Assembly (NCBI RefSeq): GCF_004348455.1 | Contig: NZ_SMKA01000063.1 | Span: 1-34,397, forward strand | Source: Kribbella albertanoniae | GTDB lineage: Bacteria; Actinomycetota; Actinomycetes; Propionibacteriales; Kribbellaceae | DNA: 34,397 bases | Reading direction: 5' to 3' | Shown here: positions 1-34,397 of the stretch, in pieces | Layout of the letters: each line of letters starts with the position of its first letter | Numbering within the stretch: position 1 is the first letter of the stretch | Translations under genes and position numbers: made by a program | The notes under the pieces: generated by a model | Told to the model about the DNA's origin: nothing | Database searches by the model: none | What the model saw: the letters and a program-made list of their open reading frames with translations, nothing else

Positions 1-4
1 GGGG

Positions 5-1036
5 TCAGGCTGAGTCTCGGATTACTAGTTCGGTGGGGAGGATTACTGTGGCTGGGCCGTCGCCTTCGATTTGGGCTAGTAGTTGGCGGACCATCATGTC
101 GCTGATGCGTTGCCATGGTTGCCGCATGGTGGTCAGGGTGGGGATCGTTGCGGTGGCGACCGAGGAGTCGTCGAAGCCGCCGACGGCGATGTCGTCGGGG
201 ACTGTGCGACCGGCGCGTTCGATTGCGCGGAGGGCTCCTTCCGCCATGAGGTCTGAGGCGACGAATACGGCGTCGAGGTCCGGGGCACGGGTGAGCAGGT
301 CCCGCATGCACGACTCCCCGCTTGCGCGGCTGTAGTCACCGGTTGCGACCAGGCGCTTGTCGAAGCGGATCTTGCGCTCGGTGAGCACGTCGCGGTAGCC
401 CTGCAAGCGGTCGGATCCGCCGGGTCCGTCGGACGGGCCGGCGATGGTTGCGATGCGTTTGCGGCCAGCGTCGACCAGGTACCGCATCATCGTCCGTGCG
501 CCTTCGCGGTCGTCGGCGACAACGTAGGAGATGGATCCGCTCTGGTCCTGGGGTTTGCCGCAGCAGACGAACGGCAGGCCGGCCTGCTGCAGCAGGTCGA
601 TCATCGGCGTCCCGCGGTTCGAGTTGAACAGCAGCGCGCCGTCGACCTGATGGGCCGAGAGGTAGGGAGCGATCCGGCGGCGCTCTGCCTCGGTGCCGGC
701 CGCGATCAGGACGAGCGGGACGTCGTGCTCGGCGAGGGCAGTCGTGCAGCCACGCAGCAGGGTGGCCAGGTTGGGATCCTGGAACAGCCGCTCGTGCGCC
801 TCCGACAGCAGGAACGCGACCGAGCCGGCTCGCCGGGTCACCAGGCTCCGGGCTGCCCGGTTCACCACGTAGCCAAGCTTGCGGATGGCGGCGTCGACCG
901 CGCGGTGGCTCGCCGGACTGACGTTGTGCCCACCTTGCAGAACGCGGGACACCGTGCCACGCGAGACCCCCGCCTGGGCGGCGACGTCGTGGATCGTCGG
1001 TGGGCGCTTGTTCTGTTTTGGCACGGTGTCGGTCAT
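5..1036 (-). CDS. LacI-family transcriptional regulator (LacI-1)
   Basis: This is a complete 343-residue LacI/GalR regulator, the usual family length. An N-terminal helix-turn-helix lies near residues 14-40 (TIHDVAAQAGVSRGTVSRVL), followed by a hinge helix ending LGYVVNRAARSLV. The rest is a periplasmic-binding-protein-like ligand domain with typical motifs such as DAVFVASDLMAEGALRA and VGGFDDSSVA. The ATG at 1036 is preceded by a GAGGA ribosome-binding site. The gene is divergent from the phosphoesterase/GH30 operon, and a GTTAGCGTTAAC palindrome lies between them. By family knowledge it is a sugar-responsive repressor. That it controls the neighbouring operon, and perhaps the GH43/PHP pair at 22.9 kb which carries a related palindrome, is inference. 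The ligand is unknown, most likely a galactan- or pectin-derived sugar. Confidence 0.93.
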   Translation of the reverse strand: MTDTVPKQNKRPPTIHDVAAQAGVSRGTVSRVLQGGHNVSPASHRAVDAAIRKLGYVVNRAARSLVTRRAGSVAFLLSEAHERLFQDPNLATLLRGCTTALAEHDVPLVLIAAGTEAERRRIAPYLSAHQVDGALLFNSNRGTPMIDLLQQAGLPFVCCGKPQDQSGSISYVVADDREGARTMMRYLVDAGRKRIATIAGPSDGPGGSDRLQGYRDVLTERKIRFDKRLVATGDYSRASGESCMRDLLTRAPDLDAVFVASDLMAEGALRAIERAGRTVPDDIAVGGFDDSSVATATIPTLTTMRQPWQRISDMMVRQLLAQIEGDGPATVILPTELVIRDSA

Positions 1037-1142
1037 AGGTCCTCAGCGGCGACAGATGGTGGCCAAACTCTACGCCCGGACCACGACCTGACGGCGCAAC
1101 GTAGCGTTCACTGGTTCGCCATTGTGCTGACAAGGGTCGAAA

Positions 1143-1156
1143 GTTAGCGTTAACAC
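1143..1156. promoter_or_regulatory. LacI-type operator upstream of the phosphoesterase/GH30 operon
   Basis: GTTAGCGTTAACAC is an imperfect palindrome (arms GTTA/TAAC around CG) in the 160-bp divergent gap between LacI-1 and the phosphoesterase gene, 40 bp before the latter's start. It differs at one position from GTTAACGTTAACA at 22.96 kb. A weaker relative, TAGCGTTCAC, lies at 1102-1111, nearer the regulator's own start. Assignment to LacI-1 rests on position only. Confidence 0.6.
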
Positions 1157-1196
1157 TTCCGCCCTTCCATGCAGTGTGAGCACAGGGGAACCTCTG

Positions 1197-2507
1197 ATGC
1201 GCAGATCGCTCCTGGCCGTCCTGACGGCCGTCCTTCTGAGTGCCGGCAGCTTGACGACCACGGCCCCCGAGGCCCAGGCCGCGGTGAACTCGTTCTCCGT
1301 CCTGACGTACAACGTGGCCGGGTTGCCCGACGGGATCTCGTCGGGTGATCCGGAGAAGAACACACCCCTGATCAGTCCCCGGCTGGCCGAGTACGACGTG
1401 GTCACCGTGCAAGAGGACTTCAACTATCACGCCGCGCTCTACGCCGGCGACAACCATCCCTACCGTACGGCGACCAGCGGCGGAGTGCCGTTCGGCGACG
1501 GCCTGAACACCTTGTCCCGCTTCCCGTTCGACGACTTCGACCGGACCAAGTGGTCGAAGTGCAACGGCACGGACTGCCTGACCCCCAAGGGATTCAGCCT
1601 CAACCGGATCCGGCTCGCCGAAGGCGTGTACGTCGATCTCTACAACCTGCACCCCAACGCCGGAGTCGAGCCCGCCGACCTCACCGCCCGCCGCGCCAAC
1701 ATCACCCAGCTCACCCAGTACATCGCCGCCAACTCGGCCGGGAACGCGGTGATCGTGATGGGTGACACCAACACTCGCTACACCAGGACCGAGGACAACA
1801 TCCGCGAACTCGTCACCGGCGCCGGCCTCACCGACGCCTGGGTCCAGCTGATCCGCGGCGGCCAGGCTCCGCCCCTCGGCAGCCCTGCACTGGTCTGCGA
1901 TCCCAATGCGGTGACCAACTCCTGCGAGGTGGTCGACAAGGTCCTCTACCGCGGCAACAGGTTCATCAACCTCACCGCAACCCAGTACAACAACGAGAAC
2001 CAGAAGTTCCTCGACAGCGCCGGCAAGCCGTTGTCGGACCACTACCCGCACCTGGTCCGCTTCAACTGGTCCCTCAACGACCAGCTCCGGATGAGCGACC
2101 AGTACGGCGGCCCGCACGGCACTCCGTTCACCGACGTCGACCGGATCGCGGGCAGCACCGGCGTACGATCCGTCCGCCTGAGCGGCGCTGCACGCCTCGA
2201 CCGGGTCGGCCTGACGTTGTCCAACGGCACCGTCCTGACCCACGGCGGCACCGGCGGAACCCAGACCGAACTAACCCTCGCGCCGAACGAACGCATCGTC
2301 CGGATCACCTTGTCCCAAGGCAAATACAACCAGCGGACCAGACTCTTCTCAGCCGCCATCACCACCAGCACCGGCCGCACCTTGTCCGCCGGCACCCCGA
2401 CCGCCGACACCGTCACCTACACCGCCCCGACCGGCTGGCAGATCATCGGCTTCACCGGCAGAGCAGGCGATGGAATCGACAAACTCGGCGTCATCTACCA
2501 ACCCTGA
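1197..2507 (+). CDS. Secreted DNase-I-fold phosphoesterase (EEP) with C-terminal jacalin-like lectin domain
   Basis: This is a 436-residue exported protein. The ATG at 1197 is chosen over the upstream in-frame GTG at 1176 because AGGGGA ends about 7 bases before it and a Sec signal peptide follows (residues 1-29, ending AQA). Residues 33-290 form an endonuclease/exonuclease/phosphatase domain with the expected motifs: TYN near 39, QED at 73, NLHPN at 152, GDTN at 189-192 and SDHYP at 280. Residues 298-436 resemble a jacalin-type beta-prism lectin, opening with QYGGPHGTPFTD and closing with GFTGRAGDGIDKLGVIY. The family includes DNases, sphingomyelinases and other phosphodiesterases, and the substrate here cannot be read from the sequence. 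It lies 46 bp before the GH30 gene on the same strand, so the two are probably co-transcribed. The lectin may anchor it to galactose- or mannose-containing glycans (inference). Confidence 0.85.
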   Translation: MRRSLLAVLTAVLLSAGSLTTTAPEAQAAVNSFSVLTYNVAGLPDGISSGDPEKNTPLISPRLAEYDVVTVQEDFNYHAALYAGDNHPYRTATSGGVPFGDGLNTLSRFPFDDFDRTKWSKCNGTDCLTPKGFSLNRIRLAEGVYVDLYNLHPNAGVEPADLTARRANITQLTQYIAANSAGNAVIVMGDTNTRYTRTEDNIRELVTGAGLTDAWVQLIRGGQAPPLGSPALVCDPNAVTNSCEVVDKVLYRGNRFINLTATQYNNENQKFLDSAGKPLSDHYPHLVRFNWSLNDQLRMSDQYGGPHGTPFTDVDRIAGSTGVRSVRLSGAARLDRVGLTLSNGTVLTHGGTGGTQTELTLAPNERIVRITLSQGKYNQRTRLFSAAITTSTGRTLSAGTPTADTVTYTAPTGWQIIGFTGRAGDGIDKLGVIYQP

Positions 2508-2553
2508 ATTTACCGACCCTGACCACCACCGCCCCCAGCTAGGAGACCGCCCC

Positions 2554-4029
2554 ATGGACTCACCCGTGAACATCCACCGCCGTACGCTGCTCGCCGCGGC
2601 CGGCGTCACCGCCGCAAGCGCCGTACTCAGTACTGGTACGGCGCGCGCCGACGCGACCGTCCGTGTCGATCCTGCCGCTGATCAGGGTGCCTGGGAGGGC
2701 TGGGGCACCTCCTTGGCGTGGTGGGCCAACGTGTTCGGCGACCGGGATGACTTCGCCGATCTGTTCTTCACCACGAAGACCGTGAGCTACAACGGCGCCT
2801 CGCTGCCCGGCCTCGGGATGAACATCGCCCGCTACAACCTCGGTGCGTGCAGCTGGAACGCGGTCGGCAGCGAGCGGATGGTTGCCTCACCCAACATCCC
2901 GAGGTTCAAGCAGATCGAGGGCTTCTGGCAGGACTGGGGAAACGAGGACCCGGCATCCGCAGCCTGGAACTGGAACGCCGACGCCAAGCAGCGCGCGATG
3001 CTGACCAAGGCGACCCAGCGCGGCGCGATCAGCGAGCTGTTCGCCAACTCGCCGATGTGGTGGATGTGCTCGAACCACAACCCGTCCGGCGCCGCGGACG
3101 GCGGCAACAATCTCCAGTCCTGGAACCACCGCCAGCACGCGCTACACCTCGCCGCGACCGCTCGCCGCGCCCGCGACCAGTGGGGTGTGAACTTCCGAAC
3201 CGTTGACGCGTTCAACGAGCCGTCGTCCAACTGGTGGAAGGCCGACGGCGGCCAGGAAGGCTGCCACATCGACGCCACGACCCAGCGCAGCGTCATCAGC
3301 AACCTGCGCACCGAACTCGACCGGGTCGGCCTCAGCGGCGTGGCAATCTCGGCCTCCGACGAGACGAACTACGACCTTGCCCGTACGACGTGGAGCAGCT
3401 TCGACTCGGCCACCAAGGACCGCGTCCGGCAGGTCAACGTGCATGGCTACCAGGGGCTGAGCGGTCGGCGCGACCTGCTGGGCAACGAAGTACGGGCCTC
3501 AGGCAAGATTCTCTGGAACTCCGAGCACGGCGACTCGGACGGCAGCGGCATGATGACCGCCCGCTGCCTGCTGATGGACTTCCGGTGGCTCAAGCCGACC
3601 GCGTGGTGCTACTGGCAGGTGATGGACCCGACCGCCGGCTGGGGCTTGCTCCGGTACGACGGCAACGCGGGCCAGGCGGGTGCGGTCGAGACCAAGCTGT
3701 ACGTCGTCGCCCAGTTCACCCGGCACATCCGCCCTGGTATGCGGATCATCAACACCGGTGTCGACTACGCGGTAGCGGCCCATGACGCGGCGGCGCGACG
3801 CCTGGTGATCGTTGCCGCGAACAACGGAGCCGCGCAGAACCTCACGTTCGACCTGTCGCCGTTCGGCACGGTGCCGAACGGCACGGCCACTCGCTGGTCC
3901 ACACTGACGTCAGGCTCTGGCGACCGGTACACGCGTCGCCAGGACCTGACGGTCAGCGGGGAGGTTGTGCAGGTGCCCTTCGCAGCGGGCGCCGTACAGA
4001 CGATCCAGATCGACGGCGTCGTGCGATGA
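2554..4029 (+). CDS. Secreted GH30 glycosidase, probable endo-beta-1,6-galactanase
   Basis: This is a 491-residue enzyme. The ATG at 2554 follows AGGAG by 8 bases, so the longer reading frame from 2470 is not needed. A Tat-like signal (HRRTLLAAAG, residues 8-17) leads to a likely cut after ARA at about residue 32. The (beta/alpha)8 barrel has GWGTSLAWWANVFG at residues 49-62, the acid/base motif AFNEPSSNWW (Glu222) and the nucleophile motif LWNSEHGDSDGSG (Glu324). A small C-terminal beta-sandwich follows, as in GH30. The opening motif and NEP/SEHGD context resemble subfamily GH30_5, whose characterised members cut beta-1,6-galactan side chains of arabinogalactan proteins. I assign the subfamily from memory of motifs. 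It probably shares an operon with the phosphoesterase, and its 3' end converges on the CE12 gene with a 6-bp gap. Confidence 0.85.
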   Translation: MDSPVNIHRRTLLAAAGVTAASAVLSTGTARADATVRVDPAADQGAWEGWGTSLAWWANVFGDRDDFADLFFTTKTVSYNGASLPGLGMNIARYNLGACSWNAVGSERMVASPNIPRFKQIEGFWQDWGNEDPASAAWNWNADAKQRAMLTKATQRGAISELFANSPMWWMCSNHNPSGAADGGNNLQSWNHRQHALHLAATARRARDQWGVNFRTVDAFNEPSSNWWKADGGQEGCHIDATTQRSVISNLRTELDRVGLSGVAISASDETNYDLARTTWSSFDSATKDRVRQVNVHGYQGLSGRRDLLGNEVRASGKILWNSEHGDSDGSGMMTARCLLMDFRWLKPTAWCYWQVMDPTAGWGLLRYDGNAGQAGAVETKLYVVAQFTRHIRPGMRIINTGVDYAVAAHDAAARRLVIVAANNGAAQNLTFDLSPFGTVPNGTATRWSTLTSGSGDRYTRRQDLTVSGEVVQVPFAAGAVQTIQIDGVVR

Positions 4030-4035
4030 GCCGTT

Positions 4036-4908
4036 CTACCTCAGGTACGCCGACAGCGGGATCTGCTGGTCACGCACCGCCTTCGTGACCACGCCCGCGA
4101 TCTGACGAGCACCGGCGGCTTCGAAATGGGTGTGGTCGTTGCAGAAGAACGCACCGACCGGTCCCGATCCCCAGTCGCCGTTGTTCGGGCAGAACTTCAG
4201 GGTGTTGTACAGCGTGTAGCTCAAGCGGTGCAGGTCGATGACCGGTACCTGGTTGGCAGTCGCGGCAGCGTTCGTCTCGCTGATGAACCCGCGGGTGCCA
4301 ACCGCCGTACTGCCCGAGCACCTGATCGCAGAGACCGGGGTCATGAAGACAGGCTTCGCGCCCCGGGCCTTGGCCGCGGCAGCCATCACGCCGAGAAGCT
4401 CGCGGTAGCGCGCCGAACCTACATGCCGAGGGCAATTGGGATCACCGTCGTTGATCCCGAACTGGATCAGCAGATAGTCGCCGGCCTTCATCCCGGTCGT
4501 CGAGTTGAGCATCGCCTGCCAGCGCGATGAATACGTGTTCGAACTGAGGATGCACTCACCGGCCGAGTTCTTCGTACCGGTGACGTTGCCCTCGTACAGC
4601 CAGGTCTGGATGCTGCGTCCGCCGACGGCGCTGTTCCGCACCGTCACGTTGGTGTTGAAGTAGGGGGCGACCTGAGACCCCCACCCGGCCGGACACACCG
4701 CGCCGCCCGACGGCGCTGCCATCGTGGAGTCGCCGGCGAGCCAGACGGTAATGGGAGCTTGCGCCGCCGGAGCGGCCGACGCCGTGGTGGGTGATGACGC
4801 ACAGCCGTTGGCGACCGTAGGTGTCGCCGCACTAGCGGTGACGGTCGAGAAGACGATGGTCGCGCTGGTCAGCAGCGCAGTACGGACGAGGACTGATCGA
4901 AGATTCAT
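4036..4908 (-). CDS. Secreted rhamnogalacturonan acetylesterase-like SGNH hydrolase (CE12)
   Basis: This 290-residue protein has a Sec signal peptide (residues 1-28, ending ASA) and a short Ala/Thr/Pro linker to about residue 50. The SGNH/GDSL fold follows: block I LAGDSTMA with catalytic Ser61, block II Gly in NSAVGGRS, block III FGINDGD with Asn153, and block V DHTHF with Asp258 and His261. The GDST opening, the D-x-x-H spacing and the size match CE12 rhamnogalacturonan acetylesterases, which remove acetyl groups from GalA of RG-I. An AAGGAG site lies just before the ATG at 4908. It starts 10 bp after the stop of the CE12-PL11-CE2 fusion, so the two form one minus-strand operon. It is a separate, shorter version of the same activity as the fusion's N-terminal module. 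Confidence 0.88.
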   Translation of the reverse strand: MNLRSVLVRTALLTSATIVFSTVTASAATPTVANGCASSPTTASAAPAAQAPITVWLAGDSTMAAPSGGAVCPAGWGSQVAPYFNTNVTVRNSAVGGRSIQTWLYEGNVTGTKNSAGECILSSNTYSSRWQAMLNSTTGMKAGDYLLIQFGINDGDPNCPRHVGSARYRELLGVMAAAAKARGAKPVFMTPVSAIRCSGSTAVGTRGFISETNAAATANQVPVIDLHRLSYTLYNTLKFCPNNGDWGSGPVGAFFCNDHTHFEAAGARQIAGVVTKAVRDQQIPLSAYLR

Positions 4909-4918
4909 CGCGCACTCC

Positions 4919-7900
4919 TTAGATGTAGTCGTCGAGGACGGCGGTCAGGCGCTGCGCGATCTTCACGTGCCCTGCGTCGGTCGGATGGACGTTGTCATGG
5001 GTGTCCGCCGTGGTGATCCATCCGGTGGTGTCGACGAAGCGGACCCTGGTGTCCCCGGCAGAGGTCCGGGCCGCGACGGCGTTACGGGTCTCCGGCAGGT
5101 AGCGGTTGCGGAAGGTGCCCATCGCGAAGATCTGCGCGTTCGGGTAGGCCCGTCGGACGCGCTCGAGCATCACCACGTAGTTCTGCTGGAACGTCGGCCC
5201 CGAAACACTATGGCCGACATCGTTGGTGCCAAGGTTGATCACGACCCCAGCGGCCTGGTACGTCGAGAAGTTCCAGTCGTCGGTGGTCGCCGTGTTCGAG
5301 GATCGGCGGAACCAGTCGACCATTCCGTAGCAGTCCTGGGCGACCAGGCAGGCACCACCTTGCGCGACCTGGGTGTGACCGGCCTTCAGCGCTTCACCGG
5401 TAAGCCATGGGTACGACGTGAACGGGCGGTTGCCGTTCGGCTGGCCGACCGTGATCGAGTCGCCGATGAACTCGACGAGCTTCGCCGGTCGGCTGGTCGC
5501 AGCAGTCCCTCCGCCGCTCGCGAGGAGGAAACCGCCGAAGACCGGATCACCGGTGTACGAACCCGCCCGCTCCCGATAACCGACCCGGATCTTGTGGGTG
5601 CCGCTCGACAGACCGGTGGCGAGAGTGACGTTGCCGGAGACATTGCGTCGCCACTGCAGCGGCTTCCCGTCGACCGAGTAGTACAGGTCGATCGCGTTGC
5701 GCTGGCGGACGCCGATGGAGCTTCCGGTGAAGTTCGTCTCGACATAGCCGCCGGCCCAGCCCATCCAGTACCACGACGTGTTCGACCGGTTCCAGCGGCC
5801 GTAGTACTGGATGTTCGAGTCGTTCGGCAGTCCGTTGCCAGCCAGCATCGGAGCATCGGCGGCGACGGGCGTGCTGCTGATCGCGAAGCTCGGGTGCGGC
5901 GGCTGGTTGTAGCCGGTGTTCTGCCACGCCACGGCCACCCGGTACTGCCGGTCCTGCATCAGCGACGGCCGGGTGATCGACGTACTGTCCGTCGTCGAGT
6001 AGATCCGCAGCGCCCGGTTGTCCGACGTCCGCCAGATCACTTCCTCCCGCCAGTCACCAAGAATGTCGGCCGACAGTGCCGGCGTCGACTTCGTCCCGTT
6101 GTTGGAGACAACCCCGGAGCCGGTCAGCAGGCGAGTGTCACCGCCGGTGCCGTACTTGTCGATGTTGGTGCCGTCGAGCAACTCACGCTGCGCGTCACCG
6201 TCCCACCAGACCACGAAGTTGATCGACCCCGGCTTGCGGGCCGCGACCTGGTTGCCGTTGGTACCGCTCCGCAGACCGCTGACTGCCGACGACCAGGCTT
6301 CCGCCCCGGGGTTACCCGCCCAGATGTCCGCGGCGACTCCTCGGCCGTTGTCACAGCCGCACGACGGAGCACTCCAGATGATCTGACCGGTCCGCGCGTC
6401 ACCCATCCAATGCGCCACTTCGCTGGTCCACTCCGACGGCTTGAACACCTCAAGTCCTGGGCGGGAGGGGATGAAGTCGCTGACGTGGTAGGCGTCGCCG
6501 TGATGCGTGCCGTTCTGCCACAGGCCACGGCCGTTGTCGTCGATCGCCATCGACCCGTACATGACCTCGTCACGTCCGTCGGCATCGACATCGGCAATGG
6601 AGAGGTTGTGATTCCCCTTCCCGGTCCACGCGCTGCCGGCGCTGTTGGAGTCGAAGATCCAGCGCTGCGTCAAAGCGCCGTTGCGGAAGTCCCACGCGCT
6701 GATGACGGAACGCGTGTAGTAGCCACGCGCCATGATGATGCTGGGACGCGAGCCGTCCAGATACGCCGTACCGGCTAGGAAGCGGTCGACCCGGTTGCCG
6801 TAGTTGTCGCCCCAGGACGACACCGTGCCGCGCGGCGGCTGGTAGTTGGCAGTTGCCAGTACGGCGCCGTCGGTGCCGCGGAACACGGACAGGAACTCGG
6901 GTCCAGTGAGGATGTAGCCGCTGGAGTTGCGGTGGTCGGCACTGGCACTCCCGATGACCTGGCCGGTCCCGGACCGGGTGCCGTCGGCGGTCTTCACGGC
7001 GAGCTCGGCGCGGCCGTCGCCGTCGTAGTCGAACACCTGGAACTGCGTGTAGTGCGCGCCGGCCCGGATGTTGCGGCCGAGGTCGATCCGCCACAACCTC
7101 GTCCCGTTCAGCTTGTAGGCATCGAGGTAGACGTTGCCGGTGTAGCCGGCGTGCGCATTGTCGTGAACGTTGGTCGGATCCCACTTGACGACGATCTCGT
7201 ACTGCCCGTCACCGTCCAGGTCACCGACGCTGGTGTCGTTGGCGGTATAGGTGTAGGCCTCACCGGAAGGCGTCGTACCACCCGGCGGGATCTGCAGCGG
7301 AACGTCTCGGCTGCTCGCCTCCGCACCGTTGACACTGTCCAACGTCAGCGAGTCCTCAGCAGCGAACTTCGCCTGCCGCTCGACCCCATCGGTAACAGCC
7401 CGTACGACGTACTTCGCGCCGGCCGGTCCCTCCGCGTCCACGAAACTCGTCGGGCCACTGACCGGCGCGGAGTTCACCTTGGTGCCGTCGCGGTAGACGT
7501 TGTAGGTAACACCCTGCGGGTCGTCCGCGAGCAACCGCCAGCTGACACGGTTCCCCTTCGCCGTGTGCACACTGATCACACCGCGGTCGAGCGTCTCGGT
7601 CTGAGCCATCTGGGAAGGCTGGGAAGGCACCGAGGCGTCAGTCTCCGCCAAAGCGCCGGCCTTCAGGAAGGTCGTCAGCGAGAGGTTGCGCTCACGGATC
7701 CCCTGGACGACGAGCTCCGCCATCTGCGTCGCGCCGTACACCGAGAAGTGCGTGTTGTCGTTGTTCTCTCTGGTGAGGAACAGCTGCTGCGACGCCGTCG
7801 GCCCGAGCGACTCGACCAACGCCTTGCTCTTGGCGGTCAGGTCGATCACCGGAACGTTCGCGCTCTGACCGAGCGCCCGGATCATCGCGGGCAGGTCCAC

Positions 7901-8698
7901 GCCACGACCGTTGATGTGCAACGCGGTCGGAGTGAGCGAGTTGCCGCTGAACAGCCGTCGGACCGGCGGGGTCATCAGCACCGGCTTGCCGCCACGCTCG
8001 CGAACGCCGTTGACCAGCTTCGTGAGGTTGTCGCGGAACGCCGTCGCGGTGGTGTCCTTGTCGTTGTGGCCGAACTGGATGAAGACCAGATCGTTGCTCT
8101 TGATCAGCGGCTTCATCTTGGGGAACAACGCGGCGTTCGCGAGGAAGCTACCGGAGCTCTCGCCGGAGTCCCCGTAGTTCGCGACGACGGCACCGTTGCG
8201 GACGCGCGTGGGCAGCAACTGCCCCCATCCGGCGTACGGCGCTCCTGGCTGATCGCAGACGGTCGAGTCACCGGCGAGGTAGGCAACCAGCGGCGCCGAG
8301 GCCGGCTTGACGGTCAGCGCGCCGATCGCCGGCGCACTCCCGTCGAACGTGATGCTCAGGCCCGCGGTACCCGTTCCGCCCTGGCCCGTCGGCTGCCCTT
8401 CGGGGATGCGAACGTTGACCGTGGCGGTACTGCGGATCACCTGACCCGCGCGGGTGGAGACGACCGGCAGCACCTGCCTGCGGGTCTCCACCGACATGCC
8501 GGTGGTGGCAGCCTTGGTCGTGCTGCCGAGGTCGACCGTGACGTCATAGTTGCCAGGAGCAACGTCGAAATGGCACTGGATCGGCGCGGTTCCCGAGCAA
8601 CCCGCGGGCAATGCCGACGGTTGTGCGGTGGCCGGTAACGGGCTCAGCGAAGCAAAGGTCAGTGCCGAGGCAATGAGCACTTTTCGGAGGCTGGACAT
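4919..8698 (-). CDS. Three-enzyme secreted fusion: CE12 esterase, PL11 rhamnogalacturonan lyase, CE2-type esterase
   Basis: This is a 1259-residue secreted protein. ATG at 8698 is preferred: AGGAAGAGG lies about 10 bases upstream and a signal peptide follows (residues 1-26, ending ATA), whereas upstream Met codons give an Arg-rich non-signal sequence. Module order: beta-sandwich 35-130; CE12 SGNH esterase 136-346 (GDST Ser145, FGHND Asn212, DNTHF Asp314/His317); linker; RG-lyase beta domain 368-440; PL11 eight-bladed propeller lyase about 445-940 with calcium-type loops DLDGDGQYE, DYDGDGRAE and DVDADGRDE; CE2-N-like jelly roll 955-1062; second SGNH esterase 1072-1259 (GDSIT Ser1081, GTND Asn1159, DNVHPT Asp1235/His1238). 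PL11 enzymes cleave the Rha-GalA backbone of RG-I, and CE12 removes GalA acetyls. CE2 enzymes deacetylate various sugars, so the last module's target is uncertain. All catalytic motifs look intact. Two operator-like sites lie upstream. Confidence 0.9.
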   Translation of the reverse strand: MSSLRKVLIASALTFASLSPLPATAQPSALPAGCSGTAPIQCHFDVAPGNYDVTVDLGSTTKAATTGMSVETRRQVLPVVSTRAGQVIRSTATVNVRIPEGQPTGQGGTGTAGLSITFDGSAPAIGALTVKPASAPLVAYLAGDSTVCDQPGAPYAGWGQLLPTRVRNGAVVANYGDSGESSGSFLANAALFPKMKPLIKSNDLVFIQFGHNDKDTTATAFRDNLTKLVNGVRERGGKPVLMTPPVRRLFSGNSLTPTALHINGRGVDLPAMIRALGQSANVPVIDLTAKSKALVESLGPTASQQLFLTRENNDNTHFSVYGATQMAELVVQGIRERNLSLTTFLKAGALAETDASVPSQPSQMAQTETLDRGVISVHTAKGNRVSWRLLADDPQGVTYNVYRDGTKVNSAPVSGPTSFVDAEGPAGAKYVVRAVTDGVERQAKFAAEDSLTLDSVNGAEASSRDVPLQIPPGGTTPSGEAYTYTANDTSVGDLDGDGQYEIVVKWDPTNVHDNAHAGYTGNVYLDAYKLNGTRLWRIDLGRNIRAGAHYTQFQVFDYDGDGRAELAVKTADGTRSGTGQVIGSASADHRNSSGYILTGPEFLSVFRGTDGAVLATANYQPPRGTVSSWGDNYGNRVDRFLAGTAYLDGSRPSIIMARGYYTRSVISAWDFRNGALTQRWIFDSNSAGSAWTGKGNHNLSIADVDADGRDEVMYGSMAIDDNGRGLWQNGTHHGDAYHVSDFIPSRPGLEVFKPSEWTSEVAHWMGDARTGQIIWSAPSCGCDNGRGVAADIWAGNPGAEAWSSAVSGLRSGTNGNQVAARKPGSINFVVWWDGDAQRELLDGTNIDKYGTGGDTRLLTGSGVVSNNGTKSTPALSADILGDWREEVIWRTSDNRALRIYSTTDSTSITRPSLMQDRQYRVAVAWQNTGYNQPPHPSFAISSTPVAADAPMLAGNGLPNDSNIQYYGRWNRSNTSWYWMGWAGGYVETNFTGSSIGVRQRNAIDLYYSVDGKPLQWRRNVSGNVTLATGLSSGTHKIRVGYRERAGSYTGDPVFGGFLLASGGGTAATSRPAKLVEFIGDSITVGQPNGNRPFTSYPWLTGEALKAGHTQVAQGGACLVAQDCYGMVDWFRRSSNTATTDDWNFSTYQAAGVVINLGTNDVGHSVSGPTFQQNYVVMLERVRRAYPNAQIFAMGTFRNRYLPETRNAVAARTSAGDTRVRFVDTTGWITTADTHDNVHPTDAGHVKIAQRLTAVLDDYI

Positions 8699-8784
8699 GG
8701 GGCGGTACCTCTTCCTCATTGGGCGAAGGAAAAGCTGACGGCGCGGTCCGGCAGGGGATGAGAGGCGGGCGCGGAATCGGCGAC

Positions 8785-8798
8785 TGTGAGCGCGAACA
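8785..8798. promoter_or_regulatory. LacI-type operator O1 in the fusion/LacI-2 divergent gap
   Basis: TGTGAGCGCGAACA, extended to CA at 8800, forms a TGTGnnCGCGnnCACA palindrome 86 bp before the fusion gene's start. It matches the site at 8871 at 13 of 14 positions. The 273-bp gap (8699-8971) between divergent genes contains no other coding signal I trust. Confidence 0.6.
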
Positions 8799-8870
8799 CA
8801 CTCCGGAATCGCTCGATCACCATGATGAAAGCGCATGTTCAGGACCCTGACAAGACCTGGTCACGAAACA

Positions 8871-8884
8871 TGTGAGCGTGAACA
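8871..8884. promoter_or_regulatory. LacI-type operator O2 in the fusion/LacI-2 divergent gap
   Basis: TGTGAGCGTGAACA is in the same orientation as O1 and starts 86 bp from it, about eight helical turns, a spacing compatible with looping by a tetrameric or paired repressor. A possible -10 box (TAAACT at 8929-8934) for LacI-2 lies downstream of it. Function is inferred from repetition and placement. Confidence 0.55.
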
Positions 8885-8971
8885 GTTCGCGCCGCCAGCC
8901 ACACCAGGGCCTTCCGCAGACACCCTTGTAAACTGCGCGGACCACGGCACCGGTTGCCAGGACGGAGGACG

Positions 8972-9982
8972 ATGGCGACGCCCAGCATCAAAGAAGTCGC
9001 CCAGCGGGCAGGCGTCTCGGTAGGGACCGTCAGCAACGTTCTGAACCGCCCCTGGATCGTTGCGGCGACCACCAGACAGCGCGTGCAGGACAGCATCCAG
9101 GCGCTCGGATTCGTCCGCAACGAAGCCGCTCGGCACCTCCGCGCCGGCCGCAGCCGGACCGTCGGGCTGATCGTCTTCGACGTCGCCAACCCGTTCTTCA
9201 CCGCCATCGCCGAGGGCGCGGAGGCGCTCGCCTACGCGCACGACACGATGGTGATGCTCTGCAACAGCAAGACCGACCGGGTCCGCGAAGGTCACCACCT
9301 GGACCAGCTCGAGCAGCAGCGTGTCCTGGGCATCCTGATCACGCCGTTCGACAGCAACGATCCCCGGCTGACCGCGATGATCGCCCGCGGTACGCCGGTG
9401 GTCCTGGTCGACCGTACGGCGGAGAGCGGACTCTGCTCGGTGAGCGTCGACGACCAGCTCGGCGGACGGCTGGTCGGCGAGCATCTGATCGAGACCGGAC
9501 ATCGCCGGATTGCCTTCATCGGCGGCCCTTTCGGGGTGCAGCAGGTCGCCGACCGGATGGCCGGCATCACCGCCGTTGTCGAGCAGGTCGGCACCGTGAA
9601 ACTGCAGTGCCATGAGGTCGACGTCATGGGCGTGACCGAGGGCCGGGTGATCGGCGAAAAGCTTGCCGCCCTGCCGGCGAGATCCCGGCCGACCGCCGCT
9701 TTCCTCGCCAACGACCTGCTGGCGCTGGGCTTCCTGCAGGCGATGGCCGCCGCCGGCCTGCGGGTACCCGAGGACATGGCCATCGTCGGGTACGACGACA
9801 TCGACTTCGCGCGCGCGGCCGCCGTACCGCTGTCGTCGGTGCGGCAGCCTGCCGAGCTGCTCGGCCGATCGGCGATGGAGCTACTCCAGGAAGAGGTCGA
9901 GGCCGCCGACAGCCACCGGCATCGTCAGGTGATCTTCCAGCCCGACCTGATCGTCCGGGCCTCCAGTACCGTGCAGCGATGA
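8972..9982 (+). CDS. LacI-family transcriptional regulator (LacI-2)
   Basis: This is a 336-residue LacI/GalR regulator. ATG at 8972 is preferred: GGAGG lies 3 bases upstream (rather close) and the HTH begins at once (SIKEVAQRAGVSVGTVSNVL). A TTG at 8954 has no ribosome-binding site. The ligand-binding domain carries GLIVFDVANPFFTAIAEGAE, GHRRIAFIGG and IVGYDDIDFA. The recognition helix (SVGTVSNVL) differs from that of LacI-1 (SRGTVSRVL), consistent with different operator preference. It is divergent from the CE12-PL11-CE2 operon, with two TGTGAGCG-type sites between. Its stop overlaps the start of the DUF1961 gene (ATGA, 9979-9982), so the two are translationally coupled. It is probably the local repressor of RG-I genes, induced by an RG oligosaccharide (inference). 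Confidence 0.93.
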   Translation: MATPSIKEVAQRAGVSVGTVSNVLNRPWIVAATTRQRVQDSIQALGFVRNEAARHLRAGRSRTVGLIVFDVANPFFTAIAEGAEALAYAHDTMVMLCNSKTDRVREGHHLDQLEQQRVLGILITPFDSNDPRLTAMIARGTPVVLVDRTAESGLCSVSVDDQLGGRLVGEHLIETGHRRIAFIGGPFGVQQVADRMAGITAVVEQVGTVKLQCHEVDVMGVTEGRVIGEKLAALPARSRPTAAFLANDLLALGFLQAMAAAGLRVPEDMAIVGYDDIDFARAAAVPLSSVRQPAELLGRSAMELLQEEVEAADSHRHRQVIFQPDLIVRASSTVQR

Positions 9983-10611
9983 TCCTGTACGACAACCCGC
10001 TCGCCACGGCCGATGACCTGGCCGGCTTCCGGCTCGAGGGTGATGGCGCCGTCTCCTTCCCACTCGGCCGGCTGCGGCTCGAGAGCACCCGATCGGCCGA
10101 CGAGGGCCAGGACGCGAACGTCGTACTCTGGTGTCCCGAGACCTTCCCGGCCGACATCGTGGTGGAGTGGGACTTCTGGCCGATTCACGAGCCAGGGTTG
10201 TGCATTCTGTTCTTCCACGCGGCGGGCCGGAACGGCGAGGATCTGTTCGACCTGGCGCCACGGACGGGACCGTACGAGCAGTACCACCACGGTGACCTCG
10301 ACACGTACCACGTTTCGTACTTCCGGCGGCGCTGGCCCGGGGAGCGCGCATTCCACACCTGTAATCTGCGGAAGAGCCACGGTTTTCACCTGGTCGCGCA
10401 GGGCGCCGATCCGTTGCCATCGGTCGCGGATGCGCAAGGCCCGTACCGGCTGCGACTGTCGGTGCGGAGCGGTTTGATCACGTTCGCGATCAATGACCTG
10501 GTCAGCTTCGAGTGGTACGACGAGCAGCCGCTGACCGGCGGCAAACTCGGCCTGCGGCAGATGGCGCCGCTCATCGGCGAGTACGCGAACCTGCGCGTTT
10601 CGCGCGCCTGA
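9979..10611 (+). CDS. DUF1961 family protein (YesU-like), cytosolic
   Basis: This 210-residue protein has no signal peptide or membrane segment. Its pattern (WDFWPIHEPGLCILFFHA near the middle, then DLFDLAPRTGPYEQYHHGDLDTYHVSYFRR in overlapping blocks, and a C-terminal IGEYANLRV strand) fits the DUF1961 family, typified by Bacillus subtilis YesU. That family has a concanavalin/LamG-like beta-sandwich fold and is found in pectin and rhamnogalacturonan loci. No reaction is assigned to the family that I know of. The ATG overlaps the LacI-2 stop by four bases, so its level is tied to that regulator. It could be a cytosolic enzyme or binding protein for unsaturated RG oligosaccharides (inference). 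Confidence 0.8.
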   Translation: MILYDNPLATADDLAGFRLEGDGAVSFPLGRLRLESTRSADEGQDANVVLWCPETFPADIVVEWDFWPIHEPGLCILFFHAAGRNGEDLFDLAPRTGPYEQYHHGDLDTYHVSYFRRRWPGERAFHTCNLRKSHGFHLVAQGADPLPSVADAQGPYRLRLSVRSGLITFAINDLVSFEWYDEQPLTGGKLGLRQMAPLIGEYANLRVSRA

Positions 10612-10655
10612 GTACGCCTGCGGACAGGCCTCGACCGGTCCCTCGTCCAGTCACC

Positions 10656-10704
10656 GACAAGCGCTTTCCCAACCCTTGACATTGAGACGATTCAACCATA
10701 CGGT
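10656..10704 (+). promoter_or_regulatory. Promoter with two operator-like palindromes before the transporter operon
   Basis: TTGACA at 10676-10681 is a good -35 box. TACGGT at 10699-10704, 17 bp on, is a weak -10. Between them TTGAGACGATTCAA (10682-10695) is an imperfect LacI-type palindrome (arms TTGA/TCAA, centre CG). Just upstream GACAAGCGCTTTCC (10656-10669) contains a perfect AAGCGCTT core, related to GGAAAGCGTTTTCC before the pectate lyase. Both placements suit repression of the operon starting at 10749. Confidence 0.55.
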
Positions 10705-10748
10705 CACATCACTTTTCGCCCGCAGAATGTATCGGCCAAGGAGTGACG

Positions 10749-11378
10749 ATGAGAGGCACTGGTTGGTCGATCAAGCTGTATGACGTTGCAGATGAGGTGA
10801 TCTGGGCGGTCCGGCTGAACTGCCTGTGGCTCGGCTTCACCCTGATCGGCGGTGTCGCACTGGGTATCGGTCCGGCTACTCTCGCGGCCTATTCCCTGGC
10901 TCGACGTCGGTCTTTCGGTGAATCGTTTCATATCTTCCCCGCCTTCCAGCAGGCGTTTCGGCGCGAGTTCCGTCGCGGCACCCTGGTGGGGCTGCCGGCG
11001 GTCGTCGCCGCGGTGCTGCTGGTCGGCAACTACCTGTACTTCGCCTCGCTCGGAGCGAGCGCATCACTCCCCCGCCTCGCCAGTCTGGGCGCGCTCGCCG
11101 TGCTCGGCGTGATCAGCGCGTACCTGCTGCCGATGGCGGTGCACTTCGACCTCCGCACCCGCGAGTTGTTGCCCAAGGCATCGTTGATCGCCCTGGCCCG
11201 GCCGGCGTCGTCGGCGGTACTGCTCTTCGTCGCGCTCTGCATCGGCTACGTCTCGGCGAAGTTCCCGGTGCTCGGAATCCTGCTGGCCGGCGGTGCCTGG
11301 ATCCAGCTGAACACGTGGCTCTGCCTGCGCTTCTTCGCCGAGAACGAGGCGCGTCTGCATCTGAAAGGGACCTCATGA
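10749..11378 (+). CDS. DUF624 (YesL-like) membrane protein
   Basis: This 209-residue integral membrane protein starts at ATG 10749, five bases after AAGGAG (an in-frame GTG at 10743 overlaps that site). Four or five hydrophobic segments are visible, for example CLWLGFTLIGGVALGIGPA, LPAVVAAVLLVGNYLYFASL, LGALAVLGVISAYLLPMAV and AVLLFVALCIGYV. The N-terminal W-N/L-x-LW plus GIGPAT pattern is typical of DUF624, represented by B. subtilis YesL. These proteins recur beside oligosaccharide ABC transporters of the LplA/YtcQ type. Their role is unproven, and an accessory or regulatory transporter subunit is often suggested. It is the first gene of the transporter operon, and its stop overlaps the next start (ATGA, 11375-11378). 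Confidence 0.82.
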   Translation: MRGTGWSIKLYDVADEVIWAVRLNCLWLGFTLIGGVALGIGPATLAAYSLARRRSFGESFHIFPAFQQAFRREFRRGTLVGLPAVVAAVLLVGNYLYFASLGASASLPRLASLGALAVLGVISAYLLPMAVHFDLRTRELLPKASLIALARPASSAVLLFVALCIGYVSAKFPVLGILLAGGAWIQLNTWLCLRFFAENEARLHLKGTS

Positions 11379-12913
11379 CCATCATCTCCCGGGGAAGTGT
11401 CGCGCTGGCCGCGTCACTGACCCTGCTCGCCGTTGCCGGATGTTCCGGCGGCAGCGACGACAAGGGCCAGGCCACCGACGAGCTCACCGTGATGGCGCCG
11501 CTGTTCGGCACCGCACCCGATCCGGGTGGTGAGCTCCAGCAGGCGGTCGAGAAACTGATCGGCAAGAAGCTCAAGGTCACCTGGGTTCCGAACGCCGAGT
11601 ACGGCGACAAGTCGAACGTCACGCTGGCCTCGGACAAGCTGCCCGATGTGATGGTGACGAACGAGAAGGGCTCGTCGTTCGTGAAGGCCGCCGAGGCCGG
11701 CGCGTTCTGGGACCTGACCGGCAAGCTCGACAAGTATCCGAACCTGAAGCCTGCCAACGAGCAGATCGCCAAGAACTCGACGACCAACGGCAAGACCTAC
11801 GGCATCTACCGGGTCCGGCCGCTGCTGCGCTCCGGCATCGTGATCCGCAAGGACTGGCTGGCCAAGGTCGGTCTGAAGGAGCCGCGCACGGTCGACGAGC
11901 TGCGGGCGGTCGCGAAGGCGTTCACCGAGCAGGACCCGGACGGTAACGGCAAGAAGGACACCTACGGCCTGATCATCCCGAAGTGGCCCGGTGGCTACAG
12001 CAGTGCCAGCCCGTACGACGTGATCGAGACCTGGTTCGGCGCTCCCAACGCGTGGGGTGAGCGCGACGGCAAGCTCGTCCCCGGCTTCGACACCCCGGAG
12101 TTCCTGGCCGCGAACAAGTGGCTGCGGGGCTGGGTGCAGGAAGGCCTGGTCAACCCCGACTTCGCCACCCTGGACACCGGCAACTGGAACAACCCGTTCG
12201 TGCAGGGCAAGGGCGGCATGATCATCGACGTCAACGTCCGCGCCACCCAGTTGCTCGACCTGTTCAAGGAGAAGAGCCCGAAGGACTTCGACAAGGTCAC
12301 CCTGGTCGGCAACCTGGAGCGCTCGGACGGCAAGAAGTTCTCCTACCCGTTCACCGGTTACAACATGGTGATGGCGATCTCCAAGCAGCGGATCCGGACC
12401 GAGGAGCAGCTCGACCAGGTCCTGCAGACGCTGGACAAGCTGCAGTCCAAGGAGGGCTCGGTCCTGCTCACCAACGGGATCGAGGGCCGCAACTTCAAGG
12501 TCGAGGGTGAGTTCGCCGTACCGATCAACCAGGACGACCCGAAGGTCAAGACGATCCAGAACGACGTGGACAAGGGCTTCATCCAGCTCGGCACCCGGGC
12601 CAGCGTCGGCATGGGCGCCTACCGGCTGAAGCCGGCCGACGAGGCCAGCCGCGCGATGCGCGACAAGTTCGACGTGCTGATGAACGAGGACCTCAAGACG
12701 GCCGTGTTCAACCCGGCGCAGGGTGTGCTCGCCCCGACCGCGACCGCCAAGAGCCAGACCCTGGACACGATCATTCCGGACGCCCGGATCAAGTACCTGT
12801 CCGGCGCGATCACCGAGGACCAGCTGAAGGAACAGATCAAGCGCTGGTACGACGCCGGTGGTACTCAGGTCGCCCAGGAGGTCAACGACCTGGTCGCCAA
12901 GGTCGGCGGCTGA
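11375..12913 (+). CDS. ABC transporter lipoprotein, extracellular solute-binding protein (LplA/YtcQ type)
   Basis: This 512-residue lipoprotein starts at ATG 11375, overlapping the DUF624 stop, with AAAGGGA upstream. The signal peptide ends in a lipobox LAVAGC (Cys23), and the mature protein begins with a Gly/Ser/Asp-rich tether. It is longer than ordinary family 1 sugar-binding proteins and has the LplA-like features: an EF-hand-like DPDGNGKKDTYGL loop near residues 187-200 and Trp-rich segments such as GTGNWNNPF-like DTGNWNNPF. Members of this subclass serve large oligosaccharides such as pectin, RG or mannan fragments. Within this operon the ligand is most likely an RG-I oligosaccharide (inference). 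The next permease starts 3 bp after its stop. Confidence 0.9.
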   Translation: MTIISRGSVALAASLTLLAVAGCSGGSDDKGQATDELTVMAPLFGTAPDPGGELQQAVEKLIGKKLKVTWVPNAEYGDKSNVTLASDKLPDVMVTNEKGSSFVKAAEAGAFWDLTGKLDKYPNLKPANEQIAKNSTTNGKTYGIYRVRPLLRSGIVIRKDWLAKVGLKEPRTVDELRAVAKAFTEQDPDGNGKKDTYGLIIPKWPGGYSSASPYDVIETWFGAPNAWGERDGKLVPGFDTPEFLAANKWLRGWVQEGLVNPDFATLDTGNWNNPFVQGKGGMIIDVNVRATQLLDLFKEKSPKDFDKVTLVGNLERSDGKKFSYPFTGYNMVMAISKQRIRTEEQLDQVLQTLDKLQSKEGSVLLTNGIEGRNFKVEGEFAVPINQDDPKVKTIQNDVDKGFIQLGTRASVGMGAYRLKPADEASRAMRDKFDVLMNEDLKTAVFNPAQGVLAPTATAKSQTLDTIIPDARIKYLSGAITEDQLKEQIKRWYDAGGTQVAQEVNDLVAKVGG

Positions 12914-12916
12914 CCT

Positions 12917-13909
12917 GTGGCCACCGATCTGGTGCCCGAAGTTGCCCCGCCCGCCGCGAAGGTCTCGCGGCGGGCGCCGGCCCCGAAGCGCAGGCGCCGT
13001 ACCAGGCCGTTGTGGCAGGACCTGCTTCGCTACCGCTGGCTGTACCTGCTTCTCCTGCCCGGCCTGGTGTACTTCCTGGTCTTCAAGTACCTGCCGATGT
13101 ACGGCCTCTCCATCGCGTTCAAGGACTACGTGCCGTTCCTCGGCTACTCCGGTAGCGAGTGGGTCGGGCTGAAGCACTTCCAGGAGCTGTTCACCGGACC
13201 GGACTTCGGCCGGTTGATGGGCAACACGATGCTGCTGGCGCTGCTGACGATCGTCTTCGTCTTCCCGGCGCCGATCGTGGTCGCGCTGCTGCTGAACGAG
13301 CTGCGCGTCAACGTGGTCAAGCGGTCCGTTCAGTCGCTGATCTACATCCCGCACTTCCTGTCCTGGACGATCGTTGCCTCGCTCACCTATCTGTTGTTCT
13401 CGGTGGACTTCGGCGTGATCGCGAACTGGATCCACGGCCTGGTCGGTGGCCAGAAGACCGACTACGTGGCACAGGCCGACTGGTTCCGGCCGTTGATCGT
13501 GGCGCAGTTGCTGTGGAAGCAGACCGGGTGGGGCACGATCATCTACCTCGCCGCACTGGCCGGCGTCGACTCGCAGTTGTACGAGGCGGCCCGGGTGGAC
13601 GGCGCCGGGCGGTGGCGGCAGTTCTGGCACATCACCCTGCCGTCGATCGCGCCGACAGTCGTGATCATGGCGATCCTGACGTCGGGCAACCTGCTGGACT
13701 CGGGCTTCGAGCAGATCTGGCTGATGACCACCTCACTCAACCGGGACGTCGCCGATGTGTTCGACACCTTCGTCTACTCGATCGGCATCACCCAGGGTGC
13801 GTTCAGCTACGCGACCGCGGTCGGACTGTTCAAAGGCCTGGTCGGTGTCGTGCTGATCTTCGGCTCGAACTTCCTGGCGAAGCGTCTCGGTCAGCGCGGA
13901 TTGTTCTGA
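12917..13909 (+). CDS. ABC transporter permease, LplB type
   Basis: This 330-residue permease starts at GTG 12917, 3 bp after the binding-protein stop. A basic N-terminal tail (KRRRRTRPLWQDLLRYRW) precedes six predicted membrane helices. The EAA coupling motif is clear, YEAARVDGAGRWRQFWHITLPSIAP, which would contact a cytosolic ATPase. The KYLPMYGLSIAFKDY opening is characteristic of LplB/YtcP-partner permeases for complex oligosaccharides. It pairs with the following permease to form the channel. No ATP-binding subunit is encoded in the window, so a shared MsiK-like ATPase is expected (established for actinobacterial sugar transporters, inferred here). Confidence 0.92.
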   Translation: MATDLVPEVAPPAAKVSRRAPAPKRRRRTRPLWQDLLRYRWLYLLLLPGLVYFLVFKYLPMYGLSIAFKDYVPFLGYSGSEWVGLKHFQELFTGPDFGRLMGNTMLLALLTIVFVFPAPIVVALLLNELRVNVVKRSVQSLIYIPHFLSWTIVASLTYLLFSVDFGVIANWIHGLVGGQKTDYVAQADWFRPLIVAQLLWKQTGWGTIIYLAALAGVDSQLYEAARVDGAGRWRQFWHITLPSIAPTVVIMAILTSGNLLDSGFEQIWLMTTSLNRDVADVFDTFVYSIGITQGAFSYATAVGLFKGLVGVVLIFGSNFLAKRLGQRGLF

Positions 13910-13922
13910 GAGGGACCGACAG

Positions 13923-14819
13923 ATGCTGAACAAGAAGAAATCAGTCCGGTACTACGACTCGCTGGGCAGCCGCACATTCGACGTACTGAATGTCGTGCTG
14001 CTGGTAGGCCTCGGCATCATCACCGTGCTGCCGCTGGTCTACGTGCTGGCGGGGTCGTTCGCGACCGAGTCCGAGATCAGCTCGCGGCCGTTCTTCCTGT
14101 GGCCGGAGAAGTTCGTCACCGACACCTACCAGTACATCTTCTCCACCGACACGTTCGTCCGGGCGCTGCTGACCACGATCTGCGTGACCGCGGTCGGCAC
14201 GATCGTCCAGCTGGCGCTCACGCTGACCATGGCCTATCCCCTGGCCAAGCGGGCCCTGCCCGGACGCGCGCTCGTGCTGAACCTGGTGATCTTCACGCTC
14301 GTGTTCAGCGGCGGCATGATCCCGACCTATCTCGTGGTGCGGGATCTTGGCCTGCTGAACAGCTACTGGGCGCTGATCCTGCCGCTGGCGATCAACCCGT
14401 TCTACCTGATCGTGGTGAAGAGCTTCTTCCAGGAGCTGCCCGAGGCGCTCGAGGAGGCCGCCCGGATCGACGGCTGCAACGAGCTGAACGTCTTCCTGCG
14501 GATCGTGCTGCCGCTGTCGAAACCGATCATCGCCACGTTCTCGCTGTTCTACGCGGTCGGGATCTGGAACGACTACATGTCGACACTGCTCTACATCGAC
14601 GACAGCAAGAAGTGGACGCTGCAGATGATCGTCCGGCAGCTCACCGCGACCAACGCGGACTCGGCGAACGTCCTGCAGCAACTGGAGACCGTCACATTTC
14701 CCGAGCAGGGCCTGAAGTTCGCGGTGGTCGTCGTGGCAACCCTGCCGATCCTGCTGTTCTACCCGTTCTTGCAGAAGCACTTCGCGAAGGGCGTCCTGAT
14801 CGGATCGGTGAAGGAATGA
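13923..14819 (+). CDS. ABC transporter permease, YtcP/LplC type
   Basis: This 298-residue permease has ATG 13923, AGAGGGA upstream and a 13-bp gap from the previous gene. It has six hydrophobic segments, the motif GGMIPTYLVVRDLGLLNSYW in the periplasmic/TM3-4 region, and the EAA coupling motif LEEAARIDGCNELNVFLRIVLPLSKP. The C-terminus (YPFLQKHFAKGVLIGSVKE) is the standard ending of the YtcP/LplC group. It is the partner of the LplB-type permease. Its stop overlaps the start of the cytosolic PL26 gene (ATGA, 14816-14819), placing a lyase in translational coupling with an importer. Confidence 0.93.
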   Translation: MLNKKKSVRYYDSLGSRTFDVLNVVLLVGLGIITVLPLVYVLAGSFATESEISSRPFFLWPEKFVTDTYQYIFSTDTFVRALLTTICVTAVGTIVQLALTLTMAYPLAKRALPGRALVLNLVIFTLVFSGGMIPTYLVVRDLGLLNSYWALILPLAINPFYLIVVKSFFQELPEALEEAARIDGCNELNVFLRIVLPLSKPIIATFSLFYAVGIWNDYMSTLLYIDDSKKWTLQMIVRQLTATNADSANVLQQLETVTFPEQGLKFAVVVVATLPILLFYPFLQKHFAKGVLIGSVKE

Positions 14820-17398
14820 CCACCGTGCACTGGCTAGAGACGCCGGCCAGGCAAGGCGTCACATGGGGTGTTCCCTGGCCACGTGGAACCGTTGCCGGCG
14901 GCACGCAGTTCGGGCTCGCCGACGGTACGCCGGTGCAGAGCTGGACGACCGCGACCTGGCCGGACGGATCGATCAAGTGGTCGGCCCACGCAATTGGGCC
15001 GGCCGAGCACCCGGCGTCGTCGTACGACATCGTCATCGGAGAGCCCGCCGTACCGGATGATCCTGTGCACGTAGAGGACATGGGCGCAGAGATCCGGGTG
15101 ACGTCCGGGGCGGTCACGTGGGTGTTGCGCGCTCCGATGCTGATCGCGTCGATCGGCATCGAGGACCGCGAGATCGCGCGCGACGTCCGGCTTGTCAGTT
15201 TGCGCCAGGACGCACCGGACGAGGACGGGAGCAGGTACCGGCATCGGACGACGGCGACTGTGGACACGATCACCGTTGAGCAGTCCGGGCCGGTCCGGGC
15301 TGTGGTCAAGCTAGACGGCAAGCACGGTGACTGGTTGCCGTTCTCGGTTCGTCTCTACTTCTACGCCGGAGCGACCGACGTACGGATAGTGCACAGCTTC
15401 ATCTGGGATGGCGATCCAGATCGGGACTTCCTGGCCGGGCTGGGCCTGAGCACGGATGTGGTGATGCGCGATCAGCCGCACGACCGGCACGTGCGCCTGG
15501 CCGGTCCGACCGGATTCCTCGCCGAGGCAGTCCGGGGACTCACCGGACTGCGCCGCGATCCGGGCGAGCAGGCGCGCCGGGAACAGGTCGCCGGCCGGCC
15601 GATCGAAGAGATCACGAACCCGGAGGTGTTCGGCCGCCTGCACCTCATCCCCCAGTGGAACGACTACACGCTCGACCAGAGCAGCGCCGACGGCTTCACC
15701 CTGCGCAAACGCACCGGCTCAGAGCATGCCTGGGTGACCATCCCCGCGGGGACGCGCGCGCCGGGATACGGGTACGTCGGCGGTGCCAGCGGCGGACTGG
15801 GATTCGGTCTACGCGATTTCTGGAGGCTCCATCCGACCAGACTCGACATCCGCAACGCGGCCACTGACCTCGCCACCGCGACCGTGTGGATGTGGTCGCC
15901 CAGTGCTCCGGCCATGGACGTCCGCTTCTGGCACGACGGCATGGACCAAGACAGTCATGCCGAGCAGCTCGAAGGCCTCGAGATCACCTACGAGGACTAC
16001 GAACCGGGCTTCGGTAACGCCCACGGCGTCGCCCGAACCCACGAGCTAACGCTGCGGGTTCACGACAGCACCCCGACTACCGACGAGCTCGCGCAACACA
16101 CCGCGCTGCTCGACTCCCCCGGCTTGCTGACGGTCTCCCCCAGCCGGATGCTGGAGGCCGGCGTCTTCGGCACCTGGAGTCTGCCGACGGCCGACCATCA
16201 GGACCTTGAAGCCAGGTTGAACTTCCTCTTCCAGTACTACGTCGGCCAGCGCGAGCAACGCCGGTGGTACGGGTTCTGGGACTACGGCGATGTCATGCAC
16301 ACCTACGACCGCGACCGGCACACCTGGCGGTACGACGTCGGTGGCTATGCCTGGGACAATTCGGAGCTCTCGCCGGATCTGTGGCTCTGGTACCAGTACC
16401 TGCGCACCGGCCGGGCCGACGTGTTCCGGTTCGCGGAGGCGATGACCCGGCACACCGGTGAGGTCGACGTCCATCATCTCGGCCGCTGGAAGGGTCTCGG
16501 ATCACGGCACAACGTCCAGCACTGGGGTTGCAGCTGCAAGCAGCTCCGCATCTCCAGCGCGATCTACCGGCGGTTCTACTACTACCTCACCGCCGACGAG
16601 CGGACCGGCGACCTGCTGGACGAGCTGGCCACCGCCGAGGAGACCTTCCTGGCAGTGGATCCGCTGCGCAAGGTGCGTACCGACGTCTACACCCCTGACC
16701 CGCACGCGCTGTCGGTCGGGCTCGGCGTGGACTGGGGCGCCCTCGCGGCCAGCTGGCTCACCCGCTGGGAGCGGTACGGCGACGAACGCGCTCGCTCGCG
16801 GCTACTCGGCACCATGGCCGATATCGCCGTACTGCGCTACGGATTCCTGACCGGGAACGCCGCGCTCGATCTGTCGACCGGCCGCTTCGACACCAGTCGA
16901 CGGAACATCTCGGTCTCCCACCTGTCCGCCGTCTTCGGACTCCCCGAGGTCTGCGCGGAACTCATCGACCTGGACCTCGACGTACCGGGGTTCGAGAAGG
17001 CCTGGCTCGACTACTGCCGGCTGTATCTGTTGCCGCCGGAGCAGCAGGCTGCCGAGGTCGGCGAGGCATTACAAGGCATCTCGCTCGTCCAGGCGCACAG
17101 CAGGCTCGCGGCTTATGCCGCAGCACGGACCGGTGATGTGGAGCTGGCGCGCCTGGCCTGGCGGACGTTCTTCGTCGACGAGGGTGACCAGCTCAACCGC
17201 AATGCCTTGCAGCGTGAGGCGGAGTGGCGGACCACGCCGGTGACCGGCGGGCTGATGCCGGTCGACGAGGCGCCTTTCGTCAGCACCAACGACGCGTCGC
17301 AGTACGCGCTCGCCGCAATTCAGAACCTGACTCTGATCCCCGAGCACCGACATGACAAAGGTGGACCGGTATGGAGATCTCCCGACGCACAGTCCTAG
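14816..17398 (+). CDS. PL26-type exo-rhamnogalacturonan lyase without signal peptide (cytosolic copy)
   Basis: This 860-residue protein starts directly in its first domain (HWLETPARQGVTWGVPWPRG), at the ATG overlapping the permease stop, and no export signal is present. It matches the exo-rhamnogalacturonan lyase family (PcRGLX/PL26): an N-terminal beta domain to about residue 80, a central beta-sandwich (residues about 90-370), and an alpha-barrel-like C-terminal half with YGFWDYGDVMH, WRYDVGGYAWDNSELSPD and FAEAMTRHTGEVDVHHLG. Family enzymes remove unsaturated GalA-Rha disaccharide units exolytically. A region conserved in the downstream paralogue reads HWGCSCKQ here (residues 569-576) against HWADSAKQ there, an odd double-Cys change. 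It probably degrades imported RG oligosaccharides (inference). Confidence 0.85.
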   Translation: MTTVHWLETPARQGVTWGVPWPRGTVAGGTQFGLADGTPVQSWTTATWPDGSIKWSAHAIGPAEHPASSYDIVIGEPAVPDDPVHVEDMGAEIRVTSGAVTWVLRAPMLIASIGIEDREIARDVRLVSLRQDAPDEDGSRYRHRTTATVDTITVEQSGPVRAVVKLDGKHGDWLPFSVRLYFYAGATDVRIVHSFIWDGDPDRDFLAGLGLSTDVVMRDQPHDRHVRLAGPTGFLAEAVRGLTGLRRDPGEQARREQVAGRPIEEITNPEVFGRLHLIPQWNDYTLDQSSADGFTLRKRTGSEHAWVTIPAGTRAPGYGYVGGASGGLGFGLRDFWRLHPTRLDIRNAATDLATATVWMWSPSAPAMDVRFWHDGMDQDSHAEQLEGLEITYEDYEPGFGNAHGVARTHELTLRVHDSTPTTDELAQHTALLDSPGLLTVSPSRMLEAGVFGTWSLPTADHQDLEARLNFLFQYYVGQREQRRWYGFWDYGDVMHTYDRDRHTWRYDVGGYAWDNSELSPDLWLWYQYLRTGRADVFRFAEAMTRHTGEVDVHHLGRWKGLGSRHNVQHWGCSCKQLRISSAIYRRFYYYLTADERTGDLLDELATAEETFLAVDPLRKVRTDVYTPDPHALSVGLGVDWGALAASWLTRWERYGDERARSRLLGTMADIAVLRYGFLTGNAALDLSTGRFDTSRRNISVSHLSAVFGLPEVCAELIDLDLDVPGFEKAWLDYCRLYLLPPEQQAAEVGEALQGISLVQAHSRLAAYAAARTGDVELARLAWRTFFVDEGDQLNRNALQREAEWRTTPVTGGLMPVDEAPFVSTNDASQYALAAIQNLTLIPEHRHDKGGPVWRSPDAQS

Positions 17399-20064
17399 CG
17401 GGTATGGCCGCTGCCCCCGCCGCATCACTGCTCGATACTCCAGCCGCCGCGGCGACTGCGGTGGCCTCCGAGGTGAAGCTGACCTGGCTCGAGGGGAGGC
17501 CCGCCACGGCTGCAGTCACCAACTGGGGTACGCCGTGGCCGAAGGGCGCCGTACCGGCTGGCCAGTCGTTCGCACTCACGGCTCCCGACGGCAGCGCCGT
17601 ACCGATGCAGAGCCGGCCGCTCGCCTATTGGCCCGACGGCTCGCTCAAGTGGAGTGCGCACGCCATCGCGGTGGACGCGCCTGCCGACTCGTACACCCTG
17701 GGTCCGGGTACGCCGGCTGCACCGGAGCGCCCGGTCACGGTGAAGGACGAGCGCCAGTACGTCGATGTCGACACCGGCGTGATCAGGGCCCGCATCCGCA
17801 AGCACGGGTCCGAGGTGATCAGCCAGATCTGGCGGGGCGACGTACTGATCGCCAAGCAGGGCAAGCTGATCAACCTCAAGCAGGAAAGGATTCCTGAGGA
17901 CGAGGAGAGCGGCAGCGTCCGGGAACGCTACGAGAGCGACGTCACCCGCGTCACCGTCGAGCAGGCCGGGCCGGTCCGCGCAGTGGTGCGGGTCGAAGGC
18001 AGGCACAAGTCCCGCAAGGGCAAGACCTGGCTGCCGTTCTCGCTCCGGCTGTACTTCGCCGCCGGTGCCGAGAACGTCCGGATCGTCCACACGTTCGTCT
18101 ACGACCGGGACGGTCAGAAGGACCACATCGCTGGGCTGGGCGTGCGATTCCGCGTGCCGCTGCGGGATCCGGCGTACGACCGGCACGTGCGCTTCGTCGG
18201 CGAAGGCCATGGCATGGTGGCCGAAGCGGTGAAGGGGATCACCGGGCTGCGTCGCGACCCGGGCGCCGTCGTCCGCGCGGCGCAGGTGGCCGGGACGAAG
18301 CTGCCGGATCCGTCGACCTGGGATCAGCGGGTCACCACACGACTGCAATACATCCCCGAGTGGGGTGACTACTCGCTGAGCCAGCTCACCGCCGATGGCT
18401 TCGCGGTGAAGAAGCGAACCAAGAAGGGTTGCGGCTGGATCCCTGTCGACCAAGGGCGTCGAGCGTCTGGGCTCGGGTACGTCGGCGGTGTCAGCGGCGG
18501 ACTGGCGTTCGGGCTGCGCGACTTCTGGCAGCGGCATCCCACCCAGCTCGACATCCGGGATGCGGCGACTGAAGAAGCCGAGGTGACGGTGTGGCTGTGG
18601 TCGCCCGACGCCGGCCCGATGGACGCGCGGTTCTACCACGACGGCATGGGCCAGGACACCTATCCCAAGCAGCTCGAGGGCCTCAACATCACCTATGAGG
18701 ACTACGAGCCGGAGTTCGGGACGCCGTACGGGATTGCCCGCACGTCGGAGCTCATGCTGTGGGCTGTGGCGGCGACACCGAGCGCGGCACGGTTCGGCGA
18801 CCTGGCCGACCAACTCCGGACGCCGCCGCAGCTGATCAATCCCGTGGACCAGCTGATCTCGACGCGGGTCTTCGGCGGGATGATCAGTCCCGTCGACCGA
18901 TCGGTCCCGGCGAAGAAGGCGATCGAGGATCATCTGGACTTCCTCTTCGACTACTACCGCGGCCAGGTCGAGTCGCGGCACTGGTACGGGTTCTGGGACT
19001 ACGGCGATGTCATGCACTCGTTCGACGAGGACCGGTCGGTCTGGCGATACGACGTCGGCGGGTATGCGTGGGACAACTCGGAGCTCTCGCCGGACCTGTG
19101 GCTCTGGTACTCGTTCCTGCGGTCCGGTCGCGCCGACGTCTTCCGGTTCGCGGAGGCGATGACGCGGCACACCGGCGAGGTCGACGTCTACCACCTCGGC
19201 AAATGGGCCGGCCTCGGCACGCGCCACGGCGTACAACATTGGGCCGACAGCGCGAAACAGCAACGAATCAGTACGGCGATCTACCGGCGGTTCTACTACT
19301 ACCTGACTGCCGACGAACGTACCGGTGATCTGCTGTCCGAGCTGGTCGATTCCGACCGGACCTTCCTGGTCCTGGATCCAATCCGCAAGATCCGGACCGA
19401 GCCGTACACACCGGATCCGCACGCACTGTCCATCGGGCTCGGGACGGACTGGAGCGGCCTGGCCGCCGCGTGGCTGACCGAGTGGGAGCGACAGGGGCCC
19501 AAGGCAACGACAGCCAAAGCGAAACTGCTCGGCACGATGGAGACCATCGCCGCGATGCCCAACGGCTTCGTCACCGGCGGCGGGCTGTACGACCTGGACA
19601 CCGGCCGCTTCGCGCCCGTCGCCGAGAAGAAGGTGAGCGTCTCCCACCTGAGCGCGATGTTCGGTCTGGTGGAGATCTGCGCCGAGCTGATCGACCTGGT
19701 GGACATGCCGGCCTTCGAGGCCGCCTGGCTGCAGTACTGCCGGCTGTTCAACGGAACGCGCGCCGAGCAGACCGCCGAGTGCGGCGCGTACTTCGGCAAC
19801 CTGATCCTCCGCCAAGGCCATGCCCGGCTCACGGCGTACGCCGCGGTGCGGTTGCAGCGCGACGACCTCGCGAACCGGGCCTGGAAGGAGTTCTACACCG
19901 GCGATGGCTACGGCCCGGCGCTTCCGTGGGCGGCCGAGAAGGTCGACTCCACTCTCAACCCGACCGAGGTTGCCAAGTGGGTGTCGACCAACGCGACCGC
20001 CCTCTACGGTCTAGCGGCCATTCAGTCCCTGGCCCTGGTCGGAGACCACATCGTGAATCCCTGA
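17371..20064 (+). CDS. PL26-type exo-rhamnogalacturonan lyase with Tat signal (exported copy)
   Basis: This 897-residue paralogue of the preceding gene starts at ATG 17371 inside that gene's 3' end (28-bp overlap), with AAAGGTGGA just upstream. It begins with a Tat signal (SRRTVLAGMAAAPAAS, cut near AAAATA), then the same domain series, with VKLTWLEGRPATAAVTNWG aligned to the start of the cytosolic copy. The core block YGFWDYGDVMHSF through YYYLTADERTGDLL is nearly identical between the two (roughly five residues in six by eye). It probably cuts RG-I ends outside the cell, releasing unsaturated disaccharides for the transporter. Its 3' end overlaps the convergent GH43-type gene by 54 bp. Confidence 0.86.
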   Translation: MEISRRTVLAGMAAAPAASLLDTPAAAATAVASEVKLTWLEGRPATAAVTNWGTPWPKGAVPAGQSFALTAPDGSAVPMQSRPLAYWPDGSLKWSAHAIAVDAPADSYTLGPGTPAAPERPVTVKDERQYVDVDTGVIRARIRKHGSEVISQIWRGDVLIAKQGKLINLKQERIPEDEESGSVRERYESDVTRVTVEQAGPVRAVVRVEGRHKSRKGKTWLPFSLRLYFAAGAENVRIVHTFVYDRDGQKDHIAGLGVRFRVPLRDPAYDRHVRFVGEGHGMVAEAVKGITGLRRDPGAVVRAAQVAGTKLPDPSTWDQRVTTRLQYIPEWGDYSLSQLTADGFAVKKRTKKGCGWIPVDQGRRASGLGYVGGVSGGLAFGLRDFWQRHPTQLDIRDAATEEAEVTVWLWSPDAGPMDARFYHDGMGQDTYPKQLEGLNITYEDYEPEFGTPYGIARTSELMLWAVAATPSAARFGDLADQLRTPPQLINPVDQLISTRVFGGMISPVDRSVPAKKAIEDHLDFLFDYYRGQVESRHWYGFWDYGDVMHSFDEDRSVWRYDVGGYAWDNSELSPDLWLWYSFLRSGRADVFRFAEAMTRHTGEVDVYHLGKWAGLGTRHGVQHWADSAKQQRISTAIYRRFYYYLTADERTGDLLSELVDSDRTFLVLDPIRKIRTEPYTPDPHALSIGLGTDWSGLAAAWLTEWERQGPKATTAKAKLLGTMETIAAMPNGFVTGGGLYDLDTGRFAPVAEKKVSVSHLSAMFGLVEICAELIDLVDMPAFEAAWLQYCRLFNGTRAEQTAECGAYFGNLILRQGHARLTAYAAVRLQRDDLANRAWKEFYTGDGYGPALPWAAEKVDSTLNPTEVAKWVSTNATALYGLAAIQSLALVGDHIVNP

Positions 20065-22944
20065 TCCGGTCAGGGTCGGCTTGACCTTCGTCATCGTTCC
20101 GTCGGGGGCGAAGGTCAGCCGGTCGATGGTGGTCTCGCGGTGAGTGGCATCGCCGCCCGGCATACCGAAGCGGTGGTAGGCGACGTACCAGTTGTCGGTG
20201 CCGGGGACCTGGATGATCGAGTTGTGGCCGGTGCCGAGAATGCCCTGCGCCGGATCCTTCTCGAGGATCACGCCGCGGTAGGTCCAGGGTCCGTCGATGC
20301 TGGTCGACGTCGCGTAGCCGACGCGATAGTCGGGCGAACCGGTGTCGTCGATCGAGTACGTCAGGTGGTAGAGACCCTTGCGGTAGTTGACGAAAGCGCC
20401 CTCACGGAAGCTGGTCAGCCCACTGATCGGCTTCAGCGTCTCCGCCTTGATCGAGAGCATGTCGTCACTCAGCTCGGCGTACACGGGTGAGCCGTTGCCC
20501 CAGAACAGGAAGTACTTCCCGGTCTGCGGATCGCGGAACGCGGCCGGATCGATCGCCTGGCCGGACGTGACGGCCTCGTTGTTGAGGATCATCGCGGTCG
20601 GCTGTGCGGTGAACGGGCCCTCGGGACTGTCGGCTACTGCGACGCCGATCGTCTTCCGGTTGTACGTCGGGTTGTGGCCGGAGAAGTAGAAGTAGTACTT
20701 ACCACCGCGCTCGATGATCGTTGGGGCCCACGCGTTACCCGTTGCCCAAGGCACGTTGCCGTTCGCACCGTCGAGAGTGAGGAACGGCTTCGCCGATCGC
20801 TGCCAGTCTCTGAGGTTCTTGGACTTCCAGACGTAAAAGTCCTTGCCGCCCCAGCCGGGGTAACCGTCGGTGGTCGGGTAGAGGTAGTAGGTGTCACCGA
20901 AGACGGCGATGTTCGGGTCGGCGTTGTAGCCCGGCAGGATCGGCGAGCGCATGACGACGGCCGTCACCTTCCAGGCGCGCATCGTTCGGTCCTTGGCCTT
21001 CACGATGAACGTCTTGGGTGACCTCAGATCAACATTGCCTTTGGGCGCGATCTTCGAGCCGGAGACCAGCGTGAAGTCCGGTACCAGCTTGCTGACATCT
21101 GTCCCCGGCACGACCGGCAAGGTGACGGTCGACGATGCGTCGTCGATGATCGCGGGAACCTTTAGGCTGGCCAGGTCGGCCCCGAGGATCGCGCGCGGAT
21201 CGGCATCCCGGTCACGGACTTCGGCAGCCGACAGGGCCCGGTTGTAGATCCGGAAGTCGCGCACCTTGCCCTTGAGGTACTTGTCGGACGTGTACACGGA
21301 ACGTCCGATGTAGTTGGCCGTCGTGCGACCGCCGCCGATGTCACCCGGGTCGATGGAGACACCGGTCTTCTGCCCGACCTGGACTCCGTCGAGATAGATC
21401 GTCGCGACCCCCTGTGGAGTGAGCGTGTAGGTGAGCGCCTTCCAGGCACCACGCGGTACGGCGCTCGACGACGACGCGGTCTGTTCGGTCGACCAGTTGC
21501 CGCTGGCAATCGACGTACGGTAGGCGTTGCCGGTGGTGAACAGATAGCCGTTGCCGATGTTGTTCGCGGTATTGCCCAGACCCCAGATGAAGTACGGCGT
21601 GGTCTGGCCGGCGTCGATCCAGACCCGGGTCGATACCGTTGTCGCGGTGAGCCCGGCCATCAGGTTGTCGGGCAGCTTCACGTGGCCGTTGGTACCGCCG
21701 AGGGTGAGGGCGCCGTCGGTCCAACTCGTGTCGCCGGCCACGGCGCCGTCGTACCCGTGTCCTGTCAGGTCTATTGCTTTGGTGCCGCTGGTTTGGTTCA
21801 GCGGGTAGTGCGCGACCAGTCCGTTCGCATCCGCCTTCACGGGGTCCGGCAGGACGATGCCGCTGCGTAGCCGGTCGAGCTCGGCCTGGGTGACCGGTAG
21901 CACCGTGCCGTGGCGGGGACTGGAGGGCAGCGAGTACTTCGTGGGGACCTTCCAGTTCGGCGCTTCGAGGTCGTCCGTACCGAGCGGGATGTAGCCGCGG
22001 CCGCCGTACTCATCGACGAACAGGTAGTACTTGGAGCCGGAGGTGTCGCCCGGATTGGCCTTGAAGACCGTCGGTCCTTCGACCGCCGAGGTCCCCGCAT
22101 CCCGGCCGATACACGAGTCCTGCATCGCCCACTTGGGCTGACCCGGCAGGTCGACCGCGGTCAGCGACGACGACTTCTCCTGGATGATGTCCGAGCAACC
22201 GGTGCCGCCACCGCCCTCGTCCTTGGTGAAGCGGTAGTAGGTCCCGCTCTCCCTGATCACCGTCGAGTCGATGCGGGATTCGCCGCGGTCCTGCCAGACC
22301 TTCGGCGTACTGAACGTCCTGAAGTCGCTAGTCGTTGCGTAGAGCATCCGGTTGTACGTCGAACCCGTGTGGCCGGGGTCGTCCGCGGTGTACAGCTTCG
22401 ATGCCCAGAACACGACGTACTGCTGGAGTTCCGTGTCCCAGTAGGCCTCGGGTGCCCAGGTGTTGCCGGCCGTTTCCGGTGACACGAGGACGTGCCGCTG
22501 CTCCGACCAATTCACCAGATCGGTCGACTCCCAGACCTCGAGATAGCGACTGCCGCGGCGCTGTGCGGCATCCCAGTCGCCGTTGCGGCCGATTGACAGA
22601 TCGGTCGCGATCAGGAAGAACCGGTCTCCTTGTGGCGACCGGATCAGGAATGGATCGCGTAGCCCGAGCGTGCCCTTGGTGGACTCGAGCACGGGCTGGC
22701 CGTTGTTGAGTTCGTCCCACTTGAGCGCGGTGTTGCCACGGCTGGCCGCGAAGTAGATCTTCTCGCCCGCGACCGAGTTGCCGGTGAAGTAGCTGAACAC
22801 ATAACCCACGTACGGCGCCGCGGCCGGCTGGGCGGGGGCTCGGCCGGCGGCGTTGGTGGGTGTGACGGGCAGCAGGAACTGCCCACCGAGGAGAACGAGG
22901 AGTGCGATGGCTGCGTGGAGCGACGAGCGCATGCTGATCTTCAC
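20011..22944 (-). CDS. Secreted double-propeller GH43-type protein with internal LamG domain
   Basis: This 977-residue protein starts at GTG 22944 (GAGG four bases upstream), and an internal ATG lies at 22932. The signal peptide covers residues 1-33. An N-terminal five-bladed propeller (46-350) has GYVFSYFTGN, RDPFL (Asp97), RIDSTVI (Asp226) and AVEGPTVF (Glu289). A LamG/concanavalin-like domain (375-580) is followed by a small beta-sandwich (585-665). A second GH43 propeller (670-950) has YNADPNI (Asp676), AIDPAAF (Asp800) and REGAF (Glu848), the expected base, pKa modulator and acid. GH43 enzymes are mostly alpha-L-arabinofuranosidases, beta-xylosidases or exo-galactanases. The arabinogalactan/RG-I context favours arabinan or galactan side chains, and I cannot name the subfamilies. 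Two potentially active propellers in one chain is unusual. It is divergent from the PHP gene across a perfect palindrome. Confidence 0.82.
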   Translation of the reverse strand: MKISMRSSLHAAIALLVLLGGQFLLPVTPTNAAGRAPAQPAAAPYVGYVFSYFTGNSVAGEKIYFAASRGNTALKWDELNNGQPVLESTKGTLGLRDPFLIRSPQGDRFFLIATDLSIGRNGDWDAAQRRGSRYLEVWESTDLVNWSEQRHVLVSPETAGNTWAPEAYWDTELQQYVVFWASKLYTADDPGHTGSTYNRMLYATTSDFRTFSTPKVWQDRGESRIDSTVIRESGTYYRFTKDEGGGGTGCSDIIQEKSSSLTAVDLPGQPKWAMQDSCIGRDAGTSAVEGPTVFKANPGDTSGSKYYLFVDEYGGRGYIPLGTDDLEAPNWKVPTKYSLPSSPRHGTVLPVTQAELDRLRSGIVLPDPVKADANGLVAHYPLNQTSGTKAIDLTGHGYDGAVAGDTSWTDGALTLGGTNGHVKLPDNLMAGLTATTVSTRVWIDAGQTTPYFIWGLGNTANNIGNGYLFTTGNAYRTSIASGNWSTEQTASSSSAVPRGAWKALTYTLTPQGVATIYLDGVQVGQKTGVSIDPGDIGGGRTTANYIGRSVYTSDKYLKGKVRDFRIYNRALSAAEVRDRDADPRAILGADLASLKVPAIIDDASSTVTLPVVPGTDVSKLVPDFTLVSGSKIAPKGNVDLRSPKTFIVKAKDRTMRAWKVTAVVMRSPILPGYNADPNIAVFGDTYYLYPTTDGYPGWGGKDFYVWKSKNLRDWQRSAKPFLTLDGANGNVPWATGNAWAPTIIERGGKYYFYFSGHNPTYNRKTIGVAVADSPEGPFTAQPTAMILNNEAVTSGQAIDPAAFRDPQTGKYFLFWGNGSPVYAELSDDMLSIKAETLKPISGLTSFREGAFVNYRKGLYHLTYSIDDTGSPDYRVGYATSTSIDGPWTYRGVILEKDPAQGILGTGHNSIIQVPGTDNWYVAYHRFGMPGGDATHRETTIDRLTFAPDGTMTKVKPTLTGSGIHDVVSDQGQGLNGR

Positions 22945-22959
22945 GAGACCTCACCAGGG

Positions 22960-22973
22960 TGTTAACGTTAACA
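22960..22973. promoter_or_regulatory. Perfect LacI-type palindrome between the GH43 and PHP genes
   Basis: TGTTAACGTTAACA is a perfect 14-bp palindrome 15 bp upstream of the GH43-type gene's start, in the 103-bp divergent gap shared with the PHP gene. It differs from GTTAGCGTTAACA at 1143 at one position, making LacI-1 the leading candidate binder. It could control both flanking genes. Confidence 0.7.
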
Positions 22974-23047
22974 GTCTGCGTACCTTGGCCGATCCTCCGC
23001 GGTCCGTCAAGGCCTCACGTCATCGCCGCGAAAGGGATCCGCCACCC

Positions 23048-24700
23048 ATGACCGATGTGACTCGCCCCCACAGCACAGGCAGTCCACGCCGGAGTTTTCT
23101 CCGCGGCGCAGGGTTGACAGGTGCGGGTGTCGCCGCCGCGACCGTGCTCGGCGCACCGGCCGCAACAGCATCGGCAACCGATCGACCTCGGCGCGGTGAG
23201 TACCTCTGGCTGGCCGGCGATCATCACCTGCACAGCCAGTACAGCAACGACGCGATGTTCCGGGTCGACGACCAGGTCCAGCGGGCGATCGAGCACGGCC
23301 TCGACTGGATGGTGATCACCGATCACGGGAACACGGCCTTCTCGTCGTACAGCGTGCCGATGCTCGCTGCCGACGTCGCGGCCGCCCGCAAGGCCAGCCT
23401 CGAGAAGATGCTGGTCTTCCTGGGCATGGAGTGGAACATGCCGGGCGCCGAGCACGCGACTTTGATGCTTGCACCAGGCAAGAACGAGGCCGACTTTCTC
23501 AATGAGTTCGTCAGCAAGTACGACGCGCGCGTGAACAACACCCGGGACGGAACGCCGGCCAACGAGGCGCTGGCGGTCGAAGCGATCAAGTTCCTGTACC
23601 GCGGCGTCCGGGACGGGCGGATCCCCGACGCACTGGTGCTGGCGAATCACCCGTGCCGGCTGGGCATCGACTCACCCCATGAGCTCCGCGCCTGGCGCGA
23701 TGCTGCTCCGGGGACCGTCCTCGGGATGGAAGGTGCGCCCGGCCATCAAGCCGCCGGACTGCCGGCTCCCGGAATGGCTCGCGGCCGCGGTCTGTACGAC
23801 AGCGCACCGAGTAAGTATTCCTTCCCGGGCCTCCCCGCGGAGGCCTACCGCACGCACGGCGGCTTCGACTGGATGACGGCGACCGTCGGTGGGGTGTGGG
23901 ACTCCCTGCTCGCGGAGGGCAAACCGTTCTGGATCACGGTCAGCTCCGACGGCCATCAGGCTTGCGGCGACTGGGTGAAGAACCCCGTGGACCCACTCGA
24001 CCAGAGCTCGTACGACACCAAGCCGTACGACGAGACCGGCCGGACCTTCATGACCACCGGCAAGTTCCCCGATCCGATCGGTGCAGGCAGGCCAGTGACG
24101 ACGTACAGCGGTCTGCCGCCCGGCGCCTACTCGAAGACCTGGGTCGGGGCGACTGGTCGCGGACATCGCCCCGTGATGGACGCCATCCGGGCCGGCCGGG
24201 TCTGGGCCTGCCACGGCGACCTGATCTCCGGTCTTGACGTCCGGCTGCGATCCGGTGGCCAAGAGGCGCCGCTGGGCGGACGGATCAGCGTCAAGCGTGG
24301 CTCATCGGTCCGGTTGTCCGTGGAGATCGAGCTCACCGAAGGCGGCAACTACGCACAACTGCATCCCGAGCTTGCCCGCGTCGACCTCATCATGGGCACA
24401 GTCACCGGACCGGCGACCGATCCCGACACCATGACCGCGCCCGGCGCCCATGTCCTCAAGTCCTGGGACGTGACGCAGACCGAGGGCACCTTGACGCTGT
24501 CACACACGCTGAAGATCGACGGACCGTGCTACTTCCGGCTCCGCGGCACCGACGGCAAGCGGAACGCACCCGGCCCGTACGGCGCCGCCGTCGATCCGGC
24601 CGGCCCGGTCATCGACGTACTGGGGAACGCCAATCCCTGGGAAGACCTCTGGTTCTACGCGAACCCGATCTTCGTCGACATTCGAAAGGGGTCACTGTAA
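23048..24700 (+). CDS. Tat-exported PHP-domain metallohydrolase (CehA/McbA-like)
   Basis: This 550-residue protein starts at ATG 23048, 10 bases after AAAGGGA. A strong Tat signal SPRRSFLRGAGLTGAG (residues 12-27) ends near ATASA. The PHP metal-site motifs are in order: GDHHLHSQYS (His60, His62), VITDHGN (Asp92, His93), GMEWN, LANHPCR and SSDGHQ. The C-terminal 150 residues form a beta-rich domain (GGRISVKRGSSVRLSVEIEL). The PHP superfamily hydrolyses phosphoester and some other bonds using a multi-metal centre, and the CehA/McbA branch is poorly defined functionally. Tat export fits a protein folded around metals in the cytosol. Sharing a promoter region and palindrome with a GH43-type glycosidase suggests a role on a plant polysaccharide or phospho-glycan, but the substrate is unknown. 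Confidence 0.8.
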   Translation: MTDVTRPHSTGSPRRSFLRGAGLTGAGVAAATVLGAPAATASATDRPRRGEYLWLAGDHHLHSQYSNDAMFRVDDQVQRAIEHGLDWMVITDHGNTAFSSYSVPMLAADVAAARKASLEKMLVFLGMEWNMPGAEHATLMLAPGKNEADFLNEFVSKYDARVNNTRDGTPANEALAVEAIKFLYRGVRDGRIPDALVLANHPCRLGIDSPHELRAWRDAAPGTVLGMEGAPGHQAAGLPAPGMARGRGLYDSAPSKYSFPGLPAEAYRTHGGFDWMTATVGGVWDSLLAEGKPFWITVSSDGHQACGDWVKNPVDPLDQSSYDTKPYDETGRTFMTTGKFPDPIGAGRPVTTYSGLPPGAYSKTWVGATGRGHRPVMDAIRAGRVWACHGDLISGLDVRLRSGGQEAPLGGRISVKRGSSVRLSVEIELTEGGNYAQLHPELARVDLIMGTVTGPATDPDTMTAPGAHVLKSWDVTQTEGTLTLSHTLKIDGPCYFRLRGTDGKRNAPGPYGAAVDPAGPVIDVLGNANPWEDLWFYANPIFVDIRKGSL

Positions 24701-24719
24701 TTCGCGGTTTGATCGTTCC

Positions 24720-24735
24720 ATCGAATCGCTTCGAT
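24720..24735. promoter_or_regulatory. Upstream operator-like palindrome of the pectate lyase gene
   Basis: ATCGAATCGCTTCGAT is a near-perfect palindrome (14 of 16 positions symmetric) 20 bp before the -35 box. It is closely related to TCGAAGCGCTTCGA upstream of the GH5 gene at 32.2 kb, suggesting a shared LacI-family regulator not encoded in this window or not yet matched to it. Confidence 0.55.
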
Positions 24736-24754
24736 TTCTGACTCACTCGAACTC

Positions 24755-24804
24755 TTGACCTCCAGGTTTCCGCTTTGTAAATTCTTCGATGGAAAGCGTT
24801 TTCC
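24755..24804 (+). promoter_or_regulatory. Pectate lyase promoter with downstream GGAAAGCGTTTTCC operator
   Basis: TTGACC (24755-24760) and TAAATT (24778-24783) are a -35/-10 pair with a 17-bp spacer. GGAAAGCGTTTTCC (24791-24804) is a LacI/CcpA-type palindrome lying at the expected transcription start, where binding would block initiation. It shares its AAGCG core with the element upstream of the transporter operon (10656-10669). Confidence 0.6.
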
Positions 24805-24838
24805 TCTCAGTCCCGCCCCGTTCACTGGAGGTTTTTCC

Positions 24839-25807
24839 ATGCGATCCATCGCGCGCCGATTACCTTTCCTTGTGGTGGCTGCCGTCCTGACAGCCACCGC
24901 CGGCATCACCGTCGCCGCCCCACGGCTGCTGCCGGAGGCCGCTGCCTCGACGTACGCCCTGCAAGGCTGGGCGACCCAAGGAGGTGGAACGACCGGCGGT
25001 GGCAGTGCGACTGCCGTCACCGTGACCACCGCCTCCGCCCTGATCAGCAACATGCAAGCCAGCGGTGCCCGCGTCATCCGGGTCTCCGGCACGATCACGC
25101 TGTCCGGTATGAACAAGGTCGCCGCGAACAAGACGATCATCGGCGTCGGCAGCAGCTCGGCGATCGTCGGCGGTGGACTCAACGTCGCCAACGTCAGCAA
25201 CGTGATCATCCGCAACCTCAACTTCCGCAACTGGGGTGACGACGCGATCAACGTGCAGTACTCGACGCGCGTCTGGGTCGACCACAACAGCTTCAGCAAC
25301 GGGTACGACGGCGCTGTCGACGTCAAGCGCGCCTCGGACTACGTGACCGTGTCGTGGAACAAGTTCTCCAGCCACGACAAGGTCGGCCTGATCGGTCACA
25401 GCGACGACAACGCCGGTGAGGACCGCGGCAAACTGCGGGTGACCTACTACGCCAACTGGTTCGACGGCACCACCCAGCGCCACCCACGGGTCCGCTTCGG
25501 CAACCCGGTGCACGTCTTCAACAACTACTACCGCAGCACCAGCGGCTACGGCGTGGCCTCGACCTGCGACGCCGGCGTCTACGTCGAGCGGAACTACTTC
25601 GAGAGCGTGTCGAAGCCCGTCGTCGCCCAGACCGGTGACTCACCGGAAGGCAACGTCAAGCTCCTGAACAACTACCTGGCCAGCTCCGGCGCCCCGGTTT
25701 CCCGGAATGCGGCCAGCGTCGCCGCCATTCCGTATTCTTACGTGGTCGACGCCGCCGAAAGCGTAAAGTCGATCGTCACCGGCGGAGCTGGAACCGGCAA
25801 AATCTGA
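24839..25807 (+). CDS. Secreted pectate lyase, PL1 family
   Basis: This 322-residue enzyme starts at ATG 24839, 7 bases after GGAGG; a frame opening at 24755 includes the promoter and is rejected. The signal peptide runs to about residue 37. The parallel beta-helix shows PL1 hallmarks: VIIRNLNFRNW at 122-132, VWVDHNSFS (the WiDH-type motif) at 145-153, DVKRASDYVTVSWNKF at 161-176, and YYANWFDGTTQRHPRVRFG with the catalytic RxPxxR Arg near 214. Such enzymes cleave de-esterified homogalacturonan by calcium-dependent beta-elimination. It is compact and carries no carbohydrate-binding module. It is monocistronic, between its own regulated promoter and a strong terminator hairpin. Confidence 0.92.
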   Translation: MRSIARRLPFLVVAAVLTATAGITVAAPRLLPEAAASTYALQGWATQGGGTTGGGSATAVTVTTASALISNMQASGARVIRVSGTITLSGMNKVAANKTIIGVGSSSAIVGGGLNVANVSNVIIRNLNFRNWGDDAINVQYSTRVWVDHNSFSNGYDGAVDVKRASDYVTVSWNKFSSHDKVGLIGHSDDNAGEDRGKLRVTYYANWFDGTTQRHPRVRFGNPVHVFNNYYRSTSGYGVASTCDAGVYVERNYFESVSKPVVAQTGDSPEGNVKLLNNYLASSGAPVSRNAASVAAIPYSYVVDAAESVKSIVTGGAGTGKI

Positions 25808-25824
25808 ATCCAGCACAATTGACC

Positions 25825-25862
25825 CCGGAGCGCCTCCCGTCGCCCCACAGGAGGCGCTCCGG
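25825..25862. terminator. Strong hairpin terminator between convergent genes
   Basis: CCGGAGCGCCTCC (25825-25837) and GGAGGCGCTCCGG (25850-25862) form a perfect 13-bp stem with a 12-base loop, 17 bp after the pectate lyase stop and 12 bp after the carboxylesterase stop on the other strand. It can serve both genes. There is no T-tract, as is common in high-GC actinobacteria. Confidence 0.85.
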
Positions 25863-25874
25863 CCTTACCCCATG

Positions 25875-27422
25875 TCAAAGCTCGATCGTGGCCCACAAAT
25901 CGCAATTGTGGGCCCGGCTCACATTTGTCCGGCGAATGCCGTGCGCGAGCGATTGGACCGCGACATCGGTCGGCCGGAGTTGCTGCCAGCGCGGAAGACC
26001 CGGAGTGTTCGGGTTGCCCGTGCGGGCGAAGGTCGACCAGTAGCTGATCATGCTGTCGGCCAGGCGCTGCTGGGCGCTGGTGAGAGCTGGACTGGTGACA
26101 CCGTCGCGGAAGTCGAAGAGGTACAACGCGTCGGCCGAGTGATAGGCGCCGTACGGGTAGGTGACCGGCGGCAAGGTCGGCGGCGCGGTGTGGTCGGCGA
26201 ACTCGTAGGCGTACGTCGGGGATCGGCGCGCGAAGGCCTGGTTGCGTTTCAAGGTCGGGCAGGCGAAGGCGCTGTCGGTCGTCACGGCCGCCCAGGCTCG
26301 GCTCGGCGGGATGCTTTTGCTCAGTGGATAGCGGTCGGCGACTCGGCCGGCCTCGGCACCGAACGCATCGGCGAGATAGTCGAGGTATTGCCGGGGAGTG
26401 AGTGGCTGAGTCGCGTGATCGATGATCCCTTGCAGGTAAGTCATTTCGTCGCGCGTGCTGCCGGACAGCATCGGTACGTCGTGCGCTCCGCCCCCGGCCA
26501 GCACGGTGGCCGGGTTCTCCGGAAGAGTCGTGCTGCCGTAGGAGAGTCCGGCGAACTTGCCGAAGTGCGGCATCAAGTCCGTGGCAGCCTTCTCCCGCCG
26601 CAAGCAGTCGACTGTGGAGCAACCGAGGGTGGCTGCAACGGCTTTGCCGCGGACGGCGACGCTGCCCGGCGCCTCCCACGGCGAGACGGTCGGCAGTCCT
26701 GGGGCGAGAGCGTTGGCCGGGATCGCCGACGTACACAGCGAACTTTGGATGATCGCGCGTTGGAAGAGACCTGCCGCCGCGGGTGCGGCGAGCTGGGCGC
26801 AGATGCTTTGCCCGCCTGCCGATTGGCCGAACAGCGTGATGTTGCCCGAGTCGCCTCCGAAGGCGGCCGCATTGCGCCGGACCCAGCGGAGCGCGGCCTG
26901 CTGATCCTCGAGTCCGAAGGTGCCCGAGCCTTCAAGCCCGGGAAAGCCGAAGTTGCCGAAGATGCCGAGGCGGTAGTTGATCGTCACCACGACCACCTCG
27001 CCGCGGACCGCCAGCCGGTGTGGGTCGTACTCGCCTCCCGAGCCTTCGACGAACCCGCCACCGTGCAGCCAGACCATCACGGACTTGCGCGGCCCGCCCG
27101 CGGTCGGCGTCGTCACGTTCAGATAGAGACAGTCCTCCTCGTCGGTGGCCGTCGTACCGGTGATGGACTCCGCCTGGGCGCAGCGAGGTCCGAGAGCGGA
27201 AGCATCGCGTACGCCGGTCCACGCCGCCGCGGGCTGCGGTGAGCGCCAACGGAGTGCGCCGACCGGCGGCGCGGCGTACGGAATGCCGTTGTATTCCTGG
27301 TAATCCCCCAGATCAACGCCGCGGATCTCGCCTTGTTCGATCCGGACAACGAGCGGGTTTTCGGTGGGAACCACTGGCACCGCGAGCAGGGCGGCCAGTG
27401 CGAGCGCGAGTATCTTCACCAT
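25875..27422 (-). CDS. Secreted type-B carboxylesterase
   Basis: This 515-residue alpha/beta hydrolase starts at ATG 27422 with GAGG upstream and has a short signal peptide (about residues 1-20). Family signatures are the EDCLYLNV motif (96-103), oxyanion-hole HGGGF (120-124), nucleophile motif GQSAGG (Ser201; Gln replaces the more usual Glu), a STRDEM acid region, and GAYHSADALYLF with the catalytic His. These enzymes hydrolyse a broad range of carboxylic esters (PnbA/cholinesterase family). Release of esterified acyl or feruloyl groups from cell walls is possible but not shown by the sequence. It is divergent from a TetR gene with a palindrome between, the classic layout of a TetR-controlled esterase. 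Confidence 0.9.
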   Translation of the reverse strand: MVKILALALAALLAVPVVPTENPLVVRIEQGEIRGVDLGDYQEYNGIPYAAPPVGALRWRSPQPAAAWTGVRDASALGPRCAQAESITGTTATDEEDCLYLNVTTPTAGGPRKSVMVWLHGGGFVEGSGGEYDPHRLAVRGEVVVVTINYRLGIFGNFGFPGLEGSGTFGLEDQQAALRWVRRNAAAFGGDSGNITLFGQSAGGQSICAQLAAPAAAGLFQRAIIQSSLCTSAIPANALAPGLPTVSPWEAPGSVAVRGKAVAATLGCSTVDCLRREKAATDLMPHFGKFAGLSYGSTTLPENPATVLAGGGAHDVPMLSGSTRDEMTYLQGIIDHATQPLTPRQYLDYLADAFGAEAGRVADRYPLSKSIPPSRAWAAVTTDSAFACPTLKRNQAFARRSPTYAYEFADHTAPPTLPPVTYPYGAYHSADALYLFDFRDGVTSPALTSAQQRLADSMISYWSTFARTGNPNTPGLPRWQQLRPTDVAVQSLAHGIRRTNVSRAHNCDLWATIEL

Positions 27423-27438
27423 GAGGTCCTCATCTAAT

Positions 27439-27454
27439 CAATACTAACGTATTG
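27439..27454. promoter_or_regulatory. TetR-type operator between the carboxylesterase and TetR genes
   Basis: CAATACTAACGTATTG has perfect 6-bp arms (CAATAC/GTATTG) around TAAC, within the 54-bp divergent gap, 17 bp from the esterase start and 23-38 bp from the TetR start. A single bound repressor could shut off both genes. Confidence 0.7.
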
Positions 27455-27476
27455 TTCTGCTCAGGAGGCTAACTTG

Positions 27477-28016
27477 GTGAGAGGTCAGGGTGCCGCGCAC
27501 GACGAGCGGCGGTCCGCGATCGTCGAGGCGGTCTTCGCGCTGGTCGACGCCGGTGGGGTCGACCAGGTGACGGTACGGCGGGTCGCCGACCGGGCCGGGG
27601 TGTCGATCGGCCGGGTGCAGCACTACTTCCCGACCAAGGACGATCTGCTCCGCGCGGCCTCCGTCGCCATCAACGAGCGCGGTACCCAACGCGTGCAGGA
27701 ACGCGCCACCGGCGGCGACCCGGGCGACGTACTGCGCGCCGTACTATCGGTGCTGATCCCACGCGACGAGGACGAGCGGCGACTCTTCCGGATCCAGCAG
27801 TCCTTCGAGACCTACGCACTCACCAACCCGGAGCTCGCAGAACACCTCAAACAGGGCTACACCGACCTCGCCGCTCTCTTCACCCTCCTCCTCGGCAGCA
27901 CCGAGGCCGAAGGCCACCAGCTACTGGCCACCTCGATCGGCCTCGCCACCCTGGTCCTGACCAACACCATCACCCCAGCCCAGGCCGACAACATCCTCGC
28001 GACCGAACTCGCCTAA
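27477..28016 (+). CDS. TetR-family transcriptional regulator
   Basis: This 179-residue regulator starts at GTG 27477, 8 bases after AGGAGG; a TTG at 27474 is an alternative. The N-terminal HTH covers about residues 9-50 (IVEAVFALVDAGG, VTVRRVADRAGVSIGRVQHYFPTKDDLLRAA), with the characteristic HYFPTKDDLL at the end of the DNA-binding domain. The C-terminal helical ligand-binding domain resembles the TetR_C group seen in short actinobacterial repressors. Divergent placement and the shared palindrome indicate it autoregulates and controls the carboxylesterase; the ligand is unknown. Confidence 0.9.
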   Translation: MRGQGAAHDERRSAIVEAVFALVDAGGVDQVTVRRVADRAGVSIGRVQHYFPTKDDLLRAASVAINERGTQRVQERATGGDPGDVLRAVLSVLIPRDEDERRLFRIQQSFETYALTNPELAEHLKQGYTDLAALFTLLLGSTEAEGHQLLATSIGLATLVLTNTITPAQADNILATELA

Positions 28017-28090
28017 CTGCTGCCGGTCGTTGCGCCACCTGCGGAGCAGGCCGGCGCCGGCTGCGGACCGGCAGGCCATCACAAATGGGT

Positions 28091-28115
28091 GCGCCCGCCG
28101 GGTTCAGGCGGGCGC
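28091..28115. terminator. Hairpin terminator between TetR and VOC genes
   Basis: GCGCCCGCC (28091-28099) and GGCGGGCGC (28107-28115) form a perfect 9-bp GC-rich stem with a 7-base loop in the 161-bp gap between two convergent genes. It probably acts in both directions. Confidence 0.7.
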
Positions 28116-28177
28116 GGTTGGGATTGCGGCAATTGTGATGGGCTGGGGGTTCGCACACCCAGGGGACACGTGCCGTT

Positions 28178-28789
28178 TCAGGCGGTGGTGGTTTCCCAGA
28201 CGAAGCCGTCGGGGTCGGTGAGGGGGGCGGCGTCGGTGCCCAGGACCAGGTGGTGGGAGCCTGTGCCTTCTTGCGGCATGCCGGTGTCCTTGGCGAGGGC
28301 GCGGCGGGGGTAGAGGGCCAGGGTGATGGGTGAGGACGGGGTGTCGAACTCGACGTACTTGCCGCCGAAGCTCTTGCCGACGGCCAGGCCCTTGTCGACG
28401 TAGAAACGCTTGCTTGCCTTGACGTCCTCGACGCCCAGCAGGAGTGCGACCTGGTCGATGGTGCCGGTGACCGGGGCGGTGTCCTTCTTGCTCGAGGTGG
28501 CGACCTTGATGATCATTCCGTCCGGGGTCTGGACGATGCCGCCGTACCCCCAGAAGCTCTTGGTGGCGGGCTTCAGGGTGGTGGCGCCGGCCTCGGCGGT
28601 GGCGCCGATGATGGCGTCGACGTCACCGGGCTGGGCGGCGACGAGCGACAGGGCGAAGCCGCGGAAGCCGGTCGACGGGGTGTCGGTGCCGCGGACGGTC
28701 ACGTAGGTGTCCAGGCCGGTGGCGCGGTAGAAGGCGTCGGCGGCGGTCGGGTCGGTGGCTTCGACGGTGACAGAGGCGAGAGTGTTCAT
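28178..28789 (-). CDS. VOC (glyoxalase-fold) protein with two tandem domains
   Basis: This 203-residue protein starts at ATG 28789 with AAGGA 10 bases upstream; extension to 28861 would give a Pro-rich non-homologous tail overlapping the VOC gene upstream. Two betaalphabetabetabeta VOC modules are visible: residues 1-100 (SVTVEATDPTAADAFYRATG, then GYGGIVQTPDGMIIKVAT) and 105-200 (IDQVALLLGVEDVKASKRFYVDKG, then LTDPDGFVWETTTA). VOC proteins include metal-dependent dioxygenases, isomerases and antibiotic-binding proteins, and no specific reaction can be assigned. It lies 43 bp downstream of another VOC gene on the same strand, likely one operon. Confidence 0.85.
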   Translation of the reverse strand: MNTLASVTVEATDPTAADAFYRATGLDTYVTVRGTDTPSTGFRGFALSLVAAQPGDVDAIIGATAEAGATTLKPATKSFWGYGGIVQTPDGMIIKVATSSKKDTAPVTGTIDQVALLLGVEDVKASKRFYVDKGLAVGKSFGGKYVEFDTPSSPITLALYPRRALAKDTGMPQEGTGSHHLVLGTDAAPLTDPDGFVWETTTA

Positions 28790-28832
28790 GGCTGAATTCC
28801 TTTGCGTACGAAAGTGGATGGGTGGTGGTGGT

Positions 28833-29180
28833 TCAGCGGTCCTGGATGAGCCCGAGTACATTTCCGTCGAGGTCGATGACCGTGGCGACCAGCCGGCCGG
28901 CGCCGACCTCGTGGGCGGCTTCCTTCACTTCGGCGCCGGCCGCGGTCAGCTCGGCGAGCTTCGCTTCGATGTCCGACACGTGCCAGTACGTGACCGGCGA
29001 GGTCATGCCCTGCGGCCCGCCGTCGGGGACCAGTCCGATGTGCTGGCCCTCGGCGTCGAAGCCGACGTAGTACGGCGAGTCCGTCTGCGGCGCGAGGCCG
29101 AGTAGAGCGGCGTACACGGCCTTGGCCTTCGCCAGGTCGGACACCGGGTGCAACACGGTCTTGATTCCCTGCGTCGTCAC
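28833..29180 (-). CDS. Small VOC family protein
   Basis: This 115-residue single-module VOC protein starts at GTG 29180, preceded by AGGAG with six-base spacing. The longer frame to 29300 would run through the promoter repeats and is rejected. Motifs are IKTVLHPVSDLAKAKAVYAALLG, the VTYWHVSDIEAKLAELTAAGA middle helix, and the closing DLDGNVLGLIQ strand. It is the first gene of the two-gene VOC operon, divergent from the LuxR/NB-ARC regulator. Function is unknown; detoxification or small-molecule binding are family possibilities. Confidence 0.85.
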   Translation of the reverse strand: MTTQGIKTVLHPVSDLAKAKAVYAALLGLAPQTDSPYYVGFDAEGQHIGLVPDGGPQGMTSPVTYWHVSDIEAKLAELTAAGAEVKEAAHEVGAGRLVATVIDLDGNVLGLIQDR

Positions 29181-29246
29181 GATCACTCCTGTGGTGGTCC
29201 GTTGCTTGCTGTAGTCACAGCTTGCGGCCCGGCCTAGCGGCTCCAC

Positions 29247-29303
29247 ATCCGTGGAGAGCACGGAACTGCACCACGGATCGGGAGCACGGATACGCACCAC
29301 GGA
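29247..29303. repeat. Four CACGGA direct repeats at 13-bp period plus one inverted copy
   Basis: CACGGA starts at 29259, 29272, 29285 and 29298, exactly 13 bp apart, and an inverted copy (ATCCGTG) lies at 29247-29253. The array fills the space between the small VOC gene start and the LuxR/NB-ARC start at 29334. Alternate units are more alike (CACCACGGAT at 29269 and 29295), hinting at a 26-bp higher-order period. It is probably a cooperative binding site for a regulator. Confidence 0.75.
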
Positions 29304-29333
29304 TTCGGCCTAGTGGCGGCCACTGAGGGGCAG

Positions 29334-32102
29334 ATGAGGGAAGATTGGGCGGTGACCGCCACTGTCGACATCTCGCCGCGTGAAGGCGAGGTGCTGGAAC
29401 TGGTCGGGGCGCACTTCAGCAACGCCGAGATCGCCGCGCGGCTGAGCATCTCGGTGCGCACCGTGGAGAGTCACGTCTCCTCCCTGCTGCGCAAGCTCGA
29501 GGTCCCGGATCGGCGCGCGCTGGCCCACCGTGCGCCCGAGCCGACCAGCACAGGCACGGCGGCCCCGGTGGCGCCGGCACTACCCGCCGCGCTCACCTCG
29601 TACGTCGGCCGGTCCGGCGAGCAGGCAGCCCTGATCGAACTGATCACCACCCGTCGCGAGGTGACCGCGGTCGGCCCCGGCGGCGTGGGCAAGACCCGCC
29701 TCGCGCTCGCGGTCGCGGCCGAAGCAGCCGGTAACCACTTCGACGCTGTCTGGTACGTCGATCTTGTCCCGGTCACCGATCCGGAGATGATCGCGACCGC
29801 GATCGCCGCCACCCTCGGCCTCGGTGAGCAGCCCGGCCGTGACATCACCGAGTCCGTGATCGCTGCGTTGGCCGATCGGCACGCTCTGCTGGTGCTGGAC
29901 AACTGCGAACAGGTCCTGGACGGCGTTGCGCTGGTCGTCGAACGACTGCTCGCGACCTGCCCCCAGCTGACAGTGCTGGCGACCAGCCGGGCCCAGCTGA
30001 TGGTGCCGTTCGAACACGTTTACCAAGTCCCGCCGCTGTCACTTCCCGTCGACGGCGAATCGGACGCAGTCGCGTTGTTCCTCGAGCGTGCGGCCGCGGT
30101 CGGCTCGACCTTGGACCCGGCAGCGCGTGAACAGATCGCCGTCATCTGCGAACGCCTGGACGGTATGGCGCTCGCCATCGAACTGGCCGCCGCCCGCTAC
30201 CGAACGCTCGGGCTCGATGGCATCACCGCCGCGCTGTCGCACCCGCTCCGAATGCTGACCGGCGGCTTCCGCGCGAATGAGCGGCATCGTTCGGTGCGAG
30301 CGGCACTGGACTGGAGTCACGCCCTGCTGGATCCCGCCGACCAGGCGCTGCTTCGCCGGATATCCGTGTTCGTCGCGCCGTTCACCGCGTTTGCGGCAGC
30401 GCAGGTGGCCGAGTCAGACGAGTTCCTGGTGGCCGACGGCCTGGCCCGGCTGGCCGAGCAGAGCTTGCTGGTGGTGACGGCATCACCACGCGGTACGGCG
30501 TACCGGGCGTTGGAGACGATCCGCCAGTACGGCACGGAGCAACTCGCCACTGCCGATGAGCTCGGCGCGGTCCGAGATCGACACCTGCGCTGGTGCCTGG
30601 AACAGGCGGCCGGGCTGACCGCGGATCGGCCGGACTGGCGAGCCGGATTCGATGCGGTCGCCGACGATCTGCGCTCTGCCCTCGCCTGGGCGGCTCAGGA
30701 GCCGGAGCAGCGTGCGAACGCCTACCGGCTCGCGCAACGGCTGGCCGAGCTGACCTTCACCCGGACGCTGATCGGTGAGTCCCAACTGCGGTACGAACAA
30801 GCCGCGTCGTACGCCGAGGACCCCGGAGCGACGGCCGCCGAGCTCCGGAATGCCGCGGCCGTTGCGGCGTGCCGGATGCGTGGCGACGACCTGTACCGCC
30901 TCTACCGTGCTGCGGCGGAGGCCGATCTCCGCGCCGGGAGTACCGAGGGCGCGGCCCGCGACCTAGCGACTATCGCCATCACGTCCTACCGGTTCGCGGG
31001 CAGGTTCGTGCGCAGGCTTCCGGTGGAGGAGACCGACGCCCTAATCGCCCAAGCACGTGAGCTGGCTGGGCAGGACCAGGCGGCACAGGTCATGGTGGCG
31101 GTGGCCGAGGCCGGGCAGGCGCTCAACGCGGCGATCATCACCGCCGAGGGCCACCCCGGCAATGCAGTCGCGGACACCATCACGCGCGCCGAACGTGCTG
31201 TCGAGTCGGCGCACAGCGCAGGCGATCCGCTGGCCGAGTCCATCGCGCTCGACGTACTGACCGGCGCCCAGAGTTGGGCCGGTGACACCTTCGCCGCCGC
31301 CGCTACTACGCAGCGCCGCATCACGCTGCTCTCCTCCACACCGGTGACGCCGGCTGCTACCCACGAGCTGATCGAAGCACTCGGTGAGGCTGCAGAAGCG
31401 AGTCTTGGCACCGGCGACCTGCACGCGGCTCGGCAGTGGGCGGCGCAGCTCGCCGAACATCCCCTGCTGGCTGAGGTCGGCCACCGCGCCACGAGCTGGC
31501 TCTTGGTCGCGGACGCCTTCGCGGGCAACGTCGACCAGGTGCTCAGCGGCAGCGTCCGCTTCCTCGACGCCTGGCGACGCGCCGGCAGTCCGGCCCGGGC
31601 GTCCCTTGGTCCGGCAGTCGCCGCGGTCGCCATGGTCCATGGGCTCCGTGGCGACGAGGACGCCCGGCGGGAGTGGCTCGAGATCCTGGAGCAGCTCGAC
31701 ACTCCCCCGGAGGAAGCGTTCGGCTACGGCGCAGTCTTCGACACCATGCTGCTGCTGCACCACGGCCGGTTACCCGAAGCCCTCGAGCGGATCGCCCGAC
31801 CACCCTCGGAGATCTGGAAGTGGGTCACCTGGATCTGGCACCACTGGTACGTCGCCCTGCGCGCCGAGGCCGCCGTACTTGCGGGGCATCCAGACGCCCT
31901 CGCCCGCGTGACCGAGGCCCGAACCATCGTGGCCGGCAACCCGCTCGCCGCTGCCCAGGTAGCGCGCGCCGCAGCACTCCTGGACGGCGATCCGGACGCG
32001 GTCCGCGCCACGGCGGCAATCTTCGATTCCCTCGGCTGCCATTACCAGTCCGAACGCACTCTGATACTTGCTGCGGGCAACCACACTCAGCACGGCAGTT
32101 GA
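29334..32102 (+). CDS. Large transcriptional regulator: N-terminal LuxR HTH plus NB-ARC ATPase and helical repeats
   Basis: This is a 922-residue regulator. ATG 29334 follows GAGGGG by 4 bases; a GTG at 29313 would overlap the repeat-side promoter. Residues 12-62 form a LuxR-type HTH (ISPREGEVLELVGAHFSNAEIA, then VRTVESHVSSLLRKL). Residues about 85-350 are an NB-ARC/STAND ATPase: SYVGR, P-loop GPGGVGKT (114-121), Walker B LLVLDNCE (185-192), sensor LATSRAQ and GMALAIELAAAR. The remaining 500 residues are Ala-rich helical repeats of TPR character. The HTH is at the N-terminus, whereas classical LAL regulators carry it at the C-terminus. The protein probably switches by ATP binding and ligand sensing. 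It is divergent from the VOC operon, with the 13-bp repeats as a candidate target. Confidence 0.88.
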   Translation: MREDWAVTATVDISPREGEVLELVGAHFSNAEIAARLSISVRTVESHVSSLLRKLEVPDRRALAHRAPEPTSTGTAAPVAPALPAALTSYVGRSGEQAALIELITTRREVTAVGPGGVGKTRLALAVAAEAAGNHFDAVWYVDLVPVTDPEMIATAIAATLGLGEQPGRDITESVIAALADRHALLVLDNCEQVLDGVALVVERLLATCPQLTVLATSRAQLMVPFEHVYQVPPLSLPVDGESDAVALFLERAAAVGSTLDPAAREQIAVICERLDGMALAIELAAARYRTLGLDGITAALSHPLRMLTGGFRANERHRSVRAALDWSHALLDPADQALLRRISVFVAPFTAFAAAQVAESDEFLVADGLARLAEQSLLVVTASPRGTAYRALETIRQYGTEQLATADELGAVRDRHLRWCLEQAAGLTADRPDWRAGFDAVADDLRSALAWAAQEPEQRANAYRLAQRLAELTFTRTLIGESQLRYEQAASYAEDPGATAAELRNAAAVAACRMRGDDLYRLYRAAAEADLRAGSTEGAARDLATIAITSYRFAGRFVRRLPVEETDALIAQARELAGQDQAAQVMVAVAEAGQALNAAIITAEGHPGNAVADTITRAERAVESAHSAGDPLAESIALDVLTGAQSWAGDTFAAAATTQRRITLLSSTPVTPAATHELIEALGEAAEASLGTGDLHAARQWAAQLAEHPLLAEVGHRATSWLLVADAFAGNVDQVLSGSVRFLDAWRRAGSPARASLGPAVAAVAMVHGLRGDEDARREWLEILEQLDTPPEEAFGYGAVFDTMLLLHHGRLPEALERIARPPSEIWKWVTWIWHHWYVALRAEAAVLAGHPDALARVTEARTIVAGNPLAAAQVARAAALLDGDPDAVRATAAIFDSLGCHYQSERTLILAAGNHTQHGS

Positions 32103-32197
32103 AGCTCCGGCTCGTCGAAGTCTTGTCAGCGGCGGCTCCGCGCGCTTAGGATCCGGCCACCCCTGGTGATCTCGTCCTCAACTGCCCGCCCCCATCG

Positions 32198-32211
32198 TCG
32201 AAGCGCTTCGA
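32198..32211. promoter_or_regulatory. Perfect LacI-type palindrome upstream of the GH5 gene
   Basis: TCGAAGCGCTTCGA is a perfect 14-bp palindrome 96 bp before the GH5 start. Its sequence class matches the element at 24720-24735 before the pectate lyase. The gap from 32103 to 32307 otherwise holds only the 15-bp tandem repeats described separately. Confidence 0.7.
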
Positions 32212-32218
32212 TACCTTA

Positions 32219-32293
32219 TTCGACAGCACTGTGTTCGACAGCACTGTGTTCGACAGCACCGTGTTCGACATCGCTTCGTTCGACAGAACTGGA
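32219..32293 (+). repeat. Five tandem 15-bp repeats in the GH5 leader
   Basis: The unit TTCGACAGCACTGTG occurs twice exactly (32219-32233, 32234-32248), a third time with one change (32249-32263), and then in two diverged copies (32264-32278, 32279-32293), the last running into the GGAAGAGG ribosome-binding site. Each intact unit contains ACAG-CA-CTGT, a small inverted repeat. A short open frame across it reads as a repeated STALC-like peptide, but I see no ribosome-binding site for it. Confidence 0.85.
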
Positions 32294-32307
32294 AGAGGTA
32301 CGCCCCT

Positions 32308-33501
32308 ATGCGTTCTCGCAAGCTCAGAACCGTTCTGCTCGCTGCTCTACTGACTGTCGCCACATCCGTGCCAGGTATGACGAACAGCGCCTCCGCCGGC
32401 CCCGCGGCAACAACAAACGCTGCCCAGATCGTGGCCGACCTGGGCGTCGGCTGGAATCTCGGCAACCAGCTCGAGGCCAACTCCAACGGCTACCCGAGCG
32501 AGACGGCCTGGGGCAATCCGGCCGTCACCCAGGCACTCATCGACAAGGTGAAAGCGGCCGGCTTCAGCTCGATCCGGATCCCGGTCTCGTACCTGCGCAG
32601 CATCGGCGCCGGCCCGAACTACACCATCGACTCCGCCTGGCTGAACAGGATCCAGCAGGTCGTCAACTACGCCTACAACCGCGGCCTGCGCGTCATCATC
32701 AACATGCACGGGGACGGCTACAAGAGCATCCCCAATGCCTGGCTGATCTGTGACGCCGCCAACCAGACCGAGATCAAGGCGAAGTACCAGAAGGTCTGGC
32801 AGCAGGTCGCCACCAGATTCCAGAGCTACGACAACCGGCTGATCCTCGAGTCGATGAACGAGAACTTCGACGGGCAGTACGGCCGCCCGACCCAGCCGTG
32901 CTACTCGAACATCAACGCCTACAACCAGATCTTCGTGGACACGGTCCGACGGGCCGGCGGCAACAACAACGCACGCTGGCTCCTCGTCCCCGGCTGGAAC
33001 ACCAACATCGACTACACCGCCGGCAACTACGGCTTCGTCGTACCGACCGATCAGTACCGGTCCTCCTCCATTCCCAGTAACGAGCAGCGGCTCATGATCT
33101 CGGTGCATTACTACTCGCCGTGGGACTTCGCCGGTGAAGAGAACGGAACGATCACCCAATGGGGGCGCGGGGCAACCAATCCCGCGAAGCGCTCGACCTG
33201 GGGCCAGGAGGACTACCTGGATTCCCAGCTGAAGCTGATGTACGACAAGTTCGTCGTACGGGGCTACCCGGTCGTCGTCGGTGAGTACGGCTCGATCGAC
33301 AAGACCTCGGCCGACTCCTCGAACAACCGCTACCGCGCCGACTACGCCCGCGCCGTCGTTGCGACCTCCAAGAAGTACGGCGCCGCCACCGTCTACTGGG
33401 ACAACGGCCACAACGGCCAATACGGCTTCGCCCTCTTCAACCGCAGCAACACCACGACCACCCAGCAAGGCATCATCGACGCCATCAAGAGCGCCCGCTG
33501 A
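32308..33501 (+). CDS. Secreted GH5 endoglucanase-like glycosidase
   Basis: This 397-residue enzyme starts at ATG 32308 after GGAAGAGG (9-base spacing). The signal peptide ends near SASA at residue 30. The (beta/alpha)8 barrel shows GVGWNLGNQLEA (46-57), ETAWGNP (65-71), RIPVSY, INMHGDGY (131-138), ESMNEN with acid/base Glu185 (NEN rather than the common NEP), VHYYSPWDF (266-274), and VVGEYGS with nucleophile Glu326. The WNLGN/ETxWGNP signature resembles GH5_4-type endoglucanases and xyloglucanases, but the exact subfamily and substrate are uncertain. No carbohydrate-binding module is attached. A palindromic operator and 15-bp repeats precede it, and a terminator hairpin follows. Confidence 0.87.
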   Translation: MRSRKLRTVLLAALLTVATSVPGMTNSASAGPAATTNAAQIVADLGVGWNLGNQLEANSNGYPSETAWGNPAVTQALIDKVKAAGFSSIRIPVSYLRSIGAGPNYTIDSAWLNRIQQVVNYAYNRGLRVIINMHGDGYKSIPNAWLICDAANQTEIKAKYQKVWQQVATRFQSYDNRLILESMNENFDGQYGRPTQPCYSNINAYNQIFVDTVRRAGGNNNARWLLVPGWNTNIDYTAGNYGFVVPTDQYRSSSIPSNEQRLMISVHYYSPWDFAGEENGTITQWGRGATNPAKRSTWGQEDYLDSQLKLMYDKFVVRGYPVVVGEYGSIDKTSADSSNNRYRADYARAVVATSKKYGAATVYWDNGHNGQYGFALFNRSNTTTTQQGIIDAIKSAR

Positions 33502-33544
33502 AGCCAGCGTAACCAGCCGAACGGCCGAACCGCGTACACCTACT

Positions 33545-33582
33545 GGGGACCCCGGACACCGCACCAGATGTCCGAGGTCCCC
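33545..33582 (+). terminator. Terminator hairpin after the GH5 gene
   Basis: GGGGACCCCGGACA (33545-33558) pairs with TGTCCGAGGTCCCC (33569-33582) with one mismatch, a 14-bp stem with a 10-base loop, 43 bp after the GH5 stop. Confidence 0.8.
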
Positions 33583-33660
33583 ACTACATGACCGCGCCAC
33601 ACCCCACCGCATAACGCGCCAACCTTCCCCCGGCACCCGGGATCGTGGACCGGGAGTCAC

Positions 33661-33743
33661 CTTGAGCACCCACCAGCCGTCTGGCACCCCGCCGGAACGG
33701 TCGAAGCGTGCTCAAGGTCGGGCGGTCGGCTCACCTTGAGCAC
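33661..33743. repeat. CTTGAGCAC repeats in alternating orientation
   Basis: CTTGAGCAC occurs at 33661-33669 and 33735-33743, with its inverse GTGCTCAAG at 33708-33716 between them. Related GTGCTCAA words continue at 33781 and 33896. No gene is associated. Confidence 0.6.
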
Positions 33744-33833
33744 CCCTCAACCACCCGTTGGCCGCGCGGATGGCTGAGCCGTGCTCAACGTCGTACCGAC
33801 CCGCGTCGAGGGCCCTGCAGCTCTCGCCCCAGC

Positions 33834-34018
33834 GATCGCGCGTCCGGTGCTCGATCCATCGCTGGGGATGCCATGCCAGGGACTCGCCCGTCTGGGTGCT
33901 CAATGCATGGCTAGGGATGCGATGCCAGGGATCCGCGCGTCCGGTGCTCGATCCATTGCCGCGGGGTGCCGTGCCGGGGATCGCGCCTCCGGTGCACAGT
34001 CGACTGCTGTGGCTTCGG
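33834..34018 (+). repeat. Degenerate 47-49-bp tandem repeat, about 3.5 copies
   Basis: Units start at 33834, 33881, 33930 and 33979 (47, 49 and 49 bp, then a decayed partial copy). Shared elements per unit are GATCGCGCGTCCGGTGCTCG, then a CCAT/GGGGATGC block and a TGCCAGG end. Copies differ at many positions and the period is not a multiple of three, so the repeat is unlikely to be coding. Confidence 0.7.
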
Positions 34019-34397
34019 GATCATGCTGTTCGCGGCTGATTGAGCGGTGTGGTTGCTGGTGATGCACGGTCACCTGCTGCTGCGATGGCCCTCGGCCTGG
34101 CTACTCACACCGCCCGTGCGGCGGCCCGGTGGTGTGCGGATGCTGCCCAGGCTGGCGTGCGAAGCCATGTCGTATGGGGTTGGGGCGATGCGCCTCCGGG
34201 ACTTCCTAGGAGCTCGCTGAGGAACCACTGCCCACAGCCCGGGCCGAACGGCGTCAGGTACGACCATTCGGAAGGGTTCGCCGTGCAGGTTGGGGTGCGG
34301 GTTATGAGTGTGCGGGCGGTGACTTCGGCGATCCGGGTTGTGGTGGCGGTGGCTGGGCATGGGTAGGTCCGCGGGCCGGCCTGGGGGCCGGCTGCCG

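Follow-up and report, generated by a model that had tools for sequence, protein, structure and literature searches.

A secreted Kribbella protein with CE12, PL11 and CE2 modules in a rhamnogalacturonan-I locus

One gene of the soil bacterium Kribbella albertanoniae encodes, on a single predicted secreted chain, a CE12 esterase, a PL11 rhamnogalacturonan lyase and a CE2 esterase. It lies in the window, that is, the whole 34,397-nucleotide stretch of DNA analyzed here, and sits in a rhamnogalacturonan-I (RG-I) locus. We consider it fairly probable that the product is a secreted RG-I degrader in which CE12 would deacetylate, PL11 would cut and CE2 would remove acyl groups not reached by CE12, the three being kept in proximity by flexible linkers. 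What is new is the CE2 module, an esterase of a little-studied kind that is unreported alongside the other two in the available portions of the literature examined.

The fused gene, its modules and its locus

The gene is one open reading frame of 1259 aa with no internal stop, and the longest open reading frame in the same frame starts at 8836. The features discussed below are as follows.

4919..8698, minus strand: fused gene, 1259 aa, with signal peptide, CE12, PL11 and CE2 in that order (Pfam and translation)
8621..8698, minus strand: predicted signal peptide, residues 1-26 (judged by eye from the sequence)
8285..8620, minus strand: N-terminal beta domain of CE12, residues 27-138, YxiM-like (YxiM 2o14 alignment from residue 43)
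7664..8284, minus strand: CE12 SGNH module, residues 139-345 (PF00657 at 141-330; 1deo and 2o14 alignments)
7604..7663, minus strand: linker 1, residues 346-365 (codon comparison with K. antibiotica)
5873..7603, minus strand: PL11 rhamnogalacturonan lyase, residues 366-942 (PF18370 and PF21348; 4cag, YesW, YesX)
5807..5872, minus strand: linker 2, residues 943-964 (codon comparison with K. antibiotica)
5507..5806, minus strand: CE2 N-terminal jelly roll, residues 965-1064 (PF17996; fold match of the model to CE2 structures)
4922..5470, minus strand: CE2 SGNH catalytic domain, residues 1077-1259 (PF13472; 2wao alignment)
4036..4908, minus strand: free CE12 (CE12b), 290 aa, beginning 10 bases past the stop of the fused gene
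8785..8798, minus strand: putative operator-like site TGTTCGCGCTCACA, preceding the fused gene (pattern search)
8871..8884, minus strand: putative operator-like site TGTTCACGCTCACA, preceding the fused gene (source of the pattern)
8954..9982, plus strand: LacI-family regulator, divergent (gene annotation of the locus)
9979..20064, plus strand: RG-I uptake and degradation genes (gene annotation of the locus)

An earlier note on this DNA had proposed these three families in this order, and the Pfam search and the sequence relatives in the PDB bear it out; each esterase resembles its own family, and the catalytic residues named there (Ser145/Asn212/His317 and Ser1081/Asn1159/His1238) all prove correct in the alignments. 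The first module, with YxiM and the RG acetylesterase 1deo as its PDB relatives by sequence, is placed in CE12 by this similarity and by its GDST serine, glycine, asparagine and DxxH. Its SGNH residues are Ser145, Gly183, Asn212, Asp314 and His317, of which Gly183 is identical in 12 of 15 aligned homologues and the other four in all 15. Pfam assigns this module only to the wider Lipase_GDSL family (PF00657), the beta domain at residues 27-138 has no Pfam match of its own, and the NCBIfam PaeY match, at 36.4 bits, is far under its cut-off of 1000.

The second module belongs to PL11 by its RGI_lyase (PF18370, residues 366-445, 96.6 bits, cut-off 27.8) and RGL11_C domains (PF21348, residues 464-942, 770.8 bits, cut-off 27, E 7.7e-232) and by its match to 4cag (E 2.1e-208). 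Because it matches the endo enzymes 4cag (697 bits) and YesW (685) better than YesX (652), sequence comparison makes an endo mode of cutting most likely. The same scores, together with linkers that vary freely, lend no support to the processive style suggested by the earlier note; tethering and proximity are the more modest reading.

The third module has the makeup of CE2, a CE2_N jelly roll (PF17996, 47 bits, cut-off 27.9) followed by an SGNH domain with Lipase_GDSL_2 (PF13472, residues 1077-1244) as its best match, and its PDB relative by sequence is Clostridium thermocellum CtCE2 (2wao). A model of the module is best matched by CE2 structures (2wao: Z 31.5, rmsd 3.1, 292 aligned), with seven CE2 entries at Z 28.3-31.5 and the next fold at 22.3. 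All 18 aligned homologues share Ser1081, Asn1159, Asp1235 and His1238, the last two giving a triad of the DxxH type. None of the CtCE2 platform residues Tyr665, Trp746 and Trp790, whose roles have been described (PMC2661963), is matched in the 2wao alignment, where two fall in gaps and one corresponds to Val1237; an F-R-x-R motif (Phe1196, Arg1197, Arg1199) occupies the loop region in which CtCE2 has the glucan-binding Trp746. The module falls in a discrete subfamily of CE2. It scores 50.7 bits against the AxeC2 equivalog of NCBIfam (NF042969, cut-off 500) and is not that named enzyme; AxeC2 is an acetylxylan esterase/glucomannan deacetylase within CE2, and this low score leaves family membership unaffected. 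The predicted fold of residues 130-1259 (mean pLDDT 42, pTM 0.29) is useless for the arrangement of the modules. In a plasmid search 39 records match the fused protein, none of them over 80% of its length.

The genes at 9979..20064 encode DUF1961 and DUF624 proteins, a solute-binding protein, two permeases and two PcRGLX-type lyases; we take the DUF1961 gene to be YesU-like and the DUF624 gene to be YesL-like. A symmetric LacI-type pattern does no better than chance, with 2 matches against 2.0 expected and 63 of 100 shuffles reaching 2. Because the second pattern was copied from the site at 8871 itself, it is only the site at 8785 and a one-mismatch match to the TGTTCACGCTCACA pattern, lying some 60 bases before the K. 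antibiotica fused gene, that speak for an operator.

A kit of four modules and the distribution of its CE2

The fused CE12 (CE12a), PL11, CE2 and CE12b form a kit that is divided into genes differently among relatives. At the present locus it is cut as CE12a-PL11-CE2 plus CE12b, in the two sister Kribbella G008 and G024 as CE12a-PL11 plus CE2-CE12b, and in Dactylosporangium as four tandem genes. Since different cuts occur in four genera (Kribbella, Dactylosporangium, Amycolatopsis and Saccharothrix), CE2 is tied to PL11 and CE12. G008 and G024 have the four modules at 76-88% identity, but their CE2 is joined to CE12b and a GH53 gene lies between their two fusions. The CE12a-PL11 fusion is retained in four Kribbella genomes, and in G028 and Dactylosporangium CE2 bears a CBM6/CBM35 domain instead. 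We read the Kribbella series as a record of the assembly of a multi-enzyme protein from neighboring secreted genes. The earlier note was right that a free CE12 gene follows directly, but CE12b is not a spare copy because it is of a different type (29-33% identical to the fused CE12), has its own orthologues and is itself fused to CE2 in G008 and G024. We thus reject the view that the fused CE12 is a duplicate of it.

Among PL11-containing loci of named genomes, 16 of 80 (the best 80 of 197 confirmed stretches) show a CE2 of the same kind, one of them partial. Within Kribbella the subfamily occurs in 5 of 38 genomes, with PL11 within about 12 kb in all five. A class-wide survey found it in 8 of 393 genomes, the genome of the fused gene being excluded; all eight, none of them Kribbella, have a PL11 match, compared with 54 of the 393 overall, although these eight represent four genera and are not independent. 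PL11 lies within about 10 kb of CE2 in none of the eight class loci found CE2-first, where CE2 stands in tandem with another CE2 in four and alone in one; its local tie to RG-I genes is therefore not universal, and local CE2-PL11 linkage is rejected as a rule, the class result being weaker than those for PL11-first loci and Kribbella. CE12b adjoins CE2 in three of the eight as against 0 of 12 control loci. Misses are possible in the class surveys because 2 candidates per genome were scored with the whole protein and 5 with the CE2 profile. One alignment (A2) was dropped: in it, rows of CE2 alone had 23-30% identity and had evidently been placed under the CE12 part.

Proposed function and rival readings

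Acetylation hinders RG-I breakdown, and the deacetylate-then-cut logic that the earlier note saw in CE12 plus PL11 is supported. We propose that the CE12 module would take acetyl groups off O-2 and O-3 of GalA in the RG-I backbone and that PL11, most likely an endo enzyme, would then use beta-elimination to cleave Rha-(1,4)-GalA bonds. The CE2 module would strip acyl groups beyond the reach of CE12, the likeliest targets being acetyl on the RG-I chain or on released fragments (e.g., backbone Rha O-3, one known acetyl site of RG-I) or on hexose side chains. The linkers would tether modules that act by proximity, the neighboring CE12b and PcRGLX-type lyases would complete breakdown before import, and the locus may be under LacI-type control. 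The second acyl position that the earlier note read from the CE2-type module is plausible: a second type of esterase repeatedly joined to or beside the lyase/CE12 set points to a position that CE12 leaves. More tentatively, this CE2 clade might be a dedicated deacylase of RG-I, an acidic pectin, the first outside CE12 and perhaps directed at acetyl on backbone Rha O-3, in which case the fused enzyme would strip acyl groups from two positions near every site cut by the lyase. The available part of PMC9487903 credits RG acetylesterase activity to CE12 alone among characterized esterases.

The source assembly is a draft of 593 contigs and the modules occur elsewhere as neighboring genes, both of which could suggest that assembly or sequencing joined separate genes; we regard such an artefact as scarcely credible. 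The same three-module architecture is encoded in K. antibiotica (L122:7031-10819) at 88-89% identity, with dS of about 0.55 and dN/dS of about 0.13 over the whole gene, and its indels are solely of whole codons and confined to the linkers. A split by frameshift or misassembly, against which the earlier note had cautioned, is contradicted by the whole gene in this second species and by per-module dN/dS values of 0.08-0.16, which indicate purifying selection on all three modules. Linker 1, 11 codons shorter in K. antibiotica, shows no sign of purifying selection, and linker 2 is 6 codons longer there. Such fast-changing linkers of variable length, and the separate-gene versions seen elsewhere, would suit proteolysis that frees three enzymes in the medium, the fusion ensuring equal dose only; this is very improbable given the retention of the CE12a-PL11 fusion in four Kribbella genomes and the lack of protease-site evidence.

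The more serious rival concerns the CE2 substrate. The substrates of characterized CE2 enzymes are xylan and mannan (PMC2661963), with O-6 of hexoses preferred (PMC3659327), although one accepts O-2, O-3 and O-6 of mannan, according to the available part of PMC9487903. The module could, as an ordinary 6-O-deacetylase, serve mannan, xyloglucan or galactan side chains and do nothing to the RG-I backbone; it would then stay attached to the lyase because those polymers adjoin RG-I in the cell wall. A GH53 galactanase gene adjoins CE2 in G008, G024 and G028, in the first two a GH5 gene adjoins the CE2-CE12b gene, and the absence of nearby PL11 from the class CE2 loci also fits; but the substrate cleft is unlike that of the best-studied glucan-binding CE2, PL11 is present in every class genome with the subfamily, and the term galactan is absent from a review of wall acetylation (PMC11360243). 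On balance we consider this reading unlikely. It is still less likely that the chief role of CE2 is binding, on the model of C. thermocellum Cel5C-CE2, where the module anchors its partner to cellulose. CtCE2 is a described modular precedent (PMC2661963), and the CBM6/CBM35 domains on some relatives look as if binding mattered; the missing CtCE2 aromatics disfavor a cellulose anchor, however, and the catalytic residues are invariant. We retain removal of acyl groups left by CE12 as the probable role of CE2.

Comparison with known systems

The yes locus of Bacillus subtilis presumably uses the same enzyme families, with YesW and YesX as PL11 and YesT as CE12, and we take its transporter and DUF1961/DUF624 neighbors to parallel those of the Kribbella locus, although its enzymes are, we assume, in separate genes and without CE2. 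The earlier note knew of no characterized enzyme with the present order; CE12 and PL11 on one chain are in fact already known, and only the added CE2 stands as unreported. Literature searches on fusion or bifunctionality and on CE family 2 with 6-O-deacetylation found nothing, those on Kribbella with rhamnogalacturonan found nothing relevant, and CE2 with PL11 on one chain was not found in the accessible portions of the literature examined.

According to the available part of PMC10483417, CAZy holds 50 CE12:PL11 proteins, uncharacterized as far as its authors know and proposed to show deacetylate-then-cut synergy. One of these, HUW50_16055 of Metabacillus (CE12-CBM35-PL11), likewise has CE12 first; that part mentions no CE2 module. 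Proteins of lake-sediment MAGs, as given in the accessible part of PMC13386854, also combine a rhamnogalacturonan lyase with two esterase modules (PL11;CE12;CE12), but both esterases are CE12 and the lyase comes first; the same source places CE2 under acetylxylan esterases. In the available part of PMC4081043, PL11-Doc-CBM35-CE12 of Ruminococcus flavefaciens FD-1 and PL11-CE12-CBM13-CBM13-CBM37 of R. albus 8 similarly carry lyase and RG acetylesterase on one polypeptide, but in reversed order, with dockerin or CBMs and a single esterase type. A 1989-aa frame of Paenibacillus cellulosilyticus (L162) has one PL11 and two SGNH esterases on one chain and differs in that both esterases are CE12-like, PL11 is first and FIVAR and cohesin domains are present. 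Cel5C-CE2 resembles the Kribbella protein in appending a CE2 of the same fold to a polysaccharide-cleaving enzyme, but its partner is a cellulase, and its aromatic cellulose-binding cleft and Ser-His dyad are unmatched in the Kribbella CE2.

Integrity of the fused gene

The minus-strand open reading frame at 4919-8698 translates to 1259 residues, in which a Pfam domain search recovered, in order, the parts of what an earlier note had described as a three-enzyme chain (CE12, here termed CE12a, PL11 rhamnogalacturonan lyase and a CE2-type module):

Residues 141-330: first SGNH domain
Residues 366-445 and 464-942: two PL11 domains
Residues 965-1064: CE2_N
Residues 1077-1244: second SGNH domain

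In comparisons with PDB sequences, module 1 resembles YxiM from residue 43 on, so that the likeness includes the N-terminal domain, and also the Aspergillus rhamnogalacturonan acetylesterase; module 2 resembles the PL11 proteins 4cag, YesW and YesX, and module 3 resembles CtCE2 of Clostridium thermocellum. When module 3 was modelled (mean pLDDT of 84, with two brief loops below 50), its top fold matches were CE2 structures (2wao, Z 31.5, rmsd 3.1, 292 aligned; 2waa, Z 30.5, rmsd 2.9, 295 aligned), followed by a salicylyl-acyltransferase at 22.3. The catalytic residues of the two esterases, Ser145/Asn212/His317 and Ser1081/Asn1159/His1238, had been named correctly; their DxxH motifs are completed by Asp314 in the first and Asp1235 in the second. 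Ser145, Asn212, Asp314 and His317 are identical across 15 CE12a sequences, as are Ser1081, Asn1159, Asp1235 and His1238 across 18 CE2 sequences.

The window, a contig of 34,397 bases, comes from an assembly that comprises 9.73 Mb in 593 contigs, and the earlier note had raised misassembly or a frameshift as what would undo its claim. Kribbella antibiotica JCM 13523, however, encodes a full-length relative as a single frame (L038; the copy L122 from G021 has the identical sequence). In a Nei-Gojobori comparison of the two genes, dS is ~0.55 and dN/dS within the modules is 0.075-0.16: 0.13 and 0.075 for the N-terminal and SGNH domains of CE12, 0.10 for PL11, and 0.16 and 0.10 for the CE2_N and SGNH domains of CE2. 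The linkers are unconserved (1.2, 0.68 and 0.64), and their length changes are of entire codons (11 and 6); 3 further gap codons fall in the signal peptide. The low ratios and whole-codon indels argue that all three modules have been maintained functional and in frame. As judged from these sequences, the fused gene is real and not a misassembly.

Origin of the fusion and its genomic setting

The triple fusion is present in 2 of 38 Kribbella genomes, those of the window and K. antibiotica, and the CE12a-PL11 fusion of this lineage is in 4, the other two (G008 and G024) having the order [CE12a-PL11], GH53 galactanase, [CE2-CE12b], where CE12b is a different CE12 type. A further Kribbella (G028) encodes CE12a and PL11 as adjoining separate genes and, farther on, GH53, CBM35-CE2 and CBM6/CBM35-CE12b. 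In the PL11 tree the four fused copies group together (support 99/93), and their neighbours (100/98) are the G028 gene and another PL11 of the window genome, which is unfused; inside the four, the window and K. antibiotica pair at 88/81 only. The simplest reading is that CE12a and PL11 fused once and that CE2 later joined either the PL11 end or the CE12b front. Because GH53 does not intervene between PL11 and CE2 in the window and has no match in the K. antibiotica draft genome, loss of an intervening GH53 could have produced the PL11-CE2 joint.

The window genome also encodes a second, distant CE12-PL11 protein (contig C542, L123:6457-10821; 1455-aa frame) with a YxiM-type galactose-binding domain, SGNH, fn3 and PL11; its identity to the fused protein is 31% in CE12 and 53% in PL11, and relatives in other actinobacteria reach frames of 2172 aa.

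In other genera the modules occur in separate frames in Dactylosporangium aurantiacum (PL11, CE12a, CE2, CE12b in tandem), Amycolatopsis sp. A133 (CE12a, CE2, PL11) and A. orientalis (CE2, PL11, CE12b), and a Saccharothrix MAG joins two of them as CE2-CE12a. The survey for the same architecture that had been proposed was positive for K. antibiotica and for no further genome among the 38 Kribbella, the class sample (394 genomes including the window's, two candidates scored per genome) and the best 80 of 197 loci from a named-genome contig search. A Paenibacillus cellulosilyticus plasmid record (L162:4893-10859) joins PL11, two CE12-like SGNH domains, FIVAR and cohesin in one 1989-aa frame.

Near the fused gene lie a GH30-type enzyme, a divergent LacI, DUF1961, DUF624, a solute-binding protein and two permeases, with GH43, PL1 and GH5 farther out, as well as:

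4036-4908 (-): free CE12 (CE12b), starting 10 bases past the fused gene's stop
~14816-17398 and 17371-20064: two tandem PcRGLX-type lyases, frames overlapping slightly

The gene at 1176-2507, which adjoins the pectin genes, encodes an Exo_endo_phos-type enzyme that carries a jacalin lectin domain at its C-terminus.

The interval separating the fused gene from LacI contains two near-identical operator-like sites, at 8785 and 8871. With a pattern derived from site 8871 itself, six matches were found at ≤3 mismatches against an expected 2.7, a total of six being attained in 4 of 100 shuffles, and at ≤2 mismatches only these two within the window; a symmetric operator pattern gave no matches above chance. 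In K. antibiotica, one such site ~60 bases upstream of the fused gene is the sole match in its 18-kb contig. These sites suggest that the fused gene may be under LacI-type regulation. A perfect palindrome, TGTTAACGTTAACA, occupies 22960-22973, immediately upstream of the GH43 ORF. A copy with two mismatches lies at 1142-1155, between a LacI gene (5-1036) and the gene at 1176; both are possible operators of another LacI regulator.

The CE2 subfamily and comparison with known systems

An 18-row profile separates the CE2 subfamily sharply: 6 copies in 5 of the 38 Kribbella genomes score 540-567 bits (next match 109), and 12 copies in 8 of 393 class genomes, the window's left out, score 398-492 (next 142), besides one fragment (238 over 161 positions). 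CE2 of this type is in 16 of the best 80 of the 197 loci, one being partial. PL11 is fused or at most ~12 kb distant in all 5 Kribbella genomes, with any PL11 match at 1e-50 in 15 of the 38 (hypergeometric 0.006 for 5 of 5). All 8 class genomes have a PL11 match, versus 54 of 393 overall (hypergeometric 8e-8; the 8 genomes fall in 4 genera and so are not independent). Counting against a role on rhamnogalacturonan-I (RG-I), however, PL11 lies within ~10 kb of CE2 at none of the 8 class loci, where CE2 has an adjoining CE12b (3), forms CE2-CE2 tandems (4) or stands alone (1); at 12 generic CE2-like control loci of Kribbella, one of which has PL1, neither PL11 nor CE12 was found. In two of the tandems, L176 and L177, the CE2 copies are <40 bases apart and form a double protein in one frame of 686-692 aa.

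According to passages in the literature, CE2 prefers hexose O-6 (review, PMC3659327), one CE2 is active on mannan O-2, O-3 and O-6 and RG acetylesterase activity is ascribed to CE12 alone (both PMC9487903), and RG-I is acetylated at GalA O-2/O-3 and in okra also at Rha O-3 (PMC11360243). On these grounds we propose that the CE2 module would deacylate a position that CE12 leaves, on a putative RG-I substrate.

The cleft differs from that of CtCE2: Trp790 aligns with Val1237, and Tyr665 and Trp746 fall opposite gaps. In the region of Trp746 the window CE2 has an F-R-x-R motif, with Phe1196 and Arg1199 invariant and Arg1197 nearly so across the 18 sequences. By our own comparison this motif may be of interest because the cleft of the Aspergillus CE12 enzyme is described as Arg-lined and thought to accept carboxylates (PMC9487903).

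One account counts 50 CE12:PL11 fusions in CAZy, none characterised to its authors' knowledge (PMC10483417); PL11 is also noted together with CE12 in ruminococci (PMC4081043) and as PL11;CE12;CE12 in lake-sediment MAGs (PMC13386854). No passage retrieved from the open-licence literature that names rhamnogalacturonan, CE2, PL11 and acetylesterase together describes a polypeptide joining CE2 to PL11, and CtCE2 was stated to be the only CE2 within a modular enzyme at that time (Montanier et al. 2009; PMC2661963). The CE12-PL11 part of the fused protein is ordinary; its CE2 part is uncommon and testable.
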